A DNA stretch of 64,000 nucleotides from Thiospirochaeta perfilievii. GTDB lineage: Bacteria; Spirochaetota; Spirochaetia; DSM-2461. The notes beneath the pieces were generated by a model. That model was not told where the DNA came from. It searched no databases and was given only the letters and a program-made list of their open reading frames with translations. Both the position numbers and the translations under genes were made by a program. The number at the start of each line of letters is the position of its first letter. The stretch's first letter is position 1. The DNA lies in NCBI RefSeq assembly GCF_008329945.1, contig NZ_CP035807.1, positions 2,418,001 to 2,482,000 on the forward strand, read 5' to 3'. This document shows, piece by piece, positions 1-64,000 of this stretch.

Positions 1-426
1 TAGATGGTTAAAGTTCGAGGGGGATACTGCTGTTCTTTTTATATCTAACATTTTAACACCCCTTTGTTTAAATATTTTTAAAATGGATGTTGACTTATCT
101 ACAATATCCTTTTCCTTTGCTAATAGGGGTAGGGATAAATTGTATTTTTTATTCCATGGTGAGTTTAGTGAAGGGATAAATTCTGAAGTATTTTTAGGGA
201 TCGAACCATTTAGTAGATAGTAGAAGCTTAAAACATTTTGTTCTAATCTTAGTAGTCCCCCCTTACCTTGGTAGACTTTTTTACTATCATCTATATAAAA
301 TATCCTCTTTTGTTGATCCTCCATCAACTCTTTAAGGGGTGAGGGAGAGCTCATAGTCACTGCTGTAGCACAGTATGGGCCTAGTATTGGCCCTAATCCA
401 GCCTCATCAATTCCTGAATATATCAC
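1..426 (-). CDS. RNase HII-like protein (partial, C-terminus off the window)
   Basis: Read on the minus strand from a GTG at 426, the frame is open to the window edge (142 codons). The N-terminus reads VIYSGIDEAGLGPILGPYC, which matches the RNase HII motif GIDEAGRGPLAGP including its first catalytic Asp and Glu. A second match, YIDDSKK, follows at about residue 44 (compare DSKKL in RNase HII). RNase HII removes ribonucleotides from DNA in RNA:DNA hybrids. After these motifs the sequence diverges from standard RnhB, so this may be a distant RNase HII-like family. A Shine-Dalgarno-like AAGGAAG lies just upstream of the GTG, inside the end of the preceding histidine kinase gene. The two genes overlap by 20 bp, which suggests translational coupling. 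The catalytic residues of the C-terminal part cannot be seen. Confidence 0.75.
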   Translation of the reverse strand, partial: MIYSGIDEAGLGPILGPYCATAVTMSSPSPLKELMEDQQKRIFYIDDSKKVYQGKGGLLRLEQNVLSFYYLLNGSIPKNTSEFIPSLNSPWNKKYNLSLPLLAKEKDIVDKSTSILKIFKQRGVKMLDIKRTAVSPSNFNHL

Positions 427-3007
427 TATTATCTTCCTTTACTCTATTAATTGTTTCGACTAATCTTTTGTAAACTTTTTTTACTCTTATATGATCTTTT
501 TTGTTGTAAGCATTATCAAAGTTCCGAATTAACCTAGCAAAATAGAATGCATTTATTATTGCTGCAGCGTGTAGTAAAACTGGAATTTCCATTTTAATCC
601 CTTCATCATCAGCAGCAGATATAAGGACCTCTAAAACCTCTAACTGTTTAGATATCTGATTAATTGTAGAGGTAAAAAGAGTTTCTGTTTCAACCTTAGA
701 TATTCCGTAGTCAGCCCTTAATGATGCTATAGTTGGAAACTCTTGGGGTTTAAATGTTTCTAAGGATTCTAACTTATTATATAACTGGTTTTTTCTTATA
801 GGTTTTACTTGAACATCGTCCATCCCTGATTCGAAGCAGTGTCTTATATCCAGATCTAATGAGCTAGCAGTTAAACCTACAATTAATGTATCTAACCCTT
901 TTTCTGTTGATCTAATTCGCTCTGTGGCTTCCCATCCATCCATTATAGGCATTTTTATATCCATTAGAATTACATCTACAAACTCTTTTTCAAAGAGCGT
1001 TATAGCATCTTCTCCATTAGTGGCAGTTAATACATTACAACCCATTTTAGTTAGATGCAGCTTTACTATGTTTAAGTTTGGTAGGTAATCCTCCACTACT
1101 AAAACAGTAATGTTTCTGTCTAAAAAATGTTTTGTTGGAACATTTAAGTTAGGAATACTCGTTTTAGTTTTATCATCAGATAAACCACACTGAAATTTTA
1201 TATTAATAATATAATCATTGTCATTAAACTCCTCGTGAAACTTAATATCGTATAACTTTATATACTTTGTAAATATGTCTTTTCCATTACTAATTGGGGT
1301 TATAGATTCCGAGTCTGTATTTTGTAGCTTATGGGCTATAAACCTAGCATCTAGGTTCATATACTTCTCTGTTATTCCGTTGTTAGATATCTCATAGTCT
1401 ATGTCTTTAGGGTTTAAGCTAATTAAAAATTGAAGAATATTTGTTACCATTTGCTTATATATTAGCGGATTACCTTTAATGAGGACTTTATCGGTAACTC
1501 CTACAGAGTTATAGTTTATCTGTTTTTTAAATGAGCTAATAAGGGGGGACGCATATACAGAGTTATCAAATATCTCCTTCATTCTAAAATCCTTAAGAAG
1601 AAGATCATTATTATTAAAATCCCTAGTTGAGAAGTCCATTATGTTGTTAATAGATTGGAATATTTTATCTGCTTCAATAATTATCTCTGTAACTAAAGGG
1701 GCCACCTCTGTAATATCATCTGTTGTATAGATAGTTTCACTATATCCTATAATACTGTTAAGTGGAGCTCTTAAATTTCTACCTAGAGTTGTAAAAAATA
1801 TCGCCTTATCCCTAGTTATCTCCTCATTTATATTTTTTAATTCAGAGATGTGATGCTCTTTTCTTGATATCTCTAATTTATTTTTTTCTATAGTATCGAA
1901 TAACTTACTACTGTACAGTTTATTACTCTCAATTTTGTCTGATATATCCTTAAAGTGGGTAATGTAGTAGCCAATAAGAACTGAGATTATAGCTGTGGAG
2001 GCAAGACCAAAGTCAGGTTTGTGCAGTATATTAATCATAATTATATTACCTAAATGAAGTACTAGACTTATTATAACTGAGGTATTTAATATTCTTGAAT
2101 CTTTCATAGGTTTTTTTAATAGAATCAGTAAAAATCCTATGTTAGTTATAAAAAGAAGGGTGTTTATCACCTCATTTATACCAATTTTTTTAATATGAAG
2201 TGAATAAGAGACAGAGAGGGATAGTAGGGCTAAACCAATAATTACACTAGTTGTTAATATCTGTTTAGTTTCCCATACAGATCTTTTTACAGTGTGATAT
2301 AGAATAAATAGTAACCATGCTAATAGGGAGAGTATAGGTTTAATTGAACTTAGGTTATCTTTAAGTAGGTTGCTATCTTCTAACCCATTTAATAAAAAGT
2401 GCATAAGAAAAAGAATTAGTGAAATTAGATAAAGGTAGTTACTTAGGTTTTCTCCATTTTTTCTAAAATAGGCATAAGAGAATATAAAAACAATTATTAA
2501 TAGGGTATAGGTTAATGACTGGACCTGTTTTAGCCATTTATAAAATGAGATATACCATGGTAGTTGCTGTTCTGAACTTATAAACATCTTTGGTATTTTT
2601 GATTTTTTTAAGCCATAACTTACTACTTGTAGTTTATTTGGTTTTGACTTCTCTAATAAACTAGGAGGTATTCCTACAGTTAGTATGTGGCTAACGTCGC
2701 TATTCTTTACATGAATATAAGAACCAATATTTGATATAAGTTTATTATTTAGATAGATATAGGATAGTCCTAAATGTCTCTCTACTTTTAAGTATAACAG
2801 TCTATTGTTAAATTTCTCAGGGAGTTCGAAATGTGTCGTTCTAATACTTTTTTTATACTGATCTAGTAACCCTAGGTTAAAGTTGTTACTAAAATAGTTC
2901 TCCTCTCTCTCCCAGTTATTTAAATTTATTTGAAGAACTCCATTTTGAGAGAATAGTGATACTATGGAAAAAAGAAGTAATATTATTAATATTCTTTTTC
3001 TAAACAT
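407..3007 (-). CDS. Degenerate hybrid sensor kinase (7TM, pseudokinase, receiver, HPt-like)
   Basis: 866 aa. Residues 1-20 form a signal peptide. Residues 21-150 resemble the periplasmic ligand domain of 7TMR-DISM proteins, followed by about seven membrane helices (roughly 160-360) and a coiled coil. The dimerisation/phosphoacceptor region reads FFTTLGRNLRAPLNSI where active kinases have SHELRTPLNAI, so Arg410 replaces the phosphoacceptor His. The N-box is only partly kept (KQMVTNIL) and I find no G1/G2 glycine boxes, so ATP binding is probably lost. The receiver domain (about 632-750) looks intact: VVEDY, Asp683 in LMDIKMP, and Lys in VKPI. The tail (about 765-866) is HPt-like, with His813 in LLHAAAI. 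Known: hybrid kinases relay phosphate from His to Asp to His. Inferred: this protein senses or scaffolds, and its receiver is phosphorylated by another kinase. It runs divergently from glnS. Confidence 0.85.
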   Translation of the reverse strand: MFRKRILIILLLFSIVSLFSQNGVLQINLNNWEREENYFSNNFNLGLLDQYKKSIRTTHFELPEKFNNRLLYLKVERHLGLSYIYLNNKLISNIGSYIHVKNSDVSHILTVGIPPSLLEKSKPNKLQVVSYGLKKSKIPKMFISSEQQLPWYISFYKWLKQVQSLTYTLLIIVFIFSYAYFRKNGENLSNYLYLISLILFLMHFLLNGLEDSNLLKDNLSSIKPILSLLAWLLFILYHTVKRSVWETKQILTTSVIIGLALLSLSVSYSLHIKKIGINEVINTLLFITNIGFLLILLKKPMKDSRILNTSVIISLVLHLGNIIMINILHKPDFGLASTAIISVLIGYYITHFKDISDKIESNKLYSSKLFDTIEKNKLEISRKEHHISELKNINEEITRDKAIFFTTLGRNLRAPLNSIIGYSETIYTTDDITEVAPLVTEIIIEADKIFQSINNIMDFSTRDFNNNDLLLKDFRMKEIFDNSVYASPLISSFKKQINYNSVGVTDKVLIKGNPLIYKQMVTNILQFLISLNPKDIDYEISNNGITEKYMNLDARFIAHKLQNTDSESITPISNGKDIFTKYIKLYDIKFHEEFNDNDYIINIKFQCGLSDDKTKTSIPNLNVPTKHFLDRNITVLVVEDYLPNLNIVKLHLTKMGCNVLTATNGEDAITLFEKEFVDVILMDIKMPIMDGWEATERIRSTEKGLDTLIVGLTASSLDLDIRHCFESGMDDVQVKPIRKNQLYNKLESLETFKPQEFPTIASLRADYGISKVETETLFTSTINQISKQLEVLEVLISAADDEGIKMEIPVLLHAAAIINAFYFARLIRNFDNAYNKKDHIRVKKVYKRLVETINRVKEDNSDIFRN

Positions 3008-3095
3008 AGTCTATAATATTTGTTTTCATAGCATTGTGACAATACATTTTTTTCTATAAAATTATTTAGATAAATTCATAATTAAGTAGGTTTAC

Positions 3096-4784
3096 ATGGA
3101 TAATAGTGAAGTTAAGACAGTAGATTTTATCAGAACTCAGATTAACGAAGATTTAAAAAACAATAAAAATGATAGTAGGGTTCATACAAGGTTTCCACCA
3201 GAACCCAACGGATTCCTTCATATTGGACATGCAAAAGCTATAAGTGTAAATCATGGTATCGCCACAGAATACGCAGGGAAATTTAACTTAAGATTTGATG
3301 ATACCAATCCTGTAAAAGAGGATACTTTATACGTAGATGCTATAAAAAAAGATATTGAGTGGCTAGGTGCTAACTGGGATGGGGATGTTAAGTTTGCTTC
3401 AGACTATTACCAAACATTTTATGAGTCTGCAGTTAAGCTTATTAAAGCTGGTAAAGCGTATGTTGAAAGTCTAAGTGCTGAAGAGGCGAGAGAGTTTAGG
3501 GGTAGTCCTACTAAACCTGGTAAAAATAGCCCTTATAGGGATAGATCTGTAGATGAAAACCTAGAGCTTTTTGAAAAAATGAAGATGGGCGAGTTTGAAG
3601 AGGGAGAGTGTACTCTAAGAGCAAAAATAGATATGACCCATGTTAATGTACATATGCGGGACCCTTATTTATACCGAATTAGAAAGGTTGCCCACCATAG
3701 AACAGGGGATGATTGGTGTATCTATCCAATGTACGATTTTGCCCACTGTATAGAGGATGCTATTGAAGGGATAACCCACTCACTATGTTCCTTGGAATTT
3801 ATAAACCATAGAGAGCTTTATGATTGGATTTTAGATAATCTTGATTTTAAATATAGGCCACGACAGATTGAGTTTGCCAGACTAAACTTAAGTTATACCG
3901 TTATGAGTAAGCGGTATCTTTTAGAGTTAGTTGAAACTGGAGTTGTTAATGGCTGGGATGATCCTAGGTTACCAACTATTAGTGGAATGAGAAGAAGAGG
4001 ATACTCTCCCCAGTCCATTAGAAGCTTTTGTACCCAAATTGGTCTGTCAAAGGTTAACTCTTTAGTTGATTTTGCATTTTTAGAGTATGTCATTAGAGAG
4101 GATTTAAACAGTAGTGCAGATAGAATAATGGCAGTTACTAAACCTTTAAAAGTTACAATAACAAACTATCCTGAGGGACAGACTGAAGAGTTTGAAGCTG
4201 ATAACAACCCAAATAGTGAGACTGCCGGTAAAAGAATGGTACCTTTTTCTAAGGAACTATACATAGACCGTACAGATTTTATTGAAGAACCACCTAAAAA
4301 ATTCTTTAGAATGACTAAGGGACAAGAGGTTAGACTTAAACACGCCTATTATGTTACTTGTACAGATGTTATAAAAGATGATAATGGAGAAGTTACTGAG
4401 CTTCTATGTACCTATGATCCTGAATCTAAGGGAGCAAAAACTCCAGATGGAAGAAAAGTTAAGGGGACTATTCAATGGGTTTCTATAAAACACGCTGTAG
4501 AAGCTGAAGTTAGAATGTATGATAAACTTTTTACTCTAGAGAATATGGGTAGTATGGAAGAAGGTAAGGGGTATAACGACTATTTAAACCCTAACTCCCT
4601 TGAGATTATAAATAATGCATTTATAGAACCCTCTATAAAAGAGAGAGCTATAGGTGAAGTAGTTCAGTTTATGAGAATTGGTTATTTTTGTAAGGATCAG
4701 GACTCTACTGATGATAAATATGTTTTTAACTTAACTGTGGCTCTTAAAGATTCATGGGCAAAGATGCAGAAAAAGAACAAATAA
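3096..4784 (+). CDS. glnS: Glutaminyl-tRNA synthetase
   Basis: 562 aa, close to the length of the E. coli enzyme. It charges tRNA-Gln with glutamine using ATP in the cytoplasm. The class I signature PPEPNGFLHIGHAKA (HIGH motif, about residues 34-48) and the KMSKS-type loop VMSKRYLLELVE (about 268) are both present. They are followed by the typical GlnRS segment GWDDPRLPTISGMRRRGY and a C-terminal anticodon-binding beta-barrel region. The ATG at 3096 has an AAGTAGG upstream. An Lrp/AsnC regulator follows after 15 bp. Having GlnRS means direct charging is possible, without relying only on the GatCAB amidotransferase route. Confidence 0.97.
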   Translation: MDNSEVKTVDFIRTQINEDLKNNKNDSRVHTRFPPEPNGFLHIGHAKAISVNHGIATEYAGKFNLRFDDTNPVKEDTLYVDAIKKDIEWLGANWDGDVKFASDYYQTFYESAVKLIKAGKAYVESLSAEEAREFRGSPTKPGKNSPYRDRSVDENLELFEKMKMGEFEEGECTLRAKIDMTHVNVHMRDPYLYRIRKVAHHRTGDDWCIYPMYDFAHCIEDAIEGITHSLCSLEFINHRELYDWILDNLDFKYRPRQIEFARLNLSYTVMSKRYLLELVETGVVNGWDDPRLPTISGMRRRGYSPQSIRSFCTQIGLSKVNSLVDFAFLEYVIREDLNSSADRIMAVTKPLKVTITNYPEGQTEEFEADNNPNSETAGKRMVPFSKELYIDRTDFIEEPPKKFFRMTKGQEVRLKHAYYVTCTDVIKDDNGEVTELLCTYDPESKGAKTPDGRKVKGTIQWVSIKHAVEAEVRMYDKLFTLENMGSMEEGKGYNDYLNPNSLEIINNAFIEPSIKERAIGEVVQFMRIGYFCKDQDSTDDKYVFNLTVALKDSWAKMQKKNK

Positions 4785-4799
4785 TAAGGAGTTGTTAGG

Positions 4800-5234
4800 A
4801 TGCAGCCAGATGAGATTGACTGGAAAATAATTGAGAATATTAGGGAAGAGCATAAAAATAATAATGCAATTGCCAGGGATCTAGGTGTTTCTGAGGGTAT
4901 GATACGTCAGAGATTAAAAAAGCTTAAAGACTCTGGAGTTGTAAAAATCAGTGGGCTTATTAATCCTGATGTTCTTGAGAATAAGATGTTAGCTTTAATT
5001 GCAGCTACCCTAGTTGATAGCTCAAAATTAACAGAGATCTCTGAGAGAATTTCCGAGTTTGATGAAGTTTTATCCGTCTCTGTATCCACTGGACGATACG
5101 ATATTATGATTGAAATATTAGTAGAGTCAAATAAAGGCTTGGTTAAATTTTTAACTCAGACCTTATCTTCTGTTGAGGGTATTAGCGAGACTGAAACATT
5201 TGTTATGTTAAAAACCTTTGGGAAATATGTTTAG
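4800..5234 (+). CDS. Lrp/AsnC family transcriptional regulator
   Basis: 144 aa, full length for the family. The N-terminal winged helix-turn-helix covers about residues 5-50 (IDWKIIENIREEHKNNNAIA, then GVSEGMIRQRLKKLKDSGVV). The C-terminal RAM/ligand-binding domain (about 62-140) contains the usual LALIAATLVD strand and ends in a RAM-like ETETFVMLKTFGKYV. These proteins bind amino acids and regulate amino-acid metabolism as oligomers. A clear AAGGAG precedes the ATG. The gene sits 15 bp after glnS in the same direction, so co-transcription is likely. The target and ligand cannot be told from the sequence. Confidence 0.92.
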   Translation: MQPDEIDWKIIENIREEHKNNNAIARDLGVSEGMIRQRLKKLKDSGVVKISGLINPDVLENKMLALIAATLVDSSKLTEISERISEFDEVLSVSVSTGRYDIMIEILVESNKGLVKFLTQTLSSVEGISETETFVMLKTFGKYV

Positions 5235-5236
5235 GA

Positions 5237-7324
5237 TTAGATTAATACTAATCCATAATCATATAAGATAGATGTTGATTCCTGACTTAACCATAAGTCA
5301 GGGTCAATTCTGTATTTCGAGGCAATTGAATCCACATCCTTAAGAGTTATTTTGGCTCTTTTTTTATAAGTTATCACTTCTAAAAGCTCTTTAATAAAAT
5401 TCACTTCATCTTCATCTAAGGTAATACTCTCCTGGGATGTATTGTCATATAGGTAGATGTTATTCCCTTTAAACTCTACATTCGAACCTATCCACACTAT
5501 CTGGGTTGAATCCTTAAGTTCAACAGATGTTGTAGCAAGGATATCTTCTAAATAGCTCTTTTTTATTTTAGTTTTAGGAATAGGGAAGTCAAACCATCTT
5601 GATAGTGGAAGACTTAATCCATTCCCCCTCATAAAATTGTACAAAGATGTTTTTAATCCATTTGAAAATCTAGATGGATCTTTATCACTAGAAGAGAACT
5701 CTAAATCATTTTTTGCAAACCCTTCATGTTTTGGTCCAGTTATTGAAACACCGTACTCTTTTGGATTTATTCCGACCCTACTATGGGCTGTTAAAGCAAA
5801 CTGGTGCCAGTATGCAGATTGTATTAAACCTAATTGAAATAGCTGTCTAACAATTTCTAAGGCATCTACTGTCTCTCTATCTGTCTGACTAGGAAAACCA
5901 TACATAAGGTAAGCGTGAACAAGAATCCCTTCCTGCCCTAATGAGGCCGTAACCTTAGTCACTTGGTTTACAGTTACACCCTTATCCATAAGTTTCAATA
6001 ATCTATCCGATGCAACTTCTACACCTCCAGATACTCCTATACATCCACTTTTAGCCATTATTCGGGCAAGACCCCTGGTAAAACGAGTCTCAAACCTAAT
6101 ATTTGTCCACCATGTAACAGCTAGACCTCGTCTAATAATCTCTAAGGATACTTCCTTTAATAGGGCAGGGGGTGCTGCCTCATCTACAAAGTGAAACCCA
6201 GTCTGACCTGTATCCTTAATAATCTTCTCAATTTTATCTACAATTGAAGTGGCATTGGATTGATGATAGGAGTTTATATAGGGTAGGGATGTATCGCAAA
6301 ATGCGCATCTTTTCCAATAACATCCGTGGGCTAGTGTCAATTTGTTCCATCTTCCGTTGTTCCATAGGGAGTGCATGGGATTTAGTGTATCTAAAAGGGA
6401 TATATATAGGGAGAGGTCTAATCCTTTGTAGTCTGTAGCTGGAAGACTCTCTAAAGCTGGATCCATTGAACTATTTTTGTGATAGACTACCTTACCATCC
6501 TTTAGGGTATAGGTTCTATTTAACTTAATGTTTTTATCAGATAAACTTCTTAGAATAAGCTCTATAGGTGTTTCTCCATCATCTAATACAACATAGTCCA
6601 CATAGTCAAAAAACTTCTTCTCTGTAAGTGATCTTAATTCGGTATTAACCCAACCTCCACCTATTATTATTTTTATATTTGGATCAATTTTTTTTATATA
6701 TGACGATATTTTTAGGGTTGATATTAGGTTTCCCGGGAAGGGGATTGTAATACCAATTACATCATATTTCTCCCTAGCAATTATTTTACTCCACTCTTCT
6801 AATATAATATCAGTTATTACAGTTGTTGGTCTCTCTAGCTCATCTTGTATAATTGAGAAAGAAGCGGGGGAGAGACCTAGCCTCTCACTATATCTACTAA
6901 AACCAAAGTTCTTATCTATATTTTGAGTTATATAGTCCCCAATATCGTTTATATATAGGGTTGCTAAGTATCTAGCATTATTTTCAATGCCACTCTCTAG
7001 GTTATCAAAACGTGTTGATTGGGGTAGGAAGTCACTATTGACTATTCTATTCTCTAAGGTAGGGTTTTTCCCTTTTAAAAAATCTATTACAGGATCTATA
7101 GTCTTTATGTATGACTCTTTTAAAGCTCCAACTCTTCCAACTGACTTTACGCTGAAAATTCTCTCTAGTCCCTCTTTAGAGAGTATTTTATTTATTACTA
7201 TAATTCCTAAGTCTACTTGATCAACACTATGCCCCTTCTCTCTTAAAAAGGCACAGAGATAGGATATTGCTGGGTATGGAGTATTTAGCTGGGAGAATGG
7301 GGGAGTAACTAGTAGCGTTTTCAA
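5237..7324 (-). CDS. B12-binding-type radical SAM protein
   Basis: 695 aa. The N-terminus (KTLLVTPPFSQLNTPYPAIS, then LREKGHSVDQVDLGI) and a Rossmann-like segment (DVIGITIPFPGNLISTLK, IIIGGGWVNTEL, DYVVLDDGETPIE) match the cobalamin-binding half of BchE-like radical SAM enzymes. The iron-sulfur motif is GCYWKRCAFCDTS at about residue 335. It is followed by FHFVDEAAPP and the SAM-binding TIM-barrel strands GVSGGVEVASDRLLKLMDKG. The substrate is unknown. The start is TTG at 7324, directly abutting the TAA of the upstream membrane protein gene (no gap), so the pair is probably translationally coupled. It converges on the Lrp gene with a 2-bp gap. If it really uses B12, it would be a consumer of the corrinoid taken up by the operon at 14.5-19.5 kb. 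Confidence 0.85.
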   Translation of the reverse strand: MKTLLVTPPFSQLNTPYPAISYLCAFLREKGHSVDQVDLGIIVINKILSKEGLERIFSVKSVGRVGALKESYIKTIDPVIDFLKGKNPTLENRIVNSDFLPQSTRFDNLESGIENNARYLATLYINDIGDYITQNIDKNFGFSRYSERLGLSPASFSIIQDELERPTTVITDIILEEWSKIIAREKYDVIGITIPFPGNLISTLKISSYIKKIDPNIKIIIGGGWVNTELRSLTEKKFFDYVDYVVLDDGETPIELILRSLSDKNIKLNRTYTLKDGKVVYHKNSSMDPALESLPATDYKGLDLSLYISLLDTLNPMHSLWNNGRWNKLTLAHGCYWKRCAFCDTSLPYINSYHQSNATSIVDKIEKIIKDTGQTGFHFVDEAAPPALLKEVSLEIIRRGLAVTWWTNIRFETRFTRGLARIMAKSGCIGVSGGVEVASDRLLKLMDKGVTVNQVTKVTASLGQEGILVHAYLMYGFPSQTDRETVDALEIVRQLFQLGLIQSAYWHQFALTAHSRVGINPKEYGVSITGPKHEGFAKNDLEFSSSDKDPSRFSNGLKTSLYNFMRGNGLSLPLSRWFDFPIPKTKIKKSYLEDILATTSVELKDSTQIVWIGSNVEFKGNNIYLYDNTSQESITLDEDEVNFIKELLEVITYKKRAKITLKDVDSIASKYRIDPDLWLSQESTSILYDYGLVLI

Positions 7325-8665
7325 TTAAATACCGTTTACATTAAGCATTCTAATTTGTCTCTCTGCTTTCTCTATTGTCATACCATCTAAATCCTCTACA
7401 ATTAATACATATCCACCATAGTTTCCCTTCCAGCTATAAAATATAAAGTCAATAAGTGGGTCTGGAATATTTATTGGGTTCTCCCCTGAAGAGAACTCTA
7501 GATACTCATTATATGAAGGCATTATTACCCTCTTATTCTCCTCGGTTAAATCTGCTCCAATAAAATTTAAAACTGCTGGTATCCCTCTTTTTAATACAAT
7601 TACAGATGGATTAAAACCGTTCTTTGTAATCTCTATCTCAATATACTGTTTGTCAGAGGATAGTTTAGATACTCCAAAGTTATTTATTTTAATATCAGGA
7701 ACATTTTGATCTGCAATATAATCTTCTCCATGTATATCATCTCCATAACCAGAGTCTAAGACTTTTTTATAGGGAAGAGAGAACACATCTATCTGTTCAT
7801 CAAAAACTTTTATTACATAATCTCCCCGTCCTAATCGTCCTGTAAAATAGATAAACCCCGCTTTATTTTCGTTAATTACAATTGTCTGATATCCTGAGTT
7901 TAGGATAGATCTATGTCTATATCTTGGTATATAGATTGTATCCCCCTTCTTCTCTCCCTGTATCATCCAGTTTAAATCATATCCTTTACTAATTATAATT
8001 CTGTTATCTAGAGTGGAGATATCTGATTTAAGATATTGAATGTTATTAAGAGTTTCAGGCACCACTGCTGTTTTTCTACTCTCAAATGGGCTAAATAGGA
8101 AAATTTCACTATACATTAACCCTTTAAAAAGTATAAAAGCTGTAGCTATAATAAATAGTATAATTTGTAAAATATTGTAGAGTTTATTAAAATTAAGAAA
8201 CTTTCTACCTGGTATATAGAGGGAACCTAGGGCAAAGAATAATAATATAACTCCACTCTCAAAATAATATCCATGGGCAAGGGCAATAAACATAATAAGG
8301 TGTAGAGATGCGGATGAGGAGAAGATATTAAGTAGTCCAGCTAAGAGTGATTTCCTTGAGTGGTGATGACTATGAAGACCTATTAATATTATTTGGGGGA
8401 AAAGGGGCAGATGGGACAGGGATAATATAAGTGTTCCAAATGCAATTATTGAGAGAATCAACCCACCAATTGGCTGATTAATCTTTAATAAAAATCCTAG
8501 TATACCTAGTAAGACCCCGATAATAGGGAAGGATATTATCTTCCCCAAATTGAAAAGCAGAGTATTCTCTATATGAGTAGGAGTTAGATGTTCTTCTAAT
8601 CTATTGGCAAGAAACCCCATTAATATTACTAAAAGTAAAAAAACTATCTTTATAATTATAATCAT
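7325..8665 (-). CDS. SafE/UreH-like membrane protein with cupredoxin-like C-terminal domains
   Basis: 446 aa. The first about 210 residues form six or more hydrophobic helices. HSHHHSRKSLLAGLLNIFSS, then ALAHGYYFESGVILLFFALG, resembles the sulfite-exporter/UreH (SafE) repeat, but the usual NxLPCG-type motif is missing. The periplasmic remainder looks like two beta-sandwich segments (about 215-320 and 340-446). The second begins NGFNPSVIVLKRGIPAVLNF, typical of cupredoxin domains fused to SafE-type proteins. The Cys/Met/His copper ligands expected in that fold are absent, so copper binding is doubtful. It lies directly upstream of the radical SAM gene, and the pairing suggests a joint but unknown role. 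The function call is family-level only. Confidence 0.6.
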   Translation of the reverse strand: MIIIIKIVFLLLVILMGFLANRLEEHLTPTHIENTLLFNLGKIISFPIIGVLLGILGFLLKINQPIGGLILSIIAFGTLILSLSHLPLFPQIILIGLHSHHHSRKSLLAGLLNIFSSSASLHLIMFIALAHGYYFESGVILLFFALGSLYIPGRKFLNFNKLYNILQIILFIIATAFILFKGLMYSEIFLFSPFESRKTAVVPETLNNIQYLKSDISTLDNRIIISKGYDLNWMIQGEKKGDTIYIPRYRHRSILNSGYQTIVINENKAGFIYFTGRLGRGDYVIKVFDEQIDVFSLPYKKVLDSGYGDDIHGEDYIADQNVPDIKINNFGVSKLSSDKQYIEIEITKNGFNPSVIVLKRGIPAVLNFIGADLTEENKRVIMPSYNEYLEFSSGENPINIPDPLIDFIFYSWKGNYGGYVLIVEDLDGMTIEKAERQIRMLNVNGI

Positions 8666-8702
8666 AATTTAGTTTAATCATTACTTCTTTTTAGAACAAG
8701 GT

Positions 8703-9863
8703 TTACTTCCTTATTTGTGATATTAATATTAATCCTATAATAGATGTAATCCCTGTAATAATAAAAGGAGTTGTATAACTGTTACTATGTTTTAATAAAA
8801 TAGGACCAATTAAAGCCGCAACACCGTAAGCCTGGTATACTAATCCATAATTTCTCCCTAGGTTTGTCAATCCAAAATACTCTGATGTTATAGTAGGGTA
8901 TATAACAAGAAATCCTCCAAAACAGAATGTAATGATTGCTATTAAAAAGTAGAAGAGGAAGATATTTATCGGTATCAAACTAATAGTAAATAGGGCTAGA
9001 GCAGAGAGAATAAACATTAACATTGCTGATAATCTGCAACCTATCTTATCTGATATTATACCCCAGAATAGTCTGCCTAGGGTATTGAATATTGATATTA
9101 TAATAACAGCTGATGTTGCCTGGGTAAATGTTACATGGGCTACGTTTAAACCAACCTCTACAGCCGAACTAATAAGTAAAAGACCTCCAATACAAGCTAG
9201 TAGGTATGAGAACCAGATAAAGTAGAAGTTTTTAGTTTTTACCATTGTTCTAACTGTATATAAAGTAGAGTTATTTTCTTTATGTTTATCTGAATGGGAT
9301 TTAGAAGGTTCTTTTAATAATCTTGATCCTGTAACTGTCAATATTAAATAGATCATTCCAAGCCATAAAAATGATTGGGATACGCCCTTATTTATTATTA
9401 GAGCTTCAATTACTGTTTTAAAAATTAGGCTTCCCATACCAAATGCGCCAATGGCAATCCCTGTAACTAAACCTTTTTTCTTTGGAAACCACTTAATACA
9501 TGTTGCTAGAGGGCAAACATATACAAAACCCACTCCTATTCCTGCTATAACTCCATAAAATAGGTATAGTTCTATTAGGGTATCAGCTCTACTTGTTAAA
9601 ATTAGGCCTAAACCGTAGAGTATTCCACCTATTGTTCCAATTATTCTTGATCCAAATCTATCTAAGAGTCTACCAGAGAACATCGTTGTAAAGGCAAAAA
9701 CAAATATTATTAGTGAGTTTGTTAATAATATATCACTAATATCCCAATTAAACTTATTATGCAAAGCTTCGTTAAAAAGTGTCCATGAGTATATAGCCCC
9801 TATGGAAATTTGCATTAGGACGGCACCAAATAGAATTATTAGTTTTTGATTTTTCATTTTCAT
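8703..9863 (-). CDS. MFS transporter, oxalate:formate antiporter (OFA) type
   Basis: 386 aa with twelve predicted membrane helices. The opening QISIGAIYSWTLFNEALHNK is the signature of the OxlT/L-lactate OFA branch of the major facilitator superfamily. It is followed by SGRLLDRFGSR (MFS motif A) and GRLFWGIISDKIGCR in the second half. Members exchange or import small carboxylates such as oxalate, formate or lactate. The substrate cannot be assigned here. A long central loop (about 190-205, SKSHSDKHKENNS) links the two six-helix halves. The gene is the last before a divergent promoter region shared with the tRNA thiolase gene. Confidence 0.85.
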   Translation of the reverse strand: MKMKNQKLIILFGAVLMQISIGAIYSWTLFNEALHNKFNWDISDILLTNSLIIFVFAFTTMFSGRLLDRFGSRIIGTIGGILYGLGLILTSRADTLIELYLFYGVIAGIGVGFVYVCPLATCIKWFPKKKGLVTGIAIGAFGMGSLIFKTVIEALIINKGVSQSFLWLGMIYLILTVTGSRLLKEPSKSHSDKHKENNSTLYTVRTMVKTKNFYFIWFSYLLACIGGLLLISSAVEVGLNVAHVTFTQATSAVIIISIFNTLGRLFWGIISDKIGCRLSAMLMFILSALALFTISLIPINIFLFYFLIAIITFCFGGFLVIYPTITSEYFGLTNLGRNYGLVYQAYGVAALIGPILLKHSNSYTTPFIITGITSIIGLILISQIRK

Positions 9864-9956
9864 TATAGAAAAATATTAACTAATTACTCTTTAATATCAA
9901 TACTTTTATAGAAAAATTTACAAACCTTTGTTATATTCATCCCCAGGAGATTACAA

Positions 9957-10682
9957 TTGAAGAAGTTAGAGACACTAATTGATAAAAAGATAACTAAATC
10001 GATATTAAAATATAAAATGATTGAAGAGGGAGATAAGGTTTTACTTGCTGTATCTGGGGGTAAGGACTCTATGATATTAGCCTACTACTTAGCAAAAAAA
10101 ATAAAGGGATTCCCAATTAATTTTACCTTTAAAGCTATTCATATTCAGTCTGAGTTTGGGAACCCAGCGGAGATGGCCAATATGGAGAAACTACTCCAGA
10201 GCTGGGGGGTTGATTATGAAATACTTGAGGTGGGTGTAATAAAAAGGTTAAAACCAGGAAAAAAAATGAACTGTTATTGGTGTTCAACCCAAAGAAGGAC
10301 TGAGTTATTAAAATACGCTGTGGATAATGGGTATGATAAGATAGCTCTTGGCCACCATATGGATGATATAATTGAATCATTAATAATGAATATGGCCCTA
10401 AAGGGAAAAATATCAACAATGTTACCAATATTAGATTACGATAGATATGACCAAGCAATTATTAGACCTCTCTCCTATGTTAAAGAGCATGAGATAATAA
10501 AAATGGCAGACCATTTAAATATTACTAAGTGTACCTGTCAGTGTGGGTTTGCAGATAATTCTAAACGTAGGGATATGAGGGATATTATCCAAACTATGGT
10601 AGATACCCATGGGGATGTTGTAAGGGAGAATCTATACAACTCTATGAGCAATATTATACCTAGATACCTTCCTGAAGAGTAA
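9957..10682 (+). CDS. TtcA-like tRNA thiolation protein
   Basis: 241 aa. A PP-loop ATP pyrophosphatase, LLAVSGGKDSMIL (about residues 28-40), activates a tRNA base. CYWCSTQRR (about 104) and the C-terminal CTCQCGFAD provide the cysteines that bind the Fe-S cluster or persulfide in the TtcA/TtuA group. ALGHHMDDIIESLIMN is the usual family HxxDD segment. TtcA makes 2-thiocytidine at tRNA position 32. The gene is shorter than E. coli TtcA, so another TtcA-family specificity is possible. The start is TTG at 9957, preceded by AGGAGA with good spacing. Confidence 0.85.
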   Translation: MKKLETLIDKKITKSILKYKMIEEGDKVLLAVSGGKDSMILAYYLAKKIKGFPINFTFKAIHIQSEFGNPAEMANMEKLLQSWGVDYEILEVGVIKRLKPGKKMNCYWCSTQRRTELLKYAVDNGYDKIALGHHMDDIIESLIMNMALKGKISTMLPILDYDRYDQAIIRPLSYVKEHEIIKMADHLNITKCTCQCGFADNSKRRDMRDIIQTMVDTHGDVVRENLYNSMSNIIPRYLPEE

Positions 10683-10706
10683 AGATAAACTTAAAGCCTA
10701 GAAGTT

Positions 10707-10724
10707 GGGAGCTTAATAACTCCC
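10707..10724. terminator. Weak hairpin between convergent genes
   Basis: GGGAG (10707-10711) pairs with CTCCC (10720-10724) around an 8-nt loop, between the stops of the converging tRNA thiolase and dehydrogenase genes. There is no strong T-run, so terminator activity is only suggested. Confidence 0.35.
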
Positions 10725-10729
10725 TAATC

Positions 10730-11761
10730 CTAGAAACATGGCTTCTTTTCATCCTTTGAACACTTTCCAAACTGTTTACACTGATAACAAACCTCATTAT
10801 CTATATACTCTTTATCCTTAAAGTTTTTAATATTATTTAAAGTTGTATTTGCAATATTCTTTAATGCTTCGTTAGTCAAAAAGGCTTGGTGGCTTGTAAT
10901 TAATACGTTAGGGAAGGATATTAGTCTTGCCAATTTATCATCTGAAATCATATCATTTGAGAAATCCTCAAAGAAGTATTCAGCCTCCTCTTCGTAAACA
11001 TCTAACCCTGCAGAACCTATCTTACGGCTTTTAAGGCCATTAATTAGATCCTTTGCGTCTATTAAACCTCCCCGGGATGTATTAATTATCATAACTCCAT
11101 CCTTCATCTTTTTAATACTATCCCTATTTATTATGTGCTCTGTTTCCTTTAACAGAGGGCAGTGTAGAGATATTATATCAGACTCCCTATATAGAGTATC
11201 TAAGTCGCAATAGGTAACCTTTAGGTTAGTGTTTGGAAATTTATCATAGGCTAAAACATTCATTCCAAATCCATTTGCTATGTCTATAAACTTTTGTCCT
11301 ATCTTACCTGTTCCTATTACACCAATGTTCTTTTTATATAGGTCAAAGCCCATAAGTCCACCAATATTAAAGTTGCTCTCCTTTGTTCTATTATAAGCCT
11401 TATGAGTTTTTCTATTTAAGGTCATAATTAGTGCCATTGCGTGTTCTGCTACAGCGTATGGGGAGTAACTTGGAACCCTTACTACGTGAACTTTATTAAA
11501 AGCACTTTTAAAATCGATGTTATTATATCCCGCACAACGTAGGGCTATAATTTTTATACCAAGTTCGTGTAATCTTGTAATAATTGGTTCCGTTATTATA
11601 TCATTTACAAATACACAAACAGCGTCATAACCTTTGGCTAATTCTACTGTTTCGATTGTTAACTTAAAGTCAAGAAACTTAAGCTTGTAGTTAAAGTCTC
11701 TGTTCTCTTTTTCAAAAGAGTCTATATCATACTGTTTACTATCGTAAAATACTATTTTCAT
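10730..11761 (-). CDS. D-2-hydroxyacid (D-lactate-type) dehydrogenase with Cys-rich tail
   Basis: 343 aa. NAD-dependent reduction of a 2-keto acid such as pyruvate to the D-hydroxy acid. The nucleotide-binding motif is GVIGTGKIGQKF (about 143-155). The catalytic Arg lies in NTSRGGLID, the acid pair in GLDVYEEEAEYFF, and the catalytic His in SHQAFLTNEAL. This combination is typical of the LdhA branch. The last 20 residues are odd: after the normal end of the fold there is CYQCKQFGKCSKDEKKPCF, four cysteines in CxxC and CxxxxxxxxC spacing, suggesting a metal- or redox-sensitive appendage. A divergent LuxR-type gene lies 221 bp away. Confidence 0.93.
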   Translation of the reverse strand: MKIVFYDSKQYDIDSFEKENRDFNYKLKFLDFKLTIETVELAKGYDAVCVFVNDIITEPIITRLHELGIKIIALRCAGYNNIDFKSAFNKVHVVRVPSYSPYAVAEHAMALIMTLNRKTHKAYNRTKESNFNIGGLMGFDLYKKNIGVIGTGKIGQKFIDIANGFGMNVLAYDKFPNTNLKVTYCDLDTLYRESDIISLHCPLLKETEHIINRDSIKKMKDGVMIINTSRGGLIDAKDLINGLKSRKIGSAGLDVYEEEAEYFFEDFSNDMISDDKLARLISFPNVLITSHQAFLTNEALKNIANTTLNNIKNFKDKEYIDNEVCYQCKQFGKCSKDEKKPCF

Positions 11762-11982
11762 TTTGGCCTCCAGTTAGTTGCGCCTATATTAGTAAGTTAT
11801 TAATATTAGTCCTAATGGTCAAGGTTTGAACATCGATTAGATTTAACAAACTTCGATTCTAGGTTATTTAAAAATTATAGGTTTATATTCCTATATATTC
11901 AAATATAGTATAAAAGGATACTATTAAAAGAATGGATCTTTTTTTATAGGAAAATATAAGATTAAGCTTAAGGAGTGACTTT
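11762..11982. other. Divergent intergenic region
   Basis: 221 bp between the minus-strand dehydrogenase and the plus-strand LuxR-type gene. It is very A+T-rich and must hold promoters for both directions. I see no convincing inverted repeat or RNA element in it. AGGAG at 11971-11975 is the ribosome-binding site for the GTG start at 11983. Confidence 0.5.
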
Positions 11983-12762
11983 GTGACTAGTGTTGAAAGT
12001 GAATTAAGAGAGAGGGAAAAGGAGCTTGATTGTCTCTATCATCTTTCACCTCTGTTTACTAGTTATAGTGGTGCAGAGGAACCTCTTTTAAAAAGGGTTA
12101 CCTTGGAGCTTTCTAAGGCAATGACTAACCCAAAAGCTTTAGATATGAAGTTGAAAATAGTTAGAGAGGGTGAACAGATAGTAGGACAGGGTAATATATT
12201 TACAACTTCTAGGCTTAACAAAGATGAGAAGTTAGTATTGTATATTAGTTTTTTTAATAATGAAGATATACTTGTTCCAAGGGAAAAGAATCTACTTATT
12301 TCGGCAGTTGAACTATCTGCAATAGCTGTGCAAAGATTAAGAAATGAAGCTGCTATAAAAGGAAAAAATGCAACTCTTACAGAACTTTTGACTAGACTAC
12401 AAAATGAAAGGGAGAAAGATGCTGAAACAATTCAGGTCAAAATCCAAACATTTCTATTCCCTCTACTTAATCAGCTTCGTCAAATATTACCTGATCAGAA
12501 TCAGATACTCTTATCCTTAATTCAAACAGAACTTGAAAACTTAACAAACAAAGGTAGTAAGCTTAATTCTCTTCTAGGGATTTTGACTCCTAGGGAGATG
12601 GAGGTTTGTAGTTTTGTTGCAAAGGGGGTAGGTTCTAAGGAGATAGCTAACTGCTTAAATATTAGCCCTGAAACAGTTGAACGGCATAGATGTACTATTC
12701 GTAAAAAGCTAAAATTAAACGGAAAAGCTATAAATCTGCAAACCTACCTAATAAACCTGTAA
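11983..12762 (+). CDS. GAF-like / LuxR-type helix-turn-helix regulator
   Basis: 259 aa. Residues 1-120 open with a short coiled coil (ELREREKELDCLYHLSPLF) and look like a GAF-type sensor (KNLLISAVELSAIAVQRLRN closes it). A helical linker covers about 120-195. The C-terminal 60 residues are a clear LuxR/FixJ DNA-binding domain: LTPREMEVCSFVAKG, then SKEIANCLNISPETVERHR and IRKKLKL. No receiver domain is present, so it senses something directly rather than through phosphorylation. The start is GTG at 11983 with AGGAG upstream. The two following genes are co-directional and closely spaced, so they may be its targets. Confidence 0.8.
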   Translation: MTSVESELREREKELDCLYHLSPLFTSYSGAEEPLLKRVTLELSKAMTNPKALDMKLKIVREGEQIVGQGNIFTTSRLNKDEKLVLYISFFNNEDILVPREKNLLISAVELSAIAVQRLRNEAAIKGKNATLTELLTRLQNEREKDAETIQVKIQTFLFPLLNQLRQILPDQNQILLSLIQTELENLTNKGSKLNSLLGILTPREMEVCSFVAKGVGSKEIANCLNISPETVERHRCTIRKKLKLNGKAINLQTYLINL

Positions 12763-12764
12763 AA

Positions 12765-12788
12765 AACCTGTACGTTAACTACAGGGTT
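12765..12788 (+). other. Imperfect hairpin after the LuxR-type gene
   Basis: AACCTGTA (12765-12772) pairs with TACA and GGTT (12780-12788) with one bulged G. There is no U-tract behind it, so it may be an RNA-processing or attenuation structure rather than a full terminator. Confidence 0.3.
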
Positions 12789-12850
12789 AATTCAGATTGT
12801 CTGCTTTACTGCCTAGATATAGAGTTAAGTAATAATTAGGAGGTCAAAAA

Positions 12851-13255
12851 TTGGCTAATAAGCAGATAATATTAAATGAGAAAGATTATAAAAGTCTTAC
12901 CTTATTCATACGTCAAATTAAAAAAACACAAAAATATAATAATAAGTTTATGAAAGTTCTAGTAAGCGAGATGGAAAATGCATTTATTGGGGACGTTAAT
13001 CATTTTACAACCAAGTATGTTACCCTTAATTCAAAAGTGACATATAAGGACATAAAAAGTGGAACTATATCTAAAGCAACTATTGTTTTTCCTGTTTTTG
13101 CCGACTCCACAAAAGATCTATACTCAATACTCTCTCCTCTAGGAACGGCTTTGATAGGTGAAGCAGTGGGAAATATCGCAACATGTTATGCTCCTGCTGG
13201 AGTAATAGAGCTAGAGGTTATAGACGTAGAACAAGTTACTATTGGAGGTGAATAA
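12851..13255 (+). CDS. GreA/GreB C-terminal-domain (Rnk-like) protein
   Basis: 134 aa. The second half (about 50-125) reads TLNSKVTYKDIKSGTISKAT, then VFPVFAD and ILSPLGTALIGEAVGN. This is the FKBP-like C-terminal domain shared by GreA/GreB and Rnk, which docks on RNA polymerase. The N-terminal 45 residues form a short helical stretch rather than the long GreA coiled coil, and the acidic tip is not visible, so it resembles Rnk more than a cleavage factor. The start is TTG at 12851, preceded by TTAGGAGGTC. It lies 2 bp before the next gene, implying an operon. It may modulate transcription, but this is by analogy. Confidence 0.7.
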   Translation: MANKQIILNEKDYKSLTLFIRQIKKTQKYNNKFMKVLVSEMENAFIGDVNHFTTKYVTLNSKVTYKDIKSGTISKATIVFPVFADSTKDLYSILSPLGTALIGEAVGNIATCYAPAGVIELEVIDVEQVTIGGE

Positions 13256-13257
13256 AC

Positions 13258-14286
13258 ATGCAGGTTAACTTGAATACCTGTAACTCTCCAGGAAATAATC
13301 TTATATTTTCAGAGGAGGGTGAGTATCTTATAGCAGGTATTATGGAGTTTCTTAATTACAGGAAATCCCCATTTTTATCGATGCTTAAACAAAGAAAGTC
13401 TGACCTTGAAGCTCTTTCTGTTATTGTTAGACGATCACCTAGCCTAATAAAAGAGATGAATATGCTTGGTGAAAGTCGGAGTAGAGATACTCTTAGTCTT
13501 AAAATTAAAGAAAAGAGGATTGATCAAGTTGTAAACATGCCTACCAAGGTAATTCTAGGTTTTGGTTTTTCCATAAGCCTACTTCACTTTTGGGGTTTTC
13601 TTGTTAAACTGACATTTAAATTTCCAGAACTTGAGGCGTTTAAAGAACCAGTGGAGGAAGCTTATTCCAATATTCTATATTCACTTATGGCGGAAGAGTT
13701 ATATAAATCTCTATTAACTATGAAAAATTATAATGGAAATTCTTCTGATTACATATCTAGCGAGCTAATTGAATTATGGGAAAATAGATTTGAAAATAAA
13801 ACTCAGTTTTTTGCTCCATATATTAGAACCCTATGGGAAGCCCGTCAAAATATTGTACCTGTTTTAGGTACTCTTATGGGATCAATGGAACTAATGCGTC
13901 TAAGTTCCCTTTTATCTCCTATTTGGTCTGAATTTCTCCAGTGGTATAATAGAGACTTTGATGATAAAGGTGAAGCTTTAGAGGAGTTTCTTTTTGATCT
14001 TAAATATGAAGAGATTACAGCCCTTCGTAGTTATATGAAAGAGAACCATATATCAGCAGTAGATCGAGTTCGTGGTACTGAGATTATTTCTAACCTGCTT
14101 AATGAGCCTCTTATAAAGCTTAGGGAGAGACAGGATAGGTATAATCAACCCCAATCTCTTCAGTTGTATCAAAGTTTTTTAAGAAGACGACAAGATGGAA
14201 TTAATAGACAACGTGAAGGTGTGGAAGGTCCAAAGCAGACCTTAGAGGAGCTATTTCTACTATTCCTTATGAAAAAAAGGGTCTAA
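13258..14286 (+). CDS. Protein of unknown function, helical
   Basis: 342 aa, not recognised. It has no signal peptide and appears largely alpha-helical. One moderately hydrophobic stretch at about 98-118 (PTKVILGFGFSISLLHFWGF) could be a buried or membrane helix. Charged and amphipathic helices follow, with a basic, Gln/Arg-rich end (LRERQDRYNQPQ, FLRRRQDGINRQR). The ATG lies 2 bp after the Rnk-like gene, and the ribosome-binding site GGAGG is inside that gene's last codons, so the two are probably made together. Placement under a LuxR-type sensor suggests a regulated function. Confidence 0.6.
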   Translation: MQVNLNTCNSPGNNLIFSEEGEYLIAGIMEFLNYRKSPFLSMLKQRKSDLEALSVIVRRSPSLIKEMNMLGESRSRDTLSLKIKEKRIDQVVNMPTKVILGFGFSISLLHFWGFLVKLTFKFPELEAFKEPVEEAYSNILYSLMAEELYKSLLTMKNYNGNSSDYISSELIELWENRFENKTQFFAPYIRTLWEARQNIVPVLGTLMGSMELMRLSSLLSPIWSEFLQWYNRDFDDKGEALEEFLFDLKYEEITALRSYMKENHISAVDRVRGTEIISNLLNEPLIKLRERQDRYNQPQSLQLYQSFLRRRQDGINRQREGVEGPKQTLEELFLLFLMKKRV

Positions 14287-14368
14287 AAGTCCCTACTTAT
14301 TACTATTTAGAACCTTATTCCCCCACGGATGTATTGCAATTTAGTTTTGGAATAATTATTAATAAAAA

Positions 14369-14396
14369 AAAGAGTCGGTACCGTTACTGACTCTTT
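14369..14396. terminator. Bidirectional terminator
   Basis: AAAGAGTC (14369-14376) pairs with GACTCTTT (14389-14396), with the stem extended inward by GGTA/TACT pairing around a small loop. An A-run precedes it and TTTATTT follows, so it can stop the plus-strand operon ending at 14286 and, reading the other way, the TonB operon ending at 14582. Confidence 0.8.
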
Positions 14397-14581
14397 ATTT
14401 CCTAGTTTCCATTTAACTTTTTCTAATCTACTTTTTTTTACATTTTTTAATAAATAACTTTTGTTAATTAACTTTTAATAATGATTAAATAATACACCTG
14501 GTTTTATTATTTGAATATAAGTAGATAGCCTTAAATTGAATAGGGAAATTTCCCAAAAGGTGTGTGAGAAAAGGATAGTAT

Positions 14582-15382
14582 TTATTTTAATTTAAAGATA
14601 AAATTCTTTATGGTTTTAACTTCTTTATTTTGCTTATGGAATTTCCATCTTTTTTTTATTGTTGTTATACATTGATTGTCCAATATTTTATGTCCACTGG
14701 ACTTTAATATAGTTACACTCTTAATTGAACCATCCATCATTATTGATATTTCGACCTTAACAATCCCTTCTATTTTCCACTTAATGGCAGATTTGGGGTA
14801 GGTTGGCGCTACAAGATTTAACCTTCTGGATATCTCTTTAAAATCTATAGTTTCACCATTACGTTGGGTTTCCTTAGTAGGTTGGGTTTCCTTAGTAGGT
14901 TGGATTTCCTTAGTAGGTTGGATTTCCTTAGCAGGTTGGATTTCCTTAGCAGGTTGGATTTCCTTAGTAGATTGGGTTTCCTTAGTAGGTTGGATTTCCT
15001 TAGTAGGTTGGATTTCCTTAGCAGGCTGGATTCCCTTAGTAGGCTGGACTTTTCCAGTAGTTTTGGTCTTCTTTGAAATTAGTGTGGGAATTGTAGTTTT
15101 ACTTTCCTTTGTTGTTTGAGTTTCTTTAGCAGTTTGAGTTGTTTTTACAGGTCTTTTTTTGTTGGAAACTATTTGGGGGGGATTGGCCGAATCTATTAAA
15201 AAAAACAATTTTGTAACCTGAGGAACATCTATCTTTTTGACGTCATGTTTTTTTATATACAAATCTAGAAGAAAAATAGAAGAGAACATTAGTACCAAGG
15301 AGATAAAAATTGAACTAATCCATCTATTATCTAATATAAATGAGCTGCTGAACACCATCAGAAGCTTGAATAGTCTCTTCAT
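14582..15382 (-). CDS. tonB: TonB energy-transducing protein with repetitive linker
   Basis: About 266 aa from the ATG at 15382. The open frame extends further upstream, but inside the preceding gene. This ATG has GGAG upstream (12 nt away); another in-frame ATG at 15358 is possible. A single membrane helix (WISSIFISLVLMFSSIFLLDL) is followed by a Lys/Glu/Gln/Pro-rich linker with about ten copies of a KE(I/T)QP(T/A) hexapeptide. The C-terminal TonB domain reads VAPTYPKSAIKWKIEGIVKV, then MMDGSIKSVTILKSSGHKIL. TonB spans the periplasm and transmits proton-motive force to outer-membrane receptors. It is the last gene of the riboswitch-headed operon and overlaps the beta-propeller gene by 56 bp. 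No exbB/exbD is present in the window. Confidence 0.88.
   Translation of the reverse strand: MKRLFKLLMVFSSSFILDNRWISSIFISLVLMFSSIFLLDLYIKKHDVKKIDVPQVTKLFFLIDSANPPQIVSNKKRPVKTTQTAKETQTTKESKTTIPTLISKKTKTTGKVQPTKGIQPAKEIQPTKEIQPTKETQSTKEIQPAKEIQPAKEIQPTKEIQPTKETQPTKETQRNGETIDFKEISRRLNLVAPTYPKSAIKWKIEGIVKVEISIMMDGSIKSVTILKSSGHKILDNQCITTIKKRWKFHKQNKEVKTIKNFIFKLK
14863..15042. repeat. 18-bp tandem repeat in tonB
   Basis: About ten copies of an 18-bp unit (plus strand GTTGGATTTCCTTAGTAG with G/A, T/C variants), in frame, encoding the hexapeptide linker of TonB. The copies differ at only one to three positions, so the tract can probably expand and contract without breaking the frame. Confidence 0.93.
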
Positions 15383-16331
15383 GATTATAGCTATCTCCAT
15401 TAAGAATATAAATCTCATCCTTAGCAAAATTTGATAGATAAATTTTATTTGTCTCAGGAATAAATAATAAGCCAGAGATAAAAATATTATCAAAAACAGT
15501 AGTAATACCTATTTTCTTATATGTCTCATAATTATAGGCACCTAGGCCTGTAGTACCATGTAGGTAGACTAGCTTTTTAGAAAAGTTAATTCCCCCATCA
15601 GCGAATATTGGAGAACCTCCGACCTCTATTGTTGATTTTAACTGGAGGGATTTTGAGTTTAGAATAATAACTACTCCATCACTAACTCCAGTACTGTTTT
15701 CTCCTGTGCATATTACATGAATTTCTTCCCTTTCTTTAAAGGGGATTATTGATTGTGGATTAAAGATTCTATTAGGAATTATATCCCTTAGGTTAACTGT
15801 TTTCTCAATGGTATCATCTAAAGTATTGATTATAGATATTGAATTAGAAGTTGTATTGCCAATATAGAGCCTGTTATTTATAAGACAACCACCCTCAGGA
15901 TTTTTTCCCACCTTAATAGCTTTAAGAATTTCTCCAGATTGCTTGTTAACCTTTATAACTTCATCTGAGATATAACAGCTAATATATAGGAAATCTGTAT
16001 TAGGTAGAGGAAACGTCATCCATGGATTTTTACCACTACCTAAATAGATCTCTTTAGTTTTGTGTAAATCTTTGTCGTCGTACAGGGAAATCGAGTTATC
16101 GCCAGAATTTACTAATATAATAGTGTCAGTTAATACTAGATGGTTTGGCCACATACCCGTTATTTGCACATTATTATAAACTCGATTCTCTGGAATATCT
16201 AGAACGCTTAATGTCTCTGCTAGTCCATTAAAAAAAACAATATTCCCTTTAATTTCAGGAATAATAATCTGTTTATCGTTATTACAAGAGAGCATTAAAA
16301 CTGTGATAATTACTGATAGAAGTTTATTCAT
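15327..16331 (-). CDS. YncE/BtuG-like beta-propeller lipoprotein
   Basis: 334 aa. A lipoprotein signal (MNKLLSVIITVLMLSC) has Cys16 as the lipidation site. The body consists of repeated propeller blades: NGLAETLSVLDIPENRVYNN, NNRLYIGNTTSNSISIINTL and NPEGGC follow the spacing of YVTN/YncE repeats, and the last blade is TNKIYLSNFAKDEIYILNGD. In Bacteroides, a beta-propeller lipoprotein of this layout (BtuG) sits on BtuB and captures cobalamin with very high affinity. Here the gene lies between a BtuB-like receptor and tonB downstream of a cobalamin-riboswitch-like leader, so the same role is inferred. Sequence similarity to BtuG itself cannot be measured here. It overlaps the receptor gene by 8 bp. 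Confidence 0.75.
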   Translation of the reverse strand: MNKLLSVIITVLMLSCNNDKQIIIPEIKGNIVFFNGLAETLSVLDIPENRVYNNVQITGMWPNHLVLTDTIILVNSGDNSISLYDDKDLHKTKEIYLGSGKNPWMTFPLPNTDFLYISCYISDEVIKVNKQSGEILKAIKVGKNPEGGCLINNRLYIGNTTSNSISIINTLDDTIEKTVNLRDIIPNRIFNPQSIIPFKEREEIHVICTGENSTGVSDGVVIILNSKSLQLKSTIEVGGSPIFADGGINFSKKLVYLHGTTGLGAYNYETYKKIGITTVFDNIFISGLLFIPETNKIYLSNFAKDEIYILNGDSYNHEETIQASDGVQQLIYIR

Positions 16332-18171
16332 TTATATTCCTTATATATTCTAGACTTATCCCAAGAGTAAATCCTGGTACAGGGTAACCACGGTAATCCG
16401 TATAGTTTTTGTTTAATAAATTTTTACCATAAATATTTAGTATTAACTCATCTGTTATTGGTATAATGGTATTTAGGTCTACAAGGGTATAACCGGCTCT
16501 ACTTTTTGTATTTGCACTAGTTATATAACTCTCTCCTGTAAAAGTGGTATCAAGGGAGATTTTAAAACTATTGTAATGATAATATATTAGAATTACATTT
16601 CCTTTATGGGATGGCCTGTTTATAAGTTTTTTATTGAATAATATACCTGGATCCCTGTTTAAAGCTGATAGGTATGTATAATTTATTCGACCTTCTAAAT
16701 ATCCGTAAATTGGTAAAAAATCAATTAGAATTGACAATTCAGTCTCTAAACCCTTAATTTGGGCTGACCCTAGGTTATTAGGCGACCAAAGACCGTTGGG
16801 CCCTGGGTTCCATTGTATTAGGTTTGAAATATCATGATAGTAGAGCGTTGTTTCAAGTTTTAAATTTCCTGTTAGAGCAGTTATAATGCCAAGGTCAAAT
16901 ATAATGGCATTCTCATTTTTTAGATTAGAGTTTCCAATTGCAAATGAGGTTTGAGGCCAAAATAGATCGTTAAAAGAGGGCAACCTATAACTATTGGCAA
17001 CACTACTTTTTAGTGTGTGTCTGTTTTGAGAATCAAAGTTGTAAGAAAAACCAAGACTCCAACTAAAAATAATATCGGAGTCTATTACCGTATCTATTCG
17101 AATTGATGGATGAATTAAAAGTTTAGAAAAAATATACTGGGGAGAAATGTAAAGGGAAATTGCCTCCCTTTTTATATTTTTATCTATAGTTGTAGAGTCT
17201 AAATAGTCAAATCTTGAACTTAGTTCAATTGTATTATTATAGGAAAAAGTTGATGATAGTGATTTATAATCATGGTTACTACTAATAGGTCCTAAAGGGG
17301 CATCTGAATCTTTATAATCCCTTATTTTATTTAGATATGTGACATCTATAAAAAAGAGGTCTATAAAGTTAAAATTAATTCCACTAATGTATTCTAAGTC
17401 CTTCATTCTAGCTGTTATTGAAGGAAACTCTATAATACCGGGAACACCTTTATCAGCAGTATAAAGGCTATTATTAAGGGTTATGTCTATATTATTGATT
17501 AAAAAGTTCAAATTAAATGAACCAAATATAGATTTTAAGTCAGAGTTTATCCTCTGTCTTGAACTCTCTCTATATAAAAAATCATAATTCCCAGGGCTAT
17601 ATATTCCATATATTCCACCATTAACATTTAAGCCTTTAAAATTCTTGTTTAAGTTTAAAGAGAGGATATTTCTTTTTTCTATGTTGTAGTCATACTTTAT
17701 TCTTATGTAGGAATTAATATTTTCATCTGTAATAATATTAACTACTCCACCAAATGCACTCTCTCCATAAACAGCAGACCCTCCACCTCGTATAACTTCA
17801 ATCTCTTTTATGCTCTCTGGGGATATAGTGGAAAGATCAACTCCTCCCCCCTGGGATGAGTTAAGCCGCTTTCCATTTAACATTATAAGAACCTGCTCTG
17901 GAGAAGAACCTCTAATTGATATAAATGATGGAGACGCATCATTACCCATTTTTGACATTGCTACACCCATTGCTGATGATATTAATTCTGATGTGGATGC
18001 CCCAGGTAATAGAGATATTTCTTCCTTGGAAATTATAGATATCTGTTTTGTATTATTATCAAATTTATTAATTTTTTCTGTTTCTCCGGTTATAATTATT
18101 GTTTCTATATCCTCTGTAGAGAAAAGGTTTAATGATAAAAATAGCAGTATTATTAATAGATATTTTTTCAC
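16324..18171 (-). CDS. BtuB-like TonB-dependent outer-membrane receptor
   Basis: 615 aa, the size of BtuB. The signal peptide is MKKYLLIILLFLSLNLFS. A TonB box (ETIIITGETEKI) lies at about residues 23-34. The plug domain has SIRGSSPEQVLIMLNGKRLN and the hallmark EVIRGGGSAVYGESAFGGVV. The remainder is a beta-barrel of alternating strands, with KNLLNKNYTDYRGYPVPGFT near the C-terminus. It imports a large ligand across the outer membrane using TonB. The riboswitch-like leader at the head of the operon and the propeller lipoprotein next door point to cobalamin or another corrinoid. The small size argues against a SusC-type receptor. It overlaps both neighbouring genes by 4-8 bp. Confidence 0.92.
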   Translation of the reverse strand: MKKYLLIILLFLSLNLFSTEDIETIIITGETEKINKFDNNTKQISIISKEEISLLPGASTSELISSAMGVAMSKMGNDASPSFISIRGSSPEQVLIMLNGKRLNSSQGGGVDLSTISPESIKEIEVIRGGGSAVYGESAFGGVVNIITDENINSYIRIKYDYNIEKRNILSLNLNKNFKGLNVNGGIYGIYSPGNYDFLYRESSRQRINSDLKSIFGSFNLNFLINNIDITLNNSLYTADKGVPGIIEFPSITARMKDLEYISGINFNFIDLFFIDVTYLNKIRDYKDSDAPLGPISSNHDYKSLSSTFSYNNTIELSSRFDYLDSTTIDKNIKREAISLYISPQYIFSKLLIHPSIRIDTVIDSDIIFSWSLGFSYNFDSQNRHTLKSSVANSYRLPSFNDLFWPQTSFAIGNSNLKNENAIIFDLGIITALTGNLKLETTLYYHDISNLIQWNPGPNGLWSPNNLGSAQIKGLETELSILIDFLPIYGYLEGRINYTYLSALNRDPGILFNKKLINRPSHKGNVILIYYHYNSFKISLDTTFTGESYITSANTKSRAGYTLVDLNTIIPITDELILNIYGKNLLNKNYTDYRGYPVPGFTLGISLEYIRNINE

Positions 18172-18971
18172 TTTTTCACTCTTATAATTGCATCAACTTC
18201 TGTCTCTGACTGGTAATAAGTCCCCCCATATGTGTACCCTCCATTAGGAAAGAGACCTGTACTAATTTTTATATATGAAATACTGCTTAATTGAACAGGA
18301 GTAAACTTACTGTCTACTGCCCATTCTAACTTAAAAGCATCCCCTCCCCCTGAACCACTATCTATAGTTAAGTCTCCTGGAGTGTCTGGTACAGTATAAA
18401 AATCTTCATCTTTTATGTTTTCTGGTTTTTTAAGTGTAGGTGTAACTTCTGTAAACCCAACTCTGCAGTTATAATCATCTGCTGACTCCCAAGCATTTAT
18501 AGAGTTCGAACCATATGTCACTTTTTTTTTGACTATTGAGTCTCTATTCTCAGGAGTAACTAATAAAAGCCATTCATCTTCAATATTCTCTTTTACTTCA
18601 ACAAATCCTGGCTCTAGGTTGGGGTTATTAGGGTCTGCTCCTACCCAAATGGTATTTCCAAATACAATAAAATCATAACTGTTGGGTATATTCTCAATTG
18701 GGGGATCAAATCTAACAACGATATACCCTCCAGGGCCTCCAAGAGTCACTATAGAACTATTATCTGCCCCGTAAATACCACCCCCCTTTGGGAACCCAAG
18801 AAGTTTGTCTAGGTTTTCCTTTATAGAAAATGTAGGGTTTTTACTATAAAACCCTGGAGCAGCATAATAGTCAGTTACTTCCACTGGGTAGTAGATAGAG
18901 GCCCTATTATAATTACCTTCATTAACAGAGCAAGATAACAGTAGTACAAAAATAATAGGGGAGAACCTCAT
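18168..18971 (-). CDS. Surface lipoprotein of the corrinoid-uptake operon
   Basis: 267 aa. The signal MRFSPIIFVLLLSC ends in a lipobox Cys. The mature protein is Gly/Pro/Asp-rich and predicted all-beta: FPKGGGIYGADNSSIVTLGG, GGYIVVRFDPPIENIP, then DFIVFGNTIWVGADP. It recalls cell-surface proteins found next to cobalamin receptors in other Gram-negative bacteria, which may bind calcium or ligand. I cannot name a family with certainty. It overlaps the receptor gene start by 4 bp (translational coupling) and follows the small lipoprotein gene by 2 bp, so it very probably works with the receptor at the cell surface. Confidence 0.7.
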   Translation of the reverse strand: MRFSPIIFVLLLSCSVNEGNYNRASIYYPVEVTDYYAAPGFYSKNPTFSIKENLDKLLGFPKGGGIYGADNSSIVTLGGPGGYIVVRFDPPIENIPNSYDFIVFGNTIWVGADPNNPNLEPGFVEVKENIEDEWLLLVTPENRDSIVKKKVTYGSNSINAWESADDYNCRVGFTEVTPTLKKPENIKDEDFYTVPDTPGDLTIDSGSGGGDAFKLEWAVDSKFTPVQLSSISYIKISTGLFPNGGYTYGGTYYQSETEVDAIIRVKK

Positions 18972-18973
18972 AA

Positions 18974-19483
18974 CTACTCTTTTGTTGTTGTAGAGTAGAA
19001 GTTAAAATAGTTAGCTTCGTCTGTCATACCAATTTTAGCCTCAGCTTCTGTCTCAAAATATGTTCCAGAATTATAACCTTCAGAGTAGGACATTGTTGTA
19101 ACTCCATTATCAGTTATTAAGGATTTCCATCTAAGAATACCGTATTTTCCAGCCCCAGCGCCACCGTTTATTGAGTCGTACTTAATTGTAATATATCCAT
19201 ACTCCCCAGTAGAGGTTTCCACTTCTGACCCATTGTAAGTGCCATTTTCAAAGGAAGTTATCTTCCCTTTGTGACTTTGAGTAAGTTGTCCATTATTGGA
19301 CCAGTATGATGAGTATTCATTGCTTGTTACTTCAATTTTTCCTCCGGATGATGGATCAAGCCATGTTCCTACAATACTTAACTCTGTTGTGGTTTGGTTA
19401 TCAAATAGGTTACAGCTATTAAGCAGTAATAGAAGGGCTATTAGAGGGGTTATAAATCCTCTTCTTAATGTTTTGTTGTTCAT
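18974..19483 (-). CDS. Small lipoprotein, first gene of the riboswitch operon
   Basis: About 169 aa from the ATG at 19483. An in-frame ATG 15 bp further upstream is rejected because the Shine-Dalgarno AAAGGAG lies between the two. The signal RGFITPLIALLLLLNSC gives a lipobox Cys. The mature part (LSIVGTWLDPSSGGKIEVTS, NGTYNGSEV, FETEAEAKIGMTD) looks like a lipocalin-type small beta-barrel. No specific function is recognised. As the first gene after the leader, it is the one whose ribosome-binding site is covered by a hairpin. A role in ligand binding at the outer membrane is inferred from context only. Confidence 0.72.
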   Translation of the reverse strand: MNNKTLRRGFITPLIALLLLLNSCNLFDNQTTTELSIVGTWLDPSSGGKIEVTSNEYSSYWSNNGQLTQSHKGKITSFENGTYNGSEVETSTGEYGYITIKYDSINGGAGAGKYGILRWKSLITDNGVTTMSYSEGYNSGTYFETEAEAKIGMTDEANYFNFYSTTTKE

Positions 19484-19488
19484 TTGTT

Positions 19489-19510
19489 CTCCTTTCATTC
19501 AAGAAAAGAG
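19489..19510 (-). promoter_or_regulatory. Shine-Dalgarno-sequestering hairpin
   Basis: On the minus strand CTCTTTTC (19510-19503) can pair over eight positions (one G-U) with GAAAGGAG (19496-19489), around a TTGAAT loop. The second arm contains the ribosome-binding site for the ATG at 19483. It is the expected kind of output structure for a translation-controlling riboswitch. Confidence 0.6.
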
Positions 19511-19583
19511 TCTGGAATTAAATAGACAGAGATGTGGTGCTGTGTATTATTATCCCGACTCAATCGCGAAGTCTTAATAATTT

Positions 19584-19724
19584 TTTACACATATTCAAGT
19601 ATCCGACTTAAGTTTTCCAAATAGGAAAAACTAATACGATGGCGCGACCGTGGAGGATTCTAACCTCACTTCCATGAATTATATGTTTGCAGAATGTTAG
19701 CAGGTTCTCTGTTCAATGTAAACC
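19584..19724 (-). ncRNA. Cobalamin riboswitch-like leader
   Basis: Read on the minus strand, the core at 19673-19631 carries GGAAGTGAGGTTAGAATCC, then TCCACGG, CGC and ATTAG, in the order of the conserved cobalamin aptamer core (GGGAA, GTG, AATCC, CACGG, CCGC, CTG). A variable hairpin TTTTCC/GGAAAA follows at 19629-19613. Next comes AGTCGGATACTTG (19609-19597), resembling the B12 box AGTCAGGATACCTG. TTTACA (19722-19717) and TGTAAA (19589-19584) can close the P1 stem. The RNA would sense adenosyl- or methylcobalamin and repress the downstream uptake operon. The call rests on motif order read by eye, without a covariance-model score. Confidence 0.75.
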
Positions 19725-19735
19725 GATGATATTAT

Positions 19736-19764
19736 AAATAAAAAGCCACAGGTTTTAACCTGTG
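19736..19764 (-). terminator. Terminator of the CoA-disulfide reductase gene
   Basis: Perfect inverted repeat CACAGGTT/AACCTGTG (19747-19754 and 19757-19764). On the minus strand it is followed by GGCTTTTTATTTATAA, a good U-tract. It lies 26 bp after the reductase stop and just upstream of the riboswitch, separating the two units. Confidence 0.85.
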
Positions 19765-19789
19765 ACTTTTTTATTATATTGTACAACTT

Positions 19790-21802
19790 CTAGTTTAAGC
19801 CAGCCATCATGCTCATTAGACCTCCACCATTTTTAACATTGGTGAAACCTAATGATTGTAAAACCCTAACTCCATAACCACTTCGAGCACCAGAAGCACA
19901 GTATAGAGTAATATCTCTATCCTTAGCTCCTAACTCATCAGCCTTAGTTTCTAAATAGTCTAAAGGAATGTTAATAGCTCCTGGGTATGCTCCGTATGCA
20001 AACTCTCCAGGGGACCTAACATCCACTACTATTGCTGAGTTTGTATCAATCTTCTCTTCAACAACATTTTCTTCAACAACTTCTACACTAGAATCTTCAA
20101 GGTTATGAACAGACTTTTTATCTAATGGGATTAAATTAATGTGTAGATGTTCAAAACCAATAGTTCTTGCAAATCTTTCAATGCTTGGAAATCCTCCACC
20201 AATATTATATACATCACTATAACCCTTAAGGATTAATTCTCTTACAACTTGGTGACCTTTTTTACCCTTATCAGAGTAGATTAAGATTGGTCTATCTTTA
20301 GGAATCTCCGCTAATCTTTTATCTATCTGAGTATGTGGTATGTGGTCAGCTCCTGTTATGTGGGATCTCTCAAATGCAAAATAGTCCCTTACATCTATAA
20401 ATGCTGGTCTGTTTTTTCCCGCAAAGTCATCTAATTCACTAACTGTAATTGATGGGCTATAACCTGTCATTCTATTTTGTGCTACAAATGCAGCCATATT
20501 AACTGGGTCGTTAGCTGTTCCAATTGGAGGAGAGTAGGAAAGATCAAGTTCTGATAAGTCTCCAATTGTCATTTTACAAGCTGCAGCTGTTGCCAAAACA
20601 TCTAATCTCTTATCCGCAGCTTTATATCCACACGTCTGCCCACCTAAAATTATGCCTGTCTCACTATCGTAGGTTAGTAGAACGGTAACCGGGGATGAAC
20701 CTGGGAAGTAGGATGTATGGTGCTCTTTGTGTATTACAATTGATTGGGCTTTAAACCCAGCATCAATAGCTTGCTTCTGGTTAAGTCCAGTAGACCCTGC
20801 AACAGCTTCAAAAACTCTAACAACAGAAGTTCCTTGGGAACCTTTATATGTCATCTTTTGACCTAATGCGTTAGATGCAGCAATTCTACCCTGTTTATTT
20901 GCTGGACCTGCAAGGGGAATTCTAACCTTTTTCCCACCAATTTTATGGGTCATCTCAACCATATCGCCAGCGGCGTATATATTGTCATCGTTTGTTTTCA
21001 GAGTCTCATCTACTAGAAGCCCACCTGCTTCTCCAATCTCTAATTTACTATCAATTGCTAGTTGTAGAGTTGGTTTTACTCCTACAGACATTAATACCAT
21101 ATCAGCATCTAAAGATTTACCGTTATCAAGTTTAGCCGTATATCTCTCAATTGAAGTAACAGCTCTCCCTGTATGTATTCCTACACCGTATGACTCCATC
21201 TCTTCTTGGATAAAACCCGCAATCTCAGCTTCCATATTAGGCATAACATGGGGCATCATCTCTACTACATTAACTTTTATATCCCGTTTAGCTAGGGCCT
21301 CTACCATCTCTAAACCGATAAAACCACCACCGATTACAACCGCCGACTCAGGTTTGTTTTTAGTAATATAATTTTCTATCTTATCCATATCCGATAGTGT
21401 CCATAGTGAGAATACATGTTCCTGATCTACACCAGGCAGAGGAGGTATTATTGGTTTTCCTCCCTGGGCCATAATTAGTTTATCATATTTGTATTCAACA
21501 TTTTTCCCAGCTTTTTTATCTAGGGCAGTTACAACTCTATTTTCTCTATCAATTTTTATAGCTTCAGTCTCTGTTTTTACATTTACATTGTATTGATCTT
21601 TAAAACTTTCAGGGCTCTCAAGAATAAGGCTAGATCTTGCCTCAATATCCCCACCTATATAGTATGGCAGACCACAGTTTGCAAATGATACATCTGGACC
21701 AGCTTCTAACATTGTTATTTCAATATCTTTATTAAGTCTTCTAGCTCTTGCCGCAGCAGTTGCTCCACCCGCAACACCACCAATAATTAATAATTTTTCC
21801 AT
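19790..21802 (-). CDS. CoA-disulfide reductase-type flavoprotein with two rhodanese domains
   Basis: 670 aa. Residues 1-450 form a pyridine nucleotide-disulfide oxidoreductase: FAD motif IIGGVAGGATAAARARR, the redox Cys in SFANCGLPYYIGG (about 43), NAD(P)H motif VVIGGGFIGLEMVEAL, and FAD motif IYAAGDMVE. Such enzymes reduce CoA disulfide, CoA persulfide or polysulfide. Two rhodanese domains follow. The first (about 465-555) has IYSDKGKKGH in its active-site loop, where the catalytic Cys is replaced, so it is probably inactive. The second (about 585-670) has LYCASGARSG with the Cys present. One dead and one live rhodanese domain is unusual; single-rhodanese versions are the usual form. A role in sulfane-sulfur metabolism is likely. 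Confidence 0.93.
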   Translation of the reverse strand: MEKLLIIGGVAGGATAAARARRLNKDIEITMLEAGPDVSFANCGLPYYIGGDIEARSSLILESPESFKDQYNVNVKTETEAIKIDRENRVVTALDKKAGKNVEYKYDKLIMAQGGKPIIPPLPGVDQEHVFSLWTLSDMDKIENYITKNKPESAVVIGGGFIGLEMVEALAKRDIKVNVVEMMPHVMPNMEAEIAGFIQEEMESYGVGIHTGRAVTSIERYTAKLDNGKSLDADMVLMSVGVKPTLQLAIDSKLEIGEAGGLLVDETLKTNDDNIYAAGDMVEMTHKIGGKKVRIPLAGPANKQGRIAASNALGQKMTYKGSQGTSVVRVFEAVAGSTGLNQKQAIDAGFKAQSIVIHKEHHTSYFPGSSPVTVLLTYDSETGIILGGQTCGYKAADKRLDVLATAAACKMTIGDLSELDLSYSPPIGTANDPVNMAAFVAQNRMTGYSPSITVSELDDFAGKNRPAFIDVRDYFAFERSHITGADHIPHTQIDKRLAEIPKDRPILIYSDKGKKGHQVVRELILKGYSDVYNIGGGFPSIERFARTIGFEHLHINLIPLDKKSVHNLEDSSVEVVEENVVEEKIDTNSAIVVDVRSPGEFAYGAYPGAINIPLDYLETKADELGAKDRDITLYCASGARSGYGVRVLQSLGFTNVKNGGGLMSMMAGLN

Positions 21803-21937
21803 TTATTCCCCCAAAACATTATGTCGTAAAAACAATATATATAAAAAATTGCATATCGTCAAACATTCTACTGTCAAATATTGTAAATTTACTTAATAAT
21901 ACTTATTATTAACAATTATAGTGGAGGCTTAAGTAAA

Positions 21938-22630
21938 TTGAAAATTTTTAATAATGATTTTTATGGAATATTTATAAAAAGACCAAATAGATTTATTATA
22001 TATGCCTTACTTAATGGGAAAGAAGTTGTCTGCCACTGCCCAAACACTGGGCGGATGGGGGAACTACTTATCCCTGGAGTTAAACTAATATTGGAAAAAA
22101 GTCAAAACCCAAAGCGGAAGACAGAGTTTACTGTTGTTGCCATTTACAAAGGAGAGTTAATTGTTCCTATAACATCGGCTAGGGCAAATGATGTTGCACA
22201 GGAATTAATTATCCCAAAACTTTTTCCAGAACTTGATATAAGACGAGAGGTTACATACAAAAAATCTAGATTTGACTTCTTTATTGGTGGTACAACTTAT
22301 ATTGAAGTTAAATCCTGTACACTTTTTAATGGAGAGTTAGCTGTTTTTCCAGATGCACCTACCATTAGAGGGGTAAAACATTTAAAGGAGTTATTAGATA
22401 GTAGTAATAATGGTTATTCTGCCGCTGTAATTCTTGTCGTTTTTAATCCAGAAGCTAAACTTTTTACACCAAACTACATTACAGATCCACTTTTTGCTCA
22501 AACACTTTTTGACGTTTCAAGTAACATAAAAGTTTTTCCCTATAAGGTTGGTGTAGACCCAATGGGAAATATTATGGAAGTTGAAAATCCTATTCTGCCA
22601 ATAAGTTATAAAGGAGATTTGCTTGGTTAA
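21938..22630 (+). CDS. sfsA: SfsA family protein
   Basis: 230 aa, the family's usual length. The N-terminal OB-like region has KRPNRFIIYALLNGKEVVCH and CPNTGRMGELLIPG. The C-terminal part has a nuclease-like fold with FDFFIGGTTYIEVKSCTLF and AVFPDAPTIRGVKHLKEL, where the conserved acidic and Lys residues sit. Described originally as a sugar fermentation stimulation factor that binds DNA; its biochemical activity is unclear. The start is TTG at 21938 with GGAGG upstream. It overlaps the next gene by 8 bp, so the two are probably co-translated. Confidence 0.95.
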   Translation: MKIFNNDFYGIFIKRPNRFIIYALLNGKEVVCHCPNTGRMGELLIPGVKLILEKSQNPKRKTEFTVVAIYKGELIVPITSARANDVAQELIIPKLFPELDIRREVTYKKSRFDFFIGGTTYIEVKSCTLFNGELAVFPDAPTIRGVKHLKELLDSSNNGYSAAVILVVFNPEAKLFTPNYITDPLFAQTLFDVSSNIKVFPYKVGVDPMGNIMEVENPILPISYKGDLLG

Positions 22631-23384
22631 AGATTTAGATAATTTATATAAAAAATATAATAATATTGAGTTTGTACACCCAGATCCCTTTGAGTTTGTT
22701 TTAAAATATAGTAATAAAAATGATATGGAAGTTGTAGGGTTAATTGCTGCTTCTTTTGCTGTAGGTAATGTTTTTCAGATTCTTAAGTTTTTAGGGTCTG
22801 TATTTGATAAAATGGGGGAGTCTCCATATCTATATTTACTAAATAGTAGTGATAGTAAAATTGAGAATGATTTTAAAGGTTTTTATTATAGATATTATAA
22901 AGATTATCATATTGTAGAGTTTTTTATTAATATTTCTAGGGTTTTAAAGAGCTACGGATCAATTGAGGATTGGGTTGTTGGTTATTTAGATGAAGATGAT
23001 GAGACATATTTCCCTCTATTTAAAAAGATTTCGGCAGATTTTAATCTGAGTTCTGCCTTAATTCCAAAAAGTAGTGGGAATAGTGCATTTAAAAGACTAG
23101 CTCTATATTTTAGATGGATGGTTAGGGATGATGGATTAGATTTAGGGCTTTGGAAAAAATTAAGCCCTAAAAAATTGATTATACCCCTAGATATACACAT
23201 GATGAGTATTAGCATGATTTTAGGTTTTACTAAATCGAAGAGTAACTCAATGTCTAACGCCTTAAAGATTACCCAGGAGTTTAGAAAGTTAAATCCAAAG
23301 GACCCTGTAAAGTGGGATTTCTCTCTCTCAAGGTTGGGAATACATCCCGATTTGAATTATAATGAACTTATCTCCTTATTTTAA
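22623..23384 (+). CDS. TIGR02757/DUF2400 family protein
   Basis: 253 aa. DLDNLYKKYNNIEFVHPDP at the N-terminus, VVGLIAASFAVGNVFQILKF, FKRLALYFRWMVRDDGLDLG and LIIPLDIHMMSISMILGFTK are the recognisable blocks of this conserved family of unknown function. It is all-helical and cytoplasmic. The start is TTG at 22623, inside the end of sfsA (8-bp overlap). Its 3' end overlaps the convergent ferredoxin-like gene by 17 bp. Confidence 0.9.
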   Translation: MVKDLDNLYKKYNNIEFVHPDPFEFVLKYSNKNDMEVVGLIAASFAVGNVFQILKFLGSVFDKMGESPYLYLLNSSDSKIENDFKGFYYRYYKDYHIVEFFINISRVLKSYGSIEDWVVGYLDEDDETYFPLFKKISADFNLSSALIPKSSGNSAFKRLALYFRWMVRDDGLDLGLWKKLSPKKLIIPLDIHMMSISMILGFTKSKSNSMSNALKITQEFRKLNPKDPVKWDFSLSRLGIHPDLNYNELISLF

Positions 23385-23559
23385 TGGCTCCAGGTTCGCA
23401 CACTTTAACACAAGCACAATCTTTATCGCATAAATCTTGGTGACTAACTTTACATAGACCTTTAAAATCGTCGATATATAATATCTTTTTTTTACAAACT
23501 TCTATACAGCATTCACAACCTGTACAGAGCAATGAATTAATCTCAACAATAGAATCCAT
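23368..23559 (-). CDS. Small ferredoxin-like 2[4Fe-4S] protein
   Basis: 63 aa. The first cluster motif is CTGCECCIEVC, a standard CxxCxxCxxxC. The second is CDKDCACVKVCEPGAI, spaced CxxxCxCxxxC rather than the normal form, so its cluster geometry may differ or it may hold a 3Fe cluster. The extra Cys in FKGLC lies between them. It would act as a small cytoplasmic electron carrier. The ATG at 23559 is followed within the window by no partner oxidoreductase on the same strand. It converges on the DUF2400 gene with overlap. Confidence 0.8.
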   Translation of the reverse strand: MDSIVEINSLLCTGCECCIEVCKKKILYIDDFKGLCKVSHQDLCDKDCACVKVCEPGAIKIRR

Positions 23560-23677
23560 TTTTCACCTCTATATTAAATATAATATATGTTATCATATAT
23601 AAGTAAAAAAGATTCAATAAAATTGGTATTAATATTAAATTATTTAGTATTAGTTTTTTAATGTAAGGAGATTTTAA

Positions 23678-24040
23678 ATGGAAAGAGTAGCTGTACTAGG
23701 TGCAAGTAAAAAAGAAGATAGATATTCAAACATGGCTGTTAAGCTATTAAAGGAGTTCGACCATGAGGTTTTTCCTGTTAACCATGTTGCCGATGAGATT
23801 CATGGGTTTTCTGTAATTAAAAGTTTAGACGATCTACCTAAGGATATTGATACCTTAACTCTATATGTAAATCCTACACTTGTAGATAAACAAGTAGACG
23901 ATATTATAAAATTATCCCCTAAGAGAGTAATATTTAATCCTGGAACTGAGTCTGAAGATGCTATGAAAAAGATTGAGAAGAGTGGGATTAAGGTTGTTAA
24001 GGGTTGTACCTTAGTAATGTTAAAGACTGGGCAATACTAA
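23678..24040 (+). CDS. CoA-binding domain protein (YccU type)
   Basis: 120 aa, a single Rossmann domain: VAVLGASKKEDRYSNMAVKL, HEVFPVNHVADEIHGF, then DTLTLYVNP and KRVIFNPGTESEDAM. This is the stand-alone CoA-binding protein family, similar to the first domain of acyl-CoA synthetase (NDP-forming). The substrate is unknown. TAAGGAG precedes the ATG. It lies just upstream of cysK but is separated from it by a likely promoter. Confidence 0.9.
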   Translation: MERVAVLGASKKEDRYSNMAVKLLKEFDHEVFPVNHVADEIHGFSVIKSLDDLPKDIDTLTLYVNPTLVDKQVDDIIKLSPKRVIFNPGTESEDAMKKIEKSGIKVVKGCTLVMLKTGQY

Positions 24041-24076
24041 TTAAGTAGTAATTTTTACTAATAGTAGAAAAAAGTG

Positions 24077-24105
24077 TTGACATGGAGATGGAAAGCCAAT
24101 AACCT
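24077..24105 (+). promoter_or_regulatory. Candidate sigma-70 promoter of cysK
   Basis: TTGACA (24077-24082) is followed after 17 bp by TAACCT (24100-24105), about 30 bp before the cysK ATG. A short perfect inverted repeat TAGTAA/TTACTA lies upstream at 24046-24060. It could be an operator or a weak terminator of the preceding gene. Confidence 0.4.
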
Positions 24106-24135
24106 ACTATTCAGATGGGATTAAGGAGATATAAA

Positions 24136-25056
24136 ATGGTATATGATTCAATAATTGATTTGGTTGGGAATACTCCTGTAGTTAAACTTAACAAAGTTGT
24201 AGAGGGGTTAAAGGGTGAGGTCTATGTAAAACTAGAAGGCTTTAACCCACTTTCAAGTGTAAAAGATAGAATAGCAAAACAGATGATTGAAGATGCAGAG
24301 AGTAGAGGGGATATTGATAGTTCTTCTACTCTAATTGAGGCTACTAGTGGAAATACTGGAATAGGGTTGGCATTTGTTGGTGCTGCTAAGGGGTATAAGG
24401 TTGTTCTAGTAATGCCGGATACTATGAGTGTAGAGAGAAGAAAACTATTAAAAGCCTTAGGTGCCGAGCTTGTTTTAACTCCAGGATCTGGTGGGATGAA
24501 GGCTGCTATAGATAAGGCTGAAGAGATTGCAAAGGAGAGGGATAAAACATTTGTTTTAAGACAGTTTGAAAATCCTTCAAATCCAAAGGCCCATAGAAAA
24601 ACAACTTCGTTAGAGATTTTAAGAGACTTTCCTGATGGCTTAGACGCCTTTGTCTCTGGGATTGGTACAGGTGGTACAATTACCGGTACATCTGAAGTTT
24701 TAAGGAAAACATGGCCTGATTTATACGTAGCAGCTGTTGAACCTGCAGGTTCTCCAATTTTATCTGGAGGAAGTGCTGGACCTCATAAAATTCAGGGGAT
24801 AGGAGCTGGTTTTGTACCAAAAGTATTAAATACAGAAATCTTCAATGAGGTTATAAAGATTACTTCTGAGGATTCTGGTATTATTGCTAGAAGATTAGCC
24901 AAGGAAGAGGGTTTATTATTAGGTATCTCTTCTGGTGCTGCGGTTAAAGCTGCATTAGAATTAGCTTCAAGGGATGAGTTTGCTGGCAAAAAGATATTAG
25001 CCATCTGTCCATCTTCTGGTGAAAGATATTTAAGTACGTGGTTGTACGAAGAGTAA
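24136..25056 (+). CDS. cysK: Cysteine synthase
   Basis: 306 aa from the ATG at 24136, chosen because AAGGAGAT sits just before it; an in-frame ATG 21 bp upstream has no such site. O-acetylserine plus sulfide gives cysteine. PLP Lys lies in NPLSSVKDRIAKQMIEDA, the substrate loop is ATSGNTGIGLAFVGA, the phosphate-binding loop is GIGTGGTITG, and SSGAAVKAALELA is near the C-terminus. O-acetylhomoserine sulfhydrylase follows after 22 bp, forming a sulfide-assimilation pair. Confidence 0.97.
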   Translation: MVYDSIIDLVGNTPVVKLNKVVEGLKGEVYVKLEGFNPLSSVKDRIAKQMIEDAESRGDIDSSSTLIEATSGNTGIGLAFVGAAKGYKVVLVMPDTMSVERRKLLKALGAELVLTPGSGGMKAAIDKAEEIAKERDKTFVLRQFENPSNPKAHRKTTSLEILRDFPDGLDAFVSGIGTGGTITGTSEVLRKTWPDLYVAAVEPAGSPILSGGSAGPHKIQGIGAGFVPKVLNTEIFNEVIKITSEDSGIIARRLAKEEGLLLGISSGAAVKAALELASRDEFAGKKILAICPSSGERYLSTWLYEE

Positions 25057-25078
25057 AAGTTTAATATTAGGAGTAGAT

Positions 25079-26356
25079 ATGAGTCAAAAATTTGAAACCT
25101 TAGCACTGCATGCAGGTTATGATAGAGAGAAGGGTGATGGTACATGTGCTGTTCCTTTAAGTAGAACAAGTGCCTACCACTTTAGAGATGCAAAACACGC
25201 AAGGGACCTTTTTCACCTTAAGGAGTTAGGTAATATATATACAAGACTTAATAACCCAACTCAAGATGTTTTAGAGCAGAGAGTTGCAGCTTTAGAGGGA
25301 GGTGTAGCAGCAGTTGCCCTATCCTCTGGTACTTCCGCTATTTTTTACGCAATAATAAATTTAGCTAAAGCTGGAGATGAGATTGTAGCTACAAGTAACC
25401 TATATGGTGGAACATATACAATGTTTAACAATATACTACCGGACTTAGGTATTAAGGTTCATATTATTGAAAATGGGGATTATGAAGGTTTAAAATCAGC
25501 TATCAATGAAAAAACTAGGGCTGTTTATACCGAGACTATTGGTAATCCATCCCTAAACTTTGTTGATATTAAAAAGTATGCAGATATTGCCCATGGGTAT
25601 GAAGTTCCTTTAATTGTTGATAGTACTTTTACTACCCCATACCTGTATAGGCCAATTGAAGATGGTGCAGATATAGTTGTTCACTCGTTGACTAAATGGA
25701 TGGGTGGCCACGGTATAGGTATAGGTGGGATTGTTATAGACTCTGGTAATTTTGACTGGACTATTCCAAAGTTTGCTCTTTTTAATGAGCCAGAAGCGAG
25801 TTACCAAAATTTAAGATTTGCCCATGACCTAGGTGATCTAAATAAGATGGCATACGCTTTAAGGTTAAGGTTGGTTCCTTTAAGAAATTTAGGAGCAGCA
25901 ATTTCTCCAGATAACGCGTGGCAGTTTCTACAGGGAATTGAAACATTGGCTCTTAGAATGGAGAGACACAGTGAAAATGCTCTAAAAGTTGCTAAGTATT
26001 TACAGGCGCATAAGGACGTGGAGTGGGTAAATTATCCAGGTTTAGAGGGTGATGAATCCTATGAACTTGCAAAGGAGAAGCTTCCTAATGGTGCTGGTGG
26101 AATGGTTGTTTTCGAAGTTAAGGGTGGAAAGGATGCAGGAGAGAAATTTATTAACTCACTAGAGCTATTTAGTCATGTTGCAAATGTTGGTGATGCTAAA
26201 TCATTGGCTGTACATCCCTCTAGTACTACACACTCTCAACTAAGTGAAGAGGCTCAGAAGAAAGGAAGAATTACTCCTGGGTTAATTAGATTATCCATTG
26301 GTATAGAGAATATTGATGATATTATTCAAGATTTAGATAGAGCATTAAAAGCTTAA
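25079..26356 (+). CDS. O-acetylhomoserine sulfhydrylase
   Basis: 425 aa, PLP-dependent Cys/Met metabolism family. FETLALHAGYDREKGDGTCA and PLSRTSAYHF at the N-terminus, YTRLNNPTQDVLEQRVAALE, and the PLP Lys in VVHSLTKWMGGHG are typical of the MetY branch. So is HPSSTTHSQLSEE near the C-terminus. It makes homocysteine from O-acetylhomoserine and sulfide, or takes other thiols. TAGGAG precedes the ATG. It is cotranscribed with cysK and ends in a strong terminator. Confidence 0.95.
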   Translation: MSQKFETLALHAGYDREKGDGTCAVPLSRTSAYHFRDAKHARDLFHLKELGNIYTRLNNPTQDVLEQRVAALEGGVAAVALSSGTSAIFYAIINLAKAGDEIVATSNLYGGTYTMFNNILPDLGIKVHIIENGDYEGLKSAINEKTRAVYTETIGNPSLNFVDIKKYADIAHGYEVPLIVDSTFTTPYLYRPIEDGADIVVHSLTKWMGGHGIGIGGIVIDSGNFDWTIPKFALFNEPEASYQNLRFAHDLGDLNKMAYALRLRLVPLRNLGAAISPDNAWQFLQGIETLALRMERHSENALKVAKYLQAHKDVEWVNYPGLEGDESYELAKEKLPNGAGGMVVFEVKGGKDAGEKFINSLELFSHVANVGDAKSLAVHPSSTTHSQLSEEAQKKGRITPGLIRLSIGIENIDDIIQDLDRALKA

Positions 26357-26360
26357 GATA

Positions 26361-26381
26361 GGCCCCTTCTTGAAAGGGGTC
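26361..26381 (+). terminator. Terminator after the sulfhydrylase gene
   Basis: GGCCCCTT pairs with AAGGGGTC (one G-U) around CTTGA and is followed by TTTATT. Confidence 0.88.
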
Positions 26382-26496
26382 TTTATTCATGCATGTAAGT
26401 TTTTGTAAAAAGATAAAAAATATTTCAAAATATTACATTTTTTAGTTGCCGTATTTCAGAAACAGATTTAATATACTTCTAAATAGGAGATATTTA

Positions 26497-27573
26497 ATGA
26501 AAAAAATTGGATTATTATTATTGATGATGGTTATTTTTGCTGCTAGTACTTTTGCAAACAGTAACAGTGAAGTTTCGAAAGAATCTACTTTTAAAATTGG
26601 AATGGTTACAGATTCAGGGTCAATTGATGACAAATCATTTAACCAAGGAACATGGGAAGGTATTGTAAGAGCTGGTGATGAGTTAGGTACACAGATTAAA
26701 TACTTAAAGCCTGTTGGTACAACAGAAGCTGATTATTTGAAAGAGGTTGGAAACTTATACGATGCTGGTTATAAATTTATAGTAACTCCGGGTTTCAAAT
26801 TTGAAACAACTATCTACAAAGCTCAGGAGAAATATTCAGATGCAAAATTTGTTTTAATTGATGGTATTCCTCATCCTGGAGATTATAACTCTTTAGTAAA
26901 GTTAAATACAGTTTCTATCTTTTTTGCAGAGCAAGAAGCAGGATTTTTAGCAGGTATTGCTACAGCACTTAAACTTTCTACTGGTTCAGTTGGTTTTATT
27001 GGTGGTATGGAGATTCCTCCTGTACAGAAATTTAACTGGGGATTCCAACAGGGTATAGCTTATGCAAATGATAATTTAAGTACTGATATAGCACTTGATG
27101 CTGAGAATATTATATACCAAGGTACTTTTGATAATGTAGCTGCTGGTCAACAACTTGCTGCTCAAATGTTTGATAAAGGTGTAAATGCAATTTTCTGTGC
27201 CGCTGGTGGTGTAGGTGTTGGTGCAATAAACGAAGCTAAAAATAGAGTTAAAGCGGGAGAAAAATTCTGGATAGTTGGTGTTGATGTAGACCAATACTCG
27301 GAAGGTATCTACGAAGAGAATAAGTCTGTTATTTTAACTTCTGCAATGAAGAAAATTGACAATGCAGCTTTTGATATGATTCAAGCTGAATTAAATGGTA
27401 CTTTCCCTGGTGCCCAGGTATTAACATTTAATGCTGCTAATAATGGTGTAGGTATACCAGAAGTTAACCCTAACTTAACTCCAGCTATTGAGTCTACAGT
27501 AAATGATGTATTCAAAAAATTACAAAATGGTGAGTTCATTGTTTCTGATGAGAAAGGTGACTTATATAAATAG
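26497..27573 (+). CDS. BMP/PnrA-family periplasmic substrate-binding protein
   Basis: 358 aa from the ATG at 26497, which has TAGGAGA upstream; the longer open frame has no such site. The signal peptide MKKIGLLLLMMVIFAASTFA is followed by Asn-Ser, so it is cut by signal peptidase I and not lipidated, unlike most spirochaete family members. The body reads KIGMVTDSGSIDDKSFNQGT and VGFIGGMEIPPVQKF, then FWIVGVDVDQYSEG. This is the basic membrane protein/PnrA nucleoside-binding fold. It would bind a purine nucleoside or similar for an ABC importer, but no permease or ATPase gene lies nearby, so the partner is elsewhere. It is monocistronic, with a terminator on each side. Confidence 0.93.
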   Translation: MKKIGLLLLMMVIFAASTFANSNSEVSKESTFKIGMVTDSGSIDDKSFNQGTWEGIVRAGDELGTQIKYLKPVGTTEADYLKEVGNLYDAGYKFIVTPGFKFETTIYKAQEKYSDAKFVLIDGIPHPGDYNSLVKLNTVSIFFAEQEAGFLAGIATALKLSTGSVGFIGGMEIPPVQKFNWGFQQGIAYANDNLSTDIALDAENIIYQGTFDNVAAGQQLAAQMFDKGVNAIFCAAGGVGVGAINEAKNRVKAGEKFWIVGVDVDQYSEGIYEENKSVILTSAMKKIDNAAFDMIQAELNGTFPGAQVLTFNAANNGVGIPEVNPNLTPAIESTVNDVFKKLQNGEFIVSDEKGDLYK

Positions 27574-27602
27574 TAGTTTTAGCTATTTACTAATATAAAT
27601 GA

Positions 27603-27627
27603 GGGGGGTCTTTGATCTCCCTTTTTT
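27603..27627 (+). terminator. Terminator of the BMP-family gene
   Basis: GGGGGGTC (27603-27610) pairs with GATCTCCC (27614-27621) with two G-U pairs, then CTTTTTTATTT. Confidence 0.85.
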
Positions 27628-27639
27628 ATTTATAATAGT

Positions 27640-27660
27640 ATCCTATTAAAATAGTAGGAT
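27640..27660. other. Short inverted repeat before the hcp promoter region
   Basis: ATCCTA (27640-27645) and TAGGAT (27655-27660) frame a 9-nt loop and are followed by TTTTTATATAA. It could be a second weak terminator or a regulator site; the sequence alone does not decide. Confidence 0.35.
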
Positions 27661-27674
27661 TTTTATATAACATC

Positions 27675-27725
27675 GTAACATAGGTTACATCCTCATTTTT
27701 TTCTCTGTGTTAAATTAGGTTTAAC
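27675..27725 (+). promoter_or_regulatory. Two palindromes upstream of hcp (candidate Crp/Fnr-type operators)
   Basis: GTAAC-ATAG-GTTAC (27675-27688) is a perfect 5+4+5 palindrome of the type bound by Crp/Fnr-family dimers, including HcpR, the usual regulator of hcp. A second one, GTTAAA-TTAGG-TTTAAC (27709-27725), lies about 35 bp downstream, close to the ribosome-binding site. A Crp/Fnr-family gene occurs at 36192-36869. The link between them is inference. Confidence 0.55.
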
Positions 27726-27748
27726 AGTAAGAATAAAGGAGATTATTT

Positions 27749-29374
27749 ATGTCAATGTTTTGTTATCAGTGTCAGGAAGCTGCAGGAAATAAGGGTTGCA
27801 CAGGTTCAGCTGGTGTATGTGGGAAAAAAGATGAAACAGCTCTATTACAGGATGTTTTAATTTATACTTTAAAGGGTGTTTCATACTATGCCCAAAAACT
27901 TAATTCTGGAAAGGTCGAGGGACAGTTAATTACAGCTGGACTTTTTAAAACTATTACAAATGCTAACTTTAATGATGAAATATTTGAAGAAGAGATTACA
28001 AAAGCATTAGCGTTAAAAGCAGACTTGAAAGCTAGAGCTATTGCAAAGGGGTTAGACTTATCAGATGCTCCATCATCTGCCTTATGGGAGCCTACTTCAG
28101 TTTCTGAGTATCAGTTACAGGGAACTTTTGCATCAATATTATCTACAAAGGATGAGGATATCCGTTCTCTTAGAGAACTTATAGTTGGTGGTCTAAAAGG
28201 TATAGCAGCCTACGTTTCCCATGCTGGAGCTTTAGAAAACTTTAATCAAGATATATATACTTTTATGTTTAAAGCCTTAGCCGCAACAGCAGATGATAGT
28301 AAAAGTGTGGATGAGTTAGTATCTTTAACACTTGAGACAGGTAAATATGGTGTAGAGTGTATGGCTCTATTAGATAAAGCAAATACTGAGGCTTATGGAC
28401 ATCCAGAAATTAGTGAGGTTGATCTTGGGGTTAGAAGTAATCCTGGAATACTTATCAGTGGTCATGATTTAAAAGATATAGATGAGTTATTAAAACAGAC
28501 AGAAAATAGTGGTGTAGATGTCTATACTCACTCTGAGATGTTAGCTGCTCAATACTACCCCGCATTTAAGAAATATGATCATTTTGCTGGGAATTACGGT
28601 AACGCTTGGTGGGCTCAGAAAGAGGAGTTTGCTAAGTTTAACGGCCCTATTATTATGACTTCAAACTGTTTAGTTCCGCCTACTAAGGAGTATATAGATA
28701 GAATATATACAACTGGTGAGACTGGTTTTAGTGGAGTGAAACATATTTCTAACCACGATTTTTCAGAAGTAATTAATCAAGCAAAGGGTTGCAAAGCTCC
28801 TACAGAGATTGAAACAGGTAAGATAATTGGTGGATTTGCCCATGAACAAGTATTTGCTCTAGCTGATAAAGTTGTAGATGCTGTTAAAACTGGAGCTATT
28901 AAAAAGTTCTTTGTAATGGCTGGGTGTGATGGTAGACAAAAGGGGAGAAACTACTATACTGAGTTTGCCCAAGCTCTTCCAAATGACACAGTTATATTAA
29001 CAGCCGGTTGTGCAAAATATCGATACAATAAGTTAAACTTAGGAGATATTGGTGGAATCCCAAGGGTATTAGATGCTGGACAGTGTAATGACTCCTACTC
29101 CCTTGTTCTTATTGCATTAAAACTACAGGAGATATTTGGTTTAGAAAGTGTTAATGATCTTCCAATTGCTTATAATATAGCATGGTATGAGCAGAAAGCA
29201 GTTATTGTTCTATTGGCCCTATTATATCTAGGTGTTAAAAATATTCACTTAGGGCCTACATTACCAGCCTTTTTATCAGAAAATGTAGCGAATGTACTAG
29301 TAGAGAATTTTGGAATATCTCCAATGGGAGAAGTTGGGGAAGATATTAAACTCTTTATGGGTGAAGCTGTTTAA
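27749..29374 (+). CDS. hcp: Hybrid-cluster protein (hydroxylamine/NO reductase)
   Basis: 541 aa. The N-terminal cluster motif is [15 protein letters not shown], then GVCGK (Cys at about 4, 7, 15, 21), typical of the anaerobic class of Hcp. Hybrid cluster ligands are visible in [19 protein letters not shown] and [12 protein letters not shown], and the end ILGLGG-like region is [14 protein letters not shown]. Hcp reduces hydroxylamine and, in vivo, nitric oxide, giving nitrosative stress defence in the cytoplasm. Clear AAAGGAG before the ATG. It has its own promoter with palindromic operators and no hcr reductase next to it. Confidence 0.97.
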
Positions 29375-29397
29375 TAATAGGGGCAATGCCCCTATTA
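29375..29397. terminator. Bidirectional terminator between hcp and znuA
   Basis: Perfect 10-bp stem TAATAGGGGC/GCCCCTATTA with an AAT loop. It fills the 23-bp gap between the two convergent stop codons, and both arms end in A/T-rich runs. Confidence 0.85.
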
Positions 29398-30285
29398 TTA
29401 TCTATATGCCTTTTCTATTTCCACTGCTATATTAATTAGATTATTAATATAGTCTGGATCTAGAGGATTTAGTGTTGTTACTTTTCCATCTATAGCATCG
29501 GCTATAATTGAGGCGCTTTTTTGGGAAAACTCAGGTTGTACAATTATCATTTTAACATTAGATTTTTGGGCCTGATCAATAATTTTCTCTATTATTGAAG
29601 GGGTAGGCTCCTTACCTCCTGTCTCAATTGCAATCTGTTTTAAGCCAAATTCATCGGCAAAATATCCAAAAGAGGGGTGATATACAAATAGGATTTTCCC
29701 TTTTAATGGATCTAATATTGTATGTATTTTAACAATAACATCATCTAAATCTGATACTAGACTGTTAAATCCATTTAAATACTCCCTCTCTCCATCTGGA
29801 TCCAGTTCTATAATGGCATCTAATATGTTTTTAGCCTGTATCTTAGCAAGAGTTGGGGATAGCCAAACATGGGGATCAAGTGCTTCATCATGGTCTTCAT
29901 CATGGTCTTCATCATGGTCGTGGGATTCAATTGACCTTTTGATAATTCCAGCAGAAGTATCAATAACCTTTAATGAACTAAGTGTCTCTAAAACCTTATC
30001 TAAATATGTCTCTTCAAAGGGTACACCTGTTGTAAATAGTGTATCAGCTCTACTTAGTCGCCCTATTTGGCTGGGTGTAGGTTGGTATGTCGCTGGGCTT
30101 TTCCCAGGTCCTACAAGGGCATAGGATGTAATCCTATCTCCACCAATTCTATCAACAAAGTATTTTTGTGGTAAAACACTGGTAAATATTGTTAACCCTT
30201 TACTTTCCGTCTCTAAATTACTGCTGGCAAAAAGTCCTATTGGTAGTAGCAGTAATGATATAAACAGTATAGATATTTTTTTCAT
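29398..30285 (-). CDS. znuA: Zinc ABC transporter substrate-binding protein
   Basis: 295 aa. Signal peptide MKKISILFISLLLLPIGLFA. The fold is a cluster A-I metal-binding protein: VLPQKYFVDRIGGDR, GKSPATYQPTPSQIGRLSRA, DPHVWLSP, then FVYHPSFGYFADEFGLKQIA and IIVQPEFSQKSA. The metal-binding His residues lie in DPHVW and VYHPSFGY; the usual first His (HxxE in VLP.H.Y) is replaced here by TYQPTP. A His/Asp-rich loop (SHDHDEDHDEDHDEALD) precedes the metal site, as in ZnuA. It delivers zinc to an ABC importer, but no ZnuB/ZnuC genes are seen nearby. A Zur-type operator lies upstream and a Fur-family gene is next door. Confidence 0.9.
   Translation of the reverse strand: MKKISILFISLLLLPIGLFASSNLETESKGLTIFTSVLPQKYFVDRIGGDRITSYALVGPGKSPATYQPTPSQIGRLSRADTLFTTGVPFEETYLDKVLETLSSLKVIDTSAGIIKRSIESHDHDEDHDEDHDEALDPHVWLSPTLAKIQAKNILDAIIELDPDGEREYLNGFNSLVSDLDDVIVKIHTILDPLKGKILFVYHPSFGYFADEFGLKQIAIETGGKEPTPSIIEKIIDQAQKSNVKMIIVQPEFSQKSASIIADAIDGKVTTLNPLDPDYINNLINIAVEIEKAYR
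29886..29921. repeat. 12-bp tandem repeat in the znuA His-rich loop
   Basis: Three copies of a 12-bp unit (CATCATGGTCTT on the plus strand, last copy diverged) encode the DEDH repeats of the zinc-binding loop. Slippage would change loop length in frame. Confidence 0.85.
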
Positions 30286-30304
30286 GTAGTTTCTCCTTTT
30301 GTTT

Positions 30305-30327
30305 TAAATGCAAATTAGTTGCATTTA
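30305..30327 (-). promoter_or_regulatory. Zur-type operator upstream of znuA
   Basis: Perfect 9+5+9 palindrome: TAAATGCAA (30305-30313), ATTAG, TTGCATTTA (30319-30327). It sits 20 bp before the znuA start, with the Shine-Dalgarno region between. The dyad form and place fit a Fur-family (Zur) repressor; the adjacent Fur-family gene is the obvious candidate. Confidence 0.75.
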
Positions 30328-30367
30328 GAGTATGTAAAAAGTGGATATATTGTCAATAACAAAATTA

Positions 30368-30784
30368 CTATTTAGAACATTTATCACAAATTCCTGAAAA
30401 TTGCATTGATATATTTTCAATGGTAAAACCTGGACAACTTTTCTTTAAGCTGATTAGATTTTTTTCATCTATAGCTTCTAGGCAGTAGATCTTTCCACAT
30501 TTTTTACAGTTGAAATGGGGGTGGACAGGATTATGTATACAGGAGAGTTCATACATTTTTGAATCATTATTACTGAAAATTTCTCTTACAATATTTTTAT
30601 CATTGAATAAATTAAGTACACGATAAACCGTAACTAAATCCATATCATTATTTAACTCTTTATATAGATCATTTACTGAAAAAACTCTCTGTTTAACTAT
30701 AATCTCTTCTAATATTTGGACTCGCTGTTTTGTAGCCTTCATTCCTTTAGATTTTAATAACTCTTTTGAATCACATCTGCCCAT
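30368..30784 (-). CDS. Fur-family metalloregulator, probably Zur
   Basis: 138 aa. Winged helix: KATKQRVQILEEIIVKQRVF, then DLVTVYRVLNLFNDKNIV. The dimerisation/metal domain carries HPHFNCKKCGKIYCLEA and a final CDKCS, giving the Cys4 structural zinc site. It represses its targets when the sensed metal is bound. The neighbouring znuA gene with a palindromic operator favours zinc (Zur), though Fur or PerR cannot be strictly excluded. AGGAGA precedes the ATG. A separate 14-bp palindrome lies upstream. Confidence 0.88.
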   Translation of the reverse strand: MGRCDSKELLKSKGMKATKQRVQILEEIIVKQRVFSVNDLYKELNNDMDLVTVYRVLNLFNDKNIVREIFSNNDSKMYELSCIHNPVHPHFNCKKCGKIYCLEAIDEKNLISLKKSCPGFTIENISMQFSGICDKCSK

Positions 30785-30799
30785 ACTGTCTCCTGCATA

Positions 30800-30813
30800 C
30801 TAGGTTAACCTAG
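30800..30813 (-). promoter_or_regulatory. Perfect 14-bp palindrome upstream of the Fur-family gene
   Basis: CTAGGTTAACCTAG, 16 bp before the start codon. Its sequence differs from the znuA operator, so it may be an autoregulatory site with a different protein or part of a core promoter. Confidence 0.45.
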
Positions 30814-30848
30814 ATGTTAGCAAATTAATAAATAGTATATAACTATCA

Positions 30849-32801
30849 TTATTTGAATGATACCCTATTTCTTCCGCTGTTTTTAGAGTTATATAGTGCT
30901 TTGTCTGCTATTTCTATTAAGTCACCAGGGTTATCATTTTTAGGATTTAAAATAGTGCAACCTATACTAATTGTAACTTGTATATCTTTCTTTAGGAATT
31001 TATCCTGAACGTATTTTCTCATTCTTTGGGCCACTTTTATTGTTGCATCCTTATTAGATTCAGGGAGAATTACAATAAATTCATCCCCACCATACCTCCC
31101 AATGGAATCGATATCTCTTAGAGTTTCTAAAAAATAGTTTGTAACCTTTTTTAGTATCTCGTCCCCTTTTTGATGTCCATATCTATCGTTAATATCCTTA
31201 AAATGATCAATATCTATCATAAATATTCCTAGGTGTAAGTTGAACCTTTGAGCTCTAGACAGCTCTTTTGAAAAGATATTAAGAATATTCCTTCTATTGT
31301 GAATAGATGTTAACTCATCCTGGGTTGCTAACCTTTCTAACTCCTCACTATGAATCTTCTCCTGGGTTATATCCCTAGCGGAAACCACTATATCCTTATC
31401 CCCAGGGGAGGTAAATGAGTTCCAAGATAACCACTTATGGCCCCCATTTTTACATAGATATCTACTTTGAAAATTTTCTAATGTGTAACCTTTTTTTATC
31501 TTCTTCATCTCCTTAGATAAAAGTTCTTTATCATCAGGGTGAATATATTTTAATAGAGGTTCATTTAATAGCTCTTCATTATTCCAACCTAGTACATCCA
31601 TCCAAGATTTATTTAGCTGAATAACCCTTCCATCAGGTGTTGCAATACAAAAAAGATTACTAGATAGATCAAAAATTGCACTCCTTTGAATTAATAAATG
31701 AGTCTCCCTAATTCTCTGTTTTTTTAATCTATATAGTATGGAAAAAAGAATAATTGATGCTAGTGTTAGAATAAAAATGGAAAAAAAACGGATTTCATAG
31801 GTATGTTGTCTATAAAATGATGGTCTGGGATTTACATAGATGCTATCTTTAGGGTTTAAACTCTTTTCTATATTACTCTTATATAAGGCGGTTTCGTCAA
31901 AAATATACCTATTGGGGCTATTGGTCATAATAGGTAGTGTAGTAATATCCCTTCCATTAAGCAGTTTTATTAAGAAATTTGCAGCTTCTTCTCCTTGATG
32001 GTATCCACTAACTACCTTACCACCAATTACACCTGTGTTTAAGTAGATATCATGGAGAGCATAAACTGGAGCAAAACTCATATTAGATATTAAAGTCCCC
32101 ACTTTCTTAGCAGGAATTATATGACCAAAATCATCCCTTAAAGAACTAAAAAGAAGTATAGCATCTCTCTGTGTTAAATAGGAAAACCTATTAATACTCT
32201 CATATAAGTCATCCCCTTTTAACTTTATAACTTTAATCTTAGCACTTTTTGTTTTTATATAATCCTCTGCTAATTTAACGTTGTTTATAGCTATTTTATG
32301 GTTCATACTCCAAAAAAGTATGCTCTCTAGTTGAGGGTTGTGTTGTAGTATTATATCAATTGTATCCTCAATATCCTCGCTCTCAACTATACCTGATATA
32401 TTGGTGATACCATCTAATATCTCTTTATTATATCCGTTTACTCCACAAAATATTGTTGGAACCGGCCCCCAAATTTTATCCCTATACATTTTTACAAAAT
32501 CTAAGGCGTCATTATCTGCAGTTATTATTATATCAAACATGTTATTAGGGTATTTTAGACTGTATAGGTCATATAAAAGTTTAAACTGTTTATCCTTATT
32601 ATTTATTATGTCTAAATTTTCAATTTTAATATCTATACTAATGTTACTACTTTCTAATCTGTCCATAACTCCCTGTTCAATATTTTTTGTCCAAGAATAA
32701 TTTGAGGAGTATGAATGTAGTAGAAGTATGTTTTTATCCTTAGAGCTTAACATTGTTAGAGGTAGTAATAATATAGCTATAAATATTTTTTTTATCCTCA
32801 T
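30849..32801 (-). CDS. Diguanylate cyclase with periplasmic ABC-substrate-binding-like domain and PAS
   Basis: 650 aa. Signal peptide (MRIKKIFIAILLLPLTMLSS). Residues 22-335 form a two-lobed periplasmic domain of the ABC_sub_bind type: NILLLHSYSSNYSWTKNIEQ, FDIIITADNDALDFVKMYRD, GPVPTIFCGVNG. One membrane helix lies at about 345-368. A PAS domain with a PAC motif (CKNGGHKWLSW) covers about 380-490. GGDEF (about 505-650) has the intact GRYGGDEFIVILPE active site. RDID lies five residues before it, matching the RxxD inhibitory site. It should make c-di-GMP in response to a periplasmic ligand. It is monocistronic and divergent from rlmF. Confidence 0.92.
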   Translation of the reverse strand: MRIKKIFIAILLLPLTMLSSKDKNILLLHSYSSNYSWTKNIEQGVMDRLESSNISIDIKIENLDIINNKDKQFKLLYDLYSLKYPNNMFDIIITADNDALDFVKMYRDKIWGPVPTIFCGVNGYNKEILDGITNISGIVESEDIEDTIDIILQHNPQLESILFWSMNHKIAINNVKLAEDYIKTKSAKIKVIKLKGDDLYESINRFSYLTQRDAILLFSSLRDDFGHIIPAKKVGTLISNMSFAPVYALHDIYLNTGVIGGKVVSGYHQGEEAANFLIKLLNGRDITTLPIMTNSPNRYIFDETALYKSNIEKSLNPKDSIYVNPRPSFYRQHTYEIRFFSIFILTLASIILFSILYRLKKQRIRETHLLIQRSAIFDLSSNLFCIATPDGRVIQLNKSWMDVLGWNNEELLNEPLLKYIHPDDKELLSKEMKKIKKGYTLENFQSRYLCKNGGHKWLSWNSFTSPGDKDIVVSARDITQEKIHSEELERLATQDELTSIHNRRNILNIFSKELSRAQRFNLHLGIFMIDIDHFKDINDRYGHQKGDEILKKVTNYFLETLRDIDSIGRYGGDEFIVILPESNKDATIKVAQRMRKYVQDKFLKKDIQVTISIGCTILNPKNDNPGDLIEIADKALYNSKNSGRNRVSFK

Positions 32802-32871
32802 CCTTATAATTCTATTTTAAGACCATTCCTAATTCAAGCTTATTAATGGTACATTAATGGTAGGAGTTTTG

Positions 32872-33758
32872 ATGAAAGGTAGATTACACCCAAATAATAA
32901 ACATATAGGAAGATATAATTTTAAAGAGTTAGTAAAAGTATCTCCTGACCTTAAGGATTTTTTAAAGCCAAATCCCCAGGGTGACGAAACCATTGAATTT
33001 AGTAATAGAGATGCCGTAATAAGCTTAAATAAAGCTCTTTTAAACTTCTATTACGGTATAGAAAGTTGGGATATTCCTAGTGGTTTTTTATGTCCCCCAT
33101 ACCTGGTAGAGTTGACTATATCCACTATGTTAATGATTTAATAAAAAATATTGATGGAGATAAAAAGGTTCTCGATATTGGTGTTGGAGCAAACTGTATC
33201 TATCCTCTTTTAGGTGTTTCTATATACCGCTGGAACTTTAAAGGTGTAGATATTGATCCAATATCCCTAGAAAATGCAAAAAGAATAGTTGGCTCAAATA
33301 AAAATATAGCGAGTAAAATAGAACTAGTTTTACAAGGTAATAAGAGTAATATTTTTAAGGGAATTATAAATGAGGACGAGTATTATCATTTAACAATTTG
33401 TAACCCTCCATTTCACTCCTCCCTTAATGAGGCTGTTCAAAGTAATTTAAGGAAAGTTAAGAATTTAAATAAAAGTAGAGAGAATAAAATCGATAATGAA
33501 ATGAATTTCGGAGGCCAGAAAGCTGAGTTATGGTGTCCTGGAGGAGAAGTCTTCTTTATTAAAAAAATGATAAACGAGAGTATTCTTTTTAAGGATCAAG
33601 TTTTATGGTTTACTACACTTGTTTCTAAAAACGATAATGTTAGACCTTTAAAGCATATTGCTAGAAAGGCTGGTGCTAAGAAGGTTAAAGTTATTGAGAT
33701 GAGTCAGGGGCAGAAGATCAGTAGAATTTTGGCTTGGAGCTTTTCTAATGGTGTATAG
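32872..33758 (+). pseudogene. rlmF: 23S rRNA A1618 N6-methyltransferase, frameshifted
   Basis: Two overlapping frames together make a RlmF protein of about 295 aa. The first frame starts at the ATG at 32872 (TAGGAG upstream) and reads MKGRLHPNNKH to GIESWDIPSGFLCPP. The second continues IPGRVDYIHYVNDL, then VLDIGVGANCIYPLLG (SAM-binding), ICNPPFHSS (NPPF catalytic motif) and GGQKAELWCPGGE. The expected joint is CPPIPGR. The frame changes by -1 at a run of five C (33094-33098) where six would restore it. No classical slippery heptamer is present, so this is either an indel or a sequencing error, not programmed frameshifting. If real, the gene is dead. Confidence 0.85.
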
Positions 33759-34286
33759 AACCAATCGGTTAATACTAAGACCCTTATTAAAAGAGGATTT
33801 AGACTCTTTTATGGATTTTTTAGTTAATAATCGAGATTTTTAGCTGTTTGGGAGCCTAAAAGGGATAACTCATATTTTGAAAAAGAGAATCTTTTAAACC
33901 TTATACAACAACAGATAGAAACTAATAATAACAAAAGTGGTATCAGTCTTGGAATATTTTTAGAAGGACAACTTATAGGTCAAATCAATATTTCTAATAT
34001 AGTTTATGGCCCATTTCTTTCATGTTTTTTAGGGTATAAACTTGGTGAGAAGTTTCAAGGTATGGGTTATATGGGCGAGGCCTTAAATAAGGTGATTGAT
34101 ATTGCTTTTAATCAGTATAAATTACACCGTATAGAGGCTAATATTATTCCTAAAAATATAAAATCAATAAATGTTGTAGAAAGATTAAACTTTGTTAATG
34201 AAGGGCTTAGTAAAAAATACCTAAAGATAAATGGTCAGTGGCAGGACCATAGTCACTATGTTTTATTAAATAATTTACTAGAATAG
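33748..34286 (+). pseudogene. RimJ-type GNAT acetyltransferase, frameshifted
   Basis: An ATG at 33748 (GGAG upstream), overlapping the rlmF end by 11 bp, reads MVYRTNRLILRPLLKEDLDS to NNRDF and then hits TAG. Adding one T to the run of five T at 33837-33841 restores LAVWEPKRDNSYF and the rest: GYKLGEKFQGMGYMGEAL (acetyl-CoA loop), HRIEANIIPKNIKSINVVER and GQWQDHSHYVLL. These are standard for ribosomal-protein-alanine N-acetyltransferases. The whole would be about 178 aa. It is disrupted in this sequence by one missing base. Confidence 0.85.
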
Positions 34287-34330
34287 TAAAAATAATTGCA
34301 TTGTGTCTCTTTTACTCTTACAATTTTTTT

Positions 34331-35745
34331 ATGAGGTTTCTATTATTAACTAAGGAAGAAAATTGTAATAAATATAAAAAAATCTTAGACTTCCTAGGTT
34401 GTAAAAATATCATAGCCACCCTATGTTATAATATCAATAATCCTCCAAATAACAACTTTGATTTTTATCTTATTGAAGACTTCCTATGGAGTGAAATAGA
34501 GATAATTTTAAACATACCATTTTTTATTAATCTAAATAAAGATAAAGAAATAGAGGGTGTTTTTTCTAATAAAAACTTTGTTGGATATTTAGATTTAACT
34601 TCAAATCCTACTTTTATATACTCAGTATTTAAGAATTCTACAGCTTTAGTTGTTGCAAATAATAAAAAGATAAGTGAAAAAAATAAAATATTATCAATGG
34701 CAATTGATAATAGCCCAATTTCTATAATGATAACAGATAGTGATGGGATTATAGAGAGTGTAAACCCTAGGGTCTGTGAAATAACCGGTTATGATTATGA
34801 CTCTTTAATTGGTCAAAACCCTAGGATACTAAAGTCAGAGAACTCTGTTACAGATTACAAAGATATGTGGTTAACCTTAACTTCTGGTAGGGTATGGAAG
34901 GGTGAGTTTTGTAATAAAAAAAGAGTGGAGAGGAGTATCGAGAATCTGTTATCATTACTCCTGTTTTTGATGAAAACAGAGAAATTATTAAATATGTTGG
35001 TTTAAAAGAAGATCTTACTGGGCTTTTAACAATACAGAAGGAACTAGAAGAGACCCTAGTCTCCCTAGAAGAGACTGTTAATAAACGAACATTAGTACTA
35101 AGAAGCACTCAATCTCTACTTTTAGAGTCTTTAGCAACACTTTCTGAATATAGGGATAATGAGACTGGAGAACATATCAAAAGAACAAAACTATATGTAA
35201 AATTTCTAGTAGAATGTATTAGCAGTAGTTTAGACTATACTGAGTATGAGTTAGTTCAGCTCTGGAGTTCTGCCCCACTACACGATATAGGAAAGGTAGC
35301 TATTCCTGATAATATATTATTAAAGCCGGATAAATTAACTGATGAAGAGTTTGATATAATGAAAATGCACCCAATTCATGGAAATGAGGCATTGATGAGG
35401 GTTAGTGAGTGTAAAGATGATGATAATTTTCTGAAGTTTGCAAAGGAAATTACCCTTTTTCACCATGAGAAGTGGGATGGTTCCGGGTATCCATACGGTT
35501 TAGAGGGGGAGGATATTCCAATCTCTGCAAGAATGATGGCCTTAGCTGATGTATATGATGCTTTAAGATCTAAAAGGCCATATAAGGATCCTATCCCCCA
35601 TGAAAAAGTTATGGGTATGATTTTAGAGGAGAGAGGTAGGCACTTTGATCCAGTGTTAGTAGATCTTTTTATTGAGTTTAATGGTAAATTTAATGATATT
35701 TTTACAAATTCAATGGAGGAAGTATTTAATTTTGATGATTTGTAG
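34331..35745 (+). pseudogene. PAS / HD-GYP c-di-GMP phosphodiesterase, frameshifted
   Basis: The N-terminal frame (MRFLLLTKEENCNKY onward; about 110 residues of unrecognised domain) continues into a PAS domain: ILSMAIDNSPISIMITDSDG, ITGYDYDSLIGQNPRILKS. At a run of seven A (34916-34922) the frame shifts by -1; eight A would restore KKKSGEEYRESVIITPVFDE. The second frame holds a coiled coil and an HD-GYP domain: HDIGKVAIPDNIL, MKMHPIHGNEAL, HHEKWDGSGYPYGL, LADVYDALRSKRPYKDP. HD-GYP proteins degrade c-di-GMP. A start further upstream (TTG at 34301) is possible; no good ribosome-binding site is seen for either. About 472 aa if repaired. Confidence 0.85.
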
Positions 35746-35798
35746 TTGTCGAAATGATTAAATATTAGTATATTCATATATATAGATAAGGAGATATT

Positions 35799-36161
35799 AT
35801 GGAGCATTTAACATTAGAAAGTTTTAAGGAAAAAATCTGTACCTGTGGTTTAGATGGAAAAGAAGGTGCGGAGTGGAGTTATAAGGGTGATCTACCTTGT
35901 TTAATAGATTTTTACGCAGACTGGTGTGGTCCATGTAAAAGGGTTGCTCCAATCTTAGAGGATTTAGCTAAAGAGTTTGAAGGTAAAGTTCATATATATA
36001 AGGTAGATACTGAGGCTCAGCAAGAGTTAGCGGCTATGTTTGGTATTCAAAGTATTCCAACTCTTTTATATGTACCAATGGAAGGAAAACCTCAGTTGGC
36101 AGCAGGAGCTCCTCCTAAACCACAATTAGTACAAACAATGAAGGATATTCTAAAAATATAA
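35799..36161 (+). CDS. trxA: Thioredoxin
   Basis: 120 aa. Active site FYADWCGPCKRVAP (about 45-58), followed by VDTEAQQELAAMFGIQSIPT with the cis-Pro. The N-terminus is extended by about 20 residues compared with E. coli Trx and contains CTCGLDG, two extra cysteines at about 13 and 15. It reduces protein disulfides in the cytoplasm. AAGGAGA precedes the ATG. It ends in a UUCG hairpin terminator. Confidence 0.95.
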   Translation: MEHLTLESFKEKICTCGLDGKEGAEWSYKGDLPCLIDFYADWCGPCKRVAPILEDLAKEFEGKVHIYKVDTEAQQELAAMFGIQSIPTLLYVPMEGKPQLAAGAPPKPQLVQTMKDILKI

Positions 36162-36167
36162 TTAATG

Positions 36168-36185
36168 GCACCTTCGGGTGCTTTT
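36168..36185 (+). terminator. UUCG tetraloop terminator
   Basis: GCACC-TTCG-GGTGC (36168-36181) followed by TTTT. It separates trxA from the converging Crp/Fnr gene. Confidence 0.85.
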
Positions 36186-36191
36186 AATTAT

Positions 36192-36869
36192 CTATCTGTA
36201 CTCCTTTAATAGAGTGTAATCTAATATAGTTATATACTCTTTATCCTGTTTTATTATTCCTTGGGTAATTAGGTTTTTAAACTCCCTTGAAAGGCTAGGC
36301 CTTGTAACTGCCATCTCTTTTGATAGTTCTTCCTTAGTTTTACTTAAGATAAAACTCTTTGAATTTACTTTTTTAGACTCTTGTAATAGTATAGTGGCAA
36401 TCTTCTGCTTTATATTATTAAGTTGCAAAAAGTTTATCTTTTTAGATAAAAAATCCACCTTTGTTGACATTACCGACAGTGTATTTTCCAGTATATCTTG
36501 ATTCGCCATACAGCAGCTTAATAACATCTCCTTAGGTAGTAAAAAAACTTGACTATCCTCTTTTGCAAAAAGAGTAACAGGAAGTTTTTGATTTTTAGAA
36601 AATAGAACGGGGATAGCAACTGGTTGATACTTCCCAAACTCCTCCATATTGATTATTTTTCCATCATCTGAAGCCATTTGAGCTTTTAGCTTCCCATCAA
36701 TAACAATAATTAATTTATCTAAAACTTGACTCTGAAACCAAACAGTCTCCCCTTTTTTAAACCATTTAATAATTGGTTGGTGGGACGTTAATATCCTGTT
36801 TAATTGGTTAATATCAATATTCTTAAATATTGGTGATTCTGCTACTGCTAATAACTCTCTTTTTTCCAT
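36192..36869 (-). CDS. Crp/Fnr-family transcriptional regulator
   Basis: 225 aa. The cyclic-nucleotide-binding-like domain covers about 10-130 (PIFKNIDINQLNRIL, FKKGETVWFQSQVLDKLIIV, then EFGKYQPVAIPVLFSKNQ). A helical dimer linker follows. The HTH (about 165-215) reads SKTKEELSKEMAVTRPSLSR, EFKNLITQGIIK. No N-terminal Fe-S cysteines are present, so it is not a classical Fnr; a haem- or nucleotide-type sensor such as HcpR or a similar member is possible. hcp at 27749 carries a matching style of palindrome. Confidence 0.88.
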   Translation of the reverse strand: MEKRELLAVAESPIFKNIDINQLNRILTSHQPIIKWFKKGETVWFQSQVLDKLIIVIDGKLKAQMASDDGKIINMEEFGKYQPVAIPVLFSKNQKLPVTLFAKEDSQVFLLPKEMLLSCCMANQDILENTLSVMSTKVDFLSKKINFLQLNNIKQKIATILLQESKKVNSKSFILSKTKEELSKEMAVTRPSLSREFKNLITQGIIKQDKEYITILDYTLLKEYR

Positions 36870-36952
36870 TTTAACCTCTAATAAATGGTACTTTTTTTGT
36901 ATATATTAGTTAACCTCTTTATGATACTCTATTTTAAAAAAGGAGATAAAAA

Positions 36953-37645
36953 TTGATTAACAAACTAAAAAAAATAGCTATTATTAGCTTAGCGTTACTA
37001 ATTTTTTCAGGTTGTACAACAACTAAGAGTGAAACAGCAGAGAATTATGAACCAAATATTCTAGATGTTTATGGAACATATGAGGCTGGAGAGTATGTAA
37101 ACAAGTATTACGGATTTAAACTAGATATCCCAGAATCCTATACTATTCATGATGATGAGACTAAAAGATATGTCGAGGAGTTAGGGTCACAGGTATTTGA
37201 TGTTGATGGTGAGTCATCAGTAGACATCCAAGAGATTATGGCTGTTCAGACATATAATATTTTATTAGCATCAAAATATGCTTTTGGTGAACCTGTAGAA
37301 GAAAATATACTTTTTCAATTAATTAGTGAAAACCTAACATACTCCCCTGGAGTTGAAAATGGTGAAGACTACCTATGGCATGTAAAAAAACTACTTAAGG
37401 AAGGTGGTCTTAATATTATTGATGAATCAGAAACTGCTACAGAAACTATAAATGGTGTTGAGTTTTATACTTATAGTTATGGAATGGTTATTCAGGGTTC
37501 AACAATATACCAAAATTGGTTTTGTAAAAAGGTGAATGATCATATGGTATGTTTTGCATTAAGTAGTGTAACAGATGAAGGTTATGCCGAGCTTTATTCA
37601 ATTTTAAACACTCTTGAATTATTAGATCAAACTTCTATAAATTAA
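36953..37645 (+). CDS. Lipoprotein of unknown function
   Basis: 230 aa. The signal MINKLKKIAIISLALLIFSGC gives a lipobox Cys. The mature domain (YVNKYYGFKLDIPESYTIHD, EEIMAVQTYNIL, then YTYSYGMVIQGSTIYQN) resembles small lipoproteins with a PsbP/LpqN-like alpha-beta fold that contain a KYYGFKLDIP start and a paired Cys (WFCKK, MVCFAL) near the end. The start is TTG at 36953 with AAAGGAGA. The function is unknown. It is monocistronic and ends in a strong terminator. Confidence 0.75.
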   Translation: MINKLKKIAIISLALLIFSGCTTTKSETAENYEPNILDVYGTYEAGEYVNKYYGFKLDIPESYTIHDDETKRYVEELGSQVFDVDGESSVDIQEIMAVQTYNILLASKYAFGEPVEENILFQLISENLTYSPGVENGEDYLWHVKKLLKEGGLNIIDESETATETINGVEFYTYSYGMVIQGSTIYQNWFCKKVNDHMVCFALSSVTDEGYAELYSILNTLELLDQTSIN

Positions 37646-37651
37646 GGAATG

Positions 37652-37693
37652 GCTGTTGCTAAAGGTCATAAGGTTTTAGCAACAGCTTTTTTA
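37652..37693 (+). terminator. Strong terminator
   Basis: Perfect 12-bp stem GCTGTTGCTAAA (37652-37663) / TTTAGCAACAGC (37675-37686), followed by TTTTTTATTTAT. Confidence 0.92.
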
Positions 37694-37694
37694 T

Positions 37695-38621
37695 TTATAA
37701 TCTATTAACATCATACTCTTTATCTTTTAACAAATTTATTAAACTACCATCTCCAACTAAATGGCCGGCACCAACAACAATAAAGTAGTTATCATTGGTC
37801 TCTAGGAATCCCTCTATCGCTTCTAACCAGTTTTTATTTCTTTGATAAAAGAGCAGATCTAAAAACTCATCACCTTTTGATAACAATAAAGATTCATCAA
37901 TTATATTTTTTATTCTTTTTGTATCTCCCAATTTCCAAGCACTTATTAAATTCTCATAATAGTCTCCAAAAGTATTTACATTATCAATTGTGGATATTAA
38001 CTCCGCAATTTGATACTCCTTTGGGTAAGAATCCCTTAGTAATATCTGAGACTCTGCAGACTCTAGGTACATAGTATCTAATCCCATTTCATCAGCCACA
38101 GCCTGTAAGTGAATATCTACTCCATTCTCAGAACTATATCCAAATTCTTTAGTCTTATAATCCGAAATTACTGCTGAAACCATCCAGGGCTTAAATATCC
38201 TAATATGTTCGAAAGTCATATTGTACGGAGTTAAAATCTCTGTTATTTGTCTCCTATGATTCTCATCTACATAATTAGCAAGATCATCATTATCTGGGAG
38301 TAGGGATGTCTCAATTATAAACTTTTGAAATTCTGGGGTGGTAGTTAATGAAGCATCAGCTTCTAATACAAAGTGATCAGAATTTTCTATAGCCTGATAA
38401 AAAGAATCATCTAAAGGGTAGATATCCCCAGGGGCAATATGAATTGAACCAGCTATATAAATAGACCTATCCCCATTTTTTAGTTCCCATAGTAGTGGTC
38501 TTACATCATTACCCTTTAAGACTTTATCAGCCGTACTTGAACAAGATATGCTAGAACCTATAACTATGGTCACTGCACACATTGTAATAATTTTTTTTAT
38601 CAATAACTTAATTTTATACAT
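37695..38621 (-). CDS. TraB/GumN family lipoprotein
   Basis: 308 aa. The signal ends in VIGSSISCS (lipobox Cys). WELKNGDRSIYIAGSIHIAP and DDSFYQAIENSDHFVLEADA open the fold, and FIVVGAGHLVGDGSLINLL closes it. These two His motifs (GSIH, GAGHL) are characteristic of the TraB/GumN family, related to TIKI-type metal-dependent proteases. It is presumably periplasmic-facing and membrane-anchored. AAAGGAAAAG precedes the ATG. It is the last of five minus-strand genes spaced by less than 11 bp or overlapping, beginning at 40599. Confidence 0.88.
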   Translation of the reverse strand: MYKIKLLIKKIITMCAVTIVIGSSISCSSTADKVLKGNDVRPLLWELKNGDRSIYIAGSIHIAPGDIYPLDDSFYQAIENSDHFVLEADASLTTTPEFQKFIIETSLLPDNDDLANYVDENHRRQITEILTPYNMTFEHIRIFKPWMVSAVISDYKTKEFGYSSENGVDIHLQAVADEMGLDTMYLESAESQILLRDSYPKEYQIAELISTIDNVNTFGDYYENLISAWKLGDTKRIKNIIDESLLLSKGDEFLDLLFYQRNKNWLEAIEGFLETNDNYFIVVGAGHLVGDGSLINLLKDKEYDVNRL

Positions 38622-38630
38622 ACTTTTCCT

Positions 38631-39005
38631 TTAAATTCTATTAATTAAAAAAATAGAGTTTATTATTATATTATCTTGATTTTCAATAAATTCAGTGTCT
38701 TCTATAAAAATGATTGTTTTATTATTAATTATTGATTTCCCAGACTGTATAGTAACTTCTAAAATTTCTGAGGTTGCATAACTTCCTTTATCTGTCTTTA
38801 TGGTTAAAGAAAAAGTTGTCGTCGATATATCCACATTTCCTGTATTACTAATTTTGTAATTTAATAAGCATTCCTTTTTCTCGGTATCCTTATTTAAGTA
38901 AACCCGATAACTCTCTATTCCAACATCCCCTGTTGGATACCAGTCTTCAATATTATTACAACTCATGACTGAGATGATAAATAACGCTAAAAATATTTTT
39001 TTCAA
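38631..39005 (-). CDS. Small lipoprotein of unknown function
   Basis: 124 aa. The signal MKKIFLALFIISVMSC carries a lipobox Cys. The mature part (KECLLNYKISNTGNVDISTT, TFSLTIKTDKGSYATSEI) is an all-beta domain of CARDB-like or Ig-like type. It may mediate protein contacts. It lies between a beta-barrel gene and the TraB/GumN gene in the same transcript, with 9-10 bp spacing on each side. No specific role is recognised. Confidence 0.65.
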   Translation of the reverse strand: MKKIFLALFIISVMSCNNIEDWYPTGDVGIESYRVYLNKDTEKKECLLNYKISNTGNVDISTTTFSLTIKTDKGSYATSEILEVTIQSGKSIINNKTIIFIEDTEFIENQDNIIINSIFLINRI

Positions 39006-39015
39006 TTTTATACTC

Positions 39016-39807
39016 CTAAAATTCTATGTCGTAACTAGTTGCAATTTCTGTGTTAGGATTAATGCTCCCTGAGTCAAACTGGCTGTTTACCCCAGTATTA
39101 ATTGCTAATTTATCAATGTAATAAAAGAAACTAAAATTAATTGACATGTAGCTTGTAGTATCATTCCATTTTGTTTTGTTAAAATCGGTCTTTGGTAAAT
39201 ATATACTGTTTATAAATTTGATATTATATCCAAGTTTATCATTTAATACCTCTGTTATCCCCCCATTAAAGCAGATTACTCCTAATGTACTAACAGTTTT
39301 AAACCTACTTTTTTTAAATAACCTAAGAGTATAGTCAATTGATAGATTTAATATTGTTGGATCAATTATTTTTGAAAGACTAATCGCAATATTAGGTTTA
39401 TGATATCCATCACCACTCATTATATTACGCACGTTAGCTTGATAATTATTATGAATTCCTAATGGATAGGAATAACCAAGATCCCCTCTAATCCAGTAAT
39501 CTCCAAAGTTTTTATATAGACTCAAGCTTGCTCCACAATCACCTAATGCTAAACCATTTTTCGTTTTTCTAGTGGTAGTTACTCTTGAAAATTCCTGATT
39601 CAAAGAGATAGAAAGATAATTCATATATTTATAAGAAACAGATAAATTACTATCTAAATAGATGTCATAGGATGTATCACCATTTACACAATTAAAAGAT
39701 AGGCCAATACTTGGGGTAATTAAGTGTTTCCTACGTTTCTCAACACCCAAACGTTGGTGATCTTCTGCTGAAATATTAACAAATGATAATAAAAGCATTA
39801 TCACCAT
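39016..39807 (-). CDS. Predicted outer-membrane beta-barrel protein
   Basis: 263 aa. A short signal peptide (MVIMLLLSFVNISA) is followed by alternating hydrophobic/polar strands such as PSIGLSFNCVNGDTSYDIYL, LSVSYKYMNYLSISLNQEFS and MSINFSFFYYIDKLAINTGV. It ends in an aromatic residue (SYDIEF), as outer-membrane barrels do. About ten strands are visible, and no family is recognised. AGGAGAG precedes the ATG. It overlaps the C39 peptidase gene by 7 bp, so the two are probably made together. Confidence 0.75.
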   Translation of the reverse strand: MVIMLLLSFVNISAEDHQRLGVEKRRKHLITPSIGLSFNCVNGDTSYDIYLDSNLSVSYKYMNYLSISLNQEFSRVTTTRKTKNGLALGDCGASLSLYKNFGDYWIRGDLGYSYPLGIHNNYQANVRNIMSGDGYHKPNIAISLSKIIDPTILNLSIDYTLRLFKKSRFKTVSTLGVICFNGGITEVLNDKLGYNIKFINSIYLPKTDFNKTKWNDTTSYMSINFSFFYYIDKLAINTGVNSQFDSGSINPNTEIATSYDIEF

Positions 39808-40349
39808 GCTCTCCTGTGTAACAGATCTATTCTTCTTAGATTAACATTAACCGCTTTTTCTAATGTTTTTTTATCACTATTTTCTGTTTGTGATGCAACA
39901 ATAACAACTTTATTTGACCATCTGTCATTAAATTGTTTTACTGATAAAACTTCAATGCCTCTTGCAGGATCAGCAGTAACAATCCTAAAATCTCTATATC
40001 CTAAAAACAAAGCAAAATGTTTATTTGGATAATCATAATGGACAATTATAGGATAATATTTTTCAGAGTTATTTATAAGCTGATCTAGAGTCATTTCATA
40101 TGACTTGGTAAGTAGTCCATATTCACTAATAAATTCTGAAATATCATTTAAATTAACGGTATATTTACCATCTTTAATTTTTTCGAGAAGTTCGTATTCA
40201 TTGCACTTTTTTCTCCAATATATATCTAATAAACTTGAAGTTATTGATGCTCCACATGAATTATCATAACCTTGTTCATGAACATATTTAAACTTTAAAT
40301 CTTCTTTAGGGATAACTAAGGATACTAACTCAAATGTTAATTTAGTCAT
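39801..40349 (-). CDS. C39-family (papain-like) peptidase
   Basis: 182 aa. The catalytic Cys is in GYDNSCGASITSSLL (about 28-42), the His in YPNKHFALFLGYRD (about 109), and the Asp in VTADPARG. These three match the C39 peptidase domain that removes double-glycine leaders in bacteriocin exporters, but here the domain stands alone without ABC or membrane parts. No clear signal peptide is seen, so it is cytoplasmic or reaches the envelope by another route. It overlaps the upstream membrane-protein gene by 8 bp and the downstream barrel gene by 7 bp. Confidence 0.85.
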   Translation of the reverse strand: MTKLTFELVSLVIPKEDLKFKYVHEQGYDNSCGASITSSLLDIYWRKKCNEYELLEKIKDGKYTVNLNDISEFISEYGLLTKSYEMTLDQLINNSEKYYPIIVHYDYPNKHFALFLGYRDFRIVTADPARGIEVLSVKQFNDRWSNKVVIVASQTENSDKKTLEKAVNVNLRRIDLLHRRAW

Positions 40350-40599
40350 GTATATCCTCTAAGATCTCAAAGTGTTTACGATCCCCTTTAAAGTCTCCAA
40401 TCAATTTATCTAAATATAATAAATTGAAAATAACTGTATAACTAACCATCAATCTTAATGGCATATAATCATAAATAAATATTGAAGTGATATATAAAAT
40501 AGCTGAACCTATTAAATAGAGTAGTACATCACCTTTATATGACTTATTCCAACTTTTTTTATAGATAAAAATTTTAACCTTATATCCTTTTAAGCTCAA
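40342..40599 (-). CDS. Small membrane protein of unknown function
   Basis: At least 85 aa from a TTG at 40599. Two hydrophobic helices (DVLLYLIGSAILYITSIFIY, LRLMVSYTVIFNLLYL) lie between charged ends. The reading frame stays open for about 40 more codons upstream and encodes another membrane-like segment (HILLVFIFYLHIDTIFLTWL). No standard start codon precedes it, so the true N-terminus is uncertain or the gene is 5'-truncated. Its 3' end overlaps the C39 peptidase gene. Confidence 0.55.
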   Translation of the reverse strand: MSLKGYKVKIFIYKKSWNKSYKGDVLLYLIGSAILYITSIFIYDYMPLRLMVSYTVIFNLLYLDKLIGDFKGDRKHFEILEDIHD

Positions 40600-40714
40600 C
40601 CATATTTTAACAATCCATTCTGGAATAAGCCATGTTAGAAAAATAGTGTCTATATGTAAATAAAATATAAATACTAGTAAGATATGTATAATAAAATTAG
40701 GTATATGTAGGGTA

Positions 40715-40743
40715 TTAGCTTAAGAGATTCACTCTTAAGCTAA
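40715..40743. terminator. Long hairpin downstream of the HAAS-domain gene
   Basis: Perfect 12-bp inverted repeat TTAGCTTAAGAG (40715-40726) / CTCTTAAGCTAA (40732-40743) with a 5-nt loop. It lies just after the stop of the HAAS-domain gene. No T-run follows on either strand, so it may act as a stability element as well as a terminator. Confidence 0.6.
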
Positions 40744-40753
40744 CTAAGCATTT

Positions 40754-41725
40754 TTATTCAACTATTTCACTTTTTATATAGTTTATTAATTTTGATATAA
40801 GCTCTCCAATACCTGCTACTAAGCTAATAACAATAATAAGTTTTATACCTAGTGTGGATTTTGAAAATAGACCATTATTTACACCGTTATATATAAAAAG
40901 TTTATCAGAACTTAAAATAATTATCATAAAGATAGTTTCAGATAGGGATGTTACAAAATCTAAAACATATAGGGACTTTGTTTTTATCTCCTTCTTTAGA
41001 AGTTTAAAATGATAATATACTTGAAGTAGACCTAAAGCTGAAAATATATAGATATACCCTGAAAAAACATCCATATTGATTCTATTGCCAAGGCTTAAAC
41101 CACTTTTAAGGAATTGATTTTCTAGGAGTTGTATAAAATCGGGATATAAATTTATTAGAGTTATAAAAATAGGTATAAGAATTATTGCTATAATAGACTC
41201 GACTTTAGACTCTGTCTCCTTGGAAAGGGTTATGGATTCTAACTCTTTTACACTCCAATCTTCCTCTAGATCAACCTCTTTATCCTTTAGGAATTTAGTG
41301 ATAATTATAAATATAACAGTTAAAAAACCAATTCCGGAAATTGATGCTTGTATGGTGTTTATTGGAAATTTAATAAAAAGTCTAAATATCTCTATTCCTT
41401 TTGGATTTGTTGTAAATAGGTTAACAATAAATATTGTAAAAAACGAAATTCCTATAGAGCCTACAATAATCTTAAGTATCATAAAATATAGGTCAGTAAA
41501 TCCAGAGCTAATTACCTGGGGAGTTCCTATATATTTTTTAGCTACTCTACCTGGAGTTCCAAAATCGCTAATTGCTTGATTTATACTCTCTGGAGTTGGA
41601 TCTGTACCATATTTCTCTTCAATCTCATCTAAAATAAGGGATTTCAACTCCTGTTTAATCTCTTCTCGACCCTTTAGGGGTAATTTTTGTCCAATAGCGT
41701 ATATATACTTATCAATTATTTCCAT
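40754..41725 (-). CDS. HAAS/DUF1700-type membrane signalling protein
   Basis: About 323 aa from the ATG at 41725 (AGAGGG upstream). The open frame begins 10 codons earlier but without a ribosome-binding site. Residues 1-60 form the HAAS signature: EIIDKYIYAIGQKLPLKGRE, then EEIEEKYGTDPTPESINQAI and FGTPGRVAKKYIG. Six or so membrane helices follow. HAAS proteins are classically encoded with PadR regulators and act as their partner or target. It overlaps the PadR gene by 14 bp, and a strong hairpin follows it. Confidence 0.85.
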   Translation of the reverse strand: MEIIDKYIYAIGQKLPLKGREEIKQELKSLILDEIEEKYGTDPTPESINQAISDFGTPGRVAKKYIGTPQVISSGFTDLYFMILKIIVGSIGISFFTIFIVNLFTTNPKGIEIFRLFIKFPINTIQASISGIGFLTVIFIIITKFLKDKEVDLEEDWSVKELESITLSKETESKVESIIAIILIPIFITLINLYPDFIQLLENQFLKSGLSLGNRINMDVFSGYIYIFSALGLLQVYYHFKLLKKEIKTKSLYVLDFVTSLSETIFMIIILSSDKLFIYNGVNNGLFSKSTLGIKLIIVISLVAGIGELISKLINYIKSEIVE

Positions 41726-42068
41726 TTTTTCCCTCTCTTTTTGAAAAGCTTTCAATTATAGAGTTGGTTTTTACCCAACTACTGTAGAGTTTTTCTCGTA
41801 CCTCTACTCCTAAACTACTTATTTGGTAATACTTTCTAGGTCTGTTATCCGTTGTATCCCAAAAGCTCTCTAGTAACCCCTGTTTATCTAATCTTCTTAA
41901 TAGTGGGTAAAGTGTGTTTTGTTCAATTTCTATACCCTCTCTATTTAGATCGTTAACAAGGGAGTATCCATAACACTTATTTGTTGTATTAAAAAGAACG
42001 GATAAAACTAGAGTTCCTCTTTTTAGCTCTTGATTCAGGTTTTCTATGATCTTTTCTCTCTCTTCCAT
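41712..42068 (-). CDS. PadR-family transcriptional regulator
   Basis: 118 aa. The winged helix covers about 15-90: ELKRGTLVLSVLFNTTNKCY, GYSLVNDLNREGIEIEQNTL, YPLLRRLDKQGLL. A short C-terminal helix follows (EKLYSSWVKTNSIIE). PadR proteins repress by binding palindromes near their own promoter. It is the first gene of a pair with the HAAS membrane protein. Confidence 0.92.
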   Translation of the reverse strand: MEEREKIIENLNQELKRGTLVLSVLFNTTNKCYGYSLVNDLNREGIEIEQNTLYPLLRRLDKQGLLESFWDTTDNRPRKYYQISSLGVEVREKLYSSWVKTNSIIESFSKREGKNGNN

Positions 42069-42141
42069 ACTTTCCCTCTATTTATATAATAGTGTGTGAT
42101 ATACAGTATTGTCAAATAGTAAACAGTGTAAACTAGTAAAG

Positions 42142-42747
42142 TTATGCGATAAACGGATAGCCATCAATATCTTTTTTACAACTCTCCCAATGAATCTTCC
42201 CATTTATCTTTGACTCTACGGCTAGTGCCACAGCTACAGACATAATTTCATGATCATTTTTGGGTTTTATTTTAAATGTATAACCCCTAATCTCTATGGC
42301 TTTTATAAGATTGTTTATTGAAGGTATGGATTTTTTTACCAAAAGAACATCTTCATAATTGTAGTTGTCTAGGGCTAAAAAGGCTCCTGGATGACACTCG
42401 TATAAAATAGGTTTTATATCTAAGAAACTAAATAGTCGAGTTAACCTTATTCCCCTTGATGTTAAGTATATCATTCTACTATAAGTTGGTGGCATAACAC
42501 CTATTTTTGTAAAACCAAAACTATTTAGATAAGTTCTTAAGTCTCTATCTGACTCCCTATATCCTCCTTGTTGAGAGTAGGATAGGGGTGCATCAATTCC
42601 AACGTATTTTGCTTTATGTTTAAAAAGAAAATTAAATAACTCATCATCAGAAAACCCACTATAAACTTTTATGTTCTTATCTTCTATAAATGATATAGCT
42701 GTATCTGTATGGTTTTTAGGGCCTGCTAGATCTATACCTATAATCAT
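42142..42747 (-). CDS. DUF429 family protein
   Basis: 201 aa. MIIGIDLAGPKNHTDTAISF, YVGIDAPLSYS, RDLRTYLNSFGFTKIGVMPP and LYECHPGAFLAL are typical blocks of this family, which has an RNase H/actin-like Asp motif but no assigned function. The ATG overlaps the stop of the upstream PilZ gene by 4 bp, so the two are translationally coupled. Confidence 0.88.
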   Translation of the reverse strand: MIIGIDLAGPKNHTDTAISFIEDKNIKVYSGFSDDELFNFLFKHKAKYVGIDAPLSYSQQGGYRESDRDLRTYLNSFGFTKIGVMPPTYSRMIYLTSRGIRLTRLFSFLDIKPILYECHPGAFLALDNYNYEDVLLVKKSIPSINNLIKAIEIRGYTFKIKPKNDHEIMSVAVALAVESKINGKIHWESCKKDIDGYPFIA

Positions 42748-43550
42748 AGTACTCCTTTTATATTAACCCTTTCAAGGAATTCTGCTATCCACATCTTGTA
42801 AGTAGGGGGAATTAGCTCCTGATTAAAGGTGATTATTATTGTAAATAGATCCTTTCTTGTATTAATATTATCAACCCTTGTAATCTCTCCCATCATTTCT
42901 CCAATTCCATCAAGTCCATTATATTTTATTAATAAAAGGACGCTTGTTTTCTCCTTAAACTCTTTTTTATCCCCTACTATAATTATTTTTGCACTAAATA
43001 TTGATATCTCTGTTAAAATACATCTTCTTCCCTTTCCTGAGATAAATAGAAAATTTTCCATACTATTTCGTAATAATGAGTTGCAATTTTGGTTGTTTAA
43101 TACAAATCGCTCTTCTGCTCTCTTATGTTTATTTTCTTGATCCTGTATATATGTCCCTAAAATACTAATTAGGTCGTTTGGGGCTCTATTTATAAATTCA
43201 AAGGTTGCAAAATAGAGCTCTTGTTCCTGGTTACCATAGGGGACTAAACTTATAATTTTTGAGTTTATATAAAAGACTATATTACTCTTCTCTGTTGGGA
43301 TTTTAAAGCAGTATTTTATTGCTAGGTTATTTCTATTTTTTTTTAAGAATTCTATTTGAAGTGGTGTCAATTTTATTATAATCCTTGAGCTTGTTAGTGA
43401 TGAAGAGTATAAAATAGATGGGAATTTCCTATCCCCAACCTTTAAATATATTTGATCAACTTTTAATCCTAGGGATCTAATAACACTTTGATTAAATGTA
43501 ATATCGTGGTCTTTATGATTATTATATATATCATTTAATCGACGTCTCAT
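42744..43550 (-). CDS. PilZ-domain c-di-GMP receptor (spirochaete type)
   Basis: 268 aa. An N-terminal PilZN-like domain covers about 1-140. A PilZ domain follows with HKRAEERFVLN (RxxxR-type c-di-GMP motif) at about 143 and ISIFSAKIIIVGD, which corresponds to the (D/N)xSxxG part in modified form (no Gly). The degenerate second motif could weaken binding. It would act as a cytoplasmic c-di-GMP effector, possibly on motility. It sits upstream of DUF429 and divergent from the chemotaxis receptor gene. Other c-di-GMP genes in the window are at 30849 and 34331. Confidence 0.75.
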   Translation of the reverse strand: MRRRLNDIYNNHKDHDITFNQSVIRSLGLKVDQIYLKVGDRKFPSILYSSSLTSSRIIIKLTPLQIEFLKKNRNNLAIKYCFKIPTEKSNIVFYINSKIISLVPYGNQEQELYFATFEFINRAPNDLISILGTYIQDQENKHKRAEERFVLNNQNCNSLLRNSMENFLFISGKGRRCILTEISIFSAKIIIVGDKKEFKEKTSVLLLIKYNGLDGIGEMMGEITRVDNINTRKDLFTIIITFNQELIPPTYKMWIAEFLERVNIKGVL

Positions 43551-43672
43551 TAAGTAATTCTATAACTAAAAATAGGTATATACAACAAAAATGAATCTGT
43601 ATCTTATATTTAAAAAAATATTTGAATTACTAACATTTGTAGTTTAAAATTCTAAAGGATAGGAGTATGTAA

Positions 43673-45274
43673 ATGAAGATAAGTGAAATATATAAAGATA
43701 GTAGTTATGAGATAAGTATGAAGGCACAAATGTTAGGTATAATTGAGATAGGATTAATATGCTCTCTTTTCCCTGTATTAATATTAAACTTTGTTTCTAA
43801 AAATTTTATGAATGTAACTTTGTTTGTTATTGTTTTATTTCTACTAATATACTCCTTTATCAGTTTAAAAAAGGGGAAATATAATAGATCAAGTAAGGTA
43901 ACTGTAATAAGTGTAGCGGTTATTCTTCTTTTATCAGCTGTTTTAGGTAAAATATCTGGGGAGCAGCATTTTTATGCCCAAGCTGGAACAGGGGTTTTAA
44001 TAATACTTCTTTCATCTATTTTTATTCTTAGTAACCGAATTAATTATATTGTTGTATTTACTTATTCTGCTCACATTATAATTGATATCCTACGTAGAAT
44101 TATTAACAATGAGTATACCGAGTTAACTAGATCATTATCCCAGCAGTTAGTAGCACCTATTGTCATTTATGTTCTAAGTGTTCTAATTCTTATAAATTAT
44201 AAAAAAATTGTTAAAGGTGTTATAGATAAAACCCTCCTAGAGATAGAAAATGGTAAAGTTCGTGAGACTTTATTAAAGGATATAATTACAAAATCAAATG
44301 ATCAGCTGTCTAAAACAGATAGTATTTCAAAAAATATAGAGACTTCAAGGCTCTCTTTAAGTGGTATAAATGAGAGTGTTAGCTCTGTAAAAGGTAAGGT
44401 TGTCTCCCTAAATGATAAATTTTCTATTTCTGAGGACTCCCTAATGCAAATCTCTGATAGTTTAAACAGGTTAGATCAAATATCAGATAGCCAAGCATCA
44501 CACATTGTAGAGACAAGCGCTGCATTAGAAGAGATGGTCGCCTCCATAAAAAATGTATCCGCCATTATAAATAATAAGATGAGTTCAGTATCAAAACTTT
44601 TATCAACTGCTGAAAACGGTGCTAAGGTTATAACTAAAACAAATAAATCCTTTCAAACTGTTATAGACCATATAGATAGTATAACAGAGATGACAACTAT
44701 TATATCTAAAATATCAAGCCAAACTAACTTATTAGCTATGAACGCAGCTATTGAGGCAGCCCATGCTGGGGATTCCGGAAAAGGTTTTGCAGTTGTTGCA
44801 GATGAAGTTAGAAAACTTGCAGAATCTAGTGCTGTTAATGTAAAAACAATAAGCGAGACTTTAAAAGACCTTGTAAAAGCTATAAAGGATACTGATAATA
44901 ATGTAAAGAATAGTGGAGAAGCTTTTGTATCAATAAGTTCAGAAGTTAAGGATGTTAGTTCTGCTATGCATGAAATAGATCAGAGTGTTAGGGAACTCTC
45001 GGTTGGTAGCGATGAGATATTAACAGCAACATCAGGATTAAATGAGTTAACAAGTAATGTAAAAGAAGCTGTTAATGTTGTTAAGGTTAACGATGATACT
45101 GTTTCTAAAAACTTTGCAGATATGGGAAGCTTTGTAATTACCCTAAATAATAATATGGATGAGATAAATTCTAAAAGCTCTAATATTAGCATTGAAATGG
45201 ATGGACTTAAGGATTTAGCCGATGACCTTAATCAGGTAGCTAACAAACTTGGAGAAGAGCTTAAATCTATCTAA
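43673..45274 (+). CDS. Methyl-accepting chemotaxis protein
   Basis: 533 aa. The N-terminal about 200 residues hold six membrane helices with almost no periplasmic domain, so it likely senses inside the membrane or from within. The signalling hairpin tip [20 protein letters not shown], then [21 protein letters not shown], is unmistakable (about 342-380), with coiled coils on both sides. It acts with CheA/CheW to control flagella. AGGAG precedes the ATG. It is monocistronic and ends close to the MarR operators. Confidence 0.95.
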
Positions 45275-45310
45275 AAAAATCATAAATTATCAATTAATCT
45301 ACTCAATTAG

Positions 45311-45353
45311 GTTGCATAAGCAACTTTTACTCTATATAGTTGCATAAGCAACT
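45311..45353 (+). promoter_or_regulatory. Twin palindromic operators of the MarR/MATE operon
   Basis: GTTGC-ATAA-GCAAC occurs twice (45311-45324, and 45339-45352 within AGTTGC...GCAACT), 28 bp apart. The second ends 14 bp before the MarR start codon. Both are perfect dyads in the same orientation, typical for MarR dimers that repress their own operon. Confidence 0.75.
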
Positions 45354-45366
45354 ATTTGGGGTTTTT

Positions 45367-45801
45367 ATGGAGAAAAAAAAGATTATAGGAAGGGATATTT
45401 CTATCCTTCACAGACATAAAAATAGGTATGGAGATACGGTCTTTAAGGAATTTAATCTAAATAATACCCAGGCCGAGGCTCTTTTATATTTAAACAGATT
45501 TCCTGGGGCAAATTTAAAGGAGATAAATAACTATTTTATGATTAACAAGGCTTCGATTACAAAAATTGTTAACCATTTAGAGATTTTAGGTTATGTAAGC
45601 CGTAGGTACAACAAACAGGATAAGAGAGAGTGTGGTGTATATTTAACAGATTCTGGTATTGAATTGATTCCAGAACTGATTAATAGACTTCAAAAATGGG
45701 AAAATATGTTGCTTAGTAACATTGAAAGTAGAGATGTAGAGAAGCTTCGGGATCTTCTATTCCAAATGGTAGAAAATATAACAGTAATGGGGTTAAAATG
45801 A
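45367..45801 (+). CDS. MarR-family transcriptional regulator
   Basis: 144 aa from the ATG at 45367 (GGGG-type site at 45357-45361). The open frame also has a TTG at 45340, but that lies inside the second operator and lacks a ribosome-binding site. The winged helix-turn-helix reads NNTQAEALLYLNRFPGANLK, FMINKASITKIVNHLEILGY, VSRRYNKQDKRECGVYLTDS. Such proteins release DNA on binding small aromatic compounds. The MATE efflux gene follows with a 4-bp overlap. Confidence 0.9.
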   Translation: MEKKKIIGRDISILHRHKNRYGDTVFKEFNLNNTQAEALLYLNRFPGANLKEINNYFMINKASITKIVNHLEILGYVSRRYNKQDKRECGVYLTDSGIELIPELINRLQKWENMLLSNIESRDVEKLRDLLFQMVENITVMGLK

Positions 45802-47168
45802 ATAAAAAAACAGAAAAACTTGGTAATATGGATGTTAAAATATTAATATTAAAAATGGCTCTGCCTGCAATGATATCTATGATAGTTCAGGCTCTTTATA
45901 ATATAGTAGATAGTATCTTTGTTGCAAGAATATCTGAGAAAGCATTAACAGCTCTATCCCTTGCATTCCCTATTCAGATGATAATTGTATCGATATTTGT
46001 AGGCCTAGGGGTTGGAGTAAACTCATATATTTCTAGGAAACTAGGTGAGGGTAAGAAGGATGAAGCTATAAATACAGCTGAACATGGACTTTTAATTGGA
46101 ATAGCAATTTGGAGTCTACTTGCTATATCTTCATTTATTTTGCCTAAGTTCTTTTTTAAGCTTTTTACAGATGATCCAGTAATTATTAAATACTCTGTCC
46201 AGTATACAAGAATTGTGATGTTATTTTCATTTGGAAGTATACTAACCGAGGTTTGTATGAACATTTTAAGGGCTACAGGGGATATGATTAGCTCTATGAA
46301 GATTCAGCTACTAGGAGCTCTAATAAATATTATTTTAGATCCAATTTTTATATTTGGATTTCTTTTTATTCCTGCTTTAGGTGTTACAGGAGCTGCTATA
46401 GCAACTGTAATAGGACAGTTATGTGCTATGGCATTTGCACTAACCCTAGTATTAAAAAACAAGAAAGGTTTAGAGCTGGATTTTAGTAAGTTTAAGTATA
46501 GTTTAAATATAACTAAAGAGATCTTTAGAGTTGGAGTCCCTGCAATTTTTATGCAACTGTTAGGATCATTTATGTTAACTGGTCTTAATTTAATACTAGC
46601 TGGAATATCCTCAACATCCGTAGCTGTTTTTGGGGCTTATTTTAAGCTGCAATCCTTTATCTATATGCCTGTTTTTGGCTTGAACCAAGGGATGATGCCT
46701 GTAGTAGGGTATAACTATGGAGCAAAAAAGTATGATAGGGTAGCCTCTGCTGTAAAGTATAGCGTAATCTATGCTGCAGTAATAATGTTATTTGGTTTTA
46801 TACTTTTTCAACTCTTTCCAAGACCTCTTTTAGCACTCTTTAATAGCTCTGAACAAATGTATGAAATAGGGGTTGTTTGCCTTAGAACAATAAGTTATGG
46901 ATTTATATTCTCCGCGGGAGGAATAGTTTTATCAACACTCTTTCAAGCCTTAGGAAAGGGGTCAATAAGTCTTTTTCTATCTTTTGCTAGACAGATTATA
47001 TTTTTACTCCCTCTAGCCTTTGTTTTTAGTAGGATAATGGGAGTACAAGGAGTATGGTTAGCCTTTCCTATATCGGAAATATTATCACTGTTCATAGCTA
47101 TCTTTTTTACCTTTAAGGTTTTTAAGGGTATGGGAGAGGGGTCTTTTGTTAAAAAAAAGTATGCATAA
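45798..47168 (+). CDS. MATE family multidrug efflux transporter
   Basis: 456 aa with twelve membrane helices. ILKMALPAMISMIVQALYNI, DSIFVARISEKALTALSLAF and the second-half repeat FRVGVPAIFMQLLGSFMLTG are characteristic of the DinF/NorM-type MATE carriers, driven by Na+ or H+. GLNQGMMPVVGYNYGAKKYD is a family block. It overlaps the MarR gene by 4 bp, which makes it the obvious regulated partner. Confidence 0.95.
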   Translation: MNKKTEKLGNMDVKILILKMALPAMISMIVQALYNIVDSIFVARISEKALTALSLAFPIQMIIVSIFVGLGVGVNSYISRKLGEGKKDEAINTAEHGLLIGIAIWSLLAISSFILPKFFFKLFTDDPVIIKYSVQYTRIVMLFSFGSILTEVCMNILRATGDMISSMKIQLLGALINIILDPIFIFGFLFIPALGVTGAAIATVIGQLCAMAFALTLVLKNKKGLELDFSKFKYSLNITKEIFRVGVPAIFMQLLGSFMLTGLNLILAGISSTSVAVFGAYFKLQSFIYMPVFGLNQGMMPVVGYNYGAKKYDRVASAVKYSVIYAAVIMLFGFILFQLFPRPLLALFNSSEQMYEIGVVCLRTISYGFIFSAGGIVLSTLFQALGKGSISLFLSFARQIIFLLPLAFVFSRIMGVQGVWLAFPISEILSLFIAIFFTFKVFKGMGEGSFVKKKYA

Positions 47169-47236
47169 ATATTATGTTTAACCCTAGCAACAAAAAGATT
47201 ATGGCTTTATGAATTACTAAATGTTAAAATATATAT

Positions 47237-48112
47237 ATGAATACTAGAGCCCTACAATGTTTTATTAAGGTTTATGAAAAAAAGAGTATAACCGCAGCAG
47301 CTAAAGAGATATACATCTCTCCCCAGGGGCTTAGTAAAATTATTAAGCAACTGGAGATAGAGCTTGAAACAGAGCTCTTTTTTCGTGGCTCCCATGGTAT
47401 GGAGTCTACAGAGTCTGGTGAGTTACTCTATGCTAGGGCTAGGCATATTTGTTATCTAATGGAAGATATAAAAAAAGAGATAGGGATTATAAATGGAAGT
47501 CGAGGTGCTTTAAATGTAATTGTTTCAGCATCTGCTACCTTTTTTATTCCGCTAGATTTAATATATTCATTTTCCGATGAGCATCCAAATCAACAATTAA
47601 AAATACAAGACCACCCAGATAGCTTCCCTATAAATGATCTATTCCAAGAACAGGCTGATGTAGGCATTATTATATGTCATGAGGGGATAGATAATTGTAA
47701 TTATAACCTACTTCATAGGGGAGAGATTGTCTTAGTTGTTTCTAAGGACCATCCTTTTGCTATAAAAGATGAGGTCTCTATAACAGATCTGGAGAACGAA
47801 ATGCTTGTTTTAAAGGCAATTGACTCTGGTAAAGATCATATATTAATCGAGAAGTGTTTAGACCTTGGTATAACTCCAGTAATTAAACATGAGAGTGAGA
47901 GTCTATCTACAATACACCATCTGTGTGAGAGTCAGAATGTTGTTGGTGTATCAATAGACTTTGTTGAGGATAAAATTTCTAATGATAGGATTAGAGTTAT
48001 TAGACTTAAAGAGGTTCTTCCAGTAAACTTGTATTTTATATCAAAAAATCGTGAAGTAGAAAACAGATCTATAAAGCTCTTTTATGACTACTTAAAACAG
48101 AGTAAGGGTTAG
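47237..48112 (+). CDS. LysR-family transcriptional regulator
   Basis: 291 aa. The N-terminal HTH reads MNTRALQCFIKVYEKKSITA, AAKEIYISPQGLSKIIKQLE, followed by the LysR linker helix. The substrate-binding domain covers about 90-290. It is unusual in that it is not divergent from its likely target: its last codon overlaps the GTG of the GH3 gene by 1 bp, so both are read from one message. Ligand unknown; a sugar or glycoside signal is possible from context. Confidence 0.9.
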   Translation: MNTRALQCFIKVYEKKSITAAAKEIYISPQGLSKIIKQLEIELETELFFRGSHGMESTESGELLYARARHICYLMEDIKKEIGIINGSRGALNVIVSASATFFIPLDLIYSFSDEHPNQQLKIQDHPDSFPINDLFQEQADVGIIICHEGIDNCNYNLLHRGEIVLVVSKDHPFAIKDEVSITDLENEMLVLKAIDSGKDHILIEKCLDLGITPVIKHESESLSTIHHLCESQNVVGVSIDFVEDKISNDRIRVIRLKEVLPVNLYFISKNREVENRSIKLFYDYLKQSKG

Positions 48113-50532
48113 TGAATAATTGTATGGGTAAGTTAAAGTATATAGAATTAATAGATAAAATGACCTTAGAGGAAAAAGCATCTTTAATGTCTGGTAAGGA
48201 TTATTGGCAATCCCAGGATATTGAACATTTAGGCATATTTAGTATGTTTTTAGCCGATGGTCCCCATGGTATTAGAAAACAGGCTGTATCATCCCAGCAG
48301 ATGGGGTTAAATAGGGGAATCCCTGCTACTTGTTACCCTACAGAAGCAACAGTAGCCAATAGTTGGAACGAGGATTTAGGTGAGTGGGTTGGATCTTACC
48401 TTGGAAAAGAGGCTGTATCACAAAAAGTAAATGTTTTATTAGGCCCTGGACTTAATATGAAAAGGAACCCTCTGTGTGGAAGGAACTTTGAATACTTTAG
48501 TGAAGACCCTTTCTTAGCAGGAAAACTGGCTGCCGCCTATGTCAGGGGGATTCAATCCCAGGGGATCTCTGCCTGTGTGAAGCACTTTTGTGCAAAAAAT
48601 CAGGAAGAGAGAAGTATGTCTATTGATACGATAATTGATGAACGTGCCTTAAGGGAGATCTATTTAACAGCTTTTGAGATTGCAGTAAAAGAGGGTAGTA
48701 CAAAGGCCCTTATGTCCTCTTATAATAAGTTAAACGGTACATACACAAATGAAAATACCCATATTATGCTAGATATTCTTAGGGGTGAATGGGACTATTC
48801 TGGTTGTGTTATTACCGACTGGGGTGGAAGTAACGATAGGGTTAAAGGACTAATTGCAGGTAATGAGTTAGAGATGCCTTCTAACAATGGAGAGACTGAT
48901 CGAATAATTGTTAATGCTGTTAAAAGTGGAGAACTTGATGAGGCTATTTTAGATAGTTGTGTTGATAGACTTTTAGATTTGACTTTTACTACCGAGAAGA
49001 TATTTGATAAGGGGCATGTCTCCTTTGATATAGAGAAGCATCATAGGATTTCCCAGAAAATGGCTGAAGAGTCTATTGTCTTATTAAAAAATGATGAAGG
49101 AATACTCCCTATTAACTTTGATAAAAAAGTCGCAGTAATTGGAGACTTTGCCAGGGATGCAAGGTACCAAGGTTCCGGTTCTTCTAGGGTTAATCCTACT
49201 ATTTTAGACTCTACTCTTGAGTGTTTTGATGAATCTGGTATTAGAAGTGTAGGTTATGCTCCTGGATTTAAAAGATATGGTCAGTGTAGTAAAAAACTTA
49301 TGAAGGAAGCATGTGACTTAGCTACAAAAGCAAATGTTGTACTACTCTACCTAGGTTTAGATGAGGCAACTGAGACCCAAGGATTAGATCGAACCAGTAT
49401 GAGTCTCCCTAGAAATCAAGTTGATCTATTAGAACAATTATATAGTGTAAATAAAAATATTGTTGTTATTTTATCAAGTGGTGCGGCAATAGAGATGCCG
49501 TGGATCGGAATGGCTAAGGGGTTATTACATGGATATCTAGGTGGTCAAGCTGGGGCCAGGGCAATTCTAAGAGTAATATCTGGGGATGTTAACCCATCAG
49601 GTAAATTAGCTGAGACATATCCTATTAATTATATAGATGTTCCATCATCAACAAACTTTCCAGGAAAAGAGGTCTCTGTTGAGTATAGAGAGTCACTTTT
49701 TATTGGATATAGATATTTTGATACTAATAATATAGATGTTCTATTTCCATTTGGTTTTGGGCTTAGTTACACAACCTTTGAATATTCTAATCTAAGGGTT
49801 GAGGAAGACTGTGTACTCTTTGATGTAACTAATAGTGGTGCGTATCCTGGAATGGAGATCTGCCAACTATATATCGGTTGTGAGTCTAAACTTATTTTTA
49901 GACCAAAGAAGGAGTTAAAAGGTTTCAAAAAAATATTTATCAATCCAGGGGACACTAAGAGGGTTAGAATCCCCTTTGATGATAAGACCTTTAGATACTT
50001 TAATATTAAAACAGATAGTTGGGAGATTGAGAGTTCTAATTATAATGTTTTTATAGGTGCTTCTATTAGTGATATTAGGTTAACAGGAAGTTTATATGTT
50101 CTAGGAACTGATGCTCCTCTTCCTTATAATAGTGTTGATCTTCCATCATATTTTAATGGGAGGGTTGGAAATGTTAGTAGTTCTGAGTTTGAGAAACTTC
50201 TTGGTTACAAGCCTCCTGAATCAAAATGGGATAGAAAAAAGGATTTAGAGTATAATGATACCTTATCCCAGTGTAGATATGCTCGTAGTTTATTGGCTCG
50301 GTTTGCCTACTGGTGTATTGTTTTTACCCACTGGTTTCTAAAAAAGATATCTAGAAGAAATGAAGCTAACTTAATAATGATGTCTGTTTACAATATGCCT
50401 TTTAGAGGTATTGCAAGAATGACTGGTGGCTCTATAAGTATGGGAATGTTAGATGGTATTCTGTTAATAGTTAATGGGCATTTTTTTAAAGGTATTAATA
50501 AATTTTTAAAAGAGAGAAAGAAAAATAGATGA
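48112..50532 (+). CDS. GH3 family beta-glycosidase (cytosolic)
   Basis: 806 aa, no signal peptide. LADGPHGIRKQ, GRNFEYFSEDPFLAGKLAAA and VKHFCAKNQEE lead to the nucleophile Asp236 in CVITDWGGSND. The GH3 C-terminal domain (ESIVLLKNDEGILPINF) follows, then a fibronectin III-like domain (FPFGFGLSYTTFEYSNLRV, GFKKIFINPGDTKRV). A C-terminal helical extension of about 90 residues ends YNMPFRGIARMTGGSISMGM. It would hydrolyse beta-glucosides or related sugars in the cytoplasm. The start is GTG at 48112, overlapping lysR by 1 bp; an ATG at 48124 is an alternative. The next gene, glf, overlaps by 4 bp. The paralogue at 58473 has the same build. Confidence 0.93.
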   Translation: MNNCMGKLKYIELIDKMTLEEKASLMSGKDYWQSQDIEHLGIFSMFLADGPHGIRKQAVSSQQMGLNRGIPATCYPTEATVANSWNEDLGEWVGSYLGKEAVSQKVNVLLGPGLNMKRNPLCGRNFEYFSEDPFLAGKLAAAYVRGIQSQGISACVKHFCAKNQEERSMSIDTIIDERALREIYLTAFEIAVKEGSTKALMSSYNKLNGTYTNENTHIMLDILRGEWDYSGCVITDWGGSNDRVKGLIAGNELEMPSNNGETDRIIVNAVKSGELDEAILDSCVDRLLDLTFTTEKIFDKGHVSFDIEKHHRISQKMAEESIVLLKNDEGILPINFDKKVAVIGDFARDARYQGSGSSRVNPTILDSTLECFDESGIRSVGYAPGFKRYGQCSKKLMKEACDLATKANVVLLYLGLDEATETQGLDRTSMSLPRNQVDLLEQLYSVNKNIVVILSSGAAIEMPWIGMAKGLLHGYLGGQAGARAILRVISGDVNPSGKLAETYPINYIDVPSSTNFPGKEVSVEYRESLFIGYRYFDTNNIDVLFPFGFGLSYTTFEYSNLRVEEDCVLFDVTNSGAYPGMEICQLYIGCESKLIFRPKKELKGFKKIFINPGDTKRVRIPFDDKTFRYFNIKTDSWEIESSNYNVFIGASISDIRLTGSLYVLGTDAPLPYNSVDLPSYFNGRVGNVSSSEFEKLLGYKPPESKWDRKKDLEYNDTLSQCRYARSLLARFAYWCIVFTHWFLKKISRRNEANLIMMSVYNMPFRGIARMTGGSISMGMLDGILLIVNGHFFKGINKFLKERKKNR

Positions 50533-51629
50533 AAGAGTATGATTTTTTAATTGTTGGCTCTGGTCTCTATGGCGCAGTGTTAGGGCATGAGCTTAAAAGA
50601 GCTGGAAAAAAATGCTTAGTTATTGATAAAAGGGAACATATTGGTGGAAATATCTATACAGAAAAAAGTCATGATATTTATGTTCATAAATATGGAGCCC
50701 ACATATTTCATACTAATAATAAGAGTGTTTGGCACTATATAAATAGGTTTTCTGAGTTTAATAGATATATAAATAGTCCTATTGCAAACTACAACGGGGA
50801 GATTTATAACCTACCATTTAATATGAATACCTTTTATCAGATGTGGGGAGTCTCAAAGCCTGAAGATGCAAAAAAAATTATAGAGGATCAGCAAAAAAGT
50901 GACTTCTTTGATAATCCTAAAAACCTAAAAGAGCAGGCTATAAATTTAGTTGGTAAGGATATATATAAGAAACTAATAGAGGGATACACCCAGAAACAGT
51001 GGGGTAGACCATGTGAGGAGCTTCCAACCTTTATTATTAAAAGACTTCCTGTTCGTTATACATATGATAATAACTATTTTAACTCAAAATATCAGGGAAT
51101 TCCTGAGTATGGTTATACTAAAATAATAGAGAGTATGTTAGAAGGGATTGAGGTTAAACTTAATACAGACTACTTAGAGAAGAGGGAGTATTGGGATAAC
51201 ATAGCTACAAAGGTGATCTACACTGGTCCAATAGATGGTTATTTTGATTATAAATTAGGGGCTCTTGAGTATAGAAAGGTAAGTTTTGATACTAAGGTTT
51301 TAGATAAAAGTAATTTCCAGGGGAATGCTGTGGTCAATTATACAGATTCACAAACTCCATATACAAGAATTATTGAGCATAAACACTTTAACTTTATAGA
51401 GTCTGATAAAACTGTTATTAGTTATGAGTACAGTGATGAGTGGTCTATAGGGGATGAACCTTACTACCCTGTTAATGATGAAAAAAATAATATGCTATAT
51501 CTAAGGTATAAAGAGCTTGGAGATAGGATAGAAAACTTAATCTTTGGTGGAAGGTTAGGTGAGTATAAGTATTACGATATGGATGTAACTATTGAGTCTG
51601 CTTTAAAAAAAGCTAAAGAGTTAATATAA
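50529..51629 (+). CDS. glf: UDP-galactopyranose mutase
   Basis: 366 aa. FAD motif DFLIVGSGLYGAVLGHELKR, then DKREHIGGNIYTE and HKYGAHIFHTNNKSVWHYIN. Substrate loop EGYTQKQWGRPCEELP and RLPVRYTYDNNYFNSKYQGI are strongly conserved. It converts UDP-galactopyranose to UDP-galactofuranose, the donor for galactofuranose in surface glycans. Its ATG overlaps the GH3 stop codon (ATGA), so both proteins come from one message. A bidirectional terminator follows. Confidence 0.97.
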   Translation: MKEYDFLIVGSGLYGAVLGHELKRAGKKCLVIDKREHIGGNIYTEKSHDIYVHKYGAHIFHTNNKSVWHYINRFSEFNRYINSPIANYNGEIYNLPFNMNTFYQMWGVSKPEDAKKIIEDQQKSDFFDNPKNLKEQAINLVGKDIYKKLIEGYTQKQWGRPCEELPTFIIKRLPVRYTYDNNYFNSKYQGIPEYGYTKIIESMLEGIEVKLNTDYLEKREYWDNIATKVIYTGPIDGYFDYKLGALEYRKVSFDTKVLDKSNFQGNAVVNYTDSQTPYTRIIEHKHFNFIESDKTVISYEYSDEWSIGDEPYYPVNDEKNNMLYLRYKELGDRIENLIFGGRLGEYKYYDMDVTIESALKKAKELI

Positions 51630-51635
51630 AAAAAA

Positions 51636-51677
51636 GGCTGTTGAAAGTCATAATGACTTTTACAACAGCCCCTTTTT
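51636..51677. terminator. Long bidirectional terminator between glf and a GH3 gene
   Basis: GGCTGTTG and AAAGTCA (51636-51650) pair with TGACTTT and CAACAGCC (51654-51670). An A-run lies before it and CTTTTTATT after, so it serves both convergent genes. Confidence 0.92.
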
Positions 51678-51682
51678 ATTTA

Positions 51683-54040
51683 TCAGCCTCCATAACCACC
51701 AATAGAAGGGTAGTTTAATCCGTAGCCTGTCTCAAACGTAGGGTTTGGAGTATCGTTAGGAACATCTCCTAACTGTTGGCTTAAAGACTCCCATGTACTT
51801 GGGATCTCAAAGGGAAGTCTTCCTTCAGGTTTGTTTCCACCTTGGAAGAATACAACATCAAGGAATGCCTTATCTGTTGCTGCAAAGTCAATTATCATAC
51901 CATCAATATCATCTAGGAAGCCAGAAATAATCCCTGGTCTAGAGTCTGTCATACCAATAATAACTTTAAGATCTGGGTTTCCAGCTTTAGCCTTTAATGC
52001 TCTCTCTAAAGCGGCCTTACTATCTGAGTATCCTAGGTATGTCATATAACCCTGTCCAATCATTCCTGAACCTGTTAGGTTACTCCAGTCATCAAAAACC
52101 CACGGTCCAAAATTACCATAAGCTTCACCTGGGTTTGTAGTTACTTTTACAAGTTCATCAGTGTATGTTTTATTCTCTCTATCGTAAACATATACAGGAT
52201 CATCATAGTTTAAAGGTGTTGCTCCTGTTGTTCCAAAATATGTAGCTCCTCTAGAGAATATTCTAGTAATCGCAACATCGGCATCTTTTATGTTGTCTAC
52301 AAAGTTAATATTTAAATACTGTGAATCTGTTGATACAGCTTTACTTTTTCCTTGACCACTATCTGCATTAGGGTATGCACTGTCAAAATATACATCAACT
52401 TTACCATTACCATTTAAATCTACAGCGTTTATATAGGTTTCATCTGTTCCATTAATAGGAAGAATAGGGCTATTTTCTGCAACATCAATACTTTTAACTA
52501 GTGTCATAGCTTTTTTCATTGCAGATTCAGCCGCATCGTTTCTCTCTTTATATAGAGGACCGTTTGGATCCCAGAATTTTTCTGCTATATCTAAATTGAT
52601 ATATGGGTTTTCAAAAAGACCTAATTTGAATTGTAGTTCTAACGCTCTAGTTGCGGCTGTATTTATAACATCTTCAGATATTAAACCAAACTCAAACGCT
52701 TCTTTCCATAGTTCTGTAAAGTCTTTTCCACCATATTGATAAGTTCCAGCATTTAACATCTCAGCTAAAATTTCTGGTTTCTCTTTAATATTCTCATGAC
52801 CCCATGGACTAGATGTTCCAATCCCCCAGTCTGATAGAACAGCACCTTTGAAACCAATTCTTGTTTTTAGTAGATCTGTCATTATTTTGGTAGAGAAAGC
52901 TGCACCTTCATCAATAGGTTTCCCGTTAACAATATCTTTATACTCTTCTACATCGATAATACTGTAACATGCCATTGTTGCTGCAGCTCCAGCTTCAACA
53001 GCCGCTATAAAAGGTTTTAAATGTTCTTCCAGGTTATTTCCAGGGAACAGGCTATACTTACCCGCTTCTGTATGGCTATCCATACCCTCTTCAACTGAAC
53101 CAGATCCAGGTATATGTTTTACTGTTGTTGCCATACCCCATGGTTTTAGCTCGCTTCCACCCTGCATTGCTTGAATAAGAACCTTAATATGTTTTGCTGT
53201 TAAATCACCATTAGAGTGAATAACCTGGGAAATCCTTGCCCATCTAGGATCTGTTGCAATATCTGCCTGGGGTCCTAATAACATCTGATGTCCTGCCATT
53301 CTCATCTCTGCAGCGACAGTTTCTCCAAATATTTTAGTAGTTTTTAAGTCATCTGCTGCACCTAATCCGATGTAGTAAGGCCATTTAGAGAGACCTGTAG
53401 GACTAATATCATCTCCAGCCCACCCATTATGTGCTGGGTCTGAACTTATAATCATAGGAATACCCCATTTGCTTCTCTCAACTAAACCCTGGATATTGTT
53501 ATTATATTTAACCTCATCCATTGGAGCTATTTCCATGTTATCATTAACATATCTTAGCCCGTTAGTTAATAAGGAAAAGGGAATAGAGGATGAAGTATCA
53601 TCATATGTTCCATCGGCATTAATTCCTTCGATACCGTAATATAGTATATCTTCAGCTTCATTTTTAGTCATCTCGGTATTTCCAGACTCACCTAGCCAGT
53701 TTAACAGCCCTAGTCTTTCAGCAACACTCATTTGACTTACAAGATCAGTTGCTCTCTCTGTTGGAGTTAATCTCCAGTCCTCATATAGATCTAGTTTTTT
53801 ATTTCCGTTGGAATCCTTAAACTCTAGACCGCTTTTTTTAATAATACTTTTTTCTGATCCTGTAGCTAGAATCGGACCTGTACCTTCGGTTGGTAGGTCA
53901 GGATTTTTAGCTAAATAATCTTGGTATAAACCAATTTCTGGTTGCTCACTGTAGATACTCTTCTCAAAATGATTTTTATTACAGCTTGTAACTGAAAAAA
54001 TTAGTCCTATTGTACTTAAAACTACTATCAATCTCTTCAC
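51683..54040 (-). CDS. GH3 family glycosidase lipoprotein
   Basis: 785 aa. The signal peptide ends SVTSCNK, a lipobox Cys at about 20. The domains come in normal order: GH3 N-domain with LLGPQADIATDPRWARISQV, KHIPGSGSVEEGMDSH and nucleophile Asp404 in AVLSDWGIGTS; then the C-domain (AMKKAMTLVKSIDVAENSPI). The end (PEGRLPFEIPSTWESLSQQL, FETGYGLNYPS) closes the fold without a fibronectin domain. It is probably exposed at the membrane surface, splitting oligosaccharides outside the cytosol. An internal DLNGNGKVDVYFD is a calcium-loop-like insert. Divergent from the permuted GH3 gene, with three palindromes between. Confidence 0.92.
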   Translation of the reverse strand: MKRLIVVLSTIGLIFSVTSCNKNHFEKSIYSEQPEIGLYQDYLAKNPDLPTEGTGPILATGSEKSIIKKSGLEFKDSNGNKKLDLYEDWRLTPTERATDLVSQMSVAERLGLLNWLGESGNTEMTKNEAEDILYYGIEGINADGTYDDTSSSIPFSLLTNGLRYVNDNMEIAPMDEVKYNNNIQGLVERSKWGIPMIISSDPAHNGWAGDDISPTGLSKWPYYIGLGAADDLKTTKIFGETVAAEMRMAGHQMLLGPQADIATDPRWARISQVIHSNGDLTAKHIKVLIQAMQGGSELKPWGMATTVKHIPGSGSVEEGMDSHTEAGKYSLFPGNNLEEHLKPFIAAVEAGAAATMACYSIIDVEEYKDIVNGKPIDEGAAFSTKIMTDLLKTRIGFKGAVLSDWGIGTSSPWGHENIKEKPEILAEMLNAGTYQYGGKDFTELWKEAFEFGLISEDVINTAATRALELQFKLGLFENPYINLDIAEKFWDPNGPLYKERNDAAESAMKKAMTLVKSIDVAENSPILPINGTDETYINAVDLNGNGKVDVYFDSAYPNADSGQGKSKAVSTDSQYLNINFVDNIKDADVAITRIFSRGATYFGTTGATPLNYDDPVYVYDRENKTYTDELVKVTTNPGEAYGNFGPWVFDDWSNLTGSGMIGQGYMTYLGYSDSKAALERALKAKAGNPDLKVIIGMTDSRPGIISGFLDDIDGMIIDFAATDKAFLDVVFFQGGNKPEGRLPFEIPSTWESLSQQLGDVPNDTPNPTFETGYGLNYPSIGGYGG

Positions 54041-54107
54041 TCTATTGATACCTCCATTTTTTATATTAAAATCCTAGCATGAGAATTTGGAGACGACCAT
54101 AAGCAGT

Positions 54108-54169
54108 AAGTTGTTGCCTTGTAACTTAAAGTTTATAGGTAAACTATAAGTTGTTACCCTGTAACAACT
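54108..54169. promoter_or_regulatory. Three adjacent palindromes between divergent GH3 genes
   Basis: Box 1 is an imperfect dyad (AAGTT...AACTT, 54108-54127). Box 2 is a perfect 6+4+6 dyad, AGTTTA-TAGG-TAAACT (54130-54145). Box 3 is a perfect 9+3+9 dyad, AGTTGTTAC-CCT-GTAACAACT (54149-54169). Boxes 1 and 3 are near-copies in the same orientation exactly 40 bp apart, i.e. about four helical turns. They sit between the starts at 54040 (minus) and 54251 (plus), so one regulator could control both genes. Confidence 0.65.
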
Positions 54170-54250
54170 AGATGATGGCTGATAAATAAAACCCATGATA
54201 TATTTAGCTTACAATTATGTTATTAGAGCCAAAATAATAAGGAGATATAG

Positions 54251-57145
54251 ATGAAAAAGATTAAAAGTAAGAAACAGATGAGACGATCTTGGATTATTAC
54301 TTTATCAGTAATTGTTGCAGTTACACTACTATTAAATGTAGTTATTAACATTTTTAGTGGTTATGCTGACCTTTATATAGGTAAGGGTAAGGCCATTATT
54401 ACTGCTGCTGAAGGAACAGAGAACTGGGACAGCGAGTATTATACTTTAGATTATAAAAGTGAAGATGATCTTAAAGCTGCTGCTGGAAAGGTTGTAGAGG
54501 AGCTTGTGGCTGAAGGTGCGGTTTTATTAAAAAACAATGGAGTTCTTCCCTTAAAATCAACTTCTGCTAATAAGAAAAAAATAACACTTTTAGGTAGAGA
54601 TAGTGTAGACTCTGTATTTGGTGGATCAGGTTCTGGTTCTGTAGATGTTTCAACAGTAATTGATCTAAAAACAGCCCTATTAAACTCCCATTATGATATA
54701 AATGAAGAGGTTTACTCTCTATTTGATAGTTTTGCATCATATAAAATGGGGCGAAATAGCTTTGGACAACCTGTTAAAAAGTATGATAACCCTAAGGCTG
54801 ATATTGTTATGGATAAACCTGAAGTTTCTACCTATACAATTGGAGAGATGCCAGCTTCTTACTTTACAGAATCCGCAATTAATAGCTTTAAATCCTATAA
54901 TGATGCGGCTATTATAACCTTTGGCCGTGGTGGTGGGGAAGGTGGTGACCTAACAAAGGATATGTATGGCTTTGATGATAATTACACTATAGGCCAACAC
55001 CAGCTTGAACTAAATAAAGATGAAAAAGATCTATTAGAGATAGCTAAAGTTAATTTTGATAAGGTTATTGTTTTAATAAACTCAAGTACACCAATGGAGC
55101 TAGGAATTTTAGAAGATGACCCTAAAATTGATGCCGTTTTATGGATTGGTTCCCCAGGGCAAACTGGTTTTAATGCTGTTGGAGATATTTTAAATGGAAC
55201 AGTTAACCCATCTGGTAAAACAGTAGATATATATGCTAGGGATTTTACCAAAGATCCTACCTTTGTAAACTTTGGAAACTATCAATACTCTAATATAAGT
55301 AGAAATAACTCCTATGGAGATGGTTTTTTTGTAGAGTATGAAGAGGGTATCTATATAGGTTACAAATATTATGAAACAGCTGCCTATGAAAACTTTATTA
55401 ATTATGACAGCGCAGTTGTTTATCCCTTTGGATATGGTTTAAGTTATACAGAGTTTGACTGGGAAATTGTAAATAAAGAGTTAGGCAATGTTGACGGAAG
55501 TATTAAAATAGATGTTAAAGTTACAAATGTTGGAGATTATCCTGGTAAGGATGTAGTTGAGTTATTCTACTCTGCTCCATATACAAAGGGTGGAATTGAA
55601 AAATCATCAGTTGAGTTTGCAGATTTTGCTAAAACATCCCTGCTTAAACCAGGTGAATCTGAAACTTTAAGTCTTCAGCTATCTGTTGAGGATATGGCCT
55701 CCTATGATTATAAAGATAATAGGGCTTATGTTTTAGAAGAGGGTGAGTATAAACTAAGAGTACAAACCGACTCCCACAATAAAAAAATAGGTCTAGATGA
55801 GATTGTTTACACAGTTTTAAAAACTGTTGTCTATAACTCTAAAAACCCTAGAAATTCAGATGATTTAGTTGCAACTAACCAGTTTGATGATGTTTCTAAA
55901 GAGTTAAACTCTATGTCTAGAAGTGATTTTGAAGGAACTTTTCCCACAGCTCCAACTGCTGAGGACTTAAAGGCTAATAGTGCAGTTTTAGAAGCTTTTG
56001 CTCCATATTTTGTAGATGATCATATAGACTCTACCCAGAGTAAACCTGTGACAGGGGAGAAAAACGGTGTCTCTTTAATAAATATGAGAGGCTTAGATTT
56101 TGATGATCCTCTATGGGATACACTTCTTAATCAACTTACAACTGAAGAGATATTAGCTGTAACTATAAGCGCAGCGTATAATACAGGGGAGATTGAATCT
56201 GTTGGTAAACCTGCTACAGTAGACTTAGATGGTCCAGCTGGATTAAACTCCTTTATGGGTGCATCTTTACACGGAATTGCCTATCCTTCCGCTGTTGTTA
56301 TCTCTTCATCATTTAACAAAGATTTAGCTTTTAAAATGGGTGAGATGTTAGGAAATGAAGGTCTATTCTACGGTGTAAATGGATGGTATGGACCTGCAGC
56401 TAATATTCATAGGTCTCCATTTGCTGGTAGAAACTTTGAGTACTACTCTGAGGATGGGGTATTATCTGGTAAAATAGCTGCTAAGGCAATTGAAGGGGCT
56501 GCAAGTAAGGGTGTTTACTCTTTTATGAAGCACTTTGCGTTAAATGATCAGGAGACAAACAGAACAAATAATGGAGTTTCAACCTGGGCAGATGAACAAG
56601 CTATAAGAGAGATATATTTAAAACCCTTCGAAATTGCGGTTAAAACAGCTAGAAATGAAATTAAATATATTTCAGATAAGGATGGAACTATATCACAAAA
56701 AGAAATTCCTGCTACAACAGCAATAATGAGTTCGTTTAATAGAGTTGGTGGTACTTGGGCCGGTGGTTCATCTGCACTTGTACAAACTGTATTAAGAGAT
56801 GAGTGGGGATTTACAGGTTTTGTTTTAAGTGACTTTAACCTTTATAGTCATATGAATGCAAACCAAGGTTTAGCAGCAGGAACAGATTTACAGTTAACAA
56901 TGACTGGAATGAAATCCTATGATGATGAAGATAGTGCCACTACGGCTAACTACTTAAGAAGAGCTGCCCATAGATTATTTTATACTGTTACCCATAGTAA
57001 TGCTATGAACGGCATAATACCTGGTTCTACTGTAAAATTTACTACGGCTCCATGGAAAATTGGATTAATAGTTTTTAATATTATTATGTTGTTATTAATT
57101 GTATTAAAGACGATATCATATAGAAATAAAAGAAAGTCTCTTTAA
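54251..57145 (+). CDS. Circularly permuted, membrane-anchored GH3 glycosidase
   Basis: 964 aa. Membrane helix at about 13-36 (WIITLSVIVAVTLLLNVVIN). The domain order is permuted: the GH3 C-terminal domain comes first (EGAVLLKNNGVLPLKS, about 87), then the fibronectin III-like domain (YPFGYGLSYTEFDWEIVNKE, about 393). The catalytic N-domain follows (about 615-915): ATVDLDGPAGLNSF, GPAANIHRSPFAGRNFEYYS, MKHFALNDQETNR, and nucleophile Asp861 in FVLSDFNLYSH (SDF where most have SDW). A second membrane helix (IGLIVFNIIMLLLIVLKTI, about 937-955) follows. With both ends in the membrane, the enzyme would be outside the cytosol. AAGGAGA before the ATG. Confidence 0.93.
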   Translation: MKKIKSKKQMRRSWIITLSVIVAVTLLLNVVINIFSGYADLYIGKGKAIITAAEGTENWDSEYYTLDYKSEDDLKAAAGKVVEELVAEGAVLLKNNGVLPLKSTSANKKKITLLGRDSVDSVFGGSGSGSVDVSTVIDLKTALLNSHYDINEEVYSLFDSFASYKMGRNSFGQPVKKYDNPKADIVMDKPEVSTYTIGEMPASYFTESAINSFKSYNDAAIITFGRGGGEGGDLTKDMYGFDDNYTIGQHQLELNKDEKDLLEIAKVNFDKVIVLINSSTPMELGILEDDPKIDAVLWIGSPGQTGFNAVGDILNGTVNPSGKTVDIYARDFTKDPTFVNFGNYQYSNISRNNSYGDGFFVEYEEGIYIGYKYYETAAYENFINYDSAVVYPFGYGLSYTEFDWEIVNKELGNVDGSIKIDVKVTNVGDYPGKDVVELFYSAPYTKGGIEKSSVEFADFAKTSLLKPGESETLSLQLSVEDMASYDYKDNRAYVLEEGEYKLRVQTDSHNKKIGLDEIVYTVLKTVVYNSKNPRNSDDLVATNQFDDVSKELNSMSRSDFEGTFPTAPTAEDLKANSAVLEAFAPYFVDDHIDSTQSKPVTGEKNGVSLINMRGLDFDDPLWDTLLNQLTTEEILAVTISAAYNTGEIESVGKPATVDLDGPAGLNSFMGASLHGIAYPSAVVISSSFNKDLAFKMGEMLGNEGLFYGVNGWYGPAANIHRSPFAGRNFEYYSEDGVLSGKIAAKAIEGAASKGVYSFMKHFALNDQETNRTNNGVSTWADEQAIREIYLKPFEIAVKTARNEIKYISDKDGTISQKEIPATTAIMSSFNRVGGTWAGGSSALVQTVLRDEWGFTGFVLSDFNLYSHMNANQGLAAGTDLQLTMTGMKSYDDEDSATTANYLRRAAHRLFYTVTHSNAMNGIIPGSTVKFTTAPWKIGLIVFNIIMLLLIVLKTISYRNKRKSL

Positions 57146-57152
57146 ATTATTC

Positions 57153-57199
57153 AATGAAAGGGCGGGATCCATAGGGTTCCATCCTTTCATTTTTTCTTT
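57153..57199 (+). terminator. Terminator of the permuted GH3 gene
   Basis: AATGAAAGG (57153-57161) / CCTTTCATT (57183-57191), with an inner partly paired loop, followed by TTTTTCTTTT. Confidence 0.88.
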
Positions 57200-57254
57200 T
57201 ATTTACAAATTAGAAGTTATCTATAATAATATTTTACATAGAGAGGAATATATA

Positions 57255-58280
57255 ATGAAATTATTATCTGTAATAGTTCCATGTTATAACTCAGAGAGTT
57301 ATATGGAATTTTGTTTAGACTCCCTTCTAGCTACAGAGAACAAAGATATTGAAATTATAGTAGTTAACGATGGATCAAAGGATAAAACAGGAGAGATTGC
57401 AGATAGTTATAGCTCTAGATTTCCAGACATTGTTAAAGTTATACATCAGGATAATGGAGGGCACGGAGAAGCTATAAACTCTGGTCTTAAATCTGCAACA
57501 GGTCTTTACTTTAAGGTTGTTGATAGTGATGATTGGGTTAATAGGGAAGCTTATAATAAAATCCTTGATACACTTAGTAGGTTTGATCAAGATGAAAATA
57601 TTCTTGATTTAGTAATTAGCAACTTCGTATACGAAAAAGAGGGTGCTAAAAATAAAAAAACAATGAGTTATACTAAAATGCTTCCAAAGGGTAGGGTCTT
57701 TTCCTGGAATGATGTTAGAAGTATTAAACTTGGACAATATATATTAATGCACTCTGTTATATATAAGACAGAGCTTCTTAAACAAATAGATTTAAAACTT
57801 CCAAAACACACATTCTACGTGGACAATATTTTTGTTTATGTACCCCTAATTTATGTTAAAAAGATCTACTATGTGGATGTGGACTTTTATAGATATTTTA
57901 TTGGAAGGGATGACCAGTCTGTTAATGAACAGGTCATGATTAGAAGAGTAGATCAACAAATTAGAGTAAATAAGATAATGCTCGAACATTATAAAAATGT
58001 TCTAGATAAAAAAACAGATCATAAGCTTAAAAGATATATGTATCACTACCTAGAGATAATGACAGCAATATCTAGTATATTGTTAATTAACTCTGGAACA
58101 GTAGAGGACTTAGAAAAGAAGAGATCTTTATGGAAACTAATAAAGGAGTTTGATGAACTTCTATATTATAAACTACGTACAAGATTTTTTGGTGTAATAG
58201 TAAATATCCCAGGTAAATTAGGTCGTAAAATCTCTGTTGGACTCTATCGAATATCCCAAAAAGCCGTAGGTTTTAATTAA
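57255..58280 (+). CDS. Family 2 glycosyltransferase
   Basis: 341 aa. The GT-A domain has LLSVIVPCYNSESYMEFCLD, DIEIIVVNDGSKDKTGEIAD, GHGEAINSGLKSATG and the metal-binding DSDDW (about 93). There is no membrane helix. The C-terminal half is helical. It would add a sugar from a nucleotide- or lipid-linked donor. A GtrA-family gene lies two genes downstream; such pairs often move and add a lipid-linked sugar. AGAGAGG before the ATG. Confidence 0.92.
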   Translation: MKLLSVIVPCYNSESYMEFCLDSLLATENKDIEIIVVNDGSKDKTGEIADSYSSRFPDIVKVIHQDNGGHGEAINSGLKSATGLYFKVVDSDDWVNREAYNKILDTLSRFDQDENILDLVISNFVYEKEGAKNKKTMSYTKMLPKGRVFSWNDVRSIKLGQYILMHSVIYKTELLKQIDLKLPKHTFYVDNIFVYVPLIYVKKIYYVDVDFYRYFIGRDDQSVNEQVMIRRVDQQIRVNKIMLEHYKNVLDKKTDHKLKRYMYHYLEIMTAISSILLINSGTVEDLEKKRSLWKLIKEFDELLYYKLRTRFFGVIVNIPGKLGRKISVGLYRISQKAVGFN

Positions 58281-58472
58281 GGCTACCACTCAACTTTTAG
58301 TTACCCCCCTGTAAACATATTGCTTATGGTTTTAATAGAATAACCATTATACAATTCTCCATAGATTATAAAGAGAAACTTTATGATTTCTAGATTATGC
58401 CTAGAAGAAGGGGGGCTCTTTTTTTAGGTATTACAAGAGATAAATAATCTTAGGTAGTAATAGGAGATTAAA
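58281..58472 (+). other. Intergenic region before the second cytosolic GH3 gene
   Basis: 192 bp. GTTAC-CCCCCT-GTAAAC (58300-58316) faintly echoes the GTTAC-CCT-GTAAC boxes at 54149, but with a wider spacer and one mismatch. GGGGGCTCTTTTTTTAGG near 58420 may be a terminator remnant of the GT2 gene, but I see no clean stem for it. TAGGAGATT provides the ribosome-binding site of the next gene. Confidence 0.4.
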
Positions 58473-60893
58473 ATGAAATATCAAGAACTAATCGATAAGA
58501 TGACAATAGATGAGAAAGTTTCCCTTTTATCTGGAAAGGACTTTTGGCAGACAAAGTCTATTGATCGTTTAAATATTCCTTCAATGTTTTTAGCAGATGG
58601 CCCTCATGGATTAAGAAAGCAGGCCGCAGATGCTGACCATTTAGGACTTAATGCGGGGATAGCTGCCACTTGTTTCCCTACATCAGCAACAATTGCTAAT
58701 AGTTGGGATATTACATTAGGGGAGAGACTTGGGAGTGCATTAGGCCAAGAGGCACTATCTGAGGGTGTTAATATAATATTAGGCCCTGGGCTAAACATTA
58801 AAAGAAGTCCTCTGTGTGGAAGAAACTTTGAGTATTTTAGTGAGGATCCATACCTCTCTGGAAAGATGGCCTCAGGTTATATTAAAGGGATTCAGAAAGA
58901 GGGTATTGCAGCCTGTCCTAAGCACTTTGTTGCTAATAATCAAGAGTTATTTAGAATGATAAATGATTCTGTAATTGATAAGAGAACCCTATATGAAATC
59001 TACTTAACAGGATTTGAAATTGCTGTTAAAGAGGGTAATCCGAAGGCTATAATGTCGGCATATAATAAAATAAACGGTACCTACGCAAATGAGCACAAAG
59101 AGCTTTTAAACGATGTGTTAGTAGAAGATTGGGGATTTAAAGGTATTGTTGTATCCGACTGGGGTGGAAGTAATGAGCATATAGATGGAGTTGCTTCTGG
59201 AAGCCATTTAGAGATGCCATCCACAGGGGGAGATAGTGATAGAGAGTTACTCTGTGCAGTAAAAGATGGACTTTTAGATGAGGCTCTTTTAGATAAAAGA
59301 GTTAATGAGTACCTTGAAGTTCTTTTTGAAATACAAATTGAGGGAAAGCAACGTAAGGCTAATTTTGATCTCCACCACAATATTGCCCGAGAAGCTGCTG
59401 AGGCATCAATAGTACTTCTAAAAAATGATGCCCAGATACTTCCACTTAAAAGAGACCAAAAAGTAGGGATTATAGGTAGTTTTGCAGATAAGCCACGTTA
59501 TCAGGGAGCTGGATCTAGTTTAGTTAATCCAGCTAGGTTAGAAAATACTCTAGATGAAATTAAAAATAGGGATCTAACCTTTGTTGGATATGAGAGTGGG
59601 GATGACATATTAAGGGCTAAAACTCTAGCAAGTAGTGTGGATGTGGTTCTTCTATACTTAGGTTTAGATGATGCTAGCGAAACAGAGGGGTTAGATAGGT
59701 CCCACCTAAATCTTATAGAGAAACAGATAGAACTTCTTGATAACTTAAGTTTAGAGAATAAAAATATTGTTGTTATTTTAAGTGGTGGATCAGCAATTCA
59801 GATGCCATGGTTAGATAAGTGTAAAGGTTTAATTCACGGTTATCTATCTGGACAGGCTGGGGCTAGTGCTATGCTTAATATTTTAACTGGGAAAGTTAAT
59901 CCTAGTGGTAAATTAGCAGAGACATATCCTTTAGAGTTATGTGATACTCCTGTATATAACTACTACCCAGGAAAAGAGAAGAGTAGTGAGTATCGAGAGG
60001 CTCTATATGTTGGTTATAGGTATTACGATACAGGGAGTGTAGACGTTCTGTTCCCCTTCGGTTTTGGTCTTTCCTATACCACCTTTGAGTACTCAAACTT
60101 AGAGGTAAGTAGGGAGGGTGTTGTTTTTGCTATTACTAATATGGGTACGATAGATGGAAGTGAAATTGTTCAACTCTACATTGGAAAAGAGTCAAAAAAT
60201 GTTTTTAGACCTAAAAAAGAGTTAAAAGGTTTCAAAAAAATATTCCTTAAAGCCGGGGAAAGTAAAGAGGTATCAATAGATTTTGATGATAAATCATTTA
60301 GATATTTTGATATAGAATCTAATCAATTTGAAGTAGAGAGTGGTGATTACAAAATTTATATAGCAGCATCCTCCACAGATATTAGATTAGAGGGAGGAAT
60401 CGTTATTGATGGAACAAAAGAATCAGTTGTATACGATCCAATAAAATATAAGAAGTACTATCTAGGCGATATTAAAAAGGTTGATGATGATGAATTTTCA
60501 TCCCTCTTAGGTCACGATATTCCTACTCCCTATTGGGATAGAGATCGGGATTTAGACCGTAATGATGCCATTGCCCAAATGGTGTATGCAAAAAGTGGTT
60601 TTGCCCGACTTATCCATAGGTTCCTAAGATTCCTAAAGGATAGATCTATAAAAAAAGGTAAGCCGGATTTGAACTTACTGTTTATATATCATGTTCCCTT
60701 TAGAGGTATCGAGAAGATGATGGGTGGTGTAGTAAATAAACAGATGGTTAACGCTCTACTAATTATTGTAAATGGCCACTTTTTTAAGGGTTGTAGGCTC
60801 TTTATTAAGGGATTTTTCAACTTAAAAAAACTTAACAAGGATACAAAAGAGAAATTAGTACATGCAGAAGAGTATATTAAGGAGAGTAAGTAA
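58473..60893 (+). CDS. GH3 family beta-glycosidase (cytosolic), second copy
   Basis: 806 aa, same length and build as the 48112 gene: LADGPHGLRKQA, GRNFEYFSEDPYLSGKMASG, PKHFVANNQE, nucleophile Asp229 in VVSDWGGSNEH. The C-domain is ASIVLLKNDAQILPLKR, the fibronectin III-like domain FPFGFGLSYTTFEYSNLEV, and the helical tail has VPFRGIEKMMGGVVNKQMV. No signal peptide. The two copies share blocks throughout but differ at many positions, so the duplication is old. The TAA is followed at once by the GTG of gtrA. AGGAGA before the ATG. Confidence 0.94.
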   Translation: MKYQELIDKMTIDEKVSLLSGKDFWQTKSIDRLNIPSMFLADGPHGLRKQAADADHLGLNAGIAATCFPTSATIANSWDITLGERLGSALGQEALSEGVNIILGPGLNIKRSPLCGRNFEYFSEDPYLSGKMASGYIKGIQKEGIAACPKHFVANNQELFRMINDSVIDKRTLYEIYLTGFEIAVKEGNPKAIMSAYNKINGTYANEHKELLNDVLVEDWGFKGIVVSDWGGSNEHIDGVASGSHLEMPSTGGDSDRELLCAVKDGLLDEALLDKRVNEYLEVLFEIQIEGKQRKANFDLHHNIAREAAEASIVLLKNDAQILPLKRDQKVGIIGSFADKPRYQGAGSSLVNPARLENTLDEIKNRDLTFVGYESGDDILRAKTLASSVDVVLLYLGLDDASETEGLDRSHLNLIEKQIELLDNLSLENKNIVVILSGGSAIQMPWLDKCKGLIHGYLSGQAGASAMLNILTGKVNPSGKLAETYPLELCDTPVYNYYPGKEKSSEYREALYVGYRYYDTGSVDVLFPFGFGLSYTTFEYSNLEVSREGVVFAITNMGTIDGSEIVQLYIGKESKNVFRPKKELKGFKKIFLKAGESKEVSIDFDDKSFRYFDIESNQFEVESGDYKIYIAASSTDIRLEGGIVIDGTKESVVYDPIKYKKYYLGDIKKVDDDEFSSLLGHDIPTPYWDRDRDLDRNDAIAQMVYAKSGFARLIHRFLRFLKDRSIKKGKPDLNLLFIYHVPFRGIEKMMGGVVNKQMVNALLIIVNGHFFKGCRLFIKGFFNLKKLNKDTKEKLVHAEEYIKESK

Positions 60894-61388
60894 GTGTTAA
60901 ACGCTATAAGAAAATTTAAAGAGAGCCACGCAAACGTATATGAATTTATTATGTTTAATCTACTAAGTAATATTGCTACAATTACAAACTTTACAGTGTT
61001 AAATATTAGTAGTAGTCTATTATTTAAAGGGTTTGCAGATAGGGACTTTCAGTTATGGATTTTTGATTATCCAGCTAAGAATGGTGGTTTAGGAAGTTTT
61101 ATTTCATTTTTACTAGCATATGCTAGTGCACAAATAGTTAATTTTGTTGTACAGAGAAAATTAGTATTTAACTCTAACCACAAATTAAGAGCTGCTATTC
61201 CTATTTATGTATTAACAATACTTGTTGTATATGTAATTTGTCTCTATGTTCCTACCCTAGTAATGACACCTTTAACAGGGCTTGTTGGTAGTATATGGGC
61301 AACTAACTTAACCAATGCTATAAACATTTTTATTCAGGTAATAATTATCTATCCTGTTTTAAAGTTTGTTGTAATGAAAAAGGTTTAA
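60894..61388 (+). CDS. GtrA-family membrane protein
   Basis: 164 aa with four membrane helices. ESHANVYEFIMFNLLSNIAT, then LAYASAQIVNFVVQRKLVFN (the NF..QR..VF family block) and IYVLTILVVYVICLYVPTL. GtrA-type proteins are thought to flip or support transfer of polyprenyl-linked sugars. The start is GTG, directly after the GH3 stop codon, so translation is coupled. It belongs with the GT2 gene upstream in function. Confidence 0.85.
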   Translation: MLNAIRKFKESHANVYEFIMFNLLSNIATITNFTVLNISSSLLFKGFADRDFQLWIFDYPAKNGGLGSFISFLLAYASAQIVNFVVQRKLVFNSNHKLRAAIPIYVLTILVVYVICLYVPTLVMTPLTGLVGSIWATNLTNAINIFIQVIIIYPVLKFVVMKKV

Positions 61389-61405
61389 TTCATAAAGGAG
61401 AAAAT

Positions 61406-61870
61406 ATGAATATTCGAAAAACAATTGCGTTAGTCGCCCATGATAATAGGAAGCCTGATCTACTGGAGTGGGTAGATTATAACTGGCAAAGCCTTCAAGG
61501 ACATAAGATAATATGTACCGGTACAACTGGGAGTCTTATCCAAGAGAAGTTTAATCAGAAGCTTAAAGGTTCTAAGGAAGTTGGTCCAGAGATTATACGT
61601 TTAAAAAGTGGACCTTTAGGTGGAGATCAACAACTAGGATCTTTAATATGTACAAATGAGATAGATATTATGATTTTTTTATGGGATCCTATGGAACCAC
61701 AACCCCACGACGTTGATGTTAAAGCACTAGAGAGAATTGCAGTTTTATACAATATCCCATATGCCTCTAACAGAGCATCTGCAGACTTTTTAATATCTTC
61801 AGAACTGTTTAAAACCGGGTATAAGCCTAAGTTAAAGGATTATTCTAGCTATATAAATAGAAAGATCTAG
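61406..61870 (+). CDS. mgsA: Methylglyoxal synthase
   Basis: 154 aa. TIALVAHDNRKPDLLEWVDY, GHKIICTGTTGSLIQEKF, LKSGPLGGDQQLGSLI and the catalytic Asp in FLWDPMEPQPHDVDVKAL; the His in QPHDVDVKAL is also conserved. It converts dihydroxyacetone phosphate to methylglyoxal, a bypass when phosphosugars accumulate. It fits next to glycosidase genes that feed glycolysis. It ends in a perfect 12-bp hairpin. Confidence 0.96.
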   Translation: MNIRKTIALVAHDNRKPDLLEWVDYNWQSLQGHKIICTGTTGSLIQEKFNQKLKGSKEVGPEIIRLKSGPLGGDQQLGSLICTNEIDIMIFLWDPMEPQPHDVDVKALERIAVLYNIPYASNRASADFLISSELFKTGYKPKLKDYSSYINRKI

Positions 61871-61887
61871 TTATATTTTTTTAATAG

Positions 61888-61930
61888 CTTGCTACTTCAA
61901 ACTATACATCTATGAAGTAGCAAGTTTAAT
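61888..61930. terminator. Bidirectional terminator after mgsA
   Basis: Perfect 12-bp stem CTTGCTACTTCA (61888-61899) / TGAAGTAGCAAG (61913-61924), followed by TTTAATTTTATT. An AT-rich T-run precedes it for the other strand. Confidence 0.88.
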
Positions 61931-61934
61931 TTTA

Positions 61935-62287
61935 TTAATTACTATTTAGTGTAAAATGTGTCTCTTTTAGTTGTTTTATTATCTCTATTTTTTGTGGGCA
62001 CTTATCTTCACATATTCCACACTCAACACAGGACGCTGCACTATTACCCTTCATCCAGTCTACCTTACCAATCTGTTTATACTCTGCTCTAGCATAGTCA
62101 GTTAAGTTATATACTTTGTGGTAGTTCATTAGCTTAAAATTTAGGGGAATATTAACTCCATGGGGGCAAGGCATACAGTAGTTACACTCTGTACAGTAGA
62201 GATCTGCAAGCTTTTTATTCTCTTCCATAGAGTTTTTAATCTGTATCAATTAAATTTAAAAAGGTTCCTTAGTGTTCTATAAACCAT
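61935..62287 (-). pseudogene. Remnant of an Fe-S aldo/keto reductase
   Basis: An intact 104-codon frame (TTG at 62249) holds only the C-terminal domain of Fe-S-containing aldo/keto reductases: LYCTECNYCMPCPHGVNIPL (first cluster) and SCVECGICEDKCPQKIEI (second). The TIM barrel of about 250 residues is missing. Upstream, an ATG at 62287 with GGAGG in front starts MVYRTLRNLFKFN and stops. MVYRTL matches the usual start (MEYRTLGKTG) of these enzymes. So the gene appears to have lost its middle, leaving its promoter and ribosome-binding site, a few N-terminal codons and the Fe-S tail. The small product could still be made as a ferredoxin-like protein. Confidence 0.7.
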
Positions 62288-62319
62288 CTATTCCTCCACT
62301 TATATATATTACTTCCTGG

Positions 62320-62338
62320 AGTTGACTCTAGGTCAACT
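62320..62338. promoter_or_regulatory. Palindrome upstream of the reductase remnant
   Basis: AGTTGAC-TCTAG-GTCAACT, a perfect 7+5+7 dyad just after the corA stop. On the minus strand it contains TTGACC, with TAATAT 19 bp further on, so it may mark the remnant gene's promoter/operator. It could also be the corA terminator, but no T-run follows. Confidence 0.45.
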
Positions 62339-62345
62339 AGAGATT

Positions 62346-63398
62346 TTAAAACCACCTTCTTTTCCTAAAAAAGTTAACCATAATAAGGGCGATTATAACC
62401 ATAATTCCAAGGGTTATTGGGTATGATAATTTAAAATGCAGTTCCGGCATATATTCAAAGTTCATTCCATATACCCCTGCAATAAAGGTTAAAGGAATAA
62501 AAATAGTCGAAATTATTGTTAGTACCTTCATTATATTATTCATTTTATAACCTGAAATATTAATGGAAAGGTTTAATATATTCTCTATACTTTTTGAAGT
62601 AGTTTTTATTAAGTCTGTTAGTTGGATAGTATTGTTTAATAAGTCTTTGTAATAAATTAAGTTACTTATATCAATAGGAGGTTTTGTTGAGTTGATAATC
62701 CCATCTATAATTGTGCTTAGAGGGGTTACATAGTGCCTTACTATATCTAGTTGACTCTTTAACTGAAGAAACTCATTTATGTCTAATTTATAGTTATCCT
62801 TAATTAAACTCTCCTCGAATTTAATTGTTTTTTGTTCCATAAGGTCTAATAATTCAAAATACTCATCGGATAAAAGATCCATACAGATAAAAAGTAGGTA
62901 GTCTATACTCTTATTTCTAACCTTTCCCTCTTTTTTAAGAATTCTCTCCTCTATTAGGGAAAATGGTGTTCCATTAGCAAAGGTTATTAATAGATCCTTA
63001 AATATTATGTAACCTATATGATTTTTTATTAGGTTCCCATCTCTAAGTTGTAAACTCTTTTGGATTATGAAATTGAAATTTTCTGTGTCGTTTAATTTAG
63101 GTCTATGATCAATATTCTGTATATTCTCCAGTATTAGGGAGTGTATATTAAATTTGTTTCCAATCTTCTCTAAAAGATTGGAGTTTATTGTAGATGGGCA
63201 GTGAATCCATGTTTTACTATTTTTAGATAGGTCAATATCCACTATTTTATCTAAACTTATATACTGCTTATCAACAGTATCAACATCGTAGTTAATAATG
63301 GATATTTTGATATCTCCACTACCTACCCCATGTTTTCTAATGGTACCTGGTGGTAATTTATCCTTATTTAAATACTTTATTCTTTTTAGTTGCATCAT
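62346..63398 (-). CDS. corA: CorA-family magnesium/divalent-cation transporter
   Basis: 350 aa. A large cytoplasmic N-terminal domain (PGTIRKHGVGSGDIKISIIN at the start) and long helices lead to two C-terminal membrane helices. The signature GVYGMNF (GMN motif) is at about 311, in FIAGVYGMNFEYMPELHFKL. The basic tail NFFRKRRWF is typical. It forms a pentameric channel for Mg2+ or Co2+/Ni2+. Confidence 0.95.
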   Translation of the reverse strand: MMQLKRIKYLNKDKLPPGTIRKHGVGSGDIKISIINYDVDTVDKQYISLDKIVDIDLSKNSKTWIHCPSTINSNLLEKIGNKFNIHSLILENIQNIDHRPKLNDTENFNFIIQKSLQLRDGNLIKNHIGYIIFKDLLITFANGTPFSLIEERILKKEGKVRNKSIDYLLFICMDLLSDEYFELLDLMEQKTIKFEESLIKDNYKLDINEFLQLKSQLDIVRHYVTPLSTIIDGIINSTKPPIDISNLIYYKDLLNNTIQLTDLIKTTSKSIENILNLSINISGYKMNNIMKVLTIISTIFIPLTFIAGVYGMNFEYMPELHFKLSYPITLGIMVIIALIMVNFFRKRRWF

Positions 63399-63458
63399 AA
63401 TATTTCCTACAACTACATTTTAGATTAATACTACTAATAAATATAGAGGAATAATTAT

Positions 63459-63484
63459 TGGCTACCAAAAAGTTTAGGTAGCCA
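63459..63484 (-). terminator. Hairpin after the hydrolase gene
   Basis: TGGCTACC (63459-63466) pairs with GGTAGCCA (63477-63484). On the minus strand it is followed by AATAATTATT, a weak U-tract. Confidence 0.6.
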
Positions 63485-63491
63485 GTAATTT

Positions 63492-64000
63492 TTATCTACT
63501 TTGTCCTGCTAACCAGCTAAATAGTGTTATCTCTTTACCGTCAATTTCCATTGTAGGGTCGTTATTTAAACTATATATCCAAGACCAATGCCCCATATAC
63601 TCGTAACCTGAATCTTTATCTTTTACATTATTATAGAGTGAGTAGTATATATTTTTTGCTCCAGCACTCTTAAGTCTACGGTATAAGTTATTGCTATTAT
63701 TATCTAATGCTATATTATTCCCATCCTCATCAACACTTAAGTTGTATGTAGAGTAGTCTTGGCCAAGCTTTCCCTGGTATACAGGTACTATCCCATCAGT
63801 TTTTGCGTGTACTAACCATATAGGTTGATCCTTTAAAATCTCGACCTTCTCATCAGTTAACCATGAAGATGAATATGGGGTTGCTGAAGGGTAGGCCGCT
63901 GCAAAATAGTCTGGGTAGTTAACTAACATATTTATAGTCATATATCCACCATTAGAACATCCTCCGATATATATTCTATTTTTATCTATTTTAGGATTAG
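63492..64000 (-). CDS. Alpha/beta hydrolase, C-terminal part (5' end off the window)
   Basis: The frame is open to the window edge (about 169 codons visible). The nucleophile elbow IGGCSNGGYMTIN (Ser in GxSxG-like GCSNG) lies close to the edge. It is followed by the Asp loop WLVHAKTDGIVPV and a His in YMGHWSWIYS. This order fits a peptidase/esterase of the PHB-depolymerase or BAAT-like sort. An internal ATG at 63941 is not the start: the conserved nucleophile lies upstream of it. No signal peptide can be judged. Confidence 0.8.
   Translation of the reverse strand, partial: NPKIDKNRIYIGGCSNGGYMTINMLVNYPDYFAAAYPSATPYSSSWLTDEKVEILKDQPIWLVHAKTDGIVPVYQGKLGQDYSTYNLSVDEDGNNIALDNNSNNLYRRLKSAGAKNIYYSLYNNVKDKDSGYEYMGHWSWIYSLNNDPTMEIDGKEITLFSWLAGQSR

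Follow-up and report, generated by a model that had tools for sequence, protein, structure and literature searches.

Which compound does a five-gene, minus-strand operon of Thiospirochaeta perfilievii import, and are all of its parts known from other uptake systems? The operon occupies positions 14582–19483 of the 64 000-nucleotide stretch of DNA analyzed here (the window). A preliminary description, based on the sequence alone, had read it as a set of five overlapping or nearly abutting genes for corrinoid uptake in a likely spirochaete. All five genes were found, the spirochaete host was confirmed, and the uptake reading proved right in outline, given an adenosylcobalamin (AdoCbl) riboswitch and homology to a BtuH domain. 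In order of transcription, the genes encode a 169-aa lipoprotein (LpA; 18974–19483, lipobox Cys C24), a 267-aa lipoprotein (LpB; 18168–18971, lipobox LLSC14), a 615-aa BtuB-like receptor with a GTG start (16324–18171), a 334-aa, seven-bladed BtuG-like propeller (15327–16331, lipobox C16), and a TonB with an N-terminal membrane anchor, a repeat linker, and a TonB_C domain (14582–15358), whose start codon is uncertain. The receptor gene shares a 4-bp GTGA overlap with the LpB gene, the propeller and receptor genes overlap by 8 bp, and the TonB and propeller genes by 32 bp. Clear lipoboxes ending in Cys are present in three of the products, namely LpA, LpB, and the propeller.

Because the intrinsic terminator of the upstream gene sits at 19740–19771, the five-gene unit has its own leader. 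This leader contains an AdoCbl riboswitch aptamer (RF01482; 19546–19700, minus strand), which cmscan scored at 63.4 bits (E = 2.7e-9) against a gathering score of 50 bits, so that the cobalamin-riboswitch-like leader suspected earlier passes the covariance model. The aptamer is the sole Rfam match in the 64-kb window and was recovered at the same position in a genome-wide riboswitch search. Downstream of it, a hairpin of eight base pairs between CUCUUUUC and the Shine-Dalgarno GAAAGGAG is predicted at 19489–19510 on the minus strand in both the MFE and centroid folds. This pairing, a candidate expression platform, suggests translational control of the operon; its fold z-score of −1.05 is not unusual for the composition. 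Promoter-like sites in the operon region showed no excess over shuffled sequences.

The receptor has a plug (PF07715) and a barrel (PF00593), both over their Pfam cut-offs, and a TonB-box-like ETIIITG at residues 23–29. Its best NCBIfam match is the B12 receptor model TIGR01779, at 140.3 bits against an equivalog cut-off of 599.7, and it likewise falls below the cut-off of PRK10641 (126.4 vs 836 bits). Given the low TIGR01779 score, we describe the protein as BtuB-like and not as an equivalog of Escherichia coli BtuB; among its matches in the PDB are the colicin I receptor, E. coli BtuB, and B. theta BtuB1. No other protein of the 3.7 Mb genome matched PF00593, in a search that gave matches in the E. 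coli, Caulobacter, and Bacteroides used as controls. The same genome has a complete operon for a siderophore ABC transporter of the FecBCD type (L011, 6696–10532; G000 C1 about 2534700–2538530), although the BtuB-like protein is the only TonB-dependent receptor detected there.

LpB, whose gene abuts the receptor gene so that a lipoprotein is encoded together with btuB, is a homolog of known B12-binding proteins. As a single sequence it matched 8blw_B, the BtuH part of BtuG1/BtuGH, and 7biz_A, the solved BtuH2, in phmmer (E = 6.9e-8 and 5.5e-7, respectively), and a profile of seven spirochaetal proteins brought these values to 3.4e-46 and 2.3e-45. BtuH2 binds B12 through its C-terminal domain (PMC8941943), to which LpB is homologous, and by sequence the whole of LpB is a stand-alone BtuH-type domain. 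Of the published cobamide contacts of BtuH (Gln333, Asn399, Phe401, His476, Tyr510, Trp511, Trp577, and Leu578; PMC8941943), most are not conserved in the alignment: only Asn399 is strictly kept (N106), Tyr510 is replaced by another aromatic residue (F173), Gln333 by Phe, and the stretches around His476 and Trp577 are either shorter or interrupted by an insertion. The relatives in L053 and L056 retain Gln333 and Trp577. With BtuH homology and a single strictly conserved contact, LpB likely binds cobamides in a pocket that differs from that of BtuH. The broad LpB profile takes in the divergent proteins that it was used to call; a narrower profile (A4) of seven closer LpB proteins gave E-values of 2e-5 to 4e-13 for the divergent ones, with L050 not reached. 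Longer BtuH-domain proteins of 605–687 aa occur in other spirochaete genomes (L133–L136), possibly as fusions resembling BtuGH, and the gene in L136 sits behind a cobalamin riboswitch.

The propeller is of the YncE/YVTN type by sequence and matches BtuG weakly (E = 0.02 with the single sequence, 2.6e-4 as a profile); in both kinds of search it is outscored by an archaeal S-layer propeller (1l0q_A). Its AF2 model (pLDDT 91.6) was compared with solved folds, a check that the preliminary description had proposed. Structures of BtuG1, BtuG2, and BtuG3 take most of the top Foldseek and VIA places, with Z-scores of 31–33, and solved BtuG-cobalamin structures are among those that the model matches. 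The top-ranked structure in each of the two fold searches is again 1l0q, with a Z-score overlapping those of BtuG, as would be expected if the protein were an unrelated propeller of the YncE or S-layer type that forms no BtuG lid. We regard that possibility as improbable, since BtuG structures hold most of the remaining top places, the protein is a lipoprotein, and its gene adjoins btuB in conserved clusters, as BtuG does. BtuG-like is thus the best reading, based on fold matches, the lipobox, and the place beside the receptor, with other propellers not separable by sequence; it supports the earlier comparison with the BtuB-BtuG arrangement, in which BtuG forms a lid on BtuB (PMC10404256).

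The last gene encodes a TonB, as had been proposed: its PF03544 domain scores 62.1 bits against a cut-off of 24.6 (E = 7.1e-17), TIGR01352 is over its cut-off, and a hydrophobic N-terminal segment is present. An 18-bp tandem repeat in the gene (10.3 copies by TRF; 14863–15048, minus strand) encodes a K-E-x-Q-P-x periplasmic linker, and its copy number, and hence the length of the linker, is likely variable. The exbB/exbD and BtuFCD genes are absent from the locus, as noted earlier, and were found elsewhere in the genome; the operon is therefore not self-contained, contrary to the preliminary description. Two ExbB/ExbD pairs are encoded (C1:552134 and C1:136300), both of them no less similar to TolQ/TolR than to ExbB/ExbD, and the third genes beside them gave no Pfam match to TonB_C. 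A second cobalamin riboswitch, at C1:3309760, lies directly before btuF-btuC-btuD. The genome further encodes MetH and three B12-binding radical-SAM-like proteins, while a search found no CbiC. The presence of MetH and absence of CbiC fit a B12 scavenger that appears dependent on external B12, with the limit that a single marker is no proof of auxotrophy.

Two frames encoding B12-binding domains were noted. One shares the window with the uptake operon (L062; 5240–7324, minus strand) and codes for 695 aa that combine such a domain with similarity to radical SAM proteins (PhpK or RiPP methyltransferase-like). The other (L061, 985–1869; G000 C1:848364) joins an RstR-repressor-like HTH to a CarH-like B12-binding domain, possibly as a B12-dependent, perhaps light-sensing, regulator.

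We looked for the same gene order in other spirochaetes, as had been suggested. The order riboswitch-LpA-BtuH-BtuB-BtuG-TonB is kept in four loci (L048 in G419, L053, L125, and L131), and a fifth (L052) keeps the five genes on a contig that ends before the riboswitch. Two loci (L022 in G375 and L056 in G395) have the same order plus ExbB-ExbD, with one further gene before BtuB in L056, and btuFCD lies in the same cluster in three (L047, L054, and L130). In another class, L020 (G025) has its own riboswitch and BtuH-BtuB-BtuG-TonB behind a different first gene. Because the order recurs in this way, it is not due to chance.

Of the two lipoproteins that had been put forward as possible new cobalamin-capture proteins, LpB is a BtuH homolog and so drops out, whereas LpA belongs to a family that, on sequence comparison with Pfam, NCBIfam, and PDB, is undescribed. 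LpA had no match in these three resources, and it was not found in plasmids or PADLOC; a Pfam "Read-through" hit (E = 0.038) was rejected as chance. DUF4465, the BtuJ domain, gave no Pfam match in LpA or LpB at E up to 1.

The model of LpA (pLDDT 86.6) is an all-beta barrel. In VIA-align it resembles a lipocalin-like set with Z-scores of 9.8–10.0, including the Bacteroides structures 4iab and 4i95 (Z = 10.0) and Tp0751 (9.9); the next rows are at 7.6 and below, and nitrophorins appear lower among the matches. Barrels of the lipocalin-like kind frequently have hydrophobic or tetrapyrrole compounds as ligands, which makes cobamide capture by the predicted LpA barrel a fair proposal. Foldseek returned no match with E under 0.001; streptavidin, among its weak matches (E over 0.05, rmsd about 8 Å), was discarded as evidence of biotin binding.

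The genomic setting ties LpA to cobalamin riboswitches and to BtuB more strongly than the preliminary description could show. Among 347 genomes of the class, a single-sequence search blind to context picked up LpA in 18. In 17 of these loci the gene directly follows a cobalamin riboswitch on its own strand, the contig of the remaining one (L052) ending at the gene, and the cluster includes BtuB in 15 of the 16 loci with a long enough contig. The exception (L042, 7566–9918) reads riboswitch-LpA-BtuH-TonB, with no BtuB or BtuG, and is followed by V-type ATPase-like genes. Searching genome contigs with the single LpA protein gave one locus, on the same contig as L044. A profile of the LpA sequences from the 18 loci extended the family to 61 genomes out of 393 in the phylum; among 25 further loci inspected, a cobalamin riboswitch was present in 15, and a TonB-dependent receptor adjoined LpA or lay a few genes away in 21. 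With one to three cobalamin riboswitches assumed per roughly 3 Mb genome, simple arithmetic predicts a chance riboswitch within 1.5 kb in well under 1% of loci.

The wider family also includes other arrangements. LpA-like lipoproteins are found in small clusters of lipoprotein genes (L140, L141, L142, and L144); a TonB-dependent receptor is nearby in three of these loci, and in none was a cobalamin riboswitch found within 1.5 kb. In L137 (3314–5824), the gene just upstream of a receptor gene encodes 836 aa, in which an LpA-like domain close to the N-terminus is joined to a long further part of extracellular type.

What LpA does can be read in two ways. It may found a new class of lipocalin-like, cobamide-binding surface lipoproteins that are regular front-end partners of spirochaetal TonB-dependent receptors, with a B12-specific riboswitch-led clade and sister clades for other ligands; we hold this only tentatively. 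Alternatively, it may bind no cobamide at all and serve TonB-dependent receptors in general, as a partner or as a factor in their assembly or surface display; its retention in B12 loci would then reflect that their receptor is BtuB. We consider this a serious if unproven contender. Weaker members adjoin other receptors with no cobalamin riboswitch within 1.5 kb (L138, L140, L141, and L143), which suggests that the family partners receptors in general and includes a B12 clade. A general factor would also agree with loci in which LpA is kept with BtuB and in which BtuH and BtuG were not found (L054 and L126–L130), and the strictly conserved residues of LpA (N84, G96, W41, and W119) point to no ligand by themselves. 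Against it, the members closest to that of the window are all riboswitch-led, three riboswitch loci pair LpA with a BtuH-like gene and have no adjoining BtuB (L042, L077, and L078), and ligand binding is typical of a lipocalin-like barrel. Taken together, LpA is probably a capture protein that partners a receptor, and it may bind cobamides.

For the operon as a whole, we estimate a probability of about 0.9 that it encodes a B12-repressed outer-membrane cobamide importer, of the same type as BtuB-BtuG-BtuH of Bacteroides, in a spirochaete apparently dependent on external B12. Gene content, riboswitches, homologies, and conserved gene order are established. The reading follows from riboswitches on both the uptake operon and btuF-btuC-btuD, the BtuH homology of LpB, the BtuG-like fold, the single TonB-dependent receptor, MetH without CbiC, and the recurring order. 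We counted against it a receptor far under the BtuB cut-off (140 vs 600 bits), the weak sequence match between propeller and BtuG, and the lack of most BtuH contacts in LpB. Such divergence of receptor and propeller would also suit import of another corrinoid precursor or a metal chelate (e.g. cobinamide or heme) in place of complete cobamides, the more so as TonB-dependent receptors switch ligand easily and B. theta BtuG2 binds a variety of corrinoids (PMC10404256). AdoCbl riboswitch control and the BtuH domain both indicate cobamides, however, and make such a cargo unlikely.

Under the cobamide-import reading, scarce AdoCbl would let the riboswitch permit expression, its class being assigned by the model and its direction of control taken from known AdoCbl riboswitches. 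The lipid-anchored LpB and probably LpA, presumably at the cell surface, would catch cobamides and pass them, in a putative order of hand-over, to the BtuG-like propeller, which would cap the BtuB-like receptor as its lid. TonB from the operon, driven by one or other of the two ExbB/ExbD pairs encoded elsewhere, would open the receptor, and BtuF-BtuCD from the second riboswitch-led operon would supply MetH and the B12-radical-SAM enzymes by taking the cobamide into the cytoplasm.

Lid-type, lipoprotein-assisted B12 uptake (BtuBG with BtuH), described for gut Bacteroides, is thus much wider: in several spirochaete families the same parts recur in order, frequently accompanied by a TonB of their own, and the LpA family is singled out as traveling with this type of uptake. 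In the literature searched, BtuG and spirochaetes were named together only regarding DUF4465 proteins. With a sole detected TonB-dependent receptor, the organism would offer a simple natural setting in which to study TonB-driven, lipoprotein-assisted import.

The overall route would be that of E. coli BtuB-TonB-BtuFCD, from which the spirochaete system differs in a receptor well below the BtuB equivalog cut-off; E. coli lacks homologs of btuG and btuH, the accessory genes of Bacteroides loci (PMC8941943). The btu loci of B. theta, which encode a BtuB-BtuG lid complex with BtuH (PMC10404256, PMC8941943), share the cobalamin riboswitch, a receptor beside a propeller lipoprotein, and a BtuH-domain lipoprotein in the operon. 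In contrast to them, the locus described here belongs to a spirochaete, includes TonB and the additional lipocalin-like LpA, has a BtuH domain without N-terminal Ig/PKD domains and no DUF4465 match in its five proteins, and is the one receptor locus of its genome, with btuFCD elsewhere. B. theta also has the accessory lipoproteins BtuJ (DUF4465), BtuK, and BtuL, several of which bind cobalamin (PMC12751083, PMC13398666); like LpA, they are small lipoproteins encoded in riboswitch-controlled cobamide loci, but LpA has neither the DUF4465 of BtuJ nor another Pfam match. In predicted fold LpA is alike to Bacteroides 4iab, 4i95, and 4gzv and to Treponema pallidum Tp0751 (5jk2), with an rmsd of about 3 Å over about 100 residues, and it differs from them in having no detectable sequence relation and in its context of cobamide uptake. 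LpB is of a known kind, and the new element is LpA.

Follow-up and report, generated by a model that had tools for sequence, protein, structure and literature searches.

Several systems are known in which a C39 cysteine peptidase is paired with an outer-membrane barrel, namely FapD/FapF, FilB/FilC and NapP/NapF. In the Fap system of Pseudomonas, FapD is reported to work in the periplasm, with secretion depending on its Cys; the same two reports describe co-localization of fapD and fapF in five additional phyla (in 2018) and state, in 2017 and again in 2018, that the substrate of FapD was unknown (PMC5557850, PMC6173800). The nap island of Neisseria is described as encoding a C39 peptidase, NapP, and a FapF-like channel, NapF, which are proposed to cut the double-glycine (GG) peptides NapABC in the periplasm and to release them; this cargo is bacteriocin-like and is accompanied by an immunity-like gene (PMC11798529). 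The Fil system of Acinetobacter has a C39 protein, FilB, and FilC, which matches the FapF model at 2e-8. How the locus described here compares with these systems, and what its relatives suggest about the proteins that are cut, are discussed below.

The locus lies on the minus strand of the window, by which we mean the whole 64-kb stretch of DNA that was analyzed (Table 1). The five ORFs of the first-pass annotation are confirmed there, together with their spacing: overlaps of 8 bp (85-aa ORF and C39) and 7 bp (C39 and barrel), and gaps of 10 and 9 bp on the barrel-lipoprotein-TraB/GumN side. Ribosome-binding-like sequences are found 5' of the C39, barrel, lipoprotein and TraB genes, and none is evident 5' of the 85-aa ORF, the hydrophobic frame of which continues upstream without an ATG, GTG or TTG there. 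Pfam gives no match above cut-off for the barrel, the small lipoprotein or the 85-aa protein. Judged from homologs at other loci, the conserved unit is three genes (38631-40349), those for the C39 peptidase, the outer-membrane barrel and the 'WYP' lipoprotein.

Table 1. Genes of the cassette, with positions in the 64-kb window
Feature	Position	Strand	Basis
TraB/PrgY/GumN-family lipoprotein, 308 aa, last gene	37695..38621	-	Pfam
Small 'WYP' lipoprotein, 124 aa, lipobox VMSC	38631..39005	-	Alignment and phmmer homologs
FapF-like outer-membrane beta-barrel, 263 aa, signal peptide then conserved xHxR segment	39016..39807	-	Family alignment
Stand-alone C39 cysteine peptidase, 182 aa, FapD/FilB-like	39801..40349	-	Pfam, NCBIfam
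Small membrane protein ORF, 85 aa, TTG start	40342..40599	-	ORF

The peptidase scores 65.8 bits against PF03412 (Pfam, cut-off 22) and has the catalytic residues C32, H111 and D127, which are invariant across 12 aligned C39 proteins, all of them matched by the FapD model. Its best NCBIfam match is FilB (E 3.6e-15; 56.1 bits, below the cut-off of 475), and FapD (NF058616) follows at 22.1 bits (E 7.8e-5), far short of the equivalog cut-off of 330. The likeness to Fil stops below the FilB cut-off, and FilA and the other fil genes are absent. With the peptidase-containing ABC transporters (PCAT) that export double-glycine bacteriocins, the route shares the C39 fold and the leader type, and in one locus (L078) a related mature cargo. 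It differs in that the 182-aa protein carries no ABC permease or ATPase domain; a Sec signal would replace the ABC step, and cutting would presumably be periplasmic. The cassette contains no ABC exporter, as had been noted before, and since the genome has just one further C39 match, a truncated stand-alone paralog, no C39-ABC exporter is detected genome-wide at that threshold. The N-terminus of the window protein is short, only weakly hydrophobic and contains Glu (hydropathy), so that a periplasmic location can only be presumed; the N-termini of the C39 proteins of L021 and L022 are no better.

The barrel appears to resemble FapF, weakly at the level of sequence. A profile of 13 barrel members has FapF as its sole match in the PDB, a weak one (E about 0.06-0.07), and the window barrel has no match to the FapF model of NCBIfam. 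Its structure model is of low confidence (pLDDT 43.6), and the top 17 Foldseek matches of that model are all FapF chains (1.7e-5). The same low-confidence model puts the first predicted strand of the 263-aa protein at residue 28, and no coiled-coil domain is found. In VIA-align, FapF ties with OmpG and COG4313 for the window barrel, as might be expected if the barrel were an ordinary small-molecule porin of the COG4313 kind, with the C39 peptidase acting elsewhere and their adjacency incidental. We regard this as extremely improbable, given that the adjacency is conserved in many genera, that the lipoprotein is conserved as well, and that one protein is an apparent fusion of C39 and barrel.

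That C39 and barrel form a real, conserved pair, as proposed at first reading, is borne out across the spirochaetes. Of the 25 stand-alone C39 loci from spirochaetes, 14 have a barrel gene directly after the C39 gene, and in one more (L075) the two are apparently fused. Another four (L023, L025, L027 and L028) have a signal-peptide gene in the barrel position, counted as unclassified because the barrel profile does not match it. Two pairs of loci each share one genome (L066 and L067; L020 and the window). The counts exclude C39 matches in long open frames (at least 712 aa, C39-ABC type), L029, which has no convincing C39 protein in frame, and L078, where a transposase gene separates an ABC-type C39 from its ABC part. 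L099 and L101 are repeats of L021 and L022. A tblastn search for the barrel in plasmids gave no match. Homologs of the WYP lipoprotein are found by phmmer at five other loci (L065, L068, L071, L073 and L100), adjoining a C39-barrel pair in each. Compared by description only, the likeness to Nap is that a C39 gene adjoins a FapF-like barrel gene (with an overlap of 7 bp in the window). The best reading of the function is the one suggested by the first-pass annotation, processing and export of a protein, whereas its description of the system as undescribed does not stand, as the pair is already known from Fap, Fil and Nap.

The remaining two genes have a different distribution. The TraB/GumN protein is a clear family member (TraB_PrgY_gumN, PF01963; 190.2 bits, Pfam cut-off 26.8), and members of the TraB family are proposed metallopeptidases. 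The tight spacing of all five genes and this proposed activity would suit a five-gene system in which C39 and TraB/GumN are two proteases that mature one envelope protein for export through the barrel. This is very improbable: neither TraB/GumN nor the 85-aa protein has a homolog at any other fetched C39 locus, for which reason a five-gene unit was rejected; of the 40 other genomes, seven have homologs of TraB/GumN, and these seven show no stand-alone C39; and a paralog that is 51% identical lies elsewhere in the same genome, away from any C39. The TraB/GumN gene is probably a passenger, and its inclusion as a second protease of the machine is not supported. TraB/GumN and the 85-aa protein are neighbors of the machine, not parts of it.

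The new element is the likely cargo of the route, the pair itself being known. A search for double-glycine leaders had been proposed, and such leaders are found in relatives, placed behind Sec signal peptides, with none beside the window cassette. Sec-exported proteins with a second, LSxxExxxIxGG-like leader behind the signal peptide are encoded beside C39-barrel pairs in spirochaetes, and the same architecture is seen on plasmids of Campylobacter, Acinetobacter, Polymorphobacter and Deinococcus. By pattern, six of the 25 spirochaete loci have a Sec signal with a double-glycine-like leader, 222-1314 bp from C39, the first version of the pattern having been written after five of these six had been seen; it also missed L127-L129 until loosened. 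L100, which was fetched later, matched the fixed pattern, and control stretches totaling 400 kb contain no match to the strict pattern. When 392 genomes were searched with a leader profile, full-length matches came from seven; each of these has a stand-alone C39, and one is new. The mature parts of two cargo families recur in plain double-glycine precursors encoded beside the ABC-type C39 of L078. Bacteriocin-like peptides are among the candidate cargos, as is an Ntox33 toxin domain, and immunity-like genes (CPBP, DUF4279) neighbor them. Segments with Cys and His spotted by eye in the L065, L100 and L024 cargos had suggested a papain-like or peptidoglycan-hydrolase nature. This idea is unsupported: Pfam gave no support for L065 and L024, nor NCBIfam for any of the three, and the structure model of the L100 cargo (pLDDT 39) is useless.

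Plasmids of Polymorphobacter and Photobacterium carry Fap-like operons in which this kind of leader recurs. Together with the relationship of the window's C39 and barrel to FapD and FapF, these operons raise the question of a true Fap-type functional amyloid system that exports fiber subunits. Such a system is very unlikely here: no FapB, FapC or FapE amyloid subunit gene is found among ORFs of at least 60 aa at 35000-43500 or in the Pfam scan, the barrel is without a coiled-coil domain, and the FapD cut-off is far off (22 against 330 bits). Set against Fap as described for Pseudomonas (PMC5557850, PMC6173800), the window shares a stand-alone C39 beside a FapF-like barrel; it differs in having no fapA/B/C/E-type genes and no coiled coil in the barrel and in having the additional WYP lipoprotein, and its relatives carry other cargos. 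It differs from Nap in having no cargo gene nearby, although cargo with a GG leader is present in relatives; in these a Sec signal would explain the inner-membrane step, a signal not assigned to the Naps in the published description (PMC11798529).

By the leader pattern there is no cargo gene in or beside the window cassette, and the window's one match is a TonB-receptor-like ORF near 18033. Pattern and leader profile find a single cargo gene in the genome, at the sister locus L020, 857 kb from the cassette; a second pattern match, at 2114758, is taken for chance, and lower matches of the leader profile (most covering only model positions 1-29; one covering 1-48, E 0.34) are taken as noise. 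L020 has a truncated C39 and no barrel, and its cargo frame is interrupted early and lacks a standard start codon 5' of the signal sequence. As the only recognizable cargo gene lies that far away in a decayed locus, the window cassette is read as orphaned. It might also be a decaying relic that no longer does anything, a view consistent with the state of L020, the weak N-terminus of the window C39, the missing cargo and the lack of C39 in two genomes of the same genus, 81% and 71% complete. We consider this unlikely, since none of the three core frames (C39, barrel, lipoprotein) is broken, the catalytic residues are kept, and tight gene spacing and ribosome-binding-like sequences are retained. 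Our preferred reading of the cassette is an intact module for processing and export that has been orphaned and either acts in trans or is being lost.

The core at 38631-40349 is thus probably the half of a FapD/FapF-type route that handles processing and export, orphaned in this genome, and the gene set most likely trims proteins between the two membranes and then releases them. From the observed homology, gene order, leader motif and association we infer cleavage, localization, export and the role of the lipoprotein as follows. The cargo protein, encoded 0.2-1.3 kb from C39 in relatives, would cross the inner membrane by Sec and lose its signal peptide. In the periplasm, the C39 peptidase would then cut the second leader, which is of the double-glycine type (LSxxExxxIxGG-like), and the mature cargo would exit through the FapF-like barrel, with the WYP lipoprotein as a putative accessory to export. 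The window module may act in trans or on an unrecognized cargo, or may be relictual.

The joint picture, to which we give an even chance, is that a stand-alone C39 and a FapF-type barrel form one general export route, in at least four phyla, for Sec-delivered proteins with a double-glycine leader behind the signal peptide. Fap-like subunits, bacteriocin-like peptides and polymorphic-toxin domains that have immunity-like genes (CPBP, DUF4279) nearby would all be cargos of this route, and FapD-type peptidases would recognize the two-part leader. In its spirochaete branch there would be a dedicated lipoprotein in addition, and machine and cargo could be kept separate, as the window illustrates; this is a modest case, with an intact machine and no cargo gene alongside. 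The common two-part leader beside C39-barrel pairs in several phyla offers a concrete, testable FapD-type cleavage site, and the relatives probably point to the proteins that this route cuts. These findings suggest that a two-membrane export route may serve bacteriocin-like and toxin cargos, beyond amyloid. In the phage collection, two records are labeled Acinetobacter phage, and one of them is an Acinetobacter fil locus.

Five minus-strand ORFs lie where the first-pass annotation had placed an envelope cassette; neighboring ORFs either overlap (by 8 and 7 bp) or are spaced by 10 and 9 bp. Two assignments are certain by Pfam: the C39 peptidase (PF03412, 65.8 bits) and the TraB/GumN protein (PF01963, 190 bits). 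For the barrel, the small lipoprotein and the 85-aa protein, no Pfam match passed the cut-off. The 85-aa ORF begins with TTG and is preceded by no evident ribosome-binding site; upstream, the hydrophobic frame stays open without a standard start codon. The window belongs to a 3.7-Mb genome. A promoter scan gave no more hits than chance would (25 against 28.3 expected). Upstream on the same strand, a PadR regulator and a HAAS/permease-prefix membrane protein, neither with a homolog at the other C39 loci, are separated from the cassette by a perfect 12-bp inverted repeat with a loop of 5 bases, which follows closely on the stop codon of the HAAS gene.

Conservation was followed through 148 close genomes and then 392 genomes of the phylum. 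Once long C39-ABC frames had been set aside along with two unsuitable rows, 25 stand-alone C39 loci were kept, the window included (L and G handles denote fetched loci and genomes). A profile-supported barrel gene directly follows C39 on the same strand in 14, all except L074 having been used to build the profile. The remainder comprise one 472-aa frame in which a C39 domain is fused to a barrel-like portion, with a modest barrel match (L075), four loci with an unclassified signal-peptide gene in the barrel's place (L023, L025, L027, L028), one where the contig ends (L026), and five with no such gene (L020, L022, L070, L076, L077). The aligned barrels share a segment just past the signal peptide (consensus EHxR), an xDP motif and an LN motif. 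The small lipoprotein, which takes its name from a WYP motif, is matched by five homologous ORFs across all fetched loci (L065, L068, L071, L073, L100), each adjoining a C39-barrel pair; no ORF there is homologous to TraB or to the 85-aa protein. The unit is therefore C39, barrel and lipoprotein, and not the five genes first proposed. A search of 40 other genomes found TraB homologs in 7, none of which showed a stand-alone C39 in the search of the close genomes (the G013 match there is in a 753-aa frame), and a TraB paralog in the window's own genome (51%) has no C39 among its neighbors. Two of the loci, L028 and L074, are RiPP-type clusters; radical SAM, PqqD and ABC components were confirmed by Pfam in L028, and L074 was assigned by eye.

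Genes beside C39-barrel pairs encode proteins in which a Sec signal peptide precedes a segment resembling the leader of double-glycine bacteriocins. At six loci this presumed substrate, or cargo, is encoded between 222 and 1314 bp away from C39. As a control, 20 stretches totaling 400 kb were taken from six of the genomes, including that of the window; the loose leader pattern matched twice in them and the strict pattern never, the pattern having been written with five of the six cargos already seen and L063 being new. The fixed pattern found a further leader in the held-out locus L100, fetched later, whose mature start (LPRCC) resembles that of L065. Among the 392 genomes, a profile built on eight leaders was matched over its full length in seven, all of which carry a stand-alone C39; six were already in the profile and G297 is new. 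The mature part of the L024 and L065 cargo families recurs in plain double-glycine precursors beside the ABC-type C39 of L078 (E 1e-7 to 4e-5), as if the same cargo could take either way out. CPBP-type membrane proteins are common bacteriocin immunity proteins. Such proteins are encoded close to a cargo gene or to C39 at L066, L074 and L130; the L020 match is weak and under the cut-off. The L065 and L100 cargo genes are immediately followed by genes for related small secreted proteins, that of L065 without a Pfam match, which may be immunity proteins.

No cargo gene with the leader pattern lies near the window cassette. The only leader of this kind found in the whole genome, also a profile member, is 857 kb away in the decayed sister locus L020, where the cargo frame ends soon past GG and no ATG, GTG or TTG precedes the signal sequence. 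The one paralog of the window C39 in its own genome is shortened by a stop codon, and no intact stand-alone C39 other than that of the cassette was found there. Two incomplete genomes of the same genus gave no match to it.

The C39-barrel pair is known from the Fap, Fil and Nap systems, and a 2018 paper already reported it from five further phyla; the suggestion that the system is undescribed is not supported. The FapD model is matched by all 12 aligned C39 proteins and the FilB model by 11, with the window C39 far under the curated cut-offs (22 bits against 330 for FapD, 56 against 475 for FilB). FapF is the sole match of the barrel profile among PDB sequences (E about 0.06). A poor barrel model built from three sequences (pLDDT 43.6, pTM 0.47, ten strands) gave 17 Foldseek matches at E <=0.001, all FapF chains (best 1.7e-5); by VIA-align, OmpG, COG4313, CymA and FapF tied (Z 12.5 to 13.6). 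The window barrel is read as FapF-like, which is short of proof. Two papers show that FapD acts in the periplasm and that its Cys is needed for FapC secretion, and give its target as unknown (PMC5557850, PMC6173800). Homology, gene order, motif and association are shown by these loci; we infer that cargo would cross the inner membrane by Sec export, lose its signal peptide to signal peptidase, be cut in the periplasm by C39 behind a GG-like site, and leave through the barrel. A like model exists for GG peptides of the Neisseria nap island, with proposed C39 cleavage and exit by a barrel (PMC11798529). In searches of an open-licence library, no paper stating the two-part leader was found. Hydrophobicity at the N-terminus of the window C39 is limited to a weak stretch, which casts real doubt on the protein's predicted location. 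We rate the window as an orphaned example of the known C39-barrel kind.

Coordinates and leaders of the features discussed
Locus	Positions	Feature	Leader
Window (minus)	37695-38621	TraB/GumN
Window (minus)	38631-39005	WYP lipoprotein
Window (minus)	39016-39807	Barrel
Window (minus)	39801-40349	C39
Window (minus)	40342-40599	85-aa ORF
Window	40715-40743	Inverted repeat
Window	40754-42068	PadR and HAAS genes
L020 (C1 near 1.599-1.601 Mb)	4965-6760	Truncated C39, CPBP-like gene, frame-broken cargo, transposase gene nearby	LSDSEIVIITGG
L021		Cargo	LGEKELNAIEGE
L024		Cargo	LTDAQMQGISGR
L063		Cargo	LDAQQADTVEGK
L064		Cargo	LSIDDAEIISGG
L065		Cargo	LTETEMEGIVGG
L065	7845-8195	Small secreted protein
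L067		Cargo	LGEQDSAAVKGG
L100		Cargo	LSEAEMGAVEGG
L100	1432-1785, 1906-2445	Small secreted proteins
L028	2006-7935	C39 (with signal peptide) behind PqqD-type protein, LolA-like secreted protein and ABC transporter; extra signal-peptide gene past C39
L074	3032-9132	As L028
L078	3055-9529	Several plain double-glycine precursors; transposase gene between ABC-type C39 and its ABC part
Campylobacter jejuni pSKBC5-2		Barrel-like gene, C39, three signal-peptide proteins	LNLDEMKQVKGG
Acinetobacter, two plasmids		Cargos	LSNQEMKDTQGA or LSRQEMKDTQGA
L133, Polymorphobacter	3559-6574	Beside FapD- and FapF-like genes	VSDAELGKVAGK, ITDYELATMRGG
L135, Photobacterium	4564-5073	Protein directly after C39	LTDDEMSSLRGG
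L136, Deinococcus sp. NW-56 plasmid	2886-5280	Cargo with Sec signal, then DUF4279 gene, C39 and barrel	LSDAELDEVKGE

Beyond the phylum, a search with the window C39 gave 27 plasmid-collection records, 8 of which were examined together with 1 of 2 phage-collection records. The first leader filter missed L127-L129; a loosened one picked out 8 of 10 later loci and nothing in the 400-kb control, a figure that is descriptive because the filter was loosened after the misses and L130 was chosen by its leader. Two of the three leader proteins of pSKBC5-2 are annotated as bacteriocin, and C. volucris p9726 has one gene for a protein of this type. No such cargo was seen in Cupriavidus. In Polymorphobacter and Photobacterium (the latter leader seen by eye), RGG leaders stand right after the signal peptide in Fap-like operon genes, making these proteins candidate FapD targets. 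The barrel profile matched the Campylobacter and Deinococcus barrels weakly (E 0.057 and 0.0011). The Deinococcus cargo carries a C-terminal Ntox33 toxin domain (3.7e-23), and its gene is followed by those for DUF4279, C39 and an outer-membrane barrel.
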